Part shown: one piece after another, positions 1 to 64,000 of the stretch | Numbering within the stretch: position 1 is the first letter of the stretch | How the letters are laid out: each line of letters starts with the position of its first letter | NCBI GenBank assembly: GCA_006384855.1 | Contig: VCJN01003171.1 | Span: 62,001 to 126,000, forward strand | DNA: 64,000 nucleotides | Origin: Tetraselmis striata | Taxonomy: Eukaryota > Chlorophyta > Chlorodendrophyceae > Chlorodendrales > Chlorodendraceae | Reading direction: 5' to 3' | Notes under the pieces: model-generated | Databases searched by the model: none | Told to the model about the DNA's origin: nothing | What the model saw: only the letters and a program-made list of their open reading frames with translations | Program-made: the position numbers and the translations under genes

Positions 1-1262
1 TCCGTTCAGGCACTTCGAAACTTTGTCGCCGGCCAACCTGCTGAGTTCCGCCGTCACCTGTCGCGCACACGGCGGGGGCTGTTGCAGCGGGTCTCGGCTT
101 GCGTGCATGGTACCCTGGGCGGCATTCTCTCTGCCGGTGTGCAGATGGCCAAGTCTGATGCGTGTGCTCGTGCCCACTCTGCGTCTTCTCATGTTACTGC
201 TTCCACCCCGCAGTCGCTGTAGAGGACCTTTCTGATTGCCTTTTATTTTGGTGATTTCCGATATCGCCTTCTGCTGCTAGCTCATGTAATTTATATTCAT
301 GCCTTATCCTTCCGGTTGCTCGTTCTGAACTCATCATAATGACGTGTACTGGGATTTTCTTGTTCGCCGTTCATCGACGGCTCATCCACATCCGTTCATC
401 CACAGACTCGCCGCTATCGCGGCTCGTATAGGTGTACCATCGTAGTCGCTACTACTAGGGTTGCCCTGAAGCAGGAGCTTCAGTTCAGGCCACTTCGGGC
501 TGAAGTCCCGACTTCAGCTGAATTTAGTTCAGGCTGACTACCTAGCGAAAACCTGGATACGCCCTATTTGAAGTCCCTCTAAACGTACGAGTTTTGAGCG
601 GGGCCTTCGCCCCTTCGGATTTTTCTGGCCGGGGGGCTCGAGTAGGGTATGCACGATAGTAGGGTATGGGCCTAGAGTATGCACGACCGCGGACAGTAGG
701 TCGTTAGTGCTCAGGAAGGAAAGAGCCTGTTACATTAAGCAGAACTTAGCTCCGAGCCGCGGCGGGCGGATACCAATTTATATTGGTGCGGAAACTTCCA
801 TGTGCGTCCCGAGTACTTATTTTTTAATGTGCTACAAAACCCTAGCTGCAAAATTCAACCTGTCCCTACCCGTACCTGTACTACGCTTACATACGAAGTA
901 TCTCCTTTTATTTTGGTGATTTCCGATATCGCCTTCTGCTGCTAGCTCATGTAAAGATATAAGTATCTCCATAGTACTCGCATCAGGGCTTTATTCATGC
1001 TGTTAGATCTTATCCTTCCGGTTTTTTTCGCCCCCGGGGTACTAGTTGTGAACTCATCATAATGACGCGCACAGGGATTTCCTTGTTCGCCGTTCATCGA
1101 CGGCTCAGACTCGCCGCTATCGCGGCTCGTACATAGTCGCTACCAGGGTTGCCCTGAAGAGGCTTCAATACAGGCCACTTCAGGCTGAGGTCCCGAATTT
1201 AGTTCAGGCTGAATATCTAGCGAAAATGGCCTGACTACCCCCTACCTGAAGTCCGTCTAATA
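1..1262. repeat. Dispersed non-coding repeat family A, first block
   Basis: This stretch has no credible gene. It is built of modules that recur at 43690-46760: a 'gagcggggccttcgcccc' hairpin, a 'gtgatttccgatatcgcc' module (direct at about 247 and 915, inverse at about 43945, 46300 and 46460), a 'gttcatcgacggctcagac' module and a 'cttcagttcaggccacttc' module. Two diverged copies lie in tandem here (about 240-600 and 900-1260). It is less GC-rich than the genes and full of short palindromes. Copies are diverged by indels, so it behaves like an old dispersed repeat. No transposase or LTR ends were recognised. Confidence 0.75.
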
Positions 1263-1935
1263 AATATCTATATATTACATTAGGGCTTTCACAAATGCGC
1301 ACTACAAACAGAACTAACAGCAACTATGAAAGGTTGCCAGCAAAACAGAGACATAAGCCTGAAACCAAGGTCGAGCAGGAGGACAGGGAGCCAAGAACCA
1401 AGGAGCCAGGGGAACCACGAAGTCACTTAGCTGCCAGGAACCAAAGGGACCCCCGCCCCGCGGTAGGCTATCAGCCGCGGCGAGGACGCTTGCAGCCAAT
1501 GACCCGGGTCATAGCAACACATGCCGACGAGCGACGCGACGCAGGCGCAGGAGCACCATCACGTGCCGCACGCGCGGCCGCGGCCCCGCCAAGAACGTTG
1601 TCTGCATGTGCCATGTTGATGAGCAAGGAGAAACGGCAGCGCCACGCAGACAAGAGCTGGCCAATTTTTTTGCCAGTGTGTGTGTGGCTAGCTTTCGCGA
1701 GCTCCAAGAAAGCCTCGGCATGCGCGGGGCCAACGAACCAAACTCGGAAACGGCGAAAGGAACAAAGCGAAGCATGCCGGCGGCATTTCGGACACCCTCG
1801 TCATACTTCTGGATTTGTGGCGCTCTGCAGCCCGCAAAGCAGTCGTTGGATCCGAGCTTGGCACGCCGAGGATAGGGGCAATGGTGGTATCGACAGCAAC
1901 CGTGCGTGTTCCCGCGGATACCGCCATCTAATATA
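1263..1935. other. ~670-bp segment absent from the paralogous copy
   Basis: The second copy of this block runs from 'gtccatctaataaa' straight into 'cgtactagttttgagtg' at about 46745-46770, whereas here about 670 bases lie between the same two sequences. It is therefore either an insertion in this copy or a deletion in the other. It holds a 229-codon open frame (1295-1984, +) rich in Arg, Ala and Pro, with no recognisable domain and running past the segment end, so I do not call it a gene. No terminal repeats or clean target duplication were seen. Confidence 0.5.
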
Positions 1936-2879
1936 CGTACGAGTTTTCAGTGTAGCGGCCAGCGGGAGAATCCATTCGCTCTGATATCTATTGTTCTCTA
2001 TATTATTCACTCTGATATCTATTATTCGCTTGTATCTATTATTCGCTCTGAACAGTATAATATGCGGATCCATTCGCTCTGATATGTTCTAAACTAAGGA
2101 TCAGTTTTGTTGTTTCTCTACTTATTGTACGAGATAGCCCTGGCGCGGCGCCCGAAGCGCGCGTGTTCGCGCGCACGATTGCGGGGGCCGGTCAGGGCCA
2201 CCACCTGCCTTCACGGCGAACCGACCGGTCACTCTCCTTTGTTGTGGCACACTCCATCGAGCGCACCACAGCAAAGTCGCGGCAATTCTGCCGCGCAAGG
2301 TTCCGGTCTTCCGCCATCTCACCATGTACGGTGAGCGAAGCCTTTCGCCCCCCCCCCCCCCCCCCGCCCCTGGGAAAAACCCTTTACGGTTTGTGTGGTT
2401 AATGGACGCGCGCCGCTTGCCACGTGCTAACTACTACCCGCGAACGAGCTGCTGATTACTGATTACTGCCCAACGCGAGGAGAGGACAAAGCTGCAGCGC
2501 TTCCGTCCCCATACAGTGGAACAAGGTCCAAGCCCTTCGACCAATATCGACCAACAGTAACCCATGGCTGCCCCCTCCCGTGTGGGCATGGCTCGATCCG
2601 TACTCGCCCCTACCCGGCGTAGGTGTCGCGATGCGCTCCGATTGGGGCGTATGCCGGCGTATGCCCGTCGTCTAGTACAGATTCGAGTACAAAGTGACTG
2701 CCAGTGGCCAAGCCAGCGCCCAATGGCACATGGCTACTCCCACGCCGCGGCACTCCTACTGTGCCGCGCACCGTGGACCCTGACGCCGACGCGGAGAGGG
2801 CTAGCAGAGTGACAAGGCGCTCTACTCGCCCCCCTCCCGACATCCATCGCGCCAATTCCCGTACTCCCGACTGCCCTTT
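1936..2879 (+). mobile_element. 5' part of degraded DIRS-like composite element
   Basis: This sequence precedes the reverse-transcriptase remnant and is shared, with about 90% identity by eye, with 46760-47700. It contains an AT-rich 'attcgctctgatatctatt' short-repeat cluster (1970-2095), then GC-rich sequence with short open frames (for example 2564-2812) that I cannot assign. A poly-C run at 2350-2366 is missing from the sister copy. In DIRS-like elements a gag-type ORF lies here, but no gag motif can be seen. Confidence 0.45.
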
Positions 2880-4692
2880 ATGAGACATCGCGTCCGTCGT
2901 AATCTCGGCAACTGGCAAGCCGCTGGTGCGAATCGCAGTGTTCTCGACTGGATCTCGAGAGGTGTACGCGTTCCTTTCTTGCTTGGACGGGCTTGCCCCA
3001 CCTTCTTTTCATCACGGGCTATCAATGGGGGATGCTACTCCTGCCCAAGCCAACTGGAGTTTATGGACGGTGAATTGACTCGCTTCCTGGCCGTTGGGGC
3101 ATGGGAGCGAGGCTACTGCGCAAAATGGGTGCCCCGGTTGTTCTTGGTTCCTTAGCATGGCACAAACAAATAGAGGCTCATCATTGACCTTCGCCCCCTG
3201 AACCGCAATTGCGAGACGCGCTTTCGTTCGAGACGCTTTCGCATCTGCGCAATCTGGCGCGCCCTGGGGACTACATGGGGCCGATAAACATGCATGATGG
3301 CGTTTGCGGGGTTGGAATCGCCGCTAAGGACATGAATTTTTTCACTGTCGATTACCGCGGCACTATGTACCGACTGGCTGGCCTTCCCATGGGCTGGTCT
3401 CTGTCCTTCTATTAGTTCTGCCAATTCACCAACGTCCTCACTAGGGCATTGCTTCGTAACCCGACTGAAGCAGACGGCACACCGATTTGGCCTACGCATG
3501 TTGCCCACATAGACGATTAGCTGTTTATAGCTCGGGCTCAGGCTGAGGCCATCTGGCAACGTGCGTGACTACATCGAACGCCACCTCTCGGGATTTGGTC
3601 TGCTGCGCAACCCCAACAAGGGCGTGTGGGAGCCCACCTGGTGCACCTGGGATTGGAAATTGACACATCGGGGTCGCCTACTCTTCGTGCGCCCGCTGAG
3701 AAACTCGCCGGCATTGCTCGCGCGGCCAAAGGCCTAATCCAACGAGCTAAACGTGATCGTCGGTGGCTGCCAGCTCGCGAGTTGGCCGCTCTTTCGGGCA
3801 AATGCCAGTTTCTCTACTTGACCATCGCCCCTGCCCGTTTCTACCTCCGTGAGCTGCATGATCTGCTTAATTAAGTCGCGCGACTCTTGGTCCGGCCGCG
3901 TCAAGCTCAGCCGCCAACTCGAACGCGATCTGCAATGGTGGGTGGGTGTGCCCACCCAACACAACGGCCGCCCCATTAACCGCCCCGCCAAACCCGGATA
4001 CCTACACGTCGGCGGTTCGTCGTACGGTTGGGGTGCCGCTGAACGAACACCATGAAGCTCGGGGGTTTTGGTACGACGATGACCGCACTGCGCACATTAC
4101 CCTGAAAGAGCTCAAAGCCGTCCGCTTGGCTATTGAGGTCTTCCTCCCCATGCTCCGTACCCGTCACATCCGCTTGCACGGGGATAACCAAGCGGTTGTC
4201 GGCATCCTCGCCAACCTCACCTCTCGCTCTCCGCGCCTCGTGGCTGAGCTATGCAAAACATGGTACCTCATGGACACGCACGGCGTTACCCTTTCCGTGC
4301 GCTACATCCATTCTGCGGCGAATACCTGGGCTGACCGCCTTAGTCGCGAGGTTGATTGCGACGACTGGCAGTTCAACCCTCGTCGATTCGCCTCGCTCAC
4401 TGCTAAATGGGGCGCCTGCACCATCGACCGCTTCGCGACGTCTGAAATCGCCCTCCTACCCCGCTACAGCGCCCACTGGCGTGACCCGCGGTGCGAGGCC
4501 GTCCACCGCCTGCGCCTCTCCGACGCTCCATGACGTTGCGAACGTAACTGGTGTAACCCTCCATGGAACCTCATCGGCGATATTGTCTCCAAACTGGAGT
4601 TCAGCGGTGCCCCAGCCATCGTCAATGTTCCCTATTGGCCTGACAAAGCTTGGTACCGGCTCCTCTCGGAGATGTGCTCCGACACGCGCTAG
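2880..4692 (+). pseudogene. DIRS-like retrotransposon RT-RNase H, broken
   Basis: This is a decayed pol gene of the DIRS/Ngaro type. The N-terminal part carries 'VLDWISRGVRVPF' (about 2940-2975), typical of DIRS RTs. RT motifs follow: 'RLIIDLRPLNRNC' near 3173, 'GPINMHDGVCGVGI' near 3280, 'LAGLPMGWSLS' near 3375, and 'HVAHIDD' at 3503-3517 in place of YxDD, followed directly by a TAG. RNase H is in other frames: 'SSYGWGAA' at about 4016, 'ITLKELKAV' at 4098, 'HGDNQAVV' at 4177 and 'ADRLSRE' at 4333. The first RNase H Asp appears to be Gly. The C-terminal 'NVPYWPDKAWYRLL' block lies at 4627-4668. Several in-frame stops (about 3153, 3171, 3415, 3518, 4531) and frameshifts mean no functional protein is made. 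No tyrosine recombinase is attached; it has probably been lost. Confidence 0.85.
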
Positions 4693-5319
4693 TACGAATG
4701 GTAGTACATGGTGGTGCGCCAATAGTATATTGTGCAGTGTTAAACGGTGTTTTCAGTTTATGTAATGCGTCATCCTGCTACACTTGCTGTATTCCTTGGT
4801 GGGGCGGCAACGCAGGCTGGCAATATAGGTGGCAAGGAATACGGAATACAGCATCACCAAATGGCGCACTATCACAACACTCCACTCTCCATTCTCAAGT
4901 CTCAACTCTCAAACCTACGCCCAGCCACTCCCCCCCCCCCCCCAAGCTGACTATGGAAGCCGCGCAAGTTGCCTCGGAGGCCGGCGATGCGGAGGCCGAA
5001 GTCGACATGCAGGCCGCTGGCAACGAAGAGAGCATGCCGCCGCCGCCGCCAACATGAGGTACTAGCAACGCTGGTGGACCCCCGCGTCTGTCCTGGGGAC
5101 ATTTTTGTCATGGCTGCCCGAGACGAGGAAGAGAGAGCGCAGCGCCGCGGCAGCAAGGCACTCATGAGGCGATGCATGGCGGGGGCGCTGTTGCCAACAC
5201 TGCTGGAGCTGAAGCTGCACATGGAGCGAGAGAAGAATGCATTCACCCAGATGCGAGCCGAAGCCGCCCCCCAAGCGCCGCGTTGCCTTGTGTGACCTCG
5301 ATAGTGATGAGGCTAGTGG
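4693..5319 (+). pseudogene. Conserved acidic/basic ORF flank, interrupted by LTR
   Basis: This segment is shared with 54031-54651 (about 90% identity by eye). It has an open frame at 4969-5295 with 'DIFVMAARDEEERAQRRG' and 'LELKLHMEREKNAF', a charged, probably helical stretch. In this copy the frame is cut after 'MRAEAA' by a short indel; in the sister copy it continues through 'TKRCVALCDLDSDEATG' into the LTR. Conservation of the frame between copies suggests a coding exon, either of the composite element or of a host gene. The family is not recognised. A poly-C run lies at 4929-4943. Confidence 0.45.
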
Positions 5320-5832
5320 TGTCTTGAGTAGTAATAGATTACACTGGTCTGTTACTGATCTACTGATCTGACTGTAAGACCACCAGCTGCAGTGTTAGGC
5401 AGACTGCACTGCCCACTGGGAGTTGGATGTGTTGCGCCGATATTTGGCACTAGTACTTAGGTATAGTACATAATGGCATAATATATTAAGGAGCTGAGAG
5501 CTCCCCCCGGAGGCCAGTTCCTAGAGAGCCATCAGCAGGCGTGTGGCGAACATGCCCACTCTGGAATGACCTAAGATGGTCATGCAACTCTGGGCACCAC
5601 CTCAGCCAGTAGCTTAGAGACAGGGACCGCCAGAATGGCGGCTGAACAGGCTTTATATACTAGCAGAATACAGCAGTGCCAAGGAGCACCAGCCAGCATC
5701 CCCAGCTGAGCTCATAGTCAGCAGGTGTAGCTGCTGATAGTACTAAGGGCTCTGTTCAACCCTGAGAACTGTAACAGATTCTAAGCCACCCGCAGCGGTT
5801 GCTTGTCTCCAAGGCAACCTGCACCAACTCCA
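5320..5832. mobile_element. Solo LTR of the methyltransferase-bearing element
   Basis: This ~513-bp sequence starts TGTCTTGAGTAG and ends CAACTCC(A). It matches both LTRs of the element at 54652-58754 over its whole length. Flanking sequence on both sides also matches the flanks of that element, so this copy is what remains after recombination between the two LTRs of an equivalent insertion. Shared internal landmarks are 'gaccaccagctgcagtg', 'aggagctgagagctcc' and 'cttgtctccaaggcaacc'. No clean target-site duplication can be read. Confidence 0.8.
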
Positions 5833-7160
5833 AAAATGAGCTAGCTGCAAAGGGCGATCAGGAAGCCACCCCAAAAGGCAATAGGAAACGTCCACTACAG
5901 CAATTATATATGTCGATCATACATGATGGGTTTCGTTACACGGGGTAGAGTCGGGCCAAGGCAAAGTACGTACTACTACTGCTGGCGGCAGCAATAATTA
6001 TCTCGGGCCCCCTTCGGATTCCACACATAATGTTACACGCATATTGCCACATGTCAAATGCCGCGCGCGCACCGCACACTGTCGCATTGACCCTACCACA
6101 CCATGCGCACGCCCCTTCATGAGTTTCCCGGCAACGACCGCAACGGCATAGGCTTTGCATGGGTTTCTAGACTAGAAGCGACCCAAGCGAAATCACACCC
6201 ATAAAACATGCAGAGAATTTGTGGCCTTCTGTAGGTCGATTCTGGAGCCGCGAAAGTGCGATGACTGAAGTAAAGCCTTTCCATAGCTACCAAAACAACA
6301 AGGCACTCCTGGCGACATGACTTTTGTCTGGTATTGCACCCTCCACGCAACGGTGATATCGGTATCTTTGCGAAGGGCGCTTGTATGCTTTGATTGGTAC
6401 TGGCTGCTTGTTGTGATGTATCTCAGCGCCACGCAATGCAGCAGTTGGTCTTACAGCTGCAATACGTCCCATACGCCTCAGCCCTCCCACGTTTGACAGC
6501 TATGGTGCTGTTCGACAGCGGTGACACCGTCATGACATGGTCGCGATACACCGGTCCCTATGAATCTTGCGTTGGCGCCACAGGGCCGCCCATCCTCAGC
6601 CCACTAGTGCTGTGCCCCGTCTGCCCCCCCCCCCCCCCCCCCCCCCCCGCCCCCTTCTGCCATCTCTGGGGAGCTCATGCCGATTTGCTGTCTGTGAAGT
6701 TGCCGGGGATGCGGGTGCCGGGCGACACCGCCTGTTGCTCCTGGCCAGACAGGTACCCCACCAGCTTCTTCACCAGAATCTGCGCCGCCGTACAACAGAG
6801 GACACACGTCATCAGCCGGCTATCCGCTTTTGAACCTCACGCAGCGGTGGTTCAACGCAGGGCGGCGGGATGTGAGGTCTCGGACAGAAGCTTCACTAGC
6901 AGGGTCCATAGTGTTGAACTGGCTAGCAGATAGGATTCTTATGGACAGAATGTACAGTCTACTGGGGCTCAAGGTTCTCACGTAATGTTTGCGGCGGATT
7001 ATCTCGGGCAGAGAATGCATATTAAATGACCGTGCTGCCATGCTGTACTTACGTTTTAACAGAAGGGATGATAATTGGGAGATTAACAGGAAGTACATTC
7101 CAGGGCATGCTTTCAGGGACGCAAGGTATAGCAGGTTTCGCACTGGTATAGCAGGTATCC
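5833..7160. repeat. 3' flank of composite block, duplicated at 58755-60150
   Basis: From 'atgagctagctgcaaaggg' to about 7160 this matches 58758-60150 with small indels. It includes a 25-base poly-C run at 6626-6650 that is only a few C in the sister. Short open frames exist on both strands (6394-6933 +; a protein-like minus-strand stretch 'LVKKLVGYLSGQEQ' near 6760), but none shows a known domain or is intact in both copies. It is probably old element or gene-fragment sequence carried along in the duplicated block. Confidence 0.7.
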
Positions 7161-7407
7161 GTGCTAGGGTTGAATAATAGGGTGTAAAGCGTGGGTTTAT
7201 TTACTGGGGTCCTAATTCGGGACTACGGCGAGCCGTACCTCCGGATAGTCCTCATGCGGCTGCAGGGTTTTAGAAAGGTCCGGTATAGCAGGTATCCGTG
7301 CTAGGGTTGAATAATAGGGTGTAAAATGTGAGTTTACTGCGGTCCGAATTCGGGACTGCGGCGAGCCATACCTCCGGATAGTCCCCCTGCGGCTTAGTGG
7401 GGTTTTA
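7140..7407. repeat. Two-copy tandem repeat, ~137-bp unit
   Basis: The motif 'ggtatagcaggtatccgtg' occurs at 7145 and 7282, each followed by 'ctagggttgaataataggg', then 'cgggact.cggcgagcc' and 'acctccggatagtcc'. A single diverged version is present at about 60050-60155. The duplication lies directly before the first recognisable exon of the coiled-coil gene and may mark the block boundary. Confidence 0.75.
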
Positions 7408-10400
7408 GTGGGCCGCTGGCTCATCCGCTGCGACTACCTGTGGGGATGCAGGGCGCAACCGGACCTGGCGGTCATGTTCCACGGGCTGGACGCCGAGCGC
7501 CGCGGGGCGCTGGATACCAGCGAGGCCCAAGCGCTGCTGCAGCAGCTGCTCCCGACGCAAGCTGCCCCGTGGCAGCTGGAGTACCTCGTGGCGCTGCTGG
7601 ACACGGACCAGGATGGCGCCGTCACTCTGCAGGACGCCACCGCCGGCATCGAGTGCGCCCCCACCCTGCACCCCACGCTGCTGGCGCATGCACTACATGC
7701 ACCATCCAGCTCCCACTGCCTGCATGCCCTCTCCCGCCTGCATCCGCCGCCATCCAGCCACCAAGGAGGAGCACCGCTCAGGGTTGCTGCCTGATCCGCT
7801 TCATGCCACAGCTGCCTTTGCAAAGCCCCCTCCCCGTGCCTCTCTCCGCTCCGCCTGACGCGATGCCCACCGCTTGCCTGCGCCGCTCAGGGAGTGGCGC
7901 GCATTTGTGCAGCTCAGCCGGCTGACGCGGCTCCCGGGCAACGAGATCCCCCCCGACCCGCTCGCCATCATCAGCGCGCACCTTGCCAGCGAGCCGCTGA
8001 GGCCGGCGGGTCAGCAGCTGCTCCGGGAGGCGGTGGCGGCGGGGACGCTGCCGCTGGCTGGGGCGGTCCGCCTGCTGCGTGCTCTGCTGCCGCGCCTGAC
8101 GCAGCCGCAGGACCGCCAGATCATGGCCACCACCGCGCGGTTCGACACCGACGGCACCGGCACGCTGAGCACGGACGCGCTGCTGACGGCGATCGGCTTT
8201 GGCCTCGCGGAGCAGCGCACCCCCGGCGCGCCGACGCCCACCTTTGTGCGTGCCGCCCAGAGCGAGTACGCACAGTTCATGCGACATGCGCTGGACAGCG
8301 ACCCGGACGAGTCCCCGCAGCTGCCGGCTGGCGACGTGGTGGGCGCCCTCAGAGGCCAGGCAGACAGGCTGATCAGCCCCCGCTCAGGTGAGACAGCCGG
8401 CGCCCTGCCTCTCCCGGGCCTGTCGCTATCGGGCGAGGGCTGCCGCAGTGGCGGTTTGCGCGGAGGGGGAGCGGTCACTGAGGGCAAGCGGCCGCCCTCA
8501 CCTTGGCGCCGCGCCTCGCCAGGGAGCTCCTCCTCCTCCATCTGCAGCGGCACGCCCTACTTCGCCGTGGACGGCGCCGAGCTCACCCCCAACGGCATCA
8601 TCTCCGGGGCCGGCGGTGGCGCGTACAGCACCGTGTCTAACCCGCTCTACCCCGGCGACCAGGCCCTGGATGGCGACGGCAGTGCCTGCGGCGCTTCACC
8701 ACTGGAGATGCCGCCGCCTTCGTCGCGGGTGAGGACCCCTCCCACCCAACCATTTGGCATGCCGGGCTCACCCAGGCACTACAATGTGAGATGCGACGCG
8801 CAGCAGGGCTTTCATACCTTGGGCGGCGAGGACTGCTGCTGACGTGATGCTCGGCTGTGCCCCATGCAGGCGTCCACCGAGGAGTTCCGCCCGCCAGAGT
8901 GGTCGCCCTCCTCCAGCGCGTCGCCCCTGCGGCTGTCCACCCTCATGGAGCAAGCCGCTCACCCCGGGGCGCCGGCCGCAGGCGCGCAGCAGCTGGCGCT
9001 GGAGCTGCAGGCGGAGCTGCTGGCGGTGCGCGCCGTGTCGGCGGCCAAGGAGGAGGTGGCGAGCATGGGCGCGCGCGTCAACGGCGGTCGCGGCGGCGCT
9101 GCGCGTGAGGCGCTGGATGCGCAGCTGGCGCTGGCCAGGCAGGAGCGTGCGGGGCTGCTGGCGCGCGTGGCGGCAGTGGGCGCGGAGGTGGATGAGCTGC
9201 GGGGGCAAGTGGTATCGCGCGACGCCGCGGTGGCGGAGAGCCAGGCGGCGGCGGGGGCGTCGGCCCGGGAGGCTGTGGCGCTGGCGGCGGAGCTGGAGGA
9301 GCTGGAGCGGGAGGCGGCGGAGTGGCGAGCGGAGGAGACAGCCAGCACAGAGCTGCAGGTGCAAACTGCCCCCACCCCCCTTCGCCGGACCGCCCGCTGC
9401 TCCACCTGCAGCCAAGCCTTCATGAAACAGTGGTATACATGGAACCCAGAGCTCGGCTGGGTAGGGCTCGAAAGGGTTGCTGTGGGTGTGTGCGCTTCAT
9501 TATTGAGACCGAGCCGGGTGGCGGCTGGGCTGGCAGGGCAAGGTGGCGGCGCTGGAGGAGGAGAACCGCCAGCTCAAGGCGGCGGGCGCGGAGGCCGCGG
9601 AGGAGGTGGCGTTCCTGAGCGGCAAGGCGGAGGGGCTGGTGGCCGAGCTGCAGGCGGCGGAGGCGGAGGCGGAGGAGCTGCGCGCCGCGGTGGACGCCGC
9701 CACGGAGCGCGAGCTGGCGCTGCAGGAGGCGCTGGATGCCGCGGGCCCTGAGGGAGAGGAGGTGCCCGGGCGGGAGGATGGGCACCGCGTGACGGAGGAG
9801 CAGGTGCGCTGCTTCAGGCGTGAGCCGCTTTGTTGGCGCCCAGAACGTGATCACGGTCGTGAGGTTGTTTTCACAATCAGCGCACCACCTCCCCAAAATG
9901 GTGCGAGTAGACGCTCACTCAACACCCGCGTGACCGCGGCCCTCAGGCACAGCAGCTGGCCGAGCTGGCCTGCGCCACCGAGGAGCTGGCAGCCCAGCTG
10001 GCCGCTGCGTTGGACGGCCACGAGGCGGCCGCCCCGGCCACGGAGCATGCGGGCGGCGTCCCTGGAGCGCTCGATGCCCTGGGCGGCGCGCTGCCGGCGC
10101 TGCAGTTGGCGTGCCGGGAGCTGCTGGCGTCCAGGGAGGAGGCGGAAGCTCAGCTCCGGGAGACGCGCCCAGGTGACCCCCCCCCCCCCCCCCCCCCAAT
10201 ACCACCACCACACCATTTGTTCACCCAGTTGAGGTGGCCGCACGGGGAGCTTGTCGGCCTGTTTGGACTCCATCAACCGGTGCCAACTTGTACGGGCGCC
10301 GGCGCGGCAATCAGAGCACCCATTTCGGATATTAGTAGTGGGTGGCTTGGCGAAACATTTTTAGCGCCCAGGTGACCCCCTTTACGCTTCTGTCATAAGC

Positions 10401-11413
10401 CCCAAATGACAGCCTGCGTTACCAGTCAGAGGCCGAAAACACAAGCCGAATATGTAGCGACACATGGCAAAGATTCCTGTAGCATGCAGCCTCAATGTGA
10501 GGTTATGTTGCGGGTTATTAGTAGTGCGTCGGCGCCCTCAGGGCATCAGGGCACCATGCTGCCGCCTGCCCCATGCGATACAGGTGTTTCCGCTGACAGG
10601 CCAGTGCTTGACAGGCAGCCAGAGAGGTGGGGGGAAGGGGGGAGTGAGCTCTGAAGATCCTGGGGGCGCTGTCATGACAACGCCAACAGTCTACTATGGG
10701 CGGGGTGTTGTGTATTCCTGGCTTGATAAGGGCAATGGGACTGGGACTAGACGCTGGAGTGCTGTTAGGGGTATCCCAGCAGCAGCAGCAGGAGCAGCCG
10801 CTGACCCTCTTGGACCCTCCGTGCTCCTGCACCTCCGCCGGCCCTGCCCAGGCCTTGGCACGCCGGCACACAGCCGCAGCGCAGAGGAGCTGGGGCGCCT
10901 GGAGGGGGAGCTGGAGCGGCTGGAGGCGGACGCGGCGAGCTGGGAGGAGGACCGCGCGCAGATGGTGGCGCAGCTGATGGGGCAGTCGCAGCAGAAGAGC
11001 GCGCTGGAGGGGCGCGTGCGGGAGCTGGAGGGGCAGCTCCAGGAGCTGGAGGCGGTGGTGGCGGAGCTGGAGGCCGCGGCAGAGGAGGGCGGCGGCGGGG
11101 GTGGCCTGCTGGCGGAGGAGCTGCATGCGCAGCACATGGACGCGAAGGCGGCGTGGGAGGCGGAGCGCGCCGAGTTGCTGGCGGCGCTGAGAGATGCTGA
11201 GAACGAGGTGGCGGCGGCGGCGGCAGAGGCGGCAGGGGCGGCGGCGGAGGCGGGGAGCCAGGCCGCCTTTGGCGCGGAGGGCGCACCGGTGGGTGGGGGC
11301 GATGCGCTGGAGGCGGAGCGCGCCGCCTGGGAGGAGGACCGCGGCCAGATGGTGCGCCTTGCCGTCCTCCTTCGCTGTCTGGTAGAGCTGCTGCTGTTTC
11401 CCTCCTCCTCCTA

Positions 11414-11464
<51 letters not shown>

Positions 11465-14400
11465 CCATACATACATACACACATTCATGTGAGCGCACGA
11501 TTGACTTCCAGTCCGTTCGCGGCCATCCCGGCGGGGCACCGCTTGGACGGACTATTTCACCATGTCATGGTCGCCCTCCACAAGCGCTCCCCGCCCACCG
11601 CCTTTTGCTGTGTAAGCCTGAGATCCACCGTGGGAAGCGGGGCGCGTGGCGGATCTCGCGGATCCCGTTCTGCCGCTGGCTTTGGCGGGGAAGCTTGTGC
11701 TCACAAACGTGCCTCACTACTAGGAGCTGTGCTACTCTGCACCTTGGTGGTGTATGGCGGTGGTAGCGTCATGGCCGGCGCTGGTGACTGACTGGGCGCT
11801 GTGCGGTGCTTCACCCTGCTGTTCGGTGCGGTGGTGGCAGGTGGCGCAGCTGATGGGGCTCACGCAGGAGAAGGGCAAGCTGGAGGCGGAGCTGCGCTCG
11901 CTGCGGCAGCACACGGAGGAGCTGGAGCATGTGCTGGAGGAGATGCAGGCGCAGGGGGGCGGGGACGGCGGCGGCGGCGGGGGGAGCGCGCTGCTGCTGC
12001 AGGAGCTGCACGAGCAGCACATGGAGGAGCGCGCAGAGTGGGAGGCGGAGAGGGGCGCGCTGGTGGCGGAGGTGGCGGAGGTGGGGCGGCCCATACCCTC
12101 TGTCCCCGGGCTGCTGCCCCTCGGCATGACCACCAGCACCTCCGCTGCCCGGTCCCTCCGGCATGCAGAATTGCCCTTGTTCAGCACCGCGACGCTCACT
12201 GCTGCTCATCCTCCATCCCCCCCCCCCCCCCCCCCCCCTCTCGGTGTAGCTGCGCGCTCAGGCTGGCAAGCAGGTCGCCGTGAGGTCGTCCGATGCAGCG
12301 GCCACCCCTGCGCCTCATGAGCTGGCAGCCCTGGCGGAGGAGAAGCGGGCGCTGGAGGCGCAGCTGCGCAGCGCACAGGCGCGGGTGGGCGACCTGCAGG
12401 CGGTGGTGGACAGCATGCGGGACGGCGGCGACGGCGGCGGCGTGAGCTCGCTGCTGATGGAGGAGCTGCACCAGCAGCACATGGACGAGCTGGCGCAGTG
12501 GGAGGCGGAGAAGGCGGAGCTGACCGCCGAGCTGGCGGAGGCGCGCACTGCGGGCGGCGGCGGCGGGGCGGCGGCCTACCCGCATGCGGAGGGCAGCTCT
12601 GAGGGGCCGGCCACTGGCGAGGTGGGTCTGACCAACACACCGCCATTTTCTCCGCATAGCCTAACCTATCCGGTCAGCAGGACAACCCTCTGACAACCCT
12701 CTGGCAGCTCCTGCCGCCGCCCTCCCCCCTCCCCCCCCCGGCATGAATACATGACTAGCCGCCCACATACCCCCCCGCCACAACCAACTCCTTCCGCGGC
12801 ATTGCCTGTCCTGTCCCTGTATACCGCTCGAATGTGGCTCCTGCAAGCAGCTTGGGACATGTTGCGCTCGCAATCCATCCCAGTCATGTGGCTTTGTTGC
12901 CCCCCCCCCCCCCCCTTCCCTCCTCCCTCCTGTGGCCTCCTGGCCCTGTGATGGTCTGCACGGTGGTTATGCTCAGCGGCGCGCTGACAACACTCAACGT
13001 GTGTACGCAGACGGAGGCGTCGGTGGAGCGTCTGACGGCCGCCCTGGCCAGCAAGGCGGACGAGGCAGCGAGGCTGCAGGCGGCGCTGGAGGCCGGCGCC
13101 AAGGAGCGTGACGTCCTGCGCGCGGAGCTGCGTGCGGCGGCGGCGGGCGTGGCCGCCGCGGTGGCCGGCGACGGAGGCGCGGCAGCGGTGGAGGCGGGCA
13201 TGGTGGACGCGATGGTGGCGGACGCGGTGGGCGGCGCGCGGGAGTACCGCCTGGAGCAGCAGATCCGGGAGCTCCAGTCCGCCAACGACGCGCTGCAGCT
13301 GGACCTGCAGGTGCGGCTACCCAGCACGAGCGCCAGCGCTTCTTCCTCCTGTACCGCCGCGCCGGACAATCGAGCGACCTGTCTGGTACCGGCACCGGCA
13401 CTGCGCTTAGTCGCTGCAGCTGCATGCACAGCATCCATCCGCTGCCAGAGCGCTGTCTCATGTTAGGCTATCCTGCAGGTCCATATGGCTGCTTGCCTGC
13501 TTTTCGAGTGCCCAGCATTATTGGCAGGTATTGATACTTGTTACAACTTTATTCCTGCCAGTCTTCCAGCTCCACCGGCCAGCTGTCTTACGGCCCAGGA
13601 TGCATGAACCCGCATAGGGTCGGCCGTAGCCTGTGGCAGCATGCAGCCCTCTGAACACGAGGGCATATGGTGTGCGCCAATGCTAAAGTTGCCAACTCCG
13701 AGGGCACTATGGAGCATTTGCCGGCATCGCTGTTTGTATGTATGTGTAGTAAGAACTCGAGAACCGGCCTCAGAATTTGAAGTTTCGTGCAATTTCCCTG
13801 AAGCATCCCACATGCTCGGAAGTACTGATGGCGATGCCATCTCACATGCTCGCAAGTCCCTCGGCTCTGGGTCGGCGCCTCCGCCACTGCCGGCACCCAT
13901 GCGTCTGCATGTACAGCACACTGAGCCTGCCCACTCCCCCCCCCCCCCTCTCCCCCCTCTAGGTCGCCTTGACCGAGCAGGCGGAGATGCTGAAGAACCC
14001 GCTGTGGGAGACAGACGTGCCGCACGACGAGCTCAAGGCGGAGCTGGCGGAGGCGCAGGCGATGGTGGAGAGCCTGCTGGAGGAGCACGGCGCGATGGAG
14101 GGCGAGATCGTGGCGGCGCACGGCGAGAGGCAGGCGATGGACGCCAAGGTGGAGGGGCTCGCCAAGGAGAAGCGCGCGCTGCAGAGCCAGCTCAACATGA
14201 TCATGATCACCATGACGGACTCCGAGAACCAGGTGAGCGGGCGGCGCCGGGGGGTTTCTTGAGGCCCGCCTGGGGGAGAAGGGGGGTGGCGCCCGGATGA
14301 TACATATGGCCATAATAATTCTACTGGGCTATAGCCAGGTACCCAATTGGGGCCGCGTGATGCCCCTGAGTCACCCCCCCCCAGGCCTTGTGCTGGGGGA

Positions 14401-17400
14401 GTGTAACCTTACTTTACCTTATAATGGCCATAGTGTTTTTCGCAGATGTGTAGTAGCTGCACTCGCCCGCTTTTTTCTACATTTGCGCCTCTGACCCCAG
14501 ATGCGCAGACTATAGCCCATCGACAAGAAGAACAGCCGTGAATGTGTCGCCGGCAGCCGTAGCTTTGTTCGCAATAATGCCACAGACTGCGCAGCATCAG
14601 ATAGGACAGTACTACGTCCTTGCGGTCGATACGGGTGCAGGCGCGGCACTAAGAAAGTGTGTACAAGAGACTTTGGGGGGCCGCCAGGCGCACTGTCTTG
14701 ATTTTCGTGGTTACATTGTGATATATCCGTCCAACTGGGCACTAAAAAGAAGGGGCATTTTCTTGGTGATGAATTTCTTAGTGCCGCGCGGGCACCCGTG
14801 TAGCGCTGGCATCAGTATTGGGGTTTGTGATGTCCCTCGTCAAACCACATTCCCGGGAAGCTGCCAGGAATATAATCGGATAGATACGGCTCGACATGAC
14901 GGTGGTGGTGTGGTGCACCGCCCTGAGCAAACAAGCCCTCCGCCGCACCGCCCCTTGACTGCGCGTGCCGGCCTGCCAGGTCCACATGGTGACGCAGGAG
15001 AAGGAGCGGCTGGAGGAGGAGCTGGAGGAGGCGGAGGCGGAGCGCCGCCGGCTGGAGGACGAGCTGCAGCTGTCGCACCTCAGCCGCACGCTGCCGGGAG
15101 AGGAGATGCCCGCCCACACACCTCTACCGCCACCACCGCCGCGTGCGGGCGAGGAGACCCAGGCAGACGCGCTGCAGGCAGAGGTGGCGGAGCTGTCGGA
15201 CAGGCTGATCGCGATGGAGGGCGACCATGCGGTGCTGGTGCAGCAGATGACGGTCAAGACGGGGGAGAAGGCGCAGCTGGAGGCGGAGTACAAGGTGCGG
15301 CATCATGATGGGGAGCGAGTGGGCAGCCCTGATCAGCCCCCTCCTCCCCCCCCCCCCCCCCCCCCCCTTTCCTTTTTGGCTGGGAAACGTAATCATCAAC
15401 CCTTTTAACTTTTTGCCTGGAAAATAGGAAGGGCAAGGGGGACATGTACATGCCCCTATTTGTAGGATACTATCCGATCATCATGCTCTCCATCGCGAGC
15501 ATTGATATTGTGGGACATGCCACTGTTGTGTATTGTTTGTCTCGTATAGCTACATGATTGTGTATAGTAGTATGTATATGAGGACCTCCATTTGTAGTCA
15601 TTGCTTACGTGGCATGCATAAGTGTGATTTTGACTGCCCATATGTGGAGTACACGTTGCTCCCATGGTGTGACATTGACATTGACGTTGAAGATGGTGTT
15701 GAGGATATACAACTATTATGTATAGGTGTATTTATTTAGTTGAACGATGCTTCATTCTAATGTTCCCAACTGTGAGTACGTTGCTAGTGGAAGTATGTTC
15801 TCCAAGGATGTGAAGAAGGCATATGCGCAGCGTGGGGGCGTCTCATACGCTATGCTGAAGTGATCCCTGTGTGCGGCCGCGATGTGGCCAGGCGCTGCAG
15901 CAGCACACGGAGGAGCTGGAGCAGCTGCTGGAGGAGATGCAGGCGCAGCAGGACGCCGGCGGCAGTCCCTCCGGTGGCGGCGGCGGTGGGAGCACGCTGC
16001 TGCTGGAGGAGCTGCATCGGCAGCACATGGACGAGCTGGCGGAGTGGGAGGCGGAGAAGGCCAAGCTGGCGTCGGAGCTGGAGGAAGCGCGCGCCTGGCG
16101 GGCGGAGCGCGAAACGGCGGCCAACGGGAAGCCGGACGAGCCCCAGGTGGGTCACTACTCGCTGGGGCGGGCTGCGGAGATGTTGACAGCGTTTGTATGT
16201 CGCATTTGCAGACAGTCTCTTGCCGTCGCCGTGGCGGGGCAGTCGCTCTCACTACACCCCTGGCGAGCTAAACCAGCGCGCGGGAATGCCTTCGACATTA
16301 TTATCCGCTCGCGAATTGTCGGTGCTAGTTTATTCGGCCGGGTGGCGGGGACAGCCCCAGCCGGGCGCCGAGCCGTACGAGGCCGGGAGCGTGATAGCTG
16401 CGTGTTCTATGGGGCAGGTGACGAGCAGCGCATCGGCTCTTTCGCTGCGAGGTCTGTCGACGGCTTCGAGGCGGACTCCCCACAGCGAGGTCGACGGCCA
16501 AGGCTCCGGACATAGACGGTCGATCGACGGCGGCCGGGGCCATAGACTGCCTCGGCTCGGCTCATCGGCTCGGCTCTGCCGACCGCACCGCACCGACACA
16601 TATCGGGCTAGCAGGCTGAGGTGTGCCGGGCGCTGTGTGCGCTCAGAGCTGGAGCGAGCTATCTCCGGCGGCAGCGGCAGCGTCGCAGCACTGCATCGCT
16701 AAGGCCGCCAAGGTAGCCCGCGCGCTACGCGCCGCGCTGGCGGTCGTTGCGGGGGCCGAGGCGAACGGCGACAAGGCTGATTCGGCCGCGACCGGTCACA
16801 GCAGCAACGGCAACGGCGACGGCACGCCCCGACTGCTCGATACGGGCGCCGCTTCGGCTGGAACGCGGGAACTGCTGGAGGAGCTGGAGCGCGTGCTGGC
16901 TGCAGGCACCGTGGAGCCTGAGGTGCGGCTGCACGTCGCGGCACTCCACAGCCACCGCCGGAGCTCTGCCCACCACCGTCTGTTCCCCTGTATCTTCGTC
17001 GTTTTATCGTCGTTATTCGGCATCACGGAGACTATTTCGTCTTTCCCAGCAGCATGCTGCGAATACCCTGGACCTGTCACGACGATAAGCAGGGTGCGGA
17101 TTGACTGCTCCGAAACCATAATTCTTACATCGTTCGAGCCGCCGCAATGCATAGATAAATTTATCTGGTTTCGGAGCATCGTCCATATATCTGTCCATAA
17201 TAGATCTGAGGACATGTCAGCTCATGTGCTGCTGCACGCGAGAATGTGCTGTCGCGGACATGTCACGGACATGCACCAATTTACTGCACTATTTACAACG
17301 CGACGACAACGACTGATATGCGTTGCTGATGCACGCGTGATGCAATTCATGTACCGATCCACAAATCGCATGCGGTAGCGGACACCAATATTGCGCGGCT

Positions 17401-18950
17401 GGCATCTTTGCATCACAAGTGACACCATTTGCCAGTCACGCACCTGTATCCTTGTTCGTTCTGCGCTGAACCGTGTCACGAGTTGGTTGTAAGAGTACTG
17501 CTACTTGGGTGTTTGGATTTACCTAGTAGGGCCCACACGTGCTCCCATAGTACTCAACACCCTGGCCCGGTCCCCCCTGTCACTGGTATGCTGACAGCTG
17601 AGCTGAGCCCTCTGTGTGTCACTCTGTCCCCTCCCAGGGTGAGGACGACGATGAGGGCGGGGCGGGGGAGAGCGAGGAGGCGCGCAACGCGAGGCTGCTG
17701 CTCCGCCGCGTGGCTCTGCTGGAGCGGCAGCACAGCGAGGAGGAGGCGCAGCTGGCGGATGCGCGCGTGAAGCTCGCGGCGGCGGAGGCGGCGTACACGG
17801 TGCGATGTTGCGGCGCCGTGTTGCTGAGCGGTGGGAACGTAGCGGGGGATGCCATCTGCCCTGTTGCCGCTCAGGCTTTGCAAAGGGGGGAGGGTGTGGT
17901 GGACCGGTTTGATGACCCATTTTATCGACCTCATCCACACTGTTTTCCCTTTTCAGTTTCATAAGGCATTGGCGCTGGACGCGCATTCCAAGTTTGGAGT
18001 CCATTAGTCGAGTTGTTGTTGCATACTTCGTTATCGTCTCGAAGGATTTTGCATGGACCGGGTGTTGGTTGGCCGGCTTGCTGCTGACATGGCCGTCTTG
18101 GCGTTGGGCGCCGTGCAGGCGGCCAAGGCGGAGGCGCAGGAGCTGCGGCGCAGCCAGCTGGAGCTGCTGGAGCGGCAGTATTTTGAGGACCCGCCCGCCG
18201 ACGGGGACCGCGGCCTGGTGGTGGAGATGGGCAAGCGCATGGCGGCGTGGGAGAACCAGGCGCAGGTGGGGCGGGGTGGTTGCTTGCCTATGCACTGAGG
18301 CGATACTTTAATTACCAAACTACATGTCTCGTCGCTCGCACCTGGCATAAGGTTGTGGTCCGACGTGGCTCCCGTATGGATCCTGCCGACTGGCCTTCAC
18401 ATTTCACCTTCGGCTTGAGGACGTGGGGCTGGAGCTCGCTACCCGATATGTGCGCACCGTGTAACTCTATCATCATCGTAGTAATGCGTCGGCACTCGCG
18501 ATTTCACGAAGCTTTCCAGCGGGTCACGTGCAAGAAGCAAGCAGATGCCTCCATGTGCATGGCATATGCTTCATCATTTGGTAACCGAAATCTCGATGTA
18601 GCGCCAAAGACGAGACAATGCAACAAGGTCTGAATTGTGCTCAATTGAATGGTCAAGACCGGAGTTACCGCCGACTCCTCCTAGTTGCATATACACCTTC
18701 AGGTGGCGGTAATGTAGCAGCCCCAGTACTGAATCTGGCGACACACAATGCCTGGCGAGGCGTTGGCTGACGGTGCGCCCGGTCTCTGCTACATCAGGGC
18801 AAAGAGGAGGCGTACAACCTGGAGCTGGAGGCGCTGCGGCTGATGCTGGCGGAGGCGCGCGTGGAGGTGGCGGAGCTCAAGACGGAGCGGCGCTACCTCA
18901 TCCAGCAGCAGCAGTTTGGCCGGCCGAGGCAGCATAGCCACGCGGAGTAG
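7408..18950 (+). CDS. EF-hand / coiled-coil protein, about 16 exons, 5' end uncertain
   Basis: Exons inferred from GT-AG sites that keep frame: 7408(or 7451)-7652, 7891-8728, 8870-9358, 9537-9803, 9947-10172, 10885-11351, 11841-12080, 12250-12621, 13011-13310, 13963-14232, 14980-15294, 15892-16146, 16647-16922, 17638-17799, 18119-18265, 18798-18950 (TAG). Together they give one frame of about 1670 codons. The N-terminus has two EF-hand loops, 'DTDQDGAVTLQD' (about 7600) and 'DTDGTGTLSTDALL' (about 8146), implying calcium binding. The rest is Ala/Glu/Leu-rich coiled coil with short Gly- and Pro-rich breaks. Four copies of a module 'EELHxQHMDELAxWEAEKA' recur (about 11116, 12001, 12463, 16009). 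The C-terminus ends '...RPRQHSHAE'. No transmembrane segment was seen. A structural or cytoskeletal/centrosomal-type role is only inference. The start codon was not found: the first exon abuts a repeat block. Exon 16647-16922 is the least certain. Confidence 0.75.
11416..11462. repeat. (CA)n microsatellite in intron
   Basis: About 23 CA repeats followed by 'catacatacacacattc' lie in the intron between the exons ending at 11351 and starting at 11841. The run creates long meaningless His-Thr and Cys-Val open frames on both strands. Confidence 0.95.
15295..15891 (+). other. AT-richer intron of the coiled-coil gene
   Basis: This 597-bp interval lies between two in-phase coiled-coil exons (donor GTGCGG at 15295, acceptor ...GGCCAG at 15891). 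It begins with a poly-C run (15350-15368), then becomes markedly AT-richer than the rest of the gene (15420-15840). No domain-bearing frame or repeat with another part of the window was recognised. Confidence 0.5.
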
Positions 18951-19799
18951 GCCCATTGGCCGCGCCGACCCGCAGCTGCTTCCATGCTCCATCTCGCCCG
19001 GCGCCCACTCAACCCGTGTGTGGGCGTGCTTACGCGGGGCAGATAGGGCAGCCCGCCACGGTGTACCTCAGCGCCTAACTGGGGGCGGATCCCCGCCTCA
19101 CGGCTGACTAGTCGTTGCGGCCGGCCAAAGAAGGCGCCCAATAAGTAATATGTTAACCTGTGTGGTGTGACCCAGGTCAGCTATGTATCATTCTTCGCTC
19201 GTACGGTGCTGCGTAAGCCCTTGTGACTGTTCCACTCACTAAGGACTCGTCGTTGCTGGAAGCACATTAAGTACTGCTCCGCCTGATGCGCCCCGGACAG
19301 CGACCGCCAAGTCAGTCTACAATGATTACGGGTGCGGATGACGAGAACACTGCGAATCATGTAAACCTGCTTCGATTCCAGCAGATATGAGGCCGTATGT
19401 TGACAACAGGCGAAATGTACCCGGGTGCACTGAGCTGTCAGTGTTGTGCTCGCGCCAGCTCGGCTCGACCAACGGGAAATTCGGATACGAGGCTCGGCAC
19501 GCCAGCGCGCCGAGAAGAAGCGGTCAGCCGCGACTTCGGTGCGCTCGACAGCCAGCGCAGTCAAACTCCCTATCGAGGGCAAGCCTCGACCCACGCCGAG
19601 GTCAGGGCATGGCGGGCTGCCTCTCTAGGCTAGCGACTAGCGTCAGAGGTTTTAAGGCAGGCGTCCAGTGCGTCCTGGCGGCACGCACAGTGCCCGGCGT
19701 GGGCGAGGACTCGTGCTGAACTCCTGTAGCGGCGGTTCCATCAAAGCCACTGCGCGAGGGAATTGCGTCCGGAGTGACTGCCGACACTGTCGGACGGTC
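18951..19799. other. Intergenic, nothing recognised
   Basis: Downstream of the coiled-coil gene stop. It will contain that gene's 3' UTR; no polyadenylation signal stands out. Short open frames on both strands (19181-19594 -, 19387-19719 +) show no domain and no relative elsewhere in the window. Confidence 0.4.
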
Positions 19800-20570
19800 C
19801 AGGAGAGTCGTCCGGGTGGCGGGGTCAGGGAAGGCGCGCGCTCGTAGGCGGCTTTGAACGCCGAGTTGAAGCCTGGGTAGGGGGTGGTGTGGAAGTTCTG
19901 GGGCCCGATGCGGGAGGACTTGGGGGCGGCCGGCCGGCGGCCACCCGGGGGCGGGCGGAACACTCGGAGGCGGTCTTCGAGCATGTCGACCGGGCGGATA
20001 GCCAGGCAAGGGACGTGGTCGGGGATGTAGGCGAGGCATTCGTGCCTGGCGTCGACGTTCTTGTCGACGTCGACCCGCAAGCGGATGCAGCGGCAGCCCA
20101 GCTCCGCGGCAAAGAGCACAGGCTGAGCCCTGAGCAGGGCACGGCGCCAGAGCCGGACACGCGGTAGTCGCAGGTGAGCGCGGCGGCAGCGGCACTGCGG
20201 AGGCACCCACACCAGGTTCAAAAATGTGATGCACTTGTAACCGCTGGTGCCGGCCGAAGGCCGTCGACAGGGAAAACCCGCGACGCAGCATCGCGCGGAG
20301 GTCCGGGATGCGAATAGGGAGACGGCCCTTGTCGGGGCGAGTGATTCGGCGTTCCGGGACGGAGATGAGGGCGCTGACGCCCTCGTTCTTGCAGGGGATC
20401 ACCGCGGGACGTTCAGCGAGGCGCAAGTGAGGGAGATGTCGGCGATGCCAGTCGGAGATGGCCGGCAGGCGGCCCGCGATGGTGGAGGGTGCGAGCGACG
20501 TGTCCATGTGGAGCGCCATGACTGGCTCACTGCACACTGTGTAGCTGCCCGACCATGCTGACGCAGGCAG
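19800..20570 (-). pseudogene. Possible tyrosine-recombinase remnant
   Basis: On the minus strand a frame (19602-20594) contains 'MDTSLAPSTIAGRLPAISDW' followed by 'KGRLPIRIPDLRAML', resembling the N-terminal core-binding part of DIRS/Crypton-type tyrosine recombinases ('STI..yLsAI..wH', then 'PI...dL'). After about 20220 a protein-like reading moves to another frame (19652-20221) with 'IRLRVDVDKNVDARHECLAY' and 'HTTPYPGFNSAFKAAYERA', the layout of the beta-sheet Lys region and what follows. The HxxR and Tyr motifs were not found and a frame change is required, so at best this is a decayed fragment, possibly from a DIRS element. The call rests on pattern similarity only. Confidence 0.35.
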
Positions 20571-21063
20571 ATTCGAGCTCGTGTTATTAACCAACTAACT
20601 AGCGAAAGGCTGGCGGCCTGGCAGCGGTCGGCGTCGTCGGTCTGGGTCGTCAGCGGTGTCCCCTGAGGGGGTCGCCGGCGTGGCGCCATGCTGCTGCAGC
20701 TTGGCCTAGGGCGAGGGATGAGAGTGGCCGCAGCGGAAGGGAGGGCTGGCAGTTATGGCGGCCGCATTGGCGGTTCTGGCCCGAAACTGATACGGAAGGT
20801 GTAAAACATGTCAAATTATTCAAGGCTGCATACTTTTGGCTCGAAACACTCACTCCGATGGGCGCTGGTGGAGGCACGGCTGCCGCTGAGAGGATGGCGG
20901 CATTGCAAGGTCCGGTGGTGGGTGGTGGCGGTGATAGGAGAATGGCATGGGCGGCACCAAGTGGGCGCTGCGGGCAGAAAGTGAGAGGCGAAAGGGAGCA
21001 GCCGTAGGGAGAGGAAGCACGGTCAAGGGGAAAAGGGAAGTATGGGTGCGTTACACAACACAG

Positions 21064-24042
21064 CTATTTGCCCATTCTTCTATGCAGAATGGCCAAGTTG
21101 CGCTTGCACATCTGGGTGCGCGGGTGCGCCTCCCCCAGCGCCGCCCTGCGCCCCTCCAGCGCCTGCTTGTACAGGGGCTCCGCCGCGGCATAGTCGCCCT
21201 TGTCCTGGTACAGGCCGGCCAGGTTGTTGATGGAGGCCAAGGTGGAGGGGTGCGCCTCCCCCAGCGCCGCCGTGCGCCCCTCCAGCGCCGCCTTGTACAG
21301 GGGCTCCGCCGCGGCATAGTCGCCCTTGGCCTTGTACAGGTTGGCCAGGTTGTTGATGGAGGTCAAGGTGGAGGGGTGCGCCTCCCCCAGCGCCGCCCTG
21401 TACCCCTCCAGCGCCGCCTTGCACAGGGGCTCCGCCGCGGCATAGTCGCCCTTGGCCTGGTACAGGACGGCCAGGCTGTTGATGGAGGCCAAGGTGTTGG
21501 GGTGCGCCTCCCCCAGCGCCGCCCTGCGCCCCTCCAGCGCCGCCTTGAACAGGGGCTCCGCCGCGGCATAGTCGCCCTTGGCCTGGTACAGGTTGGCCAG
21601 GTTGTTGATGGAGGTCAAGGTGGAGGGGTGCGCCTCCCCCAGCGCCGCCCTGTACCCCTCCAGCGCCGCCTTGTACAGGGGCTCCGCCGCGGCATAGTCG
21701 CCCTTGGCCTGGTACAGGTTGGCCAGGTTGTTGATGGAGGCCAAGGTGCCCGGGTGCGCCTTCCCCAGCGCCGCCCTGCACCCCTCCAGCGCCGCCTTGT
21801 ACAGGGGCTCCGCCGCGGCATAGTCGCCCTTGGCCTTGTACAGGCTGGCCAGGTTGTTGATGGAGGCCAGCGTGTCGGGGTGCGCCTCCCCCAGCGCCGC
21901 CCTGTACCCCTCCAGCGCCGCCTTGTACAGGGGCTCCGCCGCTGCATAGTCGCCCTTGGCCTTGTACAGGATGGCCAGGTTGTTGATGGAGGCCAAGGTG
22001 GAGGGGTGCGCCTCCCCGAGCGCCGCCCTGCGCCCCTCCAGCGCCTGCTTGTACAGGGGCTCCGCCGCGGCATAGTCGCCCTTGTCCTGGTACAGGCCGG
22101 CCAGGTTGTTGATGGAGTTCAAGGTGGAGGGGTGCGCCTCCCCCAGCGCCGCCGTGCGCCCCTCCAGCGCCGCCTTGTACAGAGGCTCCGCCGCGGCATA
22201 GTCGCCCTTGTCCTTGTACAGCCCGGCCAGGTTGTTGATGGAGCCCAAGGTGGAGGGGTGCGCCTCCCCCAGCGCCGCCCTGCACCCCTCCAGCGCCTGC
22301 TTGAGCAGGGGCTCCGCCGCGGCATAGTCGCCCTTGGCCTTGTACAGGAGGGCCAGGTTGCCGATGGAGTCCAAGGTGTCGGGGTGCGCCTCCCCCAGCG
22401 CCGCCCTGCACCCCTCCAGCGCCTGCTTGAGCAGGGGCTCCGCCGCCGCATAGTCGCCCTTGGCCTTGTACAGGATGGCCAGGTTGTTGATGGAGGCCAA
22501 GGTGGAGGGGTGCGCCTCCCCGAGCGCCGCCCTGCGCCCCTCCAGCGCCTGCTTGTACAGGGGCTCCGCCGCGGCATAGTCGCCCTTGTCCTGGTACAGG
22601 CCGGCCAGGTTGTTGATGGAGTTCAAGGTGGAGGGGTGCGCCTCCCCCAGCGCCGCCGTGCGCCCCTCCAGCGCCGCCTTGTACAGGGGCTCCGCCGCGG
22701 CATAGTCGCCCTTGGCCTTGTACAGGTTGGCCAGGTTGTTGATGGAGGTCAAGGTGGAGGGGTGCGCCTCCCCCAGCGCCGCCCTGCGCCCCTCCAGCGC
22801 CGCCTTGTACAGGGGCTCCGCCGCCGCATAGTCGCCCTTGTCCTGGTACAGGCCGGCCAGGTTGCCGATGGAGGCCAAGGTGGAGGGGTGCGCCTCCCCC
22901 AGCGCCGCCCTGTACCCCTCCAGCGCCGCCTTGTACAGGGGCTCCGCCGCCGCATAGTCGCCCTTGGCCCTGTACAGGCTGGCCAGGTTGTTGATGGAGT
23001 CCAAGGTGGAGGGGTGCGCCTCCCCCAGCGCCGCCCTGCGCCCCTCCAGCGCCTGCTTGCACAGGGGCTCCGCCGCCGCATAGTCACCCTTTTGCCGCAG
23101 CAGGTCGCCCAGGTGGTGCATGGAGGCCAGCGTGTCGGGGTGCCGCTTGTTGTGCGCCGCCCTGCGCCCCTCCAGCGCGCCCTCCAGCAGGCCCTGCGCT
23201 GCGGCATAGTCCCCGCCCTTCACCAGCAGCCGGCCCGCAATATCCATGAGGTTCGTGTGCTCCTCCGTGCCGGTCTCCAGGAGGCCCACCATTGCCGCCA
23301 CGGCGCGCCGCAGCGCGCCCTTGAGCACCGTGTCGAAGCGCGCCGCACCGCCCTCGTGCGCCCGAATCTCCGCCAGGATCATGTCCTTGTCCTCTGGCTT
23401 GAACGCCGTCGACTTCTCCACCTGCAGGTTGTACATCATCTTCGCCAGCTCCTCCACCTCGCTGGTGTCCAGGCAGTACGGCAGGATCTCCAGCTTGCCG
23501 GGGTCGTCCTGGCCGCCGCCGCCGGCCTTGACCGCCTCGTGGTGCTCCTTGAGGCACCAAGCCCGCGTGAAGCAGACGCCCTCCGGGTCCATCACCACCA
23601 GCGTGGCCTCCGTGCGCCTCACCGTCTCCGCCAGCGTGCCCAGGTCCGCCTTCATGTCCTCGAAACTCAGGTGCTGGTTGAAGGCAAAGATGTCCAGCCA
23701 CACGATGGTGTCCAGCGCGTTCTCAAAGCGCTTCCCCAGGCACTGCACCAGCTCGCGGAAGGGGCGGTGCCAGGTGTGCGACATGAAGAACTGAGGCGGC
23801 CGGCAGCAGTCGATGCCCTCCACCACGGTGCTCTTGCTGCTGGCAGTGAAAGGCTTCACCACGCCCTCCACCACCGCCTTGGTCGTGGTGTCGCGCAGCT
23901 CGTCGTCCAGCTTGCCGCCGAGGTGCATCTCGACAAGCGGCACAAAGACATCGAGCAGCCATCTGACCGGGACGCCCCGGCTGGAGGGGTGCGGTGGCAG
24001 GGGGTACCGCTTCGCGAGGGTGTCCCGCAGGTGCGAAGGGAT
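21064..24042 (-). CDS. SHTW/WCLKE-domain protein with 17 kinesin-light-chain-type TPRs (3' exon)
   Basis: A single open exon of about 990 codons ends in TAG at 21064-21066. It can begin at an acceptor (poly-C tract then CTGGCAG) at 24043, giving 'IPSHLRDTLAKRYPLPPHPS' before the first in-frame internal start near 23943; the upstream exon was not found. Counted from 23943, residues 51-165 carry 'FFMSHTWHRPFRELVQCLG', 'IVWLDIFAFNQH' and 'RAWCLKEHHEAVKA'. This domain is common in algae and resembles TIR-like or effector-type folds ahead of TPR arrays; that likeness is inference. Residues ~230-950 are 17 TPR units of 42 residues (core 'KGDYAAAEPLYKAALEG', then 'ALGEAHPSTLASINNLA'), as in kinesin light chain and TPR_12 families. 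TPRs bind protein partners. No signal peptide or membrane segment is seen. The domain order suggests a sensor or scaffold; the function is unknown. Confidence 0.8.
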   Translation of the reverse strand: MPSHLRDTLAKRYPLPPHPSSRGVPVRWLLDVFVPLVEMHLGGKLDDELRDTTTKAVVEGVVKPFTASSKSTVVEGIDCCRPPQFFMSHTWHRPFRELVQCLGKRFENALDTIVWLDIFAFNQHLSFEDMKADLGTLAETVRRTEATLVVMDPEGVCFTRAWCLKEHHEAVKAGGGGQDDPGKLEILPYCLDTSEVEELAKMMYNLQVEKSTAFKPEDKDMILAEIRAHEGGAARFDTVLKGALRRAVAAMVGLLETGTEEHTNLMDIAGRLLVKGGDYAAAQGLLEGALEGRRAAHNKRHPDTLASMHHLGDLLRQKGDYAAAEPLCKQALEGRRAALGEAHPSTLDSINNLASLYRAKGDYAAAEPLYKAALEGYRAALGEAHPSTLASIGNLAGLYQDKGDYAAAEPLYKAALEGRRAALGEAHPSTLTSINNLANLYKAKGDYAAAEPLYKAALEGRTAALGEAHPSTLNSINNLAGLYQDKGDYAAAEPLYKQALEGRRAALGEAHPSTLASINNLAILYKAKGDYAAAEPLLKQALEGCRAALGEAHPDTLDSIGNLALLYKAKGDYAAAEPLLKQALEGCRAALGEAHPSTLGSINNLAGLYKDKGDYAAAEPLYKAALEGRTAALGEAHPSTLNSINNLAGLYQDKGDYAAAEPLYKQALEGRRAALGEAHPSTLASINNLAILYKAKGDYAAAEPLYKAALEGYRAALGEAHPDTLASINNLASLYKAKGDYAAAEPLYKAALEGCRAALGKAHPGTLASINNLANLYQAKGDYAAAEPLYKAALEGYRAALGEAHPSTLTSINNLANLYQAKGDYAAAEPLFKAALEGRRAALGEAHPNTLASINSLAVLYQAKGDYAAAEPLCKAALEGYRAALGEAHPSTLTSINNLANLYKAKGDYAAAEPLYKAALEGRTAALGEAHPSTLASINNLAGLYQDKGDYAAAEPLYKQALEGRRAALGEAHPRTQMCKRNLAILHRRMGK
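21090..23240. repeat. 126-bp tandem coding repeat (17 units)
   Basis: The TPR coding region is a 126-bp tandem repeat at DNA level. 'gcatagtcgcccttg' recurs every 126 bases, with long stretches identical between units. Some blocks of units repeat as groups: units around 22020-22250 and 22500-22720 share the same order of variants, pointing to multi-unit duplication. It also creates a 1035-codon shadow frame on the plus strand. Confidence 0.9.
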
Positions 24043-24640
24043 CTGCCAGGATAGACCACAGAATTGGGGGGATGGGGGGGGGGGGGGGGGGGGGGGTTGA
24101 CAGGGGTCAGAGCAGCAGGGAGGAGGTGAGCAGAGTTGGGTGCAAGGGGGGTGCGTACGGGTGAGGAGCGGATATGGGTGTGCGGTGCGTTATTATGAAG
24201 CCAGGGGAGCCTGTAAGACATCCGGTGTACATTAGCGATTGGTGTATCAGGTGCCTACACACGGGTGAATCGCTGCCTTGAAAGATTGCCTCAATGTGCA
24301 TTTGCTTGTAGTGGTGGAGCAGGGATCTGTGCACACATACAAATCCACATGACATAATAGGCGGCAACACTCAACAGTGGCTGCTGTCAGGTCGCGGTTT
24401 CGGTCGGCTCAACAGTGGCTTGTAACAGGGGCGTGCATTGGGTACACTGCCCGTAGCAGCCGCCTGATGTTGCAAAATAAAAAGCTGCGTAATTCCGCGT
24501 CAGGTAACACGCGTGCACAGTTACTCTACTTTGGGGTGTAGCAAGTTATGCCCTACTAATGTCCATCATTCTGTACGCTCCACAACCACTCGCACCACAC
24601 TCTTCATCCCCACTTCAGATATATAGGCGCTGCTGGGTAT
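24043..24640. other. Upstream region of the TPR gene, shared with 27480-27845
   Basis: It opens with a 3' splice acceptor and a poly-G run (24067-24096 on +). 'gcagagttgggtgcaaggg', 'gcgattggtgtatcagg' and 'gtgcacacatacaaatccac' recur in diverged form at about 27525-27750, so this promoter-side sequence has been duplicated. From about 24430 ('gggcgtgcattgggtacac') to 24640 it also matches 41840-42020. The missing 5' exon of the TPR gene should lie here or further upstream, but I could not identify it. Confidence 0.55.
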
Positions 24641-24699
24641 ACTTTAGCTGGTCAGCAATGGTGACGGGGTACGTGCGGGCAGGGTACGAGCGGTGACAC

Positions 24700-26575
24700 C
24701 GGCAGCACACATGGTTCTCGCAGAAAGGTGCGAGGGGGCTGGGGGCACCTGCTCAACGGTGCCCCCCTCATCAGTGGCAGGGGCGTCGTGGGAAACCGCA
24801 TCATCTGCACCACCTCCACTGTCGGCAGTCGCCTTCTGCAGACAAGGGCCACCAGCACAGTGAGTGCCGTAAATAGTCTTTCTACACCGGGCACAGGGAG
24901 GTGCTACACCAGGGGAGCTGGCAGCAAGGTGCGAGGGGGCTGAGGGCACCTGCTCAACGGTGCCCCCCTCATCAGTGGCAGGGGCGTCGTGGGCAACCAC
25001 GTCATCTGCAGCACCTCCACTGTCGGCCGCCGCCTTCCCCAAACAAGGGCCACCAGCACAGTGAGTGTAGTAAATAGTTTTTCTACACCGGGCACAGGGA
25101 GGTGCTACACCGGGCACAGGGCGGCCGTGGAGCTGGCAGCAAGGTGCGAGGGGGCTGAGGGCACCTGCTCAACGGTGGCCCCCTCATCAGTGGCAGGGGC
25201 GTCGTGGGAAACCACATCATCTGCAGCACCTCCACTGTTGGCAATCGCCTTCTGTAGAAAAGTGACACCAGCACAGTGAGTGCCGTAAATAGTCTTACTA
25301 CGCCGGGAACAGGGAGGTGCTACACCGGGCGCAGGGCGGCCGTGGAGCTGGCAGCAAGGTGCGAGGGGGCTGAGGGCACCTGCTCAACGGTGCCCCCCTC
25401 ATCAGTGGCAGGGGCGTCGTGGGCAACCACGTCATCTGCAGCACCTCCACTGTCGGCCGCCGCCTTCCCCAAACAAGGGCCACCAGCACAGTGAGTGTAG
25501 TAAATAGTTTTTCTACACCGGGCACAGGGAGGTGCTACACCGGGCACAGGGCGGCCGTGGAGCTGGCAGCAAGGTGCGAGGGGGCTGAGGGCACCTGCTC
25601 AACGGTGGCCCCCTCATCAGTGGCAGGGGCGTCGTGGGAAACCACATCATCTGCAGCACCTCCACTGTTGGCAATCGCCTTCTGTAGAAAAGTGACACCA
25701 GCACAGTGAGTGCCGTAAATAGTCTTACTACGCCGGGAACAGGGAGGTGCTACACCGGGCGCAGGGCGGCCGTGGAGCTGGCAGCAAGGTGCGAGGGGGC
25801 TGAGGGCACCTGCTCAACGGTGCTCCCCTCATCAGTGGCAGGGGCGTCGTGGGTAACCACATCATCTGCACCACCTCCACTGTTGGCAATCGCCTTCTGC
25901 AGACAAGGGCCACCAGCACAGTGAGTGCCGTAAATAGCCTTTCTACGCCGGGCACAGGGAGGTGCTACACCGGGCGCAGGGCGGCCGTGGAGCTGGCAGC
26001 AAGGTGCGAGGGGGCTGAGGGCACCTGCTCAACGGTGCCCCCCTCATCAGTGGCAGGGGCGTCGTGGGCAACCACGTCATCTGCAGCACCTCCACTGTCG
26101 GCCGCCGCCTTCCCCAAACAAGGGCCACCAGCACAGTGAGTGCAGCAAATAGCCTTACTACGCCGGGAACAGGGAGGTGCTACACCGGGCGCAGGGCGGC
26201 CGTGGAGCTGGCAGCAAGGTGCGAGGGGGCTGAGGGCACCTGCTCAACGGTGCCCCCCTCATCAGTGGCAGGGGCGTCGTGGGTAACCACATCATCTGCA
26301 GCACCTCCACTGTCGGCCGCCGCCTTCCCCAAACAAGGGCCACCAGCACAGTGAGTGCAGCAAATAGCCTTTCTACGCCGGGCACAGGGAGGTGCTATAC
26401 CGGGCACAGGGCGGCCGTGGAGCTGGCAGCAAGGTGCGAGGGGGCTGAGGGCACCTGCTCAACGGTGCCCCCCTCATCAGTGGCAGGGGCGTCGTGGGCA
26501 ACCACGGCATCTGCAGCACCTCCACTGTCGGCCGCCGCCTTCTGCAGACAAGGGCCACCAGCACAGTGAGTGCAG
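24700..26575 (-). repeat. Cys-rich minisatellite, 9 units of 201/~215 bp
   Basis: Nine head-to-tail units are recognised by 'cacctgctcaacggtgccc' (about 24745, 24946, 25162, 25376, 25590, 25806, 26021, 26236, 26451). On the minus strand each encodes a Cys-rich peptide 'PPCARCRKTIYYTHCAGGPC' followed by an acidic spacer 'DEGGTVEQVP.APSHLAAS'. The pattern C-x2-C...H-C...C could bind zinc. The first two units are 201 bp apart and in frame (24644-25117). Later units carry an extra ~14 bp (core 'cagggcggccgt') that destroys the frame, so the array is not one long ORF. Units 25100-25320 and 25530-25750 are identical by eye, giving a 430-bp higher-order repeat. Confidence 0.85.
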
Positions 26576-27060
26576 GTATGAAGGGTCAACGGAGGCATTC
26601 AGGCGTGACCCGTCAAGTGCAGATATTGTGTGTTGAAATAAGCAGGCGGTGTTACTCGGAGAGGGCGACATCGCAGGCTCTGCCCCTGAGGGCCCTACCT
26701 GCTGGGGGCGAGTGGTTTGCTGGTCACCAGCACTGCTCTTGCTTGGCTTGTTGGGAGCATTGTCCGGCTGCATCACCTGCTTAACACCCAGACGATTGCG
26801 TGTCACGCACCAAGGTTGAGCAATGTGTGCATATTTATAGCGGATGGCGCCTGTGACCCTACTTGTCGGCCAGCACAACAGCCTCGCGCGCCTGACCCAC
26901 CGTCCCCACTTTGCCGTCCCTATGGTATGGTGTACGTAAGCCCGGCCAGCTCTCAGGCATGAAGGTAGCTACTAAAGGGCATCACCCGGCCCAAAATGGG
27001 CACCAGGCTGTAGGCCATTCCTAACTAATAGTATTTTCATGCACCGTGCACAGTTCTGCA
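26576..27060. repeat. Array flank shared with 42450-42970
   Basis: Sequence following the minisatellite ('caagtgcagatattgt', 'cactgctcttgcttggc', 'ccactttgccgtccctat') recurs beyond the two-unit array at 42480-42960. Both copies end near 'gttctgcaattcagcc'. No open frame with a domain was recognised. This shows that the arrays belong to one duplicated segment of at least 2.5 kb that differs in unit number. Confidence 0.7.
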
Positions 27061-27479
27061 ATTCAGCCCTAGGATAAGGCAAGGGAGGGGAAATGCTGAA
27101 AATACTGGCTGTTAGGAGATACAGCTCGGGCTGCCCCCTGAATTTCTCACAAACGCATCGTATTTCTAGACAGCCCCGGGCATTGCCCCAGGTCTGCTGG
27201 CAATTGGGTCCCTTCACAGATCCAACTACCAATTACGAATCATTGTAACTAATCATTGTAACAATTATTTTTTCTTATTATTCTTGGTCTTGAGCTTTTC
27301 TGCCTCACCCTCCGTCTCTGCAGGAAACTGGTGTGGCCCTGGACTACAGGTCACCACGAGGCATGCCGTTTTCGGAGTTGGGGTTTCGTCCAAGTTTCGT
27401 CCATCTATGACACTTTGAGACAATGTATGCTGGCATCGGCAAGCCACAATTGAGCACTCTCCTCACCAGGGTGTAGTGG
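27061..27479. other. Intergenic, nothing recognised
   Basis: Mixed-composition sequence with no domain-bearing frame. Part of it ('ttgagacaatg', 'cggcaagccacaattgagc', about 27360-27480) has a diverged relative at 43025-43080, extending the duplicated segment. Confidence 0.4.
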
Positions 27480-27845
27480 GCATGTTAGGGTGTAGTGGGA
27501 GGTTTAGGTTGTAGCCCTCAATTGAGCAGAGTTGGATGCAAAGGGGGTGCGTGCGGCTGTGGAGCTGCTGTGAATGTGCGGTGCGTTTTTTAAAGCCAGG
27601 GGAGTCTGTATGCAGTAACAAGTCTGGTGTGCAGTAGCGATTGGTGTATCAGTTGCCTAAGCATTGGTGAATCAGTGTCCTCAAAGATTGCCTCAACGTG
27701 CATTCGCCTATGGTAGTGCACCAGGGATGTGTGCACATATACAAATCCACACGATATACTGGGCGGCAACAGTCAACAATGGCTGCTGTCAGGTCATGTT
27801 TTGGTCAGCTAGCTTGTACTAGGGGCGTGCAGTAGGTACATAGAC
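27480..27845. repeat. Diverged copy of 24125-24430
   Basis: The order of short matches ('gcagagttggatgcaaagg', 'gcgattggtgtatcagttg', 'gtgcacatatacaaatccac', 'ggcggcaacagtcaacaatgg', 'aggggcgtgcag') is the same as upstream of the TPR gene, with many substitutions. It has no coding content. Confidence 0.65.
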
Positions 27846-27847
27846 AC

Positions 27848-27896
27848 CCCCCACACACACACACACACGTGCACACACACATACACACATACACGG

Positions 27897-27932
<36 letters not shown>

Positions 27933-27985
27933 ACACGCAAACACACACGCACACACACACACGCACACACACACATATACATATG
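27848..27985. repeat. (CA)n microsatellite
   Basis: An imperfect CA/CACG repeat of about 140 bp with interruptions (gtgc, tac, gg), followed by an AT-rich 'atatac' stretch to about 28080. Confidence 0.95.
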
Positions 27986-28079
27986 CAATGGAATATATTA
28001 ACTACTCCATTTATTTTCTAATTATTTATATACATTGTTCATTCATATATATACATATACAAACAAATATATGTATGCA

Positions 28080-31000
28080 AGTAGACCCGTTGCAGGAGTG
28101 TGGAATGCAGAGAGCCGCAAGGATCAGTTGTGGTAGTCGTCGCTACATTGTACAGCCCCGAGTCCGCCGACCCGCCGACACAGGGCCCGGCGTCCGTCGA
28201 CGGACGGGCGGCGACGCGGACGGGCGACGGTCGTCCGGCGTCCAGCGACGAACGAACAACGGCGTCCTGCGTCCGGGTCCGGTGCACGCGGCGGGCTCGG
28301 CGCTTCGTGCCATACCCGCCCCGTAGACCTGACGAACGGCGACGACTACCGCCCGCCCGACCGGCGGCGGCCGGGTGGGCGGTACCCGTACAGGTAGTAC
28401 CCGTAGTTTTTTGGCCCACAAGTTCCCCTACCTCTTGGGTTGAGCGGAGGAAAAGGAGAGCCGCGTCCGAAATATCCTGGAATACGAGAGAATCGATACC
28501 GGTCGCAATACGGTTTTATCACGGATTTTTAGGCGTCCGTCCGTCCGTCCTCCTGTGCTGCGTCTTCGCGTATGAACCGTCATACGTTCGATCTGTGCTC
28601 GTTTGATTTCTAGGCACACCTCCGAAGACGGCAAGATTCTGAATGGATGCGCGTGTATTCTAGCTCAGGCACGTCATGTATTCGTCTAAAACGCCAAAAT
28701 AACGCGGTACCGCAGCGCGTTTTTATTGCTGAATCAGCAGCAAGCGAGACGCGCCCTCTCTGTTTATACAGTGGTCCGAGGATATGCTGTAACATGGTGC
28801 TGTAAAAAGGGGTCGCCGCGGTGCGGGGGCAGTCCGCCGACCCGGGGCCCGGCGTCCGTCGACGGACGGGCGACGGTCGAACGGCGGCGTCCGGCGTCCG
28901 GTGCTCGTACAGGCGGCGGGCGTGGCGATTCGCGGCGTGCCCGCCCCGTAGACCTGATGACCGGCCCGACCTGCGCGGCCTCGTGCGGGATGCGGGCCGC
29001 CTGTAGGCGGCTTGTACTGTATTGCTGATCTTGCAGTGCTGCTTTTTTTTTTTTTTTTTTTGGGTAATACAACTTTTAGCGGTGGGTTGGATACCGGCCT
29101 TTTTGTAATGCACACCAGTAGTCGGCGGCCCGCTTTTACGCGGCATGCAGATTTAATCTGTTTTACAAAATAATACGCATCAACGAATCAGCAAGCGAGA
29201 CTCGCCCTCTTTATTTATACAGCGACTAGCGACTATATATATACGGTGGTCCGAGTATATAATTACATGAGCTAGCAGCAGAATATATTTGCTGTAAAAT
29301 GATGCTGTAAAAATGGGTCGCCGCGTTTTCTTACACGCTTATTAAAATATCCGACTACAGACAGCACACAGACGCGATTTCCCCTACCTCTTGGGTTGAG
29401 CGGAGGAAAAGGAGAGCCGCGTCCGAAATCGCCTGGAATACGCGAGAATCGATACCGGTTGCAATACGGTTTTATCACGGATTTTTAGGCGTCCGTCCTC
29501 CGTCCGTCCTCCGTCCGTCCTCCGTCCTCGTGTGCTGCGTCTTCGTGAATGAACCGTCATACGTTCGATCTGTGCTCGTTTGATTTCTAGGCACTCCTAC
29601 CACAGTCCGTAAAAATCCTGCGACTAGGACGGATCTATCGTGAATTATACCGGAAACATACTGCAAAAATCACGAATGTCCGTCCTCCGTCCTCCTGTGC
29701 TGCGTCTTCGCGTATGAACCGTCATACGTTCGATCTGTGCTCGTTTGATTTCTAGGCACACCTCCGACGACGGCAAGATTCTGAATGGATGCGCGTGTAT
29801 TCTATCCCAGGCACGTCATGTATTCGTCTGAAACGCCAAAATAACGCGGTACCGCAGCGCGTTTTTACTGCTGAATCGGCAAGCGAGACTCGCCCTCTAT
29901 ATATATTTATACAGCGACTAGATACACGGTGGTCCGAGGATATGCTGTAACATGATGCTGTAAAAAGGGGCAGTCCGCCGACCCGCCGGGGCCCGGCGTC
30001 CGTCGACGGACGGGCGACGGTCGAACGGCGGCGTCCGGCGTCCGGTGCCGGTACAGGCGGCGGGCGTGGCGATTCGCGCCGTGCCCGCCCCGTAGACCTG
30101 ACGACCGGCCCGACCTGCGCGGCCTCGTGCGGGATGCGGGCCGCCTGTAGGCGGCTTGTACTGTGCTGCTGATCTTGCAGTGCTGCTTTTTTTTTTTTTT
30201 TTTGGGGGTAGTACAACTTTTAGCGGTGGGTTGGGTACCGGCCTTTTTGTAATGCACACCAGTAGTCAGCGGCCCGCTTTTACGCGGCTTGCAGATTTTA
30301 CAAAATAATACAAATCTGTTTTACAAAATAATACGTCTCTTTTGAAAAATAAATTACTGACGAAAAAAAATAAATTACTGGCGAAAAAAAAATTACTGAC
30401 AAATCTAACGCTAGTAGAAGCATTATTACCCGGAAACAACAGTATTACAGTATTACAGTATTAACAGTAAATTTGAGAACATTTTTGCCACACCATTGTT
30501 TGTCTTTGTTGAAAACAAGCTTATGCGGTAATGCACATGTGACTAACATACATCGTTTGCGTAGGAATGGACATACTGTCAGCCTCGTGCAAGGTTAAGC
30601 TCTACATGAGGGGAGTGTGGACTACGAGTGGCAGTAAACCTTTCTACGCGGCACTGATATCTGACTAGGACGGATCTATCGTGAATTATACCGGAAACAT
30701 AATGCAAAAATCACGAATGTCCGTCCTCCGTCCTCCCTCATACGCGCTTCGCGTATGAACCGTCATACGTTCGGTTTTCGGTCGTTTGATTTCACGGTAC
30801 TGGTACGTGTACGGAAAGGTTCTGAATGGATGCGCGTGTATTCTAGCCCAGGCACGTCATATATTCGTCTGAAACGCCAAAATAACGCGGTACCGCAGCG
30901 CGTTTTTACTGCTGAATCGGCAAGCGAGACTATTCAGCGACTATTCCTTACCTACACGGTAGTCCAAGTATGATGCTGCAAAAAGGGGTCGCCGCGGTGC

Positions 31001-32195
31001 GGGGGCAGTCCGCCGACCCGGGGCCCGGCGTCCGTCGACGGACGGGCGACGGTCGAACGACGGCGTCCGGCGTCCGGTGCCGGTACAGGCGGCGGGCGTG
31101 GCGATTCGCGCCGTGCCCGCCCCGTAGACCTGACGACCGGCCCGACCTGCGCGGCCTCGTGCGGGATGCGGGCCGCCTGTAGGCGGCTTGTACTGTATTG
31201 CTGATCTTGTAGTGCTGCTTTTTTTTTTTTTTTGGGTAATACAACTTCTAGCGGTGGGTTGGGTACCGGCCTTTTTGTAATGCACACCAGTAGTCAGCGG
31301 CCCGCTTTTACGCGGCTTGCAGATTTAATCTGTTTTACAAAATAATGCGTCTCTTTTGAAAAACAATAAATTACTGACAAATCTAACGCTAAAAGCATTA
31401 TTACCCGGAAACAACAGTATTATTACAAGATCAACAGTCCAAGCCGGCTAAAAGCGGCCCGCATCCCGCACCACGCTCAACCCAAGAGGTAGGGGCACCT
31501 CCACAAATCCCCGGCGCGAAGCGCCGCTTAGTGATATAATCACATGTGATATGTATTTCCCTACCTCTTGGGTTGAGCGGAGGAAAAGGAGAGCCGCGTC
31601 CGAAATCGCCTGGAATACAAGAGAATCGATACCGGTTACAATACGGTTTTATCACGGATTTTTAGGCGTCCGTCCTCCGTCCGTCCTCGTGTGCTGCGTC
31701 TTCGTGGATGAACCGTCATACGTTCGATCTGTGCTCGTTTGATTTCTAGGCACACCTCCGAAGACGCTAAGGTTCTGAATTGATGCGCGTGTATTCTAGC
31801 CCAGGCACGTCATATATTCGTCTGAAACGCCAAAATAACGCGGTACCGCAGCGCGTTTTTATTGCTGAATCAGCAAGCGAATTTAATAATAATAATTTCA
31901 AAATAATACCACTTTTAGCGGTGGGTTGGGTACCGGCCTTTTTGTAATGCACACCAGTGGTCAGCGGCCCGCTTTTACGCGGCTTGCAGATTTAATCTGT
32001 TTTACAAAATAAATTACTGACAAATCTAACGCTAAAAGCAGTATTACCCGGAAACAACAGTATTACAAGATCAACACGACAAGCCGGCTAAAAGCGGCCC
32101 GCATCCCGCACGGCCGCACCACGCTCAACCCAAGAGGTAGGGGCACCTCCACAAATCCCCGGCGCGAAGCGCCGCTTAGTTAATATAGTAGTCGC
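28080..32195. repeat. GC-rich interspersed repeat cluster (three modules)
   Basis: Three modules recur. X: 'gttgagcggaggaaaagg' to 'ttatcacggatttttagg' at about 28438, 29395 and 31571. Y: 'gaaccgtcatacgttcg' to 'cagcgcgttttta.tgctg' at about 28573, 29716, 30756 and 31710. Z: 'cagtccgccgacccg' to a poly-T run (29043, 30186, 31218), then 'accggcctttttgtaatgc' and 'ccgcttttacgcggc' at about 28830, 29970 and 31006, with a Z tail at 31905. A reverse form of the X start ('ctcaacccaagaggtag') with 'ggcgcgaagcgcc' hairpins is at 31478 and 32127. Hairpins such as 'gccgcctgtaggcggc' are frequent. No credible coding frame exists. The palindrome-rich texture is reminiscent of organellar spacers of some green algae, but this is only a likeness. 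Confidence 0.75.
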
Positions 32196-33704
32196 TAATG
32201 ATGATGGTTTATACAGAGTGCGTCCAGAGAATGCACGGAAGGTAGCGACTACCGGGAAGAAAAAAGTACAAGGTAAGTAGAGAGTAGAGAATAAAGAAGG
32301 TAGTCAGCAGGTAGAAAGCGCGATGATTATTTGACTGCGCGGAATTATCACTGAATCTATACCGGATAAATGTATCAAATAATCAATGCGAAACCGCCAA
32401 GAAAGTCGGCGAAAGACAGACAGACAGACACAGATTGACTAACCTTGTAATTAATACAAGTACGCCACGGCGCACCCAGCGGGTGCCTAGTCGGATATAC
32501 AGCGTAATATGCATACGATGTCGCGTAGGTTGTTTAGTACTCTAGAATAGTCAATCGTGTTAATCGCATTTCCCGCGATATATTCCGCTCGTGTGCTGCG
32601 TAGCATTGCTCAAAATCGGCCTCCTGTCGGCCGCAACCGCGGACGGGCAGTGCCGTTCGGCACACGGAGGGGGGCGATGTTCACGGCCTCATGCCTGAGC
32701 CGAACGGGCACCACCTGCCCTGAAAATAAAATAGGTCCATGGCCCATCTCGTCAGGATGCTACGGAAAAAATGAGCTAGAGGTCGGAGGCTATAGAGACG
32801 GTGCTCCTTGTCCCCCCGATTCAAGATGCCGTCCGATCTTGGAACCCGCGTTTTCAGAGATACACCCCCGGTCTCAACCCCTCCGTGGGGGCGGCTGAGG
32901 TAGCTCTCTGCTTACCTATCGCATGAGCACTAGTAGAGGCCCATACGCAGGGTTGACGTCCGCTGGCGGTCAGTTTGCGGTCAATCTCAGTCGATGCCGG
33001 CCCGATGGCCCCGACCTACCCGGATTTTCCGCGCTCTCGACCCTCTCCCGCATAGGCATCGCTTGCCACCTGCAGCTAACTATTTAGCCCGCCGCACGTG
33101 TACCGTCCCATGGTCTAGCTTCTAGGGGTGCGGTAGACCCCATGAGTGGCCCATGAGGTGGTCGGTGCGCCGTGCCCCATCTCCCCCCCATATTTTTGAG
33201 CCGAGATTTAGATAAACAGGCTGAATGGGCGGCCGGCCAACCACCACCCGTAGATGAGTGATAGACGCACCACCCATCTATCTACCCCAGCCGAAGGCCA
33301 CTGTACCCATATGCTAACGATAGAGACAATATGGGACGATTTGTCTGCTTATAGGTGCACCGGAAGCCGATGGCGCGACGGGTAGCTGTGATCGCCTTGA
33401 ATAATAGCGAAAATACGGTAATCGGGACGAGATGAGACACGGCATGAATCGCACGGTTCTTCACCAGTACCTCACCAAATTCCAAACGACTCGGCCCATA
33501 TCCCATCCCATAAGCACATCCCATGCCCATAAGGGCCCATGGGCGGTGGTTTAGAGGCTCTCGTTCAAGTCGTGTGCACTTCTAGTGGGCCACTCGGGGG
33601 TGGGATGGGGGTGGTCCTTGCACGGATACATCAGATGCCGTACCGCGCTATATCGCCGATTTTAAACACCGGGAGGGTGCGCCGCGTCACTGTAGACCTG
33701 TTTC
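32196..33704. other. No gene or clear repeat recognised
   Basis: About 1.5 kb with no domain-bearing frame. There is a short 'gacagacagacagacac' microsatellite at about 32415. A GC-rich stretch at 32560-33170 is compositionally distinct but matches no RNA gene that I can recognise. A relative of the 32380-32430 part lies at about 34120-34160 ('aaagtcggcgacagacagac'). Confidence 0.4.
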
Positions 33705-33960
33705 ATGGGTGTGGAATCCAGACGAAAGCCGCAAGAATCATTCTTGGTTCGGGAAGTCGCTACGCTGTACCAGAGGTACCCCTGATTGTACAGCCCCGCG
33801 TCCGCCGACCCGCCGACCCAGGGCCCGGCTACCGTCGACGGACGGGCGGCGAGGCGGACGGGCGACGGTCGTCCGGCGTCCGGTGGCGAACGAAAAACAG
33901 CGTCAGGCGTGCGGGTCCGGTGCACGCGGCGGGTGCAAGTACAGGAAGTCAGCAGTATAA
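33705..33960. repeat. Copy of the 28090-28300 module
   Basis: From 'gtgtggaatccagac' through 'ttgtacagccccgcgtccg' and 'gtccggtgcacgcggcggg' this matches the start of the repeat cluster at 28097-28300, with the same internal GC-rich 'cgtcgacggacgggcggcg' core. Confidence 0.75.
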
Positions 33961-34199
33961 AGCGCGACGAATATTTTGGCCTGCGGACTTTTCCTATTAA
34001 TGTCCTTTTTGGGCGGGTGATTTCATGATCGCCTTTTGCAGCTATGGCTCATGTAATCATATTATTTTGGCCTGCGCGACGGTTATTATGACAACGGATA
34101 CATTGTCGATCTATATTGTAATCTATGCGAAAAAGTTCCGAAAGTCGGCGACAGACAGACTCACCGACTCCTCGCATAGTATTCATATATTAATTACAT

Positions 34200-35090
34200 A
34201 AAAAATTTTGTATTCATGCAAGGAGCATTGTCACCTAAATGGACACACCAACAATAGGCCATAAAATTTAGTTAGAACGCTGATATCCAGGCTGCCGGAG
34301 CACGTGAATAGTCCTATTGAAGTACGTCGGAAAAAGCTTCGTGTTTACGAATGTCGATGCGGTTATACGAGGCTTGCCAGAGTGGAGCACTTTTCCCAAA
34401 AGTGTTTTGTATCGTGTCCCCTCGTAAACCGAAAGGGAGCAAAAAGGTAAAATTTATGAAATTTACATATCTTCGTACGATAAAGCGTATTTTCACATAT
34501 CAGAAAAGGTTAAATCGTAGCTTACGCGCAAAACATATGTGGCATTAAGTATCATTGCGTCGCGGATGCAACGCGAGGTGTACGAGGCCGGTGATGACCG
34601 GTATTTATGCCTCTAAGATTGGGTGGTGTGATGACACGGATGAATATACTAAGATTGAGATAAATGCTCTCGGCCGCTTTGCGCGGTGTGATCGTGATGT
34701 GTGCGCATAATGGCATGTACGTGCTTCGACGAAATGACATACCCAAGATATGTTCGTGCTGAGTTGGCATGTTTCGTAATTTTGATTGGTGTATATCATA
34801 CGGCATATCGGAAGAAGGCATTCCCACCTTACGCGCACCGTTCCCTACCTGCTGGTCGGGATGCAGTGTGGGCCAATTCTATTCTGTTCCCAGCAGAATC
34901 TACCAGCACGATAGCCGTTCTCACCCACCGCGCACACACCCAGCACTCGCGCATATCCCTGAGCGGATAATATGTCATCGCCGCCGTACAGGTAGAGCAG
35001 GTACCTGTAGCGGTGTTCGACGAATTTGAAGCGCTTGTCCTGGAGGTGAGACGTCCGCCGCAGCTGTGCGTGGTTCGCCATTTTACGGTA
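34200..35090 (+). other. AT-richer region with degraded, unrecognised coding-like stretches
   Basis: The composition is clearly less GC-rich than the genes. In one plus-strand frame (about 34315-34435) there is 'VYECRCGYTRLARVEHFSQK' then CFVSC, a C-x-C...H-x4-C spacing that could be a small zinc-binding motif. The frame stops soon after. Another stretch at about 34590-34700 ('EYTKIEINALGRFARCDRDV') is also protein-like but short. No family was recognised. It could be a relic of a mobile element or a large-virus-like insertion; there is no hallmark gene to support either. Confidence 0.2.
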
Positions 35091-36930
35091 TGTTTCTCGT
35101 TCCCCTGTTATCCCTCTCCTGCAGCGCCAGCACTGCCTGCTTACAGAGGAATAGCAGGACAGGATAGGAAGTGCCTGGTCACCTAACGTGTTTTATCTGC
35201 TTCTTGGTTACGACAGGCACCGCTAGTGGTTTGGGACCTGTGTGGAGCGTGGTTTTCCGCGGTCGGGCTCGCGTGCAGCAGCGATCCCTACCGCTCCGCG
35301 GCCTGTCCGCGTTCTGATCGGCGACTTACTTGTCGCGCCAACTGCACCGCCGCCCACCTGTATGACGAGGTTCGTTGCCGCCGCCACTGTGGTTTGTGAT
35401 GCCTGTAGCTACCAGCTTTCTGTGTCTATTGACCCGGTGCGCGTATTCGGTCGCTCGTCTCGGGCGGTGTGTTTGTAGGTCGTGTGCCGAGTCGTCGTTT
35501 CGAGCAGGTGTATGTCTCGCGCAAGTATCTGTCTGACTCTCTGTTGTCTTTGGAGGTCCTCACGAAGCTGGCTGTCTATGTTTCTGTGCTTCCCTCGCGC
35601 GTGGGATCTTCCGAGTCCGAATGTATGGATAGTTTTCGAAAATTTTAGTTTCGAGAACTCGGAATTGTGAATCGATGCACATTAATCGTGCGTTCCGCAT
35701 CGTCATTGTCCTCGCCATTGCATGACATGTTGTAGTATGAGAAATGGTGTCTAACAGGCTGCATAAAGAGGATATTATTGAGTCACAATTTATTGAGTCC
35801 CAATGTGAGTCAAATTCTGAGTCCCCTGTACGGTCATCTATCTAGTGACCAATTTTGATTGCCCCTGGCACGGCATGGAACTCTGCAGCTTGTTCTCTAT
35901 GACCAGAAATGTGAATCGATGCACATTAATGATGTGTTCGGCATCATTATGTTCTTATAATTGCGGATTGTTTCTCTTCTTATCCCTCTCCGCCAGCGCC
36001 AGCACTGCCTGCTTAATCAGGCATACCTTGATAGGATAGGCAGCAACCTGGTTACCTACTTTGTTTTGTCTGTTAATTGGTTACAACAGGCACTGCTGTT
36101 GGTTTGGGGACCTGTGTGGAGCGTGGTCTGGGCGCGTGTGCAGCAGTGATCGAGCGCGCGTGCATCAGCAGTCCCTCCACTGCGGCGTATCGTCTCTCTG
36201 ATCGGCATCAATACTGTTGCGCGGACTGCCCCGCCACACCTGAGGTCCGTTATTGCCGCCACTATGTTGATGCCTGTTGCCACCGGCTTGCTCTGTCCTT
36301 TCATCCGGTCTGCGTATTGGGTCACTTGTCTTGGGCGCTGTGTTTGTAGGTCATGTTCCAACAACATGTTAGGTTCCAGACATGCGCAACTGTCTGTCTG
36401 TCTCTCTTTTTGTTTCTTTTTTGTCTTCAGAGGTCCTCACGGAGCTGTCTGTTTCTATTTTTGTGCCTCACTCGCGCGCAGTATCTTCTGAGTCAGAGTA
36501 TATATGTATATGGTTATTTATTTGGAATTTTAATTGCCTGTGGTAGGGCACCGAATGCTGCAACTCTGTTTTATAAAAACATGATGCGCATCATAGGACT
36601 GCATCATCATTGTCCTCGTTGTTGCGTGACATGTTGTAGTATGACAAATGATGTCAATGAAGATTTATGAAAGTGGATAATATTTATTGTCGAAATTTAT
36701 GTTAATGAAAATGTTGAGTCGACTATATGGTCACATATTGGGCACTGGACGTTGTAAGTAGTTCTCTTTTACCACAGATGCCCTTTACTCGTGTGTTCAG
36801 CATCGTCATTGTCCTCGGCGTTGCGTGACATGCTGTAGTATGGAAGGTAATGTATGTATGTACTTGTATAAAGTGGATAGTTTTGAGTAAGAGATTATGT
36901 GTATGATAAATTGGACAATGTGCATCCACG
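35090..36930. repeat. Degenerate tandem repeat, ~880-bp spacing
   Basis: 'ccagcactgcctgctta' occurs at about 35127 and 35999. Each is followed by 'tggttac.acaggcac', 'gggacctgtgtggagcgtgg', 'gtgcagcag.gatc' and '.ctctgttgtct/gtctgtctctc', in the same order. A second sub-module, 'catcgtcattgtcctcg' plus 'gacatg.tgtagtatg', recurs at about 35698, 36605 and 36800. Copies are strongly diverged. No coding content was recognised. Confidence 0.7.
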
Positions 36931-37254
36931 TCATTAGTGTGATAAGTTCATAACGCATACAACTTAGGTTTACATCATGAGTAAAGTTTAGCATGGAGTA
37001 CTCGATCTAATTATGTGGTTTTGTGATCTGTGCAGGAGGAGATGGCTGCCAACACGGTGGAGAAAATGAAATTTATCAGCTGACATATTGACTCGGGCTG
37101 AAAGGCCGGGATTGCCTCGGGGCTGTGTCCCACACAGTCACCGGAAAATCCTAGAACATCGTACATCGTCCTCAGCTGTGTTTGCCCTTGGGAAAGGCAC
37201 GCAGTCTGTTGTAGTACTAGTAGTTTTGGCCGTTTCAGCCCGGTAAACACTACT
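36931..37254. other. No gene recognised
   Basis: Short spacer between two degenerate tandem-repeat zones. No domain-bearing frame and no match within the window were seen. Confidence 0.35.
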
Positions 37255-38311
37255 GTACACCTTATTCCCTGCCCGGGTCAAAAGGCCGCAACTCCTGGAC
37301 GTCGTGCACCCAGTAGTCCCGCATTAGTGCACGCGGTTTGCAGTGGTGTGTGTGTGTTGCCTGCACTCCGAAGCCTGGACTGGCCTGCGACTGGCTTAGG
37401 GCCAAGCAAAAAAATCCAAAACCTCGCAAAAAGTTGACCAAAGCTGACCAAAGTTGAAGCCTGGACTGGCTTGCTCCGGCATTGCGCCTAGCAAAAAATC
37501 CACATTTGACCAAAAGCTGACCAAATATGATGAAAGGCAAATTCGACGGATTGGAACATACATCAGGCATATATATGTCTTTCTGGCAGATTGAAATTGA
37601 TTTTAATTTGTTTTGCGTGCCGTCATGGTCCTCCATTCTGTTCATTATTATTGTCTATTGACATAGCCGACACATCATTTGAAGACATGGTTTGCAGAGC
37701 GTTAATCCAAATATACAGAATTTGAATGCAATAGGAGGAGTACTATGACAAAACATTATTCAGAGGTATGCTTGTATCCCCTTGCTGAGGCACCGCATTG
37801 ATATATAATTTGACCCTCATACAGAAACATACCACTTCAATGGGTTTACCTTGCAATGAAGTGCGCATACGTGATATGCTAGTTCATACAGCTCATAACC
37901 ATTTGCAAATAATGGAATGTACAACCATGCAGCACGTGCACATGTATATGTAAAGATTGTGTTCATGTTTAGAGAAGAAAGAAATTCCTGCACTGGCTGG
38001 ACTGGCTATGGCATAGGGCCTAGGAAAAATCCAGAGTTGATCCACATCTGATCCGAAGTAGGTTTACCAAAGCTGAAGTCTGGACTGGCTTGCTCTGGCA
38101 TTGCGCCAAGCCAAAAAAATCCACATCTGACCGAAAGCTGACCAAATATGTTATTCCCACCCGGGTGACAAGGGCACAACAACTAATGGACGCCGTGCAC
38201 CTAGTTTTCCCGCATTCTTGTCCGCGGTTTGCAATGGTGTGTGTGCGCGTATGTGTGGGTGTGGGTGGGTGTGCGTGTGTGTGGGGGGAGGGGGGGGGGG
38301 GGTGCGTTGTG

Positions 38312-38343
<32 letters not shown>

Positions 38344-39294
38344 CGTGTGTGTGTGTGTTGCCTGAACTCCGGAGCCTGGACTGGCTTGCTATGGCATAGG
38401 GCCAAGCAAAAACATCCGAATTCGACCCAAAGCTGACCAAAGTTGAAGCCTGGACTGGCTTGCTCTGGCATTGCGCCAAGCAAAAAAACCAAAGTTGACC
38501 GAAAGCTGACCAAATACAACAAAAGACAAATGAGAAAAAAATCGACGGATTGGAACATACACCAGGCATATGTATTTCTGGCAGATTGTAATTAAACTCA
38601 ATCCGTTATGCGTACCGTCACGGTCCTCCATTCTGTTCATAATTATTTGTTATTGACATAACAGAGATTATGGGAAGACATGCTTTGCAGAGCATTCATC
38701 CAAATATTATACAGAATTTGAATGCAATAAACATCGGAGTACTATGACAAGTCGTTTTTCACAGATTGTAGATATGCTTGTATCCCCTTGCTGTGGCACT
38801 GCTTTAATATCTAATTTGACCCTCGTACTGAAACATATGACTTCAATGGGTTTTCCTTGCAATCAATTGCGCCTATGATATGGTATTTCATACAGCTCAT
38901 CACCATTTGGAAAAAATGGAATGTACAACTATGCAGCACGTGTGCGTGTATATGTAAAGATTGTGTTCATGTTCGCTCAAGAGAAGAAAGAAATTCCTGC
39001 ACTGGCTGGACTAGGTATGACATCAGGCGAAGGAAAAATCCAAAGTTGATCCGCAGCTGATCCGAAGTAGGTTTACCAAAGCTGAAACCTGGACTGGCTT
39101 GCTCCGGCATTGCGCAAAGCAAAAAATCAACATCGGACCGAAAGCTGACCAAATATGTTATTCCCCACCCGGGTAAAAGGCCGCAGCAACTGATCGCCGT
39201 GCACCCAGCTGTCCGCATTTTTGCCCGTGGTTTGCAGTCAGTGGTGTGTGTGTGTGTGTATGTGTGTGTGTGTGCGTGCGTGCGTGCGCGTGCG

Positions 39295-39368
<74 letters not shown>

Positions 39369-39560
39369 CGTGTGTGTGTGTATGCGTGTGCGTGTGTGTT
39401 ACATGCACTCCGAAGCCTGGACTGGCTTGCTATGGCATTGCGCCAAGTAAAAATCCGAAATTGATCCAAAGCTGACCAAAGCTGACCAAATTCTAAGCTT
39501 GGACGGGCTTGCTTCAAGAAAAAAATCCTAAGTTGACCGGAAGCCAGTCCATATCACCAC
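37255..39560. repeat. Degenerate tandem repeat of three ~0.9-1.0-kb units with GT tracts
   Basis: Units start near 37260, 38155 and 39160. Each has 'cccgggt..aaggcc.caac', 'cgccgtgcaccca', 'tttgcagt.ggtgtgtgtg', a GT tract, 'gaagcctggactggcttgc', 'gcattgcgccaagc' and 'gaccaaagctgaccaaat'. Between units lie 'gcagattg.aatt', 'ccgtcatggtcctccattctg' and 'cttgtatccccttgctg'. The GT tract is about 12 bp in the first unit, about 120 bp mixed in the second and about 150 bp in the third. No gene is present. Confidence 0.8.
39241..39400. repeat. (GT)n microsatellite, long
   Basis: A nearly pure GT tract of about 150 bp with gcgtgcgtgc interruptions, part of the third tandem unit. It generates Val-Cys open frames on both strands that are not genes. 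Confidence 0.95.
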
Positions 39561-40320
39561 TCTGTCCACTCCTCAGAGACATGTGCAGCGGCCTCCACAA
39601 GAGCGGCGAAGGCACGGCACAAGGAACGGGAGCGAAGCGTACGCCTACTCGCCGTGCGCTCCCTCCGACTTCTTTCACTTTAAATATACTTGGTTCACCA
39701 AAAATTTGCTGTGGCAATAGTGCATAGACCATGGGCAAATGCTGCCTTGTGCCAAATATATCAATAATGTTTTGCGTTGATGGCCATTGAGTGTAGGACT
39801 AAAAGCCTGCAAAAATGGCATTCTTTGAACATTTCATATTCGTAGGAATTCTTGTCTTAAAATTCCGTGTGCGCAAAATTTGGATATTTCTTTAACTAGA
39901 AAAACCCATTCCCAAATCCATCTTATCGAACGTGCGATCATGTCTCTCAAGAGTGGGTAGACTGGAGAATTGGACATTATGCAGAATTTGCACGGGCATG
40001 TAATTTGGAGCGAAGAGTAACGAATGCAACGTCGAGTGCCATTGTATTTGCGAATTTCTATTGCACTTTTAAGAGCGATTGATGCCGCACTATCAAGTTC
40101 GCATTACATCGTACGCATACTGCGCCCGCGCTGGCTGTGAAACTGCACTTCGCATATTCTGTTAATTGGAACAGGTAATTCCGGTATAATGTCGTTTGTA
40201 TAACAACTACTATCCGTGGGCAGCACAATCTGCCTGACAATTATTTCAGGAGTGAGGACACGTGATGTTCTCTATATTTCCATGCAACCTTCATTGACAT
40301 TGGGACCTTTCAATTGACAG
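39561..40320. other. No gene recognised
   Basis: Moderately AT-rich spacer. Short frames on both strands lack any domain; no repeats with other parts of the window were noticed. Confidence 0.35.
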
Positions 40321-41340
40321 ATGACACGGTCGGCCCGCACCCGCCCGAATTCCCGTCGAAATTTCGCGCCCCAGTTGCCGTCGATTTCTAACCGGCAAAC
40401 AAGCGCGGCCGGTTGTTCTCTGTTGTTCAGCGTTCTCTTTTGGGGTCACATGACCCCAGGATCATTTTCACTGAATAGCTTTGTAAGGACAACGAATTCG
40501 CCCCTTACCTATGGTACCCTCGGATTCCTCAGCTCCTCAGCTTTCCGGGGATGGTTTCAAATCTGGGATCGGGCCGCTGACCGGCCGGCTGCGGTCTGCA
40601 GCCCGGCCCGATGTTAACTGATCCGAGTTAAAAATCGACACATCGTTAAGCACTCGCACCACCTGGCCGACCTCTATGCTCGCCACCGACCCCTCCGCCC
40701 ATCGCAGACCACTTTTGAGGTGTCTGCAGAGCTATTGCTCGTCGCGCACCGCCCCATTCGGTGCGTGGCGGGCCGATGAGCGTGCCGTTCTACAGCGTGA
40801 GTTTTCTGCTATTTTTGTGCCGCTTCTGGTGCTGGTCGCCGTCGGCCGCAAGAAGCCAAGAAGCATGCTCGCACTAAAAGCCGGGCCCGAGCCAAAGCCA
40901 AAGCAGCAGCTAAGACAAGCTTCGGTCAAGGTCGTCGAAAGCCGGCCGACGATGGTCGTGGTTCGTACAATCAGTGGAGTGAGGAGCACATGGAGTGTTC
41001 GCTCACAAAACTCGATGAGGCTGCCTGTTCGAAAAACCCGCACCTGGAGTAACCTAAAGGCGACTGCTACCAAGTGGAATATACCTCGCCACACGCGGAC
41101 AGGGCAGCGATCTCAGCACTTCTGGCCGCGGCGAGGGAGGCGTTCTGCAAGGCAGCGAAACTATAGGCGACCAGACGTCGTGGCGCGGCGGCGGTCGCAC
41201 GTCGTGCTCCACTGCTGGACATCACCAACTGCCCGCCGACCGCCGATGCCTAGCGACGCTCGTCCCCGGACCCGCTCTCCGCGCCACAGCCTAGACGTGC
41301 CGAGCGTGGGCAAGGCTTACGGGCTATAAATAACAGTTTG
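40321..41340 (+). other. Unrecognised, possibly decayed coding region
   Basis: Frames at 40321-40617 and 40676-41329 are open, and a third frame around 40840-41160 reads 'KKHARTKSRARAKAKAAAKT' followed by 'GSYNQWSEEHMECSLTKLDE', a basic then acidic protein-like passage. No single frame is long and domain-bearing, and stops interrupt the protein-like one (about 40778, 41052 and 41165). It could be a fragment of a retroelement gag or of a host exon. I cannot assign a family. Confidence 0.2.
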
Positions 41341-41639
41341 GGTTGACGGGGGTGACGCTCACGGTTGCCCAGCGAGGCGAGTGGGACAGGGCGGGAGCGC
41401 CCATGTGCTGCTGTGGTGGCGGTATACAAGTGTGACCAAACCCTGCGAACCGTTATTTTTGGCGATGCACGACCCACCCACTTGTGACCGGCTGGAACAT
41501 AACCGTCCGGTGGTCAAATCAGGCCGTACGACACGCAGCAGATAGCCCTGCAGATGACCTTTCCAAGCCGTATTGCCCGAGGGGCATCATGCTGAACCTC
41601 TTTTAGAGGGGCAGTTCCGTCCTTAACATGGCCAAACCT

Positions 41640-43060
41640 CAGTAATGCTCCGTATATATGTATATTCCCCTAGCACCAGCTTAAAGTTGCACAAAAGCTG
41701 CATAATGAGCGCTTGAGGTAGCGCCCGTGCCCAAATACATAACTTCGCAGTTAAGCAAATTATGTCAAACTTTAAAAAGTCCCCATACGCTCCCCTCATG
41801 CTGCAACCCTGATACAGATAGATAGGTGCTGCTGAATATACTTTAGCTGGCACGCACTAGGTACATCGCACGTAACAGCCGCCTAATGTTGAATATTGTC
41901 GCCTGAGGTAGCGCCCGTGCCTGAGTACTCTACTTGGGAGTGTAGCAAGTTATGCCCTACTAATGCCCATCTCGCGCAACCAGGATACAGATAGATAGGT
42001 GTTGCTTAATATACTTGAGCTGGTCAGCGATGTTGACGGGTTATGTTCTGGCAGGGTACGAGTAGTGACAACACCGGCGGCACACATGGTTCAGAAAGCA
42101 AGGTGCGAGGGGGCTGGGGGCACCTGCTCAACTGTGCCTTTCTCATCAGTGGCAGGGGCGTCATGGGCAATCACGTCATCTGCAGCACCTCCACTGTCGG
42201 CCACCGCCTTCTGCAGACAAGTGACACCAGCACAGTGAGTGCAGCAAATAGTCTTTCTATGCCGGGCACAGGGAGGTGCTACACCAGGGGAGCTGGCAGC
42301 AAGGTGCGAGGGGGATGAGGGCACCTGCTCAACGGTGCCCCCCTCATCAGTGGCAGGGGCGTTGTGGGCAACCACATCATCTGCAGCACCTCCACTGTCG
42401 GCAACCGCCTTCCGCAGGAAAGTGACAACAGCACAGTGAGTGCAGGCGTGACGGACCAACAGAGGTATTCAGGCGTGACCCATCAAGTGCAGATATTGTA
42501 TGTTGAAACAAGCAGGCGGTGCACAGTGTTACTCGGTGAGGGCGTCAGCGCAGGCTCTGCCCCTGAAGGTTCTACCTGCTGTGGGAGAGTGGTTTGCTGG
42601 TCGCCAGCACTGCTCTTGCTTGGCTTGTTGGGCGCATTGTCCGGCTGCACCACCTGCTGAACACCCAGACCAGTGTGCGACAGGCACCAGGGCTGAGCAA
42701 TGTCTGCATACTCATAGCGGGCGGCGCTTGTGACCTTATTTGTTGGCGAGGACAAATAAGTGGCGCGGCTGACCCACCGTCCCCACTTTGCCGTCCCTAT
42801 AGTATAGTACAGGTAAGCCCGACCAGCTCTCAGGCATGGGGGTACCTTTTAAGGGGCAACAGCCGGCCCAAAATGGGCACCTGGCTCTAGCTCAAGGCCG
42901 TCCCTTACTAAATCCCCTGTCTACGCCGGACACGCGGAGCTGCTATGCCCAGTTCTGCAATTCAGCCTCGGTGTAAGGCAAGTGCGGATTGTTTTCGGAT
43001 TTTAGGGTTTAGTCCAAATATTATCACACTTCCGAGACAATGCATGCGAGAGTCGGCAAG
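41640..43060. repeat. Second copy of the 24430-27060 segment
   Basis: The region matches the minisatellite locus: 'gtacatcgcacgtaacagc' and 'gtagcaagttatgccctac' upstream, two Cys-rich units in the middle, then 'cactgctcttgcttggc' and 'ccactttgccgtccctat' downstream. An extra internal duplication ('acagatagataggtg' at about 41813 and 41989) lies upstream. The segment is shorter mainly because it has two array units instead of nine. Confidence 0.75.
42091..42459 (-). CDS. Two-unit Cys-rich repeat ORF
   Basis: A 122-codon minus-strand frame covers two in-frame 201-bp units. Each unit has a Cys/His cluster ('APPCARHRKTICCTHCAGVT' in one, 'CTHCAVVTF' in the other) followed by an acidic Asp/Glu/Pro spacer. 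This is the state expected before the ~14-bp insertion that breaks frame in the long array at 24700-26575. No start context, splice sites or upstream exons were established, so it may be one exon of a larger gene or a relic. One unit has an Arg-His change in the CxxC pair. Confidence 0.35.
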   Translation of the reverse strand: MVRHACTHCAVVTFLRKAVADSGGAADDVVAHNAPATDEGGTVEQVPSSPSHLAASSPGVAPPCARHRKTICCTHCAGVTCLQKAVADSGGAADDVIAHDAPATDEKGTVEQVPPAPSHLAF

Positions 43061-43689
43061 CCGCAGTTGAGCACTTGACATACTTGTAAGGTGTAGTGGA
43101 AACACAGGAATCGTTTCCTTCCGCATACTTGGCGACAGCTGGTTGCGGTGCACATGAATTGGAGCTACCGGCCACACCTTCTGCACTTAAGTCGCCTGTC
43201 CAACCCGGGTGACGGAGGCTGCTATCACCGTGTGCCCTTTTCTGCAAGTCGGTAATACTACGGCATGTTCGGGCTGTTTCGCATTTTGGGGTTTCGTCCA
43301 AGTAGCGCACTTTCGAGGTGTAGACGGGCGACGACTAGCCACAGTTCAGCATCCTCTACAAAAGGAGTAAAGGTTTGTAGGTACGCACACGTCCCCTTCC
43401 CGCTGGGCGGGTGCTGGCGGCGGCGCGCAAGAACCTGCAGGCATGCCGGACTTCGGGCACTGGAAAAAGATACGGTACCCAAGCATGCGCGGTGTCTCAC
43501 CTTGTTGAGGCTTTTCGATGCAGAGCAGCCCATGGCTGCCTGATGTCTTACCACGGATTATGCTATGCAGGGTAGGTGGTCGTGCGCTGGCAGCGAGCCT
43601 TCACGGACTGCTGGTGGTACGGGGTGGGGCTCTGGGTACTGTTGGGTTCGTAGCGAGTAATCAATATAGAGCAGCAGTGCGTCTAGAGT
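43061..43689. other. Spacer, nothing recognised
   Basis: Open frames at 43258-43554 (-) and 43265-43543 (+) overlap each other and show no domain. Fragments such as 'ggttgcggtgcacatg' were not matched elsewhere. It ends where repeat family A begins. Confidence 0.35.
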
Positions 43690-45460
43690 AGGGAATGCAC
43701 GACCGCGGACAGTGCTCAGGGAGGAAAAAGCCTGTTACAGAACTACAGTAGCTCCGGGCCGCGGCGGGCGGCTACCAATTTATATATTGGTGCGGAAATT
43801 CCATGTACGTCCCGAGTACTTTATAGTAGTTAATGTGCTACTCGCTGCAAAATTCAACCTGTCCATCCCTACCCGTACAGGTACCTATACTACGCTTACA
43901 TACGAGTGGTACTCGCATGTATATAATTACATGAGCTAGCAGCAGAAGGCGATATCGGAAATCACCAAAATAAAATACTCGCATGTATATAGTACGTAGT
44001 ATATATAGAGGAATACTCGCATCAGGGCTTTATTCACGCCTTATCCTTCCGGTTGCTCGTTATGATGAACTCATCGTAATGACGTGTACAGGGATTTTCT
44101 TGTTCGCCGTTCATCGACGGCTCAGACTCGCCGCTATCGCGGCTCGTACCATCATAGTGGCTACCAGGGTTGCCCTGAAGGGGCTTCAGTTCAGGCCACT
44201 TCGGGCTGAAGTCCCGACTTCAGCTGAATTTAGTTCAGGCTGAATACCTAGCGAAAACCTGAATACCCCTAAAACCCTAATTTGATGTCCCTCTGAACGT
44301 ACGAGTTTTGAGCGGGGCCTTCGCCCCTTCGGATTTTTCTGGCCGGGGGCCTAGAGTAGGGAATGCACTACCGCTGACAGTAGGGGTAGGAGTCGTGCTC
44401 AGGAAGGAAAATGCCTATTTCATTAAGCAGAACTTAGCTCCGGGCCGCGACGGGCGGCTACCAATTTATATTGGTGCGGAAACTTCCATGTGCGTCCCGA
44501 GTACTTATTATTTAATGTTCATACTATAGCTGCAAAATCCAACCTGTCCCTAGTCCCTACCCGTACCTGTACTACGCATACATACGAGTAGTACTCGCAT
44601 CAGGGCTATTCATGCTGATAGATCTTATCCTTCCGGTCACTCGTAGTTGTGAACTCATCATAATGACGTGCACAGGGATTTCCTTGTTCGCCCTTCATCG
44701 ACGGCTCAGACTCGCCGCTATCTCGGCTCGTACATAGTCGCTACTCTAGGGTTGCCCTGAAGGGGCTTCAGTTCAGGCCACTTCGGGCTGAAGTCCCGAC
44801 TTCAGCTGAATTTAGTTCAGGCTGAATACCTAGCGAAAACCTGAATACCCCTAAAACCCTAATTTGAAGTCCCTCTGAACGTACGAGTTTTGAGCGGGGC
44901 CTTCGCCCCTTCGGATTTTTCTGGCCGGGGGCCTAGAGTAGGGAATGCACTACCGCTGACAGTAGGGGTAGGAGTCGTGCTCAGGAAGGAAAATGCCTAT
45001 TTCATTAAGCAGAACTTAGCTCCGGGCCGCGACGGGCGGCTACCAATTTATATTGGTGCGGAAACTTCCATGTGCGTCCCGAGTACTTATTATTTAATGT
45101 TCATACTATAGCTGCAAAATCCAACCTGTCCCTAGTCCCTACCCGTACCTGTACTACGCATACATACGAGTAGTACTCGCATCAGGGCTATTCATGCTGA
45201 TAGATCTTATCCTTCCGGTCACTCGTAGTTGTGAACTCATCATAATGACGTGCACAGGGATTTCCTTGTTCGCCCTTCATCGACGGCTCAGACTCGCCGC
45301 TATCTCGGCTCGTACATAGTCGCTACTCTAGGGTTGCCCTGAAGGGGCTTCAGTTCAGGCCACTTCGAGCTGAAGTTCCGACTTCAGCTGAATTTAGTTC
45401 AGGCTGAATACCTAGCGAAAACCTGAATACCCCCTATTTGAAGTCCCTCTAAACGTACGA
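43690..45460. repeat. Repeat family A, second block, with 582-bp exact tandem duplication
   Basis: It has the same module order as 1-1260. Units 44280-44861 and 44862-45443 are a head-to-tail duplication of 582 bp. They look identical apart from a few bases near the ends ('tttgatgtcc' against 'tttgaagtcc' at one end, and small changes near 45370), so the event is recent. A third, more diverged unit precedes them (43690-44279). There is no coding content; the small Met-initiated frames at 44308 and 44890 are chance and identical because of the duplication. Confidence 0.85.
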
Positions 45461-45840
45461 GTTTTGAGCAAGGGGAAAGCCCTGATGTAATAGATTGATT
45501 TTGAGCAAGGGGATGCACCGCACAGTGCGTGGTATCGCATGCTTGGCTGCGGATCGGGGTGCCCTCTCATCGCGGGGCACTCGGTGCATCACCCGGTCTC
45601 ACCAGGAGGCCTTGCTCGCAAGAGATTTCCTCGGGGTCCTGAGCTTGGTGGCCGCTCGAGAGCGCGCTCGCTGCCTCATCAGACGGCGCAGATTCGTCTG
45701 CTATTCCGTTGATGAAGCTGCACAGCACGTCTGAGGATCACCCACACACACACGTGCACGCGTGGCCCGGACTCTGAACCGTGTGCGCATCACTCATCCA
45801 TCCCGCCTTATGCGGGATGCGGGCCGCTTTTAGGCGGCTT
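45461..45840 (+). other. Spacer within family A block
   Basis: Holds a 79-codon open frame (45495-45734) of no recognised family, and at 45806-45840 the 'gcgggatgcgggccgc' hairpin motif that also closes module Z of the 28080-32195 cluster, linking the two repeat families. Confidence 0.4.
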
Positions 45841-45842
45841 GC

Positions 45843-45996
45843 TGTGTTGATTTCTAATTATGGGGAACTGCCCTTTTTGTAATTCACGCGAGTTTTGAGC
45901 GGGGCCTTCGCCCCTTCGGATTTTTCTGGCCGGGGGCCTAGAGTACCGGTGTGAATTACAAAAAGGACAGTTCCCCAGAATTAGAAAATCGACACA
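45843..45996. repeat. Inverted repeat with ~45-bp arms around a family A core
   Basis: Arms 45843-45887 and 45951-45996 are reverse complements with few mismatches ('ggggaactgccctttttg' against 'caaaaaggacagttcccc'). The 63-bp loop contains the 'gagcggggccttcgcccc' hairpin. The transcript or single strand would fold into a long cruciform. It may be a small MITE-like unit or a palindromic junction. Confidence 0.85.
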
Positions 45997-46760
45997 GCCT
46001 AGAGTACCGGTAGGGAATGCACGACCGCGGACAGTAGGTCGTTAGTAGTGCTCAGGAAGGAAAAAGCCTATTAGTCGCTACATTTTAAAGGAGAACTTAG
46101 CTCCGGGCCGCGGCGGGCGGCTACCAATTTATATTGGTGCGGAAACTTCCATGTCCGTCCCGAGTACTGCTTATTATTTAATGTGCTATTACTGTAGCTG
46201 CAAAATTCAACCTGTCCCTACCCGTACCTGTACTACGCTTACATACGAGTATCTCCATAGTACTCGCATCAGATTATTAATTACATGAGCTACAGGTAGC
46301 AGCAGAAGGCGATATCGGAAATCACCAAAAAAAAAGGGCAATCAGAAAGGTCCTCTACAGCGACTGCGGGGTGGAAGCAGTAACATGAGAAGACGTGGAG
46401 TGGGCACGAGCACACGCATCAGACTTGGCCATATATTATTACATGAGCTAGCAGCAGAAGGCGATATCGGAAATCACCCAAAAAAAGGCTTTATTCATGC
46501 TGATAGATCTTATCCTTCCGGTCACTCGTAGTTGTGAACTCATCATAATGACGTGCACAGGGATTTCCTTGTTCGCCCTCCATCGACGGCTCAGACTCGC
46601 CGCTATCGAGAGGCTCGTACATACTCTACGGTTGCCCTGAAGACGCTTCAGTTCAGGCCACTTCGGGCTGAAGTCCCGACTTCAACTGAATTTAGCTCAG
46701 GCTGAATACCTAGCGAAAATGGACTGATTACCCCCTACCTGAAGTCCATCTAATAAACGT
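45997..46760. repeat. Repeat family A, further copy
   Basis: It resumes 'gggaatgcacgaccgcgg', 'gctaccaatttatattggtg' and 'cttccggtcactcg', matching 640-1260. It also carries two inverse copies of the 'gcgatatcggaaatcacc' module (about 46307 and 46458). Near 46350-46430 a piece matches the reverse complement of 120-235 ('cctctacagcgactgcggg'), so part of the 1-240 sequence is present inverted. Confidence 0.8.
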
Positions 46761-47935
46761 ACTAGTTTTGAGTGTAGCGGCCAGCAGGAGAATCTATTCG
46801 CTCTGATATCTATAATTCTCTACTACATATTATTCGCTCCGATATCTATTATTCGCTTATATCTATTATTCGCTGTGAACATTATAGACATGATGCGAAC
46901 CCGTTCGCTCTGATATGTTCTAATATCTAAACTAAGGATCATTTTTTGGTTTTTTTTTCTCTACTTATTGTACGAGATAGCCCTGGCTGGCGCGGCGCCC
47001 GTAGCGCGCGTGTTCGCGCGCACGATTGCGGGGGCCGGTCAGGGCCACCACCTGCCTTCACGGCGAACCGACCGGTCACTCTCCTTTATTTGCTGTGGCA
47101 CGCTCCATCGAGCGCACCACAACAAAGTCGCGGCAATTCTGCCGCGCAAGGTGCCGGTCTTCCGCCATCGTACCATGTGCAGTGAGCGAGCGAAGCCTTT
47201 CAGGCCCCCCGCCCCTGGGAGAAACCCGTTATGGTTTGTGTGGTTAATGGACGCGCGCCGCTTGCCACGTGCTAACTACTACCCGCGAACGAGATGCTGA
47301 TTACTCGCTCAACGCGAGGAGAGGACGAAGCTGCAGCGCTTCCCCATTCAGTGGAACAAGGTCCAAGCCCTTCGACCAGTGTCGACCAACAGAATCCCCT
47401 GGCTGCCCCCTCCCGTGTGGGCATGGCTCGATCCGTACTGGCCCCTATGCGGCGTAAGTGTCGCGATATGCTCCGACTGGGGCGTATGCCGACGCATGCC
47501 CGTCGTCTAGTACAGATTCGAGAAAAAAGTGACAGTACATACACTGACAGTGGCCAAGCCAGCGCCCAGTGGCACATAGCTACTCCCACGCCGCGGCACT
47601 CCTACTGTGCCGCGCACCGTGGACTCTGACGCCAACGCGGAGAGGGCCAGCAGAGTGACAAGCAAGGCGCTCTACTCGCCCCCCTCGCGACATCCATCGC
47701 GCCAATTCCCGTACTCCCGACTCCCCTTTATGAGACATCGCGTCCGTCGTAATATCGGCAACTGGCAAGCCGCTGGTGCGAGTCGCAGTGTTCTCAACTA
47801 GATCTCAAGAGGTGTACGCGTTCGTTTCTTGGACGGGCTTGCCCCACCTTTTTATCAGGGGCTCTCAATGAGGGATGCTACTCCTGCCCAACTGGAGTTT
47901 GTGGACGATGAATTGGCTCGCTTTGTTAGGCTCTA
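46761..47935 (+). mobile_element. Second copy of the DIRS-like element 5' part
   Basis: Collinear with 1936-3090 with about 90% identity by eye, ending within the region encoding the RT N-terminus ('GNWQAAGASRSVLN' at about 47757; then a stop). The copy is lost after 'gatgaattggctcgcttt' at about 47920, where unrelated sequence begins. It is a truncated pseudogene fragment. Confidence 0.75.
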
Positions 47936-48245
47936 GCTTAAGCCTGTTCTTTAGGTCCTTTAGGATGCAGCGGATGGATTTAGAAAGTATGGCCAATCTG
48001 CCAATCTCTTTTGGTTACAGGCAGGGGTCCCTGGATTATAGTCTGTCTCTGAATTCTACCTGGTAGACTTGTCCGAGGCGGTATTTATATCCGCCGAGGT
48101 CATGGTCATACCTGTGCTATGTTAGCCGGGTGTCGTGGGATACCCTTGCTGTGGTAGCCACGTAAGGCTTGAGTCAGAGAACTCTAGAGAATTCCAGAAC
48201 AGTCTTCGGCCTTACACTACTTGTATTTATACCCGCAATACTAAT
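47936..48245. other. Junction sequence between DIRS fragment and satellite
   Basis: About 300 bp without relatives in the window. 'ttaggctctagcttaagcc' and 'ttccagaacagtcttcggcc' stand out as distinct from both neighbours; it may be the end of another inserted element (for example an LTR tip), but no pair was found. Confidence 0.35.
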
Positions 48246-51200
48246 ACACCCCTCCACATAAGTCCGGGTTTTGCATTTTCGATCGCAAAGCGCATGCATG
48301 GGCGAGGATAACGCCGGCTGCATGTGCATACATGCTAACTACAGTGGGAATAGTTCGGGCGAACGCCTATTGTGCGCTTTATACCCACCCGCGCGACAAC
48401 ACGACCATTTGTGGGCGCCCTTTCAAAAACGCGAAATCATTGCATGGTGCGTTGGCGCCAGAAAGTTGTGGGTTGCGCCAACCGTCCAAACCTATGGAAA
48501 TAGCGGCACTCGTCGCACCAAACTCGGTGGATACGGCCCTTGGCATAAGTTGCACACACCGTGCGTGTAGGCCACTGAAAGCATGTCGCTATAGGCACGA
48601 CGTGACACCCCAACGTCAAGTTGGCCACTGTGGGGAGCAGTTTTGGGGTGAAAATGCTGCTGTTTCTGTGGCGAACGCACGTAGGAGAGGCGCTCGATGG
48701 CCCCCTTGGCGTAGGGCAATGCTCTACTATGGGGGCGCGTGGTGGAATGCCAGTTGCACCGTTTCGTGGGCGGGGTGGCGCGGTAGGGGCGTGGATTTTG
48801 ATTAATATGAAATTCCTTGAAAAATGATGTGGAAAATGGCATTTTGGCTGGTAGATGTGTGTATCGCTAGGAGGTGGCACATGCCAAGTGTTGGTGGTCC
48901 GTGGTCATCCACATACATAACGCTCTCGCGCAACTGAGTATGGGGCTTAGACACGCACTTGGCGCAAAGCCACGCGCCCGATATGGGTGGGCACATGAGG
49001 CAGTGAGGGGCAACTTGGATGATCATCTTTGGGGATTTTTTCCGGAGACCCAAAAAATCGATTTTGTGATTATGGAAGAGTGTTCCCGACGCAGAATTGA
49101 ACGAGGAATGGCGTGATATTTTTAAAACGTTTTTCTGAGCAAACCCTGAGAAGTTATAGCGTTTTGAAGCCAAGGGGGTGTTGCCGCGCGTGGCCGACAC
49201 TGATGCCATGCCAGTATCGCAACGCGACATGCACTGGCCGCCGCCCACACGGCCGCACCCCAAACAAATGCACCCGAGCCCCTCACCAATGTGTTTCCTC
49301 ACGCGTTCATGGCCATCCCGCCGTTTGGTTGCCTATGCACGCGCGTCGGCGTGTGCGTGATACCGACCCCGGTTTTGGTGCAGTTGCAGGCGACGCCCAT
49401 CCACGCACCAAGTGCAGCGTGATTCCCTAGTCAAAGGTCATTAAGCTTCGGTTTGAGCCACTCGTCATGCAGGTTTTATAAAGCCCTCTGAGATTCCAGG
49501 GTTTCATCTCATATACCCTACGTTCAGGTACCCTAGACTTGTGAAGTCTTGAGAATGCCGAAAAGGGACCCCAAACTTATGTGCAGGGGTGTGTTGGCCA
49601 TATGTCATTCGGCCATATACGGCCGACGCGGCATGTTTGAATCACCCCAATGCTCCTACTGGCTGCATATGCCCATGACGCATCCACATGCGAGCCACGG
49701 GCTCGAAAGGGCTCACTGTCCCAAGACGCCTTATTGCGACCTCGTCGAGCGCGCTTGGTGCGGCGCACACCCCTCCACATAAGTCCGGGTTTTGCATTTT
49801 CGATCGCAAAGCGCATGCATGGGCGAGGATAACGCCGGCTGCATGTGCATACATGCTAACTACAGTGGGAATAGTTCGGGCGAACGCCTATTGTGCGCTT
49901 TATACCCACCCGCGCGACAACACGACCATTTGTGGGCGCCCTTTCAAAAACGCGAAATCATTGCATGGTGCGTTGGCGCCAGAAAGTTGTGGGTTGCGCC
50001 AACCGTCCAAACCTATGGAAATAGCGGCACTCGTCGCACCAAACTCGGTGGATACGGCCCTTGGCATAAGTTGCACACACCGTGCGTGTAGGCCACTGAA
50101 AGCATGTCGCTATAGGCACGACGTGACACCCCAACGTCAAGTTGGCCACTGTGGGGAGCAGTTTTGGGGTGAAAATGCTGCTGTTTCTGTGGCGAACGCA
50201 CGTAGGAGAGGCGCTCGATGGCCCCCTTGGCGTAGGGCAATGCTCTACTATGGGGGCGCGTGGTGGAATGCCAGTTGCACCGTTTCGTGGGCGGGGTGGC
50301 GCGGTAGGGGCGTGGATTTTGATTAATATGAAATTCCTTGAAAAATGATGTGGAAAATGGCATTTTGGCTGGTAGATGTGTGTATCGCTAGGAGGTGGCA
50401 CATGCCAAGTGTTGGTGGTCCGTGGTCATCCACATACATAACGCTCTCGCGCAACTGAGTATGGGGCTTAGACACGCACTTGGCGCAAAGCCACGCGCCC
50501 GATATGGGTGGGCACATGAGGCAGTGAGGGGCAACTTGGATGATCATCTTTGGGGATTTTTTCCGGAGACCCAAAAAATCGATTTTGTGATTATGGAAGA
50601 GTGTTCCCGACGCAGAATTGAACGAGGAATGGCGTGATATTTTTAAAACGTTTTTCTGAGCAAACCCTGAGAAGTTATAGCGTTTTGAAGCCAAGGGGGT
50701 GTTGCCGCGCGTGGCCGACACTGATGCCATGCCAGTATCGCAACGCGACATGCACTGGCCGCCGCCCACACGGCCGCACCCCAAACAAATGCACCCGAGC
50801 CCCTCACCAATGTGTTTCCTCACGCGTTCATGGCCATCCCGCCGTTTGGTTGCCTATGCACGCGCGTCGGCGTGTGCGTGATACCGACCCCGGTTTTGGT
50901 GCAGTTGCAGGCGACGCCCATCCACGCACCAAGTGCAGCGTGATTCCCTAGTCAAAGGTCATTAAGCTTCGGTTTGAGCCACTCGTCATGCAGGTTTTAT
51001 AAAGCCCTCTGAGATTCCAGGGTTTCATCTCATATACCCTACGTTCAGGTACCCTAGACTTGTGAAGTCTTGAGAATGCCGAAAAGGGACCCCAAACTTA
51101 TGTGCAGGGGTGTGTTGGCCATATGTCATTCGGCCATATACGGCCGACGCGGCATGTTTGAATCACCCCAATGCTCCTACTGGCTGCATATGCCCATGAC

Positions 51201-52627
51201 GCATCCACATGCGAGCCACGGGCTCGAAAGGGCTCACTGTCCCAAGACGCCTTATTGCGACCTCGTCGAGCGCGCTTGGTGCGGCGCACACCCCTCCACA
51301 TAAGTCCGGGTTTTGCATTTTCGATCGCAAAGCGCATGCATGGGCGAGGATAACGCCGGCTGCATGTGCATACATGCTAACTACAGTGGGAATAGTTCGG
51401 GCGAACGCCTATTGTGCGCTTTATACCCACCCGCGCGACAACACGACCATTTGTGGGCGCCCTTTCAAAAACGCGAAATCATTGCATGGTGCGTTGGCGC
51501 CAGAAAGTTGTGGGTTGCGCCAACCGTCCAAACCTATGGAAATAGCGGCACTCGTCGCACCAAACTCGGTGGATACGGCCCTTGGCATAAGTTGCACACA
51601 CCGTGCGTGTAGGCCACTGAAAGCATGTCGCTATAGGCACGACGTGACACCCCAACGTCAAGTTGGCCACTGTGGGGAGCAGTTTTGGGGTGAAAATGCT
51701 GCTGTTTCTGTGGCGAACGCACGTAGGAGAGGCGCTCGATGGCCCCCTTGGCGTAGGGCAATGCTCTACTATGGGGGCGCGTGGTGGAATGCCAGTTGCA
51801 CCGTTTCGTGGGCGGGGTGGCGCGGTAGGGGCGTGGATTTTGATTAATATGAAATTCCTTGAAAAATGATGTGGAAAATGGAATTTTGGCTGGTAGATGT
51901 GTGTATCGCTAGGAGGTGGCACATGCCAAGTGTTGGTGGTCCGTGGTCATCCACATACATAACGCTCTCGCGCAACTGAGTATGGGGCTTAGACACGCAC
52001 TTGGCGCAAAGCCACGCGCCCGATATGGGTGGGCACATGAGGCAGTGAGGGGCAACTTGGATGATCATCTTTGGGGATTTTTTCCGGAGACCCAAAAAAT
52101 CGATTTTGTGATTATGGAAGAGTGTTCCCGACGCAGAATTGAACGAGGAATGGCGTGATATTTTTAAAACGTTTTTCTGAGCAAACCCTGAGAAGTTATA
52201 GCGTTTTGAAGCCAAGGGGGTGTTGCCGCGCGTGGCCGACACTGATGCCATGCCAGTATCGCAACGCGACATGCACTGGCCGCCGCCCACACGGCCGCAC
52301 CCCAAACAAATGCACCCGAGCCCCTCGCCAATGTGTTTCCTCACGCGTTCATGGCCATCCCGCCGTTTGGTTGCCTATGCACGCGCGTCGGCGTGTGCGT
52401 GATACCGACCCCGGTTTTGGTGCAGTTGCAGGCGACGCCCATCCACGCACCAAGTGCAGCGTGATTCCCTAGTCAAAGGTCATTAAGCTTCGGTTTGAGC
52501 CACTCGTCATGCAGGTTTTATAAAGCCCTCTGAGATTCCAGGGTTTCATCTCATATACCCTACGTTCAGGTACCCTAGACTTGTGAAGTCTTGAGAATGC
52601 CGAAAAGGGACCCCAAACTTATGTGCA
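48246..52627. repeat. 1521-bp satellite, 2.9 nearly identical units
   Basis: Units start at 48246, 49767 and 51288 ('cacccctccacataagtcc'), exactly 1521 bp apart; the third is cut after about 1340 bp. Only a handful of differences were seen (for example at 51880-51885 and 52328). 1521 is a multiple of 3, so frames repeat in register: the same open frames recur on both strands (166 codons at 48802-49302 -, 212 at 49688-50326 +, 147 at 48437-48880 -). None has a recognised domain, and overlapping frames on both strands argue against coding. It behaves as a young long-monomer satellite. Confidence 0.92.
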
Positions 52628-52899
52628 TGGGTGTATAAACAGCGACTCCGCGGATGCGTAGTCGTACTAATACTTTAGCGGGGAATTATACCTGCTAGTA
52701 TGGCAGAACATTATGGCTAAAAGGGAAATGGAGTATAATACTCTCTCACCTTAGGCACAAGCGTCCTCGCTGTGCAGGCGTCACAGAACTACAGTAAACT
52801 ACAGTCTTGGTCTTGAAGTCAAGGCGGAAGGCACTCGGCTTTTTTTTTCGCCCCCGGGACAGGACTGGCACCAGTGAAACCCTTGCAGCGTCTCTACGA
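52628..52899. other. Spacer between satellite and Ty3 remnant
   Basis: About 270 bp with no gene. A 'tttttttttcgcccccggg' stretch near 52842 resembles one at 1021-1040 in family A. It may include the 3' end of the Ty3 element lying on the minus strand. Confidence 0.35.
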
Positions 52900-52906
52900 C
52901 GGCCGT

Positions 52907-53611
52907 TTAGGCAGCAGGTACTCGGCTTGGGTAGCGATTACGGAACCGAATGAAGTCTGGGCTCGCAGTAAAGTGTGGGTATGGTTTAGACAGCAGTAAG
53001 AACGACCGGAAAATGTCCAAGTGTTTGACTCCGCGTAGGGGCTCCCAGGTGTCTTCGCTTGGTACGTTGTACGGGAACGCCCATCGTACTCGAAACAGTA
53101 GTCCAGTGCCAGTGTTGTTGAAAACAACATCGAGTATGTCTTGAACATGGAATCGGTTTGCGTCATAGACAATCGGTGCTCGTTCAGGCTTCGTCTTTTG
53201 CTTGGTCAGGGTCGTCATACCACTTCTCCAGCATACTCGCGTGCACCACGTCGTGGACTCGTACGCCCGCAGGTAGTTGCAATCGGAAAGCAACTGGTGA
53301 GATCTGCGCTGTAATGACGAAGGGGCCCACGTAGCGATCGCGTAGCTTAGCACAAGGTTGCTGAATAAACCTCAGATGAGACGCTTTCAGCTTAACTCTG
53401 TCGCCGGTCTTGAATGGTATGGGTACTCGTTTACGATTAGCTGCAGTCTGCATAAGAGTTTGAGCCTCCAATACGCAATCATGCGCGAAGCGATGAAGCT
53501 CCTGTACATACTTGACGTGTTCCGGAAGAGCTCGAGTTGGCTCGGTTGCGAGTTGAGTAGTAGCATGTGTAGTCGGCTCGAATCCCAAAGTTGCCTTGAA
53601 GTTGCCTGGCG
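52907..53611 (-). pseudogene. Ty3/gypsy integrase C-terminus plus chromodomain, broken
   Basis: Minus-strand reading. The first frame (about 53600-53184) gives 'LGFEPTTH', 'QELHRFAHDCVLEAQ', 'GDRVKLKASHL', 'LRDRYVGPFVI' and 'VHDVVHASMLEKWYDD', the usual end of Ty3 integrase (GPY/F-type module). A change of frame in the linker leads to a chromodomain (about 53150-52990): 'FHVQDILDVVF', 'LLFRVRWAFPYNV' and 'TWEPLRGVKHL', with the aromatic cage region recognisable. The chromodomain of such chromoviruses directs integration to marked chromatin. Protease, RT, RNase H and the integrase core are absent, and the fragment abuts DIRS sequence of opposite orientation at about 53611. Confidence 0.85.
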
Positions 53612-54030
53612 TGACCCGCGGTGCGAGGCCGTCCACCGCCTGCGCCTCTCCGACGCTGCATGGCGTTGCGAACGTAACTGGTGTAACCCTCCATGGAACC
53701 TCATCGGCGATCTTGTCTCCAAACTGGAGTCCAGCAATGCCCCAGCCATCGTCATTGTTCCCTACTGGCCTGACAAAGCTTGGTACCGGCTCCTCTCGGA
53801 GATGTGCTCCGACACGGGCTCATGGAAGCCGCGTCACGACCTCTTCATTCCCGGCCGTACTGGCGACCGCCTTCCCGTGGGTGCACCCCGCTGGCGTGTC
53901 GTCGCCTTCAACATTCCCGCTTGTGGCTTGCTGCGCCCGGCATGTCCGAATCCGCAGAGAAATTGTACTATAATCGCCCCAGGTGTCGCACGTTGCTGCA
54001 TCCGTACCAGGCCCACATATGCGGCATATA
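53612..54030 (+). pseudogene. DIRS-like RNase H-distal fragment, longer than the first copy
   Basis: Matches 4478-4690, then continues about 200 bp that the first copy lacks. In one frame it reads 'WRDPRCEAVHRLRL', 'VIVPYWPDKAWYRLLSEMCS', 'HDLFIPGRTGDRLPVG' and 'RVVAFNIPACG', uninterrupted; at the base where the first copy has TGA this copy has TGG. The W-P-x-x-x-W-Y block followed by 'LF.PG' is typical of the region after RNase H in DIRS-like pol. It is only the tail of an element; upstream RT and RNase H are missing. Confidence 0.75.
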
Positions 54031-54651
54031 GTACAAGGTGGTGCGCCAATAGTATATTGCGCAGTGTTAAACTGTATTTTCAGTTTCTGAAATGCGTCAT
54101 CCTGCACTTGCTTTATGCCTTGGTGGGGCAGCAACGCAGGCGGGCGCCCGCCCGCCGCCAAGGCATACGGAATACAGCATCACAAAACGGCGCACAATTA
54201 CAGCACTCCAAGTGTCAACTCTCAAACCTACGCCCAGCCACCTTCCCCCCCCCCCCCCCCCCCCCCCCACCTCAAGCTGACTGTGGAAGCCGCGCAAGTT
54301 GCCTCGGAGGCCGGCGATGCGGAGGCCGAAGTCGACATGCAAGCCGCCGGCAACGAAGAGAGCATGCCGCCGCCGCCGTCAACATGAGGTACTAGCAACG
54401 CTGGTGGACCCCCGCTTCTGTCCTGGGGACATTTTTGTCATGGCTGCCCGAGACGAAGAAGAGAGAGCGCGGCGCCGCGGCAGCAAGGCACTCATGAGGC
54501 GATACAAGGCGGGGCCACTGTTGTCAACACTGCTGGAGTTGAAGCTGCACATGGAGCGAGAGAAGAATGCATTCACACACATGCGAGCCGAAGCCGCCCT
54601 CACCAAGCGCTGCGTTGCCCTGTGTGACCTCGATAGTGATGAGGCTACTGG
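54031..54651 (+). pseudogene. Conserved charged ORF, cut by the 5' LTR
   Basis: Sister of 4693-5319. The frame at 54299-54772 runs 'DIFVMAARDEEERARRRG', 'LELKLHMEREKNAFTHMRA', 'LTKRCVALCDLDSDEATG' and then enters the LTR at 54652 and terminates. The frame is better preserved than in the first copy, consistent with a real exon disrupted by the LTR element. No known family; the 54245-54268 poly-C run precedes it. Confidence 0.45.
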
Positions 54652-55142
54652 TGTCTTGAGTAGTAATAGTTCTACTGACCTGACTGTAAGCGCACCAGCT
54701 GCAGTGTTAGGCAGACTGCACTGCCCACTCGGAGTTGGATGTGTTGCGCCTATATTTGGCACTAGTACTTAGGTATAGTACATATGTGGCACAATATATC
54801 AAGGAGCTGAGAGCTCCCCCCGGAGGCCAGTTCTTAGAGAGCCATCAGGAGGCATGAGGCGAACATGCCCACTCTAGAATGACCTCAGATGGTCATGCAA
54901 CTCTGGGCACCACCTCAGCCAGTAGTTTAGAGACAGGGACCGCCAGAATTGCGGCTCAACAGACTTCATATACTAGAATACAGCAGTGCCAAGGTGCGCC
55001 AGCCAGCATCCCCAGCTGAGCTCATATCCAACAGGTGTAGATGCTGATAGTACTAAGGGCTCTGTTGAGCCCTGAGAACTGTATCAGATTCTAAGCCACC
55101 CGCAGCTGCTGCTTGTCTCCAAGGCAACCTGCACCAACTCCA
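54652..55142 (+). repeat. 5' LTR
   Basis: Begins TGTCTTGAGTAG and ends near CAACTCCA. Compared with the 3' LTR it lacks about 14 bp near 54672 and some 10 bp near 54770, and carries scattered substitutions. It should hold the promoter; an AT-rich 'acaatatatc' lies at about 54791. Confidence 0.8.
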
Positions 55143-55180
55143 AGACGTTATGGGCCCTCGACGCTCCCACTGCGGGGTGC

Positions 55181-56475
55181 TTGTCAAGCAGTGACAAGAG
55201 CATCGTTGAGGTCAGTGATGCTGATGACACCTGCAGCGCGTATCACCACCAACAGGTCTCCCATCTGCTTTTTTCACTGCTTGACAAGCACCTCATCGCA
55301 GTCAATGCGATTTTGACAGCATGTGAGGATGCTGGGCCCAATGGTCGGCAAACTTACCACTGTTTGGAAGCTCTGCGCCTCGAGTTCATCCCAAGTCATG
55401 AATGTGAAGCCCTCGAGCGGCGTCGTGACCTGGATGAGAAGCAACGCTCAATCGAGTCGATGCGTGACTTCGCTCGCCGTCTGGAGCAGTGCCGCAGTGC
55501 GATGTTGGATGCAGGTGGTCACATCACAGATAGTGAAATGTTCACCCCCTCTTCAAACATGGAATGAATCCCGAGATGGAGATGTACCGCGTTGCACTGC
55601 GCATGGACACCTCACTCACCACTTTTGCTCGCCACAAAGCGGCGCTCTTCCAATCACTCCCAAGTCCAAGCACTGACCCGACTAGAGCCTTCACCGCAGT
55701 GTATGCTCAGACATCCGCACCCCCACTGGCAGCCGTTTCATCACCGCCGACCGCTCCATCAGGTGACATTGCCGCCCTGATGGCGAAGCTGGAGCAGATG
55801 CAAACTCAGCTCCTAGCTCAGTCACAGGAAATCAGCAGATTCCGGGGCCGCCACACAGGTCCTAGTGGCCCTCGCACCTCTCGTTCGTTCACTGGCAAGT
55901 GTTGGACCTGCGGGCCTCAGGGGCACAGTGAATCAGAATGTCGTGCCAAGGCCCATGTAGCAGCGAACGCTGCTCTAGCAGCTACCTCATCTACTCAGGA
56001 CTTTGGTGCACTGTCATTCAGCTTCCTTGCAGATGATGCGAGGCCTGTCCCTCTTGCTGAGACTCCACTGCCCCCAATGCCACCCCAAGCCTGGTCGGTT
56101 GACAGCAGCGGTGTCACGATGCGCAGCCCACCAGTGTCCGTGCCTCGGGGCCGGTTTGTCACTCTCACCTTTGTCGACGAGAGCAGACCGCTCATGATTT
56201 CTCCACCAGCCCGCTCACCCACACCCGAGCCAATATGTGCGGGCTTGAGCACTCCTGTGCCACGTGCTTGTCAGCGCGCGTGCCAAAGGCAAAGGTCCGA
56301 CGCACATGCCCGATGCGCGCAGTCTCAACGCGCTTGGAGGGGATGCATTCATGTGGCAGTGGGTACACACCAAGACTCGTCACAACATCAGCATGACAAG
56401 CGCGGTCACCACTCCGCTGACGGCGACCACAGTCCACCCGTGCCAAGCATTGGCAGGAGGGCGTCCACTTGGTGA
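55181..56475 (+). CDS. gag-like polyprotein with CCHC zinc knuckle (frameshifted)
   Basis: Nucleocapsid-type protein expected to bind element RNA and assemble particles. Two overlapping frames are needed: 55181-55567, which contains 'FSLLDKHLIAVNAILTAC' and 'ESMRDFARRLEQCRSAML', and 55564-56475. The protein-like reading moves between them at the C-run and T near 55545-55550, consistent with one missing base or a programmed shift. A short 'LMAKLEQMQTQLLAQSQEI' coiled coil (about 55779) precedes the knuckle C-x2-C-x4-H-x4-C at 55900-55941. A Pro/Ser-rich tail follows. From 56264 to 56860 further protein-like passages lie in two other frames ('EIEELVSEPAILSPSQRR'), suggesting more frame damage. 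No ATG is at the frame start; the true start is uncertain. Confidence 0.7.
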
Positions 56476-56900
56476 CCCTGACGAAGAGCCTCTCCTTGTG
56501 CGTCAGCGTGAGACACTCGCGGAGCACATGCCCTCGCGGTGGAAGAACGGGCCACACAAGCCGCGATGGAGGAGGTGGCCGCAGCACATGTCATGGAAAT
56601 CGAGGAGTTGGTCTCGGAGCCGGCAATCCTCAGCCCCTCGCAACGCCGGAACAACGACCTCAAATGGCTACATCAGTACGTGTATGAGTGTTACCTCAAG
56701 CATGTACCAGCCGCACCGCCGCAGCGACCGGCGCTCCCGCCGAGTGGCCGTCGCACCAAGCGCCAGATGTGTCAGGCTTTCTGCCGCATGCGGGGCAGAC
56801 GCCAGCCCCCCCCCCCCCCCCCCCCCCCCCCCGCCCCCCCAGGACGCCTGCTTAGATAGACAAGACCCATCTGGCTCTCCAGTTTAACACTACAGAGCAG

Positions 56901-58244
56901 ATGGAGAGCTCGGCTACAGTTGCGGCTGTGGAAGCGTTTCAGAGCACACCTCATGTCTTCGACTTCTATGGCTCTCACCTGCTCGCGAGACAGCCGAGAG
57001 GCGATCCAATGCGCTCAGCATCCGCCATAAACATCCCGCGCCCGACACGGAATCCACTGTCAACGCACCCCAGACGGTTGCGCAGCACTCCAGGCCTAGG
57101 CAACCTGATGCATGTCAGCAATACCTACACTAACCAGACAGGCAGTGATGGAGACATGCCTGACCTCGAGTCCAACTCTGACACATCAGATGACTCTGAC
57201 TCTGATGAGCATAAACGCTCTGCCCACACCGAGCACACCGAGGGAGACATGCCGTCTCTCGCTCCCGACTCCACCGATGACAGCAGTGATACGGACTACG
57301 ATGATGACTCTCCTGGAGGTGCTTACATGAGGCGTGCGCTGACATCGCTCGCAGCAGTACATCGCGATGAAGCCCGTCACCATGACAAGGGGCTGATTGA
57401 CCGCAATACCAAGCAACGATGGCGACGCCGCACACCGCGTCAACGTCGCCGAGCTCGCCGCCGCGCGCAGCATTGGTGCACCCGCACTGACACTGCAGAC
57501 CAATTGTCAGCATGGGCTGCATGCCAACAGCAAGAGCGTGACATTCAGGACAGCATTGCCCCTCTGGCGGAGATTCAACACCTGAAGCCCGATAGCACAG
57601 CCTTCAGCAAGTCACGGCGTATTCACTACGTTGGCCTATGCAGCGGAGCAACTTTCACCATCCTTGGTGAACTGTGCTGATTAGGGCATCGTTTCGGTAT
57701 GATGACACTGGTGGAGAACGACCGTGCAATCGCAGCCGCATCTCAGTCAGACCTACATACTCTACAAAACAAATGGTCTCACAGCTTGCCCCGTGCGGCC
57801 GTGGACAATGCGTTTGACGATCGCCTCCCATCACAAGATGTCAACCAACTCTCGGCTGAGGACTTCCAATCTCTGCCACCTGTCGACCTGGTGGTCAGCT
57901 CCCCACCGTGTCAACTGTTCTCTGTTGCGGGGCTCGGTCTAGGCCTGCGAGACGACCGAGTACAGGCCTCCCATCCGGTAACCAGACTCACTTATGAGAT
58001 CCAGCGCAAACAGCCGCACGGTCTCAACTATGTGGTGGAAAATGTCACTGGCGCAGCTCGAACACCACAGATCCGCGCAGCCCTTGGGCAGCCCATGCTC
58101 GCACGAGCGCACAAATTGGGCTCCACCGCACGACGTGGCACGCTATTCTGAACCAAAGCACTGCCACGACCTCAATTTGAGGCACTCAGCGATGAGGTCA
58201 TGACTGATATGCAAGCTGCAGCAACCAGTGAGGAGGGGTGTTGA
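56901..58244 (+). CDS. C5-cytosine DNA methyltransferase domain in retroelement (two in-frame TGA)
   Basis: One reading frame with TGA at 57678-57680 and 58149-58151. The N-terminal ~235 codons are an acidic, Asp/Ser-rich linker ('ESNSDTSDDSDSDEH') and a basic patch ('RRRTPRQRRRARRRAQ'), possibly DNA-binding. The methyltransferase follows: motif I-like 'YVGLCSGATFTILGEL' (about 57626), motif II 'LVENDRAIAAAS' (about 57705), motif IV 'VVSSPPCQLFS' with the catalytic Cys codon at 57909, and motif VI 'YVVENV' with Glu at 58038. Cys-to-Glu spacing is 43 residues, as in genuine C5 enzymes. 'ARAHKLGSTARRGTLF' may be the motif VIII region. The target-recognition domain and motifs IX/X are absent, as the frame ends at the 3' LTR. 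The reaction would be transfer of methyl from S-adenosylmethionine to cytosine C5 in DNA. As read, the copy is truncated and probably inactive. Confidence 0.8.
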
Positions 58245-58754
58245 GTAGTAATAGATTACGCTGGTCTATTACTGATCTACTGATCTGACTGTAAGACCAC
58301 CAGCTGCAGTGTTAGGTAGACTGCACTGCCCACTGGGAGTTGGATGTGTTGCGCCGATATCCAGTACTTAGACGCTAGTACTTAGGTATAGTACATACAT
58401 GGCATAATATATTAAGGAGCTGAGAGCTACGCGAGGAGTACACTTCCTAGAGCGCCATCAGCAGGCATGTGGTGAACATGCCCACTCTTGAATGACCTCA
58501 GATGGTCATGCAACTCTGGGCGCCACCTCAGCCAGTAGTTTAGAGACAGGGGCTGCCAGAATGGCGGCTCAACAGGCTTTACATACTAGAATACAGCAGT
58601 GCCAAGGTGCATCAGCCAGCATCCCCAGCTGAGCCCATAGCCAGCGGGAGCTACTGCTGATTGTACTAAGGGCTCTGTTGAGCCCTGAGAACTGTAACAG
58701 ATTCTAAGCCACCCGCAGCTGCTGCTTGTCTCCAAGGCAACCTGCACCAACTCC
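58239..58754 (+). repeat. 3' LTR
   Basis: Starts TGTTGAGTAG and ends CAACTCC, matching the 5' LTR and, more closely in its first 100 bp, the solo LTR at 5320-5832 ('attac.ctggtct.ttactg' is present in both and missing from the 5' LTR). The last codons of the methyltransferase frame overlap its first bases. Confidence 0.8.
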
Positions 58755-60150
58755 GAAAATGAGCTAGCTGCAAAGGGCGATCAGGAAACCACCCCAAAAG
58801 GCAATAGGAGACGTCCACTACAGCAATTATATATGTCGATCATACATGATGGGTTTCGTTACACGGGGTAGAGTCGGGCGAAGGCAAAGTACGTACTACT
58901 ACTGGCGGCAGCAATAATTATCTCGGGCCCCCTTCGGATTCCACACATCATGTTACACGCATATTGCCGCATGTCAAATGCCGCGCGCGCACCGTACACT
59001 GTCGCATTGACCCTAGCACACCATGCGCACGCCCTTTCATTAGTTTCCCGGCAACGACCGCAACGGCATAGGCCCTGCATGGGTCTATCGACGGAATCGA
59101 TCCAAGTGAAATCACACCCATGAAACATGCACAGAATTTGTGGCCTGCTGTATCTCGATGCTGGAGACGAAAGTGCGATGACTGAAGTAAAGCCTTCCCA
59201 CAGCTACCAAAACAACAAGGCACTCCTGGCGACATGACTTTTGTCTGGTATTGCACCCTCCACGCAACGGTGATATCGGTATCTTTGCGAAGGGCGGTTG
59301 TAGTACGCTGTGATTGGTACTGGCTGCTTGTTGTGATGTATCTCAGCGCCACGCAATGCAGCAGTTGGTCTTACAGCTGCAATACGCCCCATACGCCTCA
59401 GCCCTCCCACGTTATATGTTGTATGTTACAGCTATGGTGCTGTTCGACAGCGATGACACTGTCATGACATGATCGCAATACACCGGTCCCTACGAATCTC
59501 GCGTTGGCGCCACAGGGCCATTCATCCTCAGCCCACCAGTGCTGCGCCCCGCCTGCCCCCGCCCCCTTCTGCCATCTCTGGGGAGCTCATGCCGATTTGC
59601 TGTCTGTGAAGTTGCCGGGGATGCGGGTGCCGGGCGACACCGCCTTCTGCTCCTGGCCAGACAGGTACCCCACCAGCTTCTTCACCAGAATCTGCGCCGC
59701 CGTACAACAGAGGACACACGTCATCAGCCGGCTATCCGCTTTTGAACCTCAGCCATCACGCAGCGGTGGTTCAACGCAGGGCGGCGGGATGTGAGGGCTG
59801 GAACAGGATCTTCACTCGCAGGGTCCATAGTGTTGAACTGTCTGGCAGATGGGATTCTCATGGACAGGGTGTAGTCTTTTAGGGTTCAAGGCTCGAACAT
59901 CATACTTGCGGGGATTATTTAGGGCAGAGGATGCATGGTAAATGGCCGTGCTGCTGCATTACTGTGCGGATGTTTTATTTTCAGAACACAACGGGGAGTT
60001 TAATCGGAAGTACATTCCAGGGCATGCGTTCAGGGACGCAAGGTCCGGCACGGGTATCGTAGGTATCCGTGGTAGGGTTCAATAGGATGTAATCTGTGTG
60101 TTTGCTGGGGTTCTAATTCGGCACCACAGAGTCGCACCTCCGGATAGTCC
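58755..60150. repeat. 3' flank of composite block, second copy
   Basis: Collinear with 5833-7160 with small indels; for example the poly-C at 59555-59562 is short here and an extra 'ttatatgttgtatgttac' is present near 59411. It carries a single copy of the 137-bp unit that is doubled at 7140-7407. No intact gene was recognised. Confidence 0.75.
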
Positions 60151-60651
60151 TCCTGCGGCATGTGTCCAACCTGGAGGGGCGAAACGGGAGGGAGGGGGAA
60201 TATAGTCATTGGTCCCTGACGATGCCTAGCCGCTGTACCTGTTGTGTGCGTTTATATCCTTTGTTGGTTTGCACCGGGACGCAACCAGCCGCCTTGCAGC
60301 ACCCCATGAGACAGACGCCTTCAGCGATGAAGGGTAAGACGGTGCCCAGCGACATCGCACACGCACTCCCTTGCACAAGCCCCCACACATCCTGCACCGG
60401 CAACCAACCTGATGAATGTTTGTGCACTGGTGTAGCTGCAACATCGGGACGTGTAACATATACACGTATGGATGGGTGCTCCCAATAGCATAATGACACA
60501 ATGTACATCAATTAAGGGATCTCGCAGCAAAGACTGCAGGCTGGCTGGCTTTCTCTTGGGATTGCTGGGTAGTGTTGTGCGTGACTAGTGCCATTGTAAA
60601 AGCCCCTGCCCCTTCATCCTGGAATTCCTCAATTTTCACGCGGAGAGACCC

Positions 60652-60682
<31 letters not shown>

Positions 60683-60892
60683 CACAACTGCATCTCACTG
60701 GAAGCCCCTTCCGCAATGAGCTGCATCACGAGCGTTACGCGGTGCTGCAAAGAGCACCGCAAAGGGGCTGCCAATGAAGTTGCAATCCAAACATGAGAAG
60801 TGATTCTTGCACTACCAGAGGAGACGGTCCATTGGGGAGAGCGATGGAGGTGCGTACGAGGAACATGGGAGGGGGGGGGGGGGGGAGCGCAC
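60151..60892. other. 3' side of the hydrolase gene, terminal exon not found
   Basis: The hydrolase should have at least one more exon here with the catalytic His region. I searched the minus strand for a 'GH..Q/D' type block following a splice acceptor and did not find a convincing one. Poly-C (60651-60668) with CA repeats and poly-G (60871-60885) lie here. Small frames such as 60162-60488 (+) have no domain. Confidence 0.4.
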
Positions 60893-61714
60893 CTTGGCCT
60901 CGAAGGTCTGGATCTTGATGCAGGTGCGCTTGGTCTCCAGGAAGTCAAATGCGCTCTGCTGCGTGATGTAGCTGTCGGATCCGCCAAAGAGAACCAGCGT
61001 GTCGGTGCGCCAGCTCTCGTACAGCTCGTCCACAGTGCTCACCAGCTCCTTCAGGTCGCACTGCGCCGCGCGGATCAAAGGGGGGGGGGGGAAGGGAGGA
61101 GATATCAGTTCAGCGCCCTACAGCAGGAGAGCACCTTATCGACGTCGCTATTTCCTTCCAATCTGCCCTACCTTGTCGAGCGTGGCCACCAGCGCCTCGT
61201 TGGCGCCCTGGTCTTCCACATAAGGCGCGTTGTACACCTGTGTTGAGGTGCAGGCGTGAGCTCAGCGGGGCTGCCGCTGGATGTGTTGAGCAGGCAGGGG
61301 TGGGTGCGGGTTGGGGGCCGACCTCTGCGTCCTTGTACTGCATGATGTATGCAGAGCCGCCGGCATTATGCATGTCCGCCGCAAAGGCGCCCTGATGGCG
61401 GTGGCGATGATGCGGTGGCAGCAAGGCCGGGGGGGGGGGGGGGGGGGGGGTCAGCTCCTGCTTGGAGAGTGGGCCAGTACTGCAGTGCAGGGGCTGCGGG
61501 GCGGCAGGGTACAGGGCGCGCCTTGGGGCGCATGAAGGAGATGGGGTTCTTGTAGGGCGCCAGGTACGGCGGCAGCTTGGTCTTGGGGCTCAGCGGTGTA
61601 TTCAGGATGACAAGCTTCTCGACCATGTCGGGGTTCTCCGCCGCCCAGAGCAGCGCATACTGCGCCAGGATGAAGCCCTGCAGGCCAAGGGGCCAGGTGA
61701 TATGAGTCAGAGGG

Positions 61715-61757
<43 letters not shown>

Positions 61758-62492
61758 TTGTGACTCTTCCCTGAAGCTGGTTCGGCGTTGCAGTGGGATT
61801 TTTGAGTGCGTAATGACCCCTTCAGCTGGCTTACCTGCACCACGAGCACCACCGGCTTGCTGAAGGGTGCCGCCTGAATGAAATCGCCCAGCGCAGCCTT
61901 GTACGCAGCGCCATCGTACGCAAAGCTGGAGGGGGAGGGCTGAACATGCGGAAGGAATGGTCGTTAGCATGAGAACGCGTCATCCAGGGCATGTGAGTGC
62001 ACATACGTATACTGTGTGTGGATATGTGCGTTCACGCGCGCATGCGCGCGTGTGTGTGTGTGTGTGTGTGCATGCAAAGGGGACAAGGGGAGAGAAGGAG
62101 CGCACCTTGCTGGAGGAGCCATGCCCAATAAAGTCCGGCGCATAGGCCTCATAGCCTGCTCCGGCCAGCAGCTCGAGGGTGACCCTGCTCCCACACGACG
62201 TAATCAGCGACACTGATGGCGACTAACTGCGGCTGCGACCAGCGGCCTTGCACGGGGTATACAGGCAAGCCGCTTCTTGCGCTTGAGCCTGCGGCTACCC
62301 ACCTGTAGCTGTACGAGGAGCTGCCGATGCCGTGGAGGAGCAAGATCGGCGGGCAGTCCACCCCGACGGCGGCCGCCTCGTCCGTCTCGCCTTTGCGGTA
62401 GGCCCAGGTGAGGCCGCCAGCGGTGAGCGACTCGCTGCGACGAGCAGCCATGGGCGGGGGGAAGTAAGAGCGTGTGTGTATGTGTGTGTTGG

Positions 62493-62523
<31 letters not shown>

Positions 62524-62550
62524 GTGGATAGGGCGTCCCGAGAACCAGAC

Positions 62551-62585
<35 letters not shown>

Positions 62586-62873
62586 CTTCCCGTGCGCGCG
62601 CCCTTGCGCCGCGCGCACCTGGCCACCACCTCACCTTGCAGCGGGCGCCCGAGCCGCAGAGGCTAGAATCTCGCCCGTCACGGGATCCACCTCCTCCATC
62701 TGAGCCATGACCGCCACCCCCTGGCGACGTGCAGGCTGCCGAGAAGTGCGCCGGGGCAGTGGCCCGCTGCTGCGCCGACCAACGGTGCTTCGAGAGACGC
62801 GGCTGCTACCGGCGGGGCGCGCCGCCGAGGCGCGCACGCCCGTGTTGGCGACCACCATCTGAGCCATCGCCAT
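60893..62873 (-). CDS. Plastid-type alpha/beta-hydrolase, eight exons, 3' end missing
   Basis: Exons on the minus strand: 62873-62635, 62434-62303, 62184-62106, 61939-61835, 61677-61522, 61391-61323, 61237-61172, 61060-60893; all phases join to 338 codons. The start at 62873 opens 'MAMAQMVVANTGVRASAARP', an Ala/Arg/Ser-rich leader typical of chloroplast transit peptides. The fold follows: 'PPILLLHGIGSSSYSYR' (oxyanion HG), 'YAPDFIGHGSSSK', 'KPVVLVVQ|GFILAQYALLW' at the nucleophile elbow, 'LVILNTPLSPKTKLPPYL', 'APYVEDQGANEALVATL' and 'DTLVLFGGSDSYI' (acid-loop region). The layout resembles plant plastid hydrolases of the haloalkane-dehalogenase-like group. The elbow lacks the usual Ser (G-x-S-x-G), so hydrolytic activity is doubtful. 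The intron after 61522 has a GC donor (AAG|GCGCGC). The substrate is unknown; the His-bearing end is not visible. Confidence 0.8.
61717..61754. repeat. Poly-G run in hydrolase intron (longest of many)
   Basis: A run of almost 40 G. Similar runs of poly-C or poly-G (12-30 bases) are at 2350, 4929, 6626, 10177, 12217, 12900, 13936, 15350, 24067, 54245, 56806, 60651, 60871, 61080, 61430, 62498 and 62555. In genes they sit in introns, mostly near the acceptor on the coding strand, where they act as the polypyrimidine tract. Exact lengths are likely unreliable in the assembly. Confidence 0.9.
62045..62070. repeat. (GT)n microsatellite in hydrolase intron
   Basis: A short GT tract preceded by GCGC-rich sequence in the intron between exons 3 and 4 of the hydrolase gene. 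Confidence 0.9.
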
Positions 62874-63726
62874 AGGACCGGTTTCGTGTCGGGGGAGGGA
62901 CGGGTAGGCACGGAGGGGGGGTTGCACGGGCAGAGGATGCTCGACAAGCGTGTCAGTTCCGAGTGGCTTCACTTGCGTTTGATCGGAAGGACGAGCGATG
63001 CCACTCTGGCGGGTGGGGTGGCGCGCCCTTCTGGCGTAGGTTCGCAGCAAACAGCCAGGTGCGCATATATACGGTGCGGATGAACTATCTTCGCCCTGAA
63101 AAAAACATTAATACGAGGATGAACCGGCCCGGGTCGACCTTTACTTTACCTTTACGAGGATGAACTAATAATTTCTATCAATGTCCTGTTGAATTCGCTT
63201 CGTGGCATGGTATATTGTGCGACTTAGCTGTCCACCTGTCTTCATTTCAGTACGTAGAATACTGGACAGCGTGGAAGCTCCCGATAGACGTCGACTACGC
63301 CGCTTTTATTCGCGCGGCGACTCGGCACAGCAGCGGGGGCGCAAGCATTGGGGCGCCGCGCATTACTGTTCCCTGTACTCAGGCCCATATGAGTGAAACC
63401 AAACCTAAAATTACAATTAGGGCTGTCAGGCCAGAGCGCCGCTGGCGCGGAGGGGTTGACTGGCAGACAGCGCGGCGGGCTGCGTCGGGCTCTCAATGGA
63501 CGCCGCTCACCTGCCTGATGGTCACAATACTGCGGTTTCCAAAGCCTGACATCTTCACTGGGCTGTGCGACGCTTCAGGACCGGCAGCACTGCCATTTAG
63601 CGCGACCTCCCCCCCCGAGCCGAGCGCGGTTGCCCAGCCACCTGAGGCATTAACACCGACGGGCGGCAGAGTTGGCACAGGCGGTCACCCCGAATATAGG
63701 CTGCCGGCGGCGTGGCGCATCCAGGA
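62874..63726. promoter_or_regulatory. Shared upstream region of two divergent genes
   Basis: The hydrolase (minus) and the small membrane protein gene (plus) diverge from this ~850-bp interval, so it should hold both promoters and 5' UTRs. A 'tttactttacctttacgagg' stretch at 63139 and an AT-rich patch at 63160-63215 stand out. An open frame at 63215-63796 (+) includes 'YVEYWTAWKLPIDVDYAAFI', which is protein-like but of no recognised family; it could be an exon of another gene, and it overlaps the next gene in a different frame. Confidence 0.35.
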
Positions 63727-64000
63727 ATGGCGTTCCTCCGCAGCCTTGCGGGCGGCTTGCTGGGGGGTTTCCTCGGCAGCAACCGCCACCTCCTGATCTT
63801 CGGCGGCGGCGTGGTGGTAGGCATGTGGGCGGAGCAGACCTACGCCCTGCCCCACCTGGCGACGAGTGCCACGAGGTGCAACAGCGCTCTTGCCCCCCCC
63901 CCCCCCCCCTACCTTCGTCGAGCGCGGCGCTGAATGCCGACAGTCGGATGACGAACCCCCCTCTGCTGCCTGCTCGCCCTTGCAGCGCGCTGGAGCGAGC
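63727..64000 (+). CDS. STMP1-like small membrane protein, 5' part
   Basis: Exon 1 is 63727-63875 (ATG at 63727) and exon 2 begins at 63986 after a poly-C/CTTGCAG acceptor; phase 2 joins correctly, and the gene runs off the window. The product starts 'MAFLRSLAGGLLGGFLGSNR', then a hydrophobic helix 'HLLIFGGGVVVGMWAEQTYA' and 'LPHLATSAT', continuing 'SALER'. The G-x-V-V-G-M-x-x-x-Q-x-Y-x-x-P-x-L pattern is that of short transmembrane mitochondrial protein 1 and its plant and algal relatives, micropeptides of the inner mitochondrial membrane. Family assignment is from this short pattern only. It is divergent from the hydrolase gene. Confidence 0.55.

What the first reader, a model, noticed from the sequence alone, without database searches (positions are those of the whole stretch)
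56901..58244. Cytosine DNA methyltransferase captured by an LTR retroelement
Between two LTRs, downstream of a CCHC gag, lies a C5-methyltransferase domain with motif I/II, PPCQ and ENV at normal spacing (43 residues from catalytic Cys to motif VI Glu). Retrotransposon-borne cytosine methyltransferases are documented in dinoflagellates and charophytes; such elements may methylate their own copies and so coexist with the host. Finding one in what looks like a green-algal genome could be an independent capture.
Basis: partly seen in the sequence, partly recalled or inferred. Interest (0 to 1): 0.92.

Follow-up and report, generated by a model that had tools for sequence, protein, structure and literature searches.

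The report
Copia retrotransposons carrying a DNA methyltransferase
The window holds the shortened, dead remains of a copy-and-paste genetic parasite of a green alga; intact relatives read elsewhere in the same genome carry, inside their own protein, an enzyme domain of the kind that puts methyl marks on DNA, the marks many hosts use to silence such parasites.

Summary
Window 57609-58156 (+) encodes the N-terminal half of a C5-cytosine methyltransferase between two LTRs (54654-55145, 58239-58758). This copy is dead: an in-frame stop, a frameshifted gag, and a ~4 kb deletion joining the methyltransferase to the last codons of a copia RNase H. Sister copies in the same genome (224 Mb; gene models labelled jgi/Tetstr1, so almost certainly the chlorophyte Tetraselmis striata) show the whole element: a Ty1/copia retrotransposon with one 2.1-2.5 kaa frame, gag-CCHC-linker-methyltransferase-protease-integrase-RT-RNase H. 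One long-frame copy of each of five families (A-E) was read; all five have LTR pairs 98.8-100% identical and exact 5-bp target duplications. In family B the domain is under purifying selection (dN/dS 0.16-0.20, like protease). A profile of it finds DNMT3A best in the PDB, but motif IV is PPCQ-like, not DNMT3's PCN. It forms one clade that includes the methyltransferase of a LINE-type protein; my scans found no close bacterial or viral donor. In the papers I found, DNMT retroelements are LINE, DIRS and Gypsy; one 2025 sentence says Copia. New variant of a known kind. Self-methylation is inferred, not shown.

The parts
54654..55145 (+). 5' LTR
   Evidence: 88.7% identical to the 3' LTR; about 92% to the LTRs of intact element A; ends set by comparison with A
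55146..55200 (+). remnant after the 5' LTR (GTTATGGGCC, primer-binding-site-like by my reading); about 770 bp of internal 5' sequence of A is missing in this copy
   Evidence: internal alignment to intact A and to paralogs C454 and C444 begins only at 55201
55201..56475 (+). gag remnant, in two frames (55076-55567 and 55537-56475)
   Evidence: lies in the internal part that is 88% identical to intact A
55900..55941 (+). gag zinc knuckle CX2CX4HX4C
56476..57608 (+). acidic/basic low-complexity linker, with a poly-C tract at 56806-56832
   Evidence: corresponds to the linker of intact A
57609..58156 (+). cytosine methyltransferase domain, N-terminal half: motif I 57630-57656, catalytic Cys codon 57909, ENV 58038-58046, motif VIII truncated; in-frame stops at 57678 and 58149
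   Evidence: PF00145 2.6e-7; 87% aa identity to the domain of intact A; stops and motifs
58152..58238 (+). C-terminal tail of copia RNase H, joined to the methyltransferase by a ~4.05 kb deletion at a 5-bp direct match
   Evidence: 92% identical to the last 89 bp before the 3' LTR of intact A
58239..58758 (+). 3' LTR
5322..5835 (+). solo LTR at the same site in a diverged segmental duplicate of the flanks (4476-7260 against 53606-60159), lacking the whole internal part

Best explanation
SHOWN: the window copy is a dead deletion derivative of family A of a group of Ty1/copia retrotransposons in a chlorophyte, in which a C5-cytosine methyltransferase with motifs I to X is a standing part of the gag-pol polyprotein, between the gag zinc knuckle and the protease. 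The copies read are recent insertions, and the domain is under purifying selection in the two families tested. INFERRED: the domain is made, packaged and matured with RT and integrase in the virus-like particle, and it methylates the element's own cDNA (less likely its RNA) before or at integration, so that new copies arrive already marked. A marked copy would be tolerated by the host or shielded from some attack on naked cDNA, and would be quiet early on. Confidence about 0.95 for the anatomy, about 0.45 for self-methylation as the function.
For: Intact polyproteins with the DNMT in frame between gag and protease in five families A-E, one copy each, chosen for long frames. LTR pairs 99.8, 100, 100, 98.8 and 99.2% identical with exact 5-bp target duplications ATGTA, TCCTG, GACGG, CGGAG and ATGTC. 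In one search, 150 of 465 first-look candidates were scored and all 150 matched; 26 of the 150 rows sit in a stop-free frame of 2000 aa or more, one of them the 3505-aa frame that is probably LINE-type. Family C: 36 of 119 rows at 90% identity or more, about 31 distinct places, 7 rows with the full 2147-aa frame. dN/dS in the six pairs between two B subgroups: DNMT 0.16-0.20, protease region 0.16-0.25, linker 0.42-1.11 with one pair undefined; family A, intact copy against 8 others: DNMT median 0.33, linker median 0.61. The same arrangement in a copia polyprotein from another source (P0006). A DIRS DNMT domain methylated CG de novo in yeast (PMC5890265, section 11 and passages).
Against: No activity, expression or methylation data. 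Motif IV reads PCC in family D and motif I is eroded in family E, so not every family need be active. Within B, the two pairs that compare L081 and L082 with L083 give 0.55-0.61; L083 has lesions in the domain. Decayed A copies show only a weak excess of C-to-T at CG over CHH, and the DNMT-less family X has the same CpG ratio as family C (0.84). X thrives without the domain: 45 of 150 RVT_2 rows carry its 1561-aa frame length, though only one was read. The only fold attempt failed (mean pLDDT 37.7).
Confidence: 0.75

Rival explanations
1. The domain acts on other DNA: it methylates the host genome, competing elements or the DNA of infecting viruses, and so is kept because it helps the host or disables rivals.
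For: Proposed in print for retroelement methylases (PMC6338049, passages). The same genome holds dcm-type methyltransferases in another repeated element and next to a viral-like RPB1 fragment, so methylation may be contested there.
Against: The domain is fused in gag-pro-pol ahead of the protease, which favours action inside the particle. Nothing here links it to viruses.
Confidence: 0.2
2. The domain is kept for nucleic-acid binding or polyprotein architecture, not catalysis.
For: Motif I degenerate in E and motif IV altered in D.
Against: Catalytic Cys, motif VI Asn-Val and motif VIII Trp-x-Asn are invariant in the 10 aligned members, and motif X is nearly so; in family B selection is as strong as on the protease. 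Family X does without it.
Confidence: 0.15
3. The domain acts on the element's RNA, as suggested for dinoflagellate LINE DNMTs.
For: The LINE-type protein P0007 has a DNMT of the same clade and also a PCIF1-like domain. A dinoflagellate LINE DNMT gave no DNA methylation in yeast (PMC5890265, section 11).
Against: Closest solved class by profile is DNMT3A, a DNA enzyme; DNMT2, the tRNA enzyme, scores lower there, though it matches single sequence B better than DNMT3 does.
Confidence: 0.2
4. The window shows a host gene or pseudogene trapped by chance between two LTRs, not part of the element.
For: The single window copy is truncated and has lost its pol.
Against: Sister copies of five families have the domain in frame inside the LTRs. 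A solo-LTR paralog lacks the whole unit.
Confidence: 0.01

Closest known systems
KnitGypsy-Dnmt3 (Klebsormidium nitens, charophyte; PMC5890265, section 9 read)
   Same: LTR-type retrotransposon with an intronless DNMT inside the polyprotein frame, under purifying selection
   Different: Gypsy domain content with a DIRS-like repeat structure and a DNMT3; here Ty1/copia, ordinary LTRs with 5-bp duplications, DNMT ahead of the protease, motif IV PPCQ-like rather than DNMT3's PCN.
SymbioDIRS-Dnmt3 and SymbioLINE-Dnmt (Symbiodinium; PMC5890265, sections 6 and 11 and passages)
   Same: many DNMT copies in retroelements of one algal genome, purifying selection; this genome also has a probably LINE-type frame with a DNMT
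   Different: DIRS and LINE, not copia; the paper says Symbiodinium Copia lacks any DNMT domain
'DNMT3 members ... LTR Copia and DIRS' (PMC12344493, section 5 read)
   Same: the one sentence I found that names Copia for a DNMT-bearing retroelement
   Different: cites only the 2018 paper, streptophytes and dinoflagellates, where the LTR element is called Gypsy; no chlorophyte element described in the section read
DAM- and DCM-encoding Gypsy and DIRS elements in several groups, green algae among them (PMC6338049, passages)
   Same: a retroelement methylase in green algae is stated in print
   Different: adenine and cytosine enzymes are named together, in Gypsy and DIRS; copia is not mentioned (0 occurrences)
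Animal DNMT3A/3B
   Same: best PDB match of the family profile, colinear over motifs I, IV, VI, VIII and X (second profile)
   Different: motif IV; ADD and PWWP (recalled) not seen; embedded in a retroelement polyprotein; single sequences match HaeIII or HhaI about as well or better

Membership tests
Ty1/copia LTR retrotransposon | RVT_2-type RT, with integrase ahead of RT | tested here: met
   RVT_2 3.5e-68 to 7.1e-44 in A-E; order Pol_BBD - gag_pre-integrs - rve - SH3 - RVT_2 in A-D (rve only 0.032 in D); Pol_BBD not hit in E. Met in sister copies; the window copy has lost pol
Ty1/copia LTR retrotransposon | paired LTRs and short target-site duplication | tested here: met
   5 of 5 intact elements read; the window copy has LTRs but its flanking 5-mers differ
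C5-cytosine methyltransferase (PF00145) | profile match over curated cut-off (22 bits) | tested here: met
   window piece 30.8, A 34.8, B 44, D 27, E 36.8, F 38.3, P0006 24, P0007 36.1 bits; C is below as a whole polyprotein (18.5) and just over as a domain (22.3). All 10 members of A3 match at E<=1
C5-cytosine methyltransferase (PF00145) | catalytic Cys, ENV and motif X | tested here: met
   Cys in 10 of 10; NV in 10 of 10 with Glu in 9 of 10. Not met by the window copy for motif X, which is deleted
C5-cytosine methyltransferase (PF00145) | methyl transfer to cytosine | not testable with these tools
   no assay; fold prediction of P0008 failed
DNMT3 | sequence closest to DNMT3 | tested here: inconclusive
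   profile: DNMT3A 8e-13, DNMT2 2e-9, HaeIII 9e-9; a control dcm of the same genome gives DNMT1 and HhaI instead. Single sequence B finds HaeIII first and no DNMT3 at E<=1; F finds HhaI 0.0012 and DNMT3A 0.0014
DNMT3 | motif IV PCN (SPCND) | tested here: not met
   PPCQ or variants PPCA, PPCS and PCCE in 10 of 10; DNMT3A reads SPCND in the printed alignment
Published DNMT retroelements (SymbioLINE, SymbioDIRS, KnitGypsy) | shared DNMT clade | not tested
   I had none of their sequences; no hit was named as one of them

The most novel reading that the evidence does not exclude
There is a retroelement-specific methyltransferase clade, older than the split of the copia families that carry it, that has passed as a module between unrelated retroelement classes (copia and LINE) in green algae and other protists. 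It has co-diversified with copia pol, was lost in some lineages (family X), and works in cis to pre-methylate new copies.
Probability: 0.4. Interest if true: 0.88.

Novelty: new variant of a known kind. Interest (0 to 1): 0.74.

Why it matters
DNA methylation is the classic host weapon against transposons, so elements that carry the enzyme themselves invert the usual story. In the papers I found, the described cytosine-enzyme cases are LINE, DIRS and Gypsy elements of dinoflagellates and one charophyte. Here a chlorophyte genome holds at least five copia families with the domain in the same place; two of the five copies read have identical LTRs. A related DNMT-less copia family sits in the same nucleus. 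That gives a natural plus/minus comparison: whether the enzyme marks its own copies can be read directly from nanopore or bisulfite data over families A-E against X. The clade shared with a LINE-type methyltransferase also raises whether retroelement classes exchange such modules.

Tried and rejected
PHROGs matches were generic DNA methyltransferase families. In a 41-row tree with 25 of the 34 bacterial and viral loci fetched, the retroelement rows are one side of a branch at 100/100 with a long stem (1.66), next to three bacterial-type dcm rows (95/89). So no close donor was found; the scans do not show that none exists. The first protein search, with the window piece, found nothing at 1e-3.

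Trans-mobilised non-autonomous subfamily: the two copies that share the window's pol deletion (C454, C444) also share both flanks as far as fetched (about 160 bp upstream, 1 kb downstream), so they look like segmental paralogs and not new insertions.

Stop codon reassignment (TGA as sense): dropped, because intact sister copies have frames of 2.1-2.5 kaa by the standard code.

Methylation scar: with intact A as reference, C-to-T at CG is about 1.6-2.8 times that at CHH in 12 of 13 copies (the thirteenth is nearly identical to A), and 1.4-2.2 times in the reverse comparison; weak and not directional.

Structure: AlphaFold of P0008 with four sequences gave pLDDT 37.7, so no fold search was made. 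No Rfam hit in 50000-64000, no tRNA in the window.

A note of mine says 9 family-C copies with the 2147-aa frame; the list shows 7.

Full report
WHAT IS IN THE WINDOW. The frame at 56856-58151 (+) contains a cytosine methyltransferase piece: PF00145 at 2.6e-7; NCBIfam dcm at 1.4e-10, below that model's own cut-off. The frame has a stop at 57678 and ends at 58149. It lies between two LTRs, 54654-55145 and 58239-58758, 88.7% identical, downstream of a gag in two frames with a CX2CX4HX4C knuckle at 55900-55941. The flanking 5-mers of this copy differ, so its target duplication is not visible.

A PARALOG WITH A SOLO LTR. Window 4476-7260 is a diverged copy of the flanks (about 88% identical over its long pieces) and has at the same site only one LTR, 5322-5835. 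That bounds the unit independently. Two further copies, on contigs C454 and C444, share both flanks as far as fetched and the same pol deletion.

THE WHOLE ELEMENT. The window's genome is held (224 Mb, 2903 contigs). The internal part of the window copy matches 55 places as pieces; 13 rows, the window's own included, span nearly all of the query. In the intact relative A (C2193) the LTRs are 512 bp, 99.8% identical, with duplication ATGTA, and the element is 8.9 kb with one 2483-aa frame. Its order is gag, CCHC, linker, DNMT, Pol_BBD/protease, gag_pre-integrase, rve, SH3, RVT_2, and then copia-type RNase H by my reading. Against A, the window copy lacks about 770 bp at the 5' end of the internal part and about 4.05 kb from methyltransferase motif VIII to near the end of RNase H. 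The sequence after 58151, which I first took for more methyltransferase, is RNase H tail.

OTHER FAMILIES. B (C1197, 2299 aa), C (C997, 2147 aa), D (C1860, 2152 aa) and E (C1014, 2162 aa) have the same order, with the DNMT at the same place; in D and E the zinc knuckle is weak or absent by Pfam and was seen by reading. LTR identity is 100, 100, 98.8 and 99.2%, with exact 5-bp duplications in each. One copy per family was read, chosen for its long frame, so these are not a random sample of ages. With the window's 181-residue piece, 150 of 465 first-look candidates were scored and all 150 matched; pieces of one copy may be counted twice, and the tool calls its counts lower bounds. 26 of those 150 rows lie in a frame of at least 2000 aa. 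With the family C domain there are 119 matches, 36 rows of them at 90% identity or more.

HOST. The family B region matches gene models labelled jgi/Tetstr1 at 94-100% identity. That Tetstr1 stands for Tetraselmis striata is my recall; the taxonomy is Chlorophyta, Chlorodendrophyceae.

BEYOND THIS GENOME. P0006, a copia polyprotein from an unnamed source, carries the domain at the same place, 35% identical. P0010 has the C-terminal half followed by a protease-like start (by reading). P0007 is a LINE-type protein (endonuclease, RVT_1, RNase H) with a PCIF1-like domain and the DNMT. In the window's genome a 3505-aa frame on C2687 looks alike, but I read only about 2.0 kb plus 4.9 kb of it: DNMT and RNase H were seen, its RT was not.

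RELATIONSHIPS. The domains of 14 rows (13 retroelement members and the window) form one side of a branch at 100/100 against nine dcm-type enzymes. Labels: 'copia' rests on pol for A-E and P0006, on reading for P0010, and on likeness alone for G (L075) and B2 (L078); 'LINE' rests on RVT_1 for P0007, on RNase H for F, and on likeness alone for P0008 and P0011. The four rows called LINE form a clade (100/100) that falls among the copia domains (87/86), but copia monophyly is not rejected (AU p 0.194). The pol tree gives ((A,B),C) and (D,E), each starred, with P0006 and the DNMT-less family X on the A-C side; the DNMT tree pairs D with E (94/94) and groups A, B and C (93/91), and puts P0006 with D, E and the LINE rows, not with A-C (87/86), so the two agree only in part. 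X (C1926, 1561 aa, no DNMT) has an RT-RNase H part about 48.5% identical to A and B, more than D or E have. A single early gain with loss in X, or later transfer, both fit.

CLASS OF THE ENZYME. A ten-member profile ranks DNMT3A first in the PDB (8e-13), ahead of DNMT2 and HaeIII, with the alignment running in pieces from motif I to motif X. A second, four-member profile of other sequences agrees. Another methyltransferase of the same genome gives DNMT1 and HhaI, so the result is not a bias of the tool. Against this, single sequences of B and F rank HaeIII or HhaI first, and motif IV is PPC[Q/A/S] or PCCE, not PCN. I call it DNMT3-like, not DNMT3. A 2023 survey found no DNMT3 in green algae of the MMETSP set (PMC9998398, passages).

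SELECTION. In the six pairs between two B subgroups (L051, L027 against L081, L082, L083) the DNMT has dN/dS 0.16-0.20, the protease region 0.16-0.25, and the linker 0.42-1.11 with one pair undefined; L081 and L082 against L083 give 0.55-0.61, and L083 carries lesions. L083's linker is nearer to L051, so it may be a recombinant. In family A the intact copy against eight others gives DNMT 0.25-0.42 (median 0.33), linker median 0.61 (eight copies) and gag median 0.56 (seven copies). Comparisons among the other A copies run up to 0.99, as expected of dead copies. Copies were those already fetched, not chosen at random. C, D and E were not tested.

MECHANISM. Shown: anatomy, recent insertion of the copies read, constraint in A and B. 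Inferred: co-packaging with RT, action on cDNA, and benefit through pre-marking. The 2018 authors proposed this for DIRS elements and report CG methylation in yeast (PMC5890265; sections 6, 9, 11 and passages). Nothing here tests it for copia.

NOVELTY. Eight literature searches (open-licence PubMed Central only, and only the top 15-20 of 21-647 papers were listed) showed me no paper on DNMT-bearing copia elements or on Tetraselmis retroelement methyltransferases. One sentence of a 2025 paper speaks of DNMT3 in 'LTR Copia and DIRS' elements, citing the 2018 paper, which says Gypsy. A 2019 opinion speaks of DAM- and DCM-encoding Gypsy and DIRS elements in several groups including green algae, without saying which enzyme is in which group (PMC6338049, passages). 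Subscription papers and supplements were not seen, so priority is not certain.

Noticed in passing
L074 (G000:C2687:19600-21600) and L087: A probably LINE-type frame of 3505 aa in the same genome carries a methyltransferase of the same clade ahead of RNase H; its relative P0007 also has a PCIF1-like domain, the cap-RNA methyltransferase family (recalled). Two methylation-related domains in one LINE is unusual.
   Followed up: partly
L001-L006, L008: A different, complete dcm-type methyltransferase (325-aa frame in L001-L006, 323 in L008; L002 is DNMT1/HhaI-like) recurs, in most of these loci beside a repeated protein with the stretch NDDDLCFKYC; the L002 copy of that protein has no Pfam hit. 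Perhaps another mobile or virus-like element carrying its own enzyme.
   Followed up: partly
L007 (G000:C2385:454794-458405): A dcm-type methyltransferase lies beside an Rpb1 fragment and an IS630-like transposase, suggesting an inserted giant-virus segment.
   Followed up: partly
L088 (G000:C1926:1400-6900): An abundant DNMT-less copia family with a 1561-aa frame (45 of 150 RVT_2 rows have that frame length; one read), a natural control for the DNMT-bearing families.
   Followed up: partly
window 48246-52634: Near-perfect tandem repeat of a 1521-bp unit, about 2.9 copies.
   Followed up: no
window 52894-53819 (-): Fragment of a Gypsy-type element with integrase C-terminal SH3 (Tf2-1-like, 2.8e-16) and a weak chromodomain match below cut-off.
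   Followed up: no
window 21115-23214 and 24717-26575: Tandem arrays with units of about 126 bp and 215 bp.
   Followed up: no
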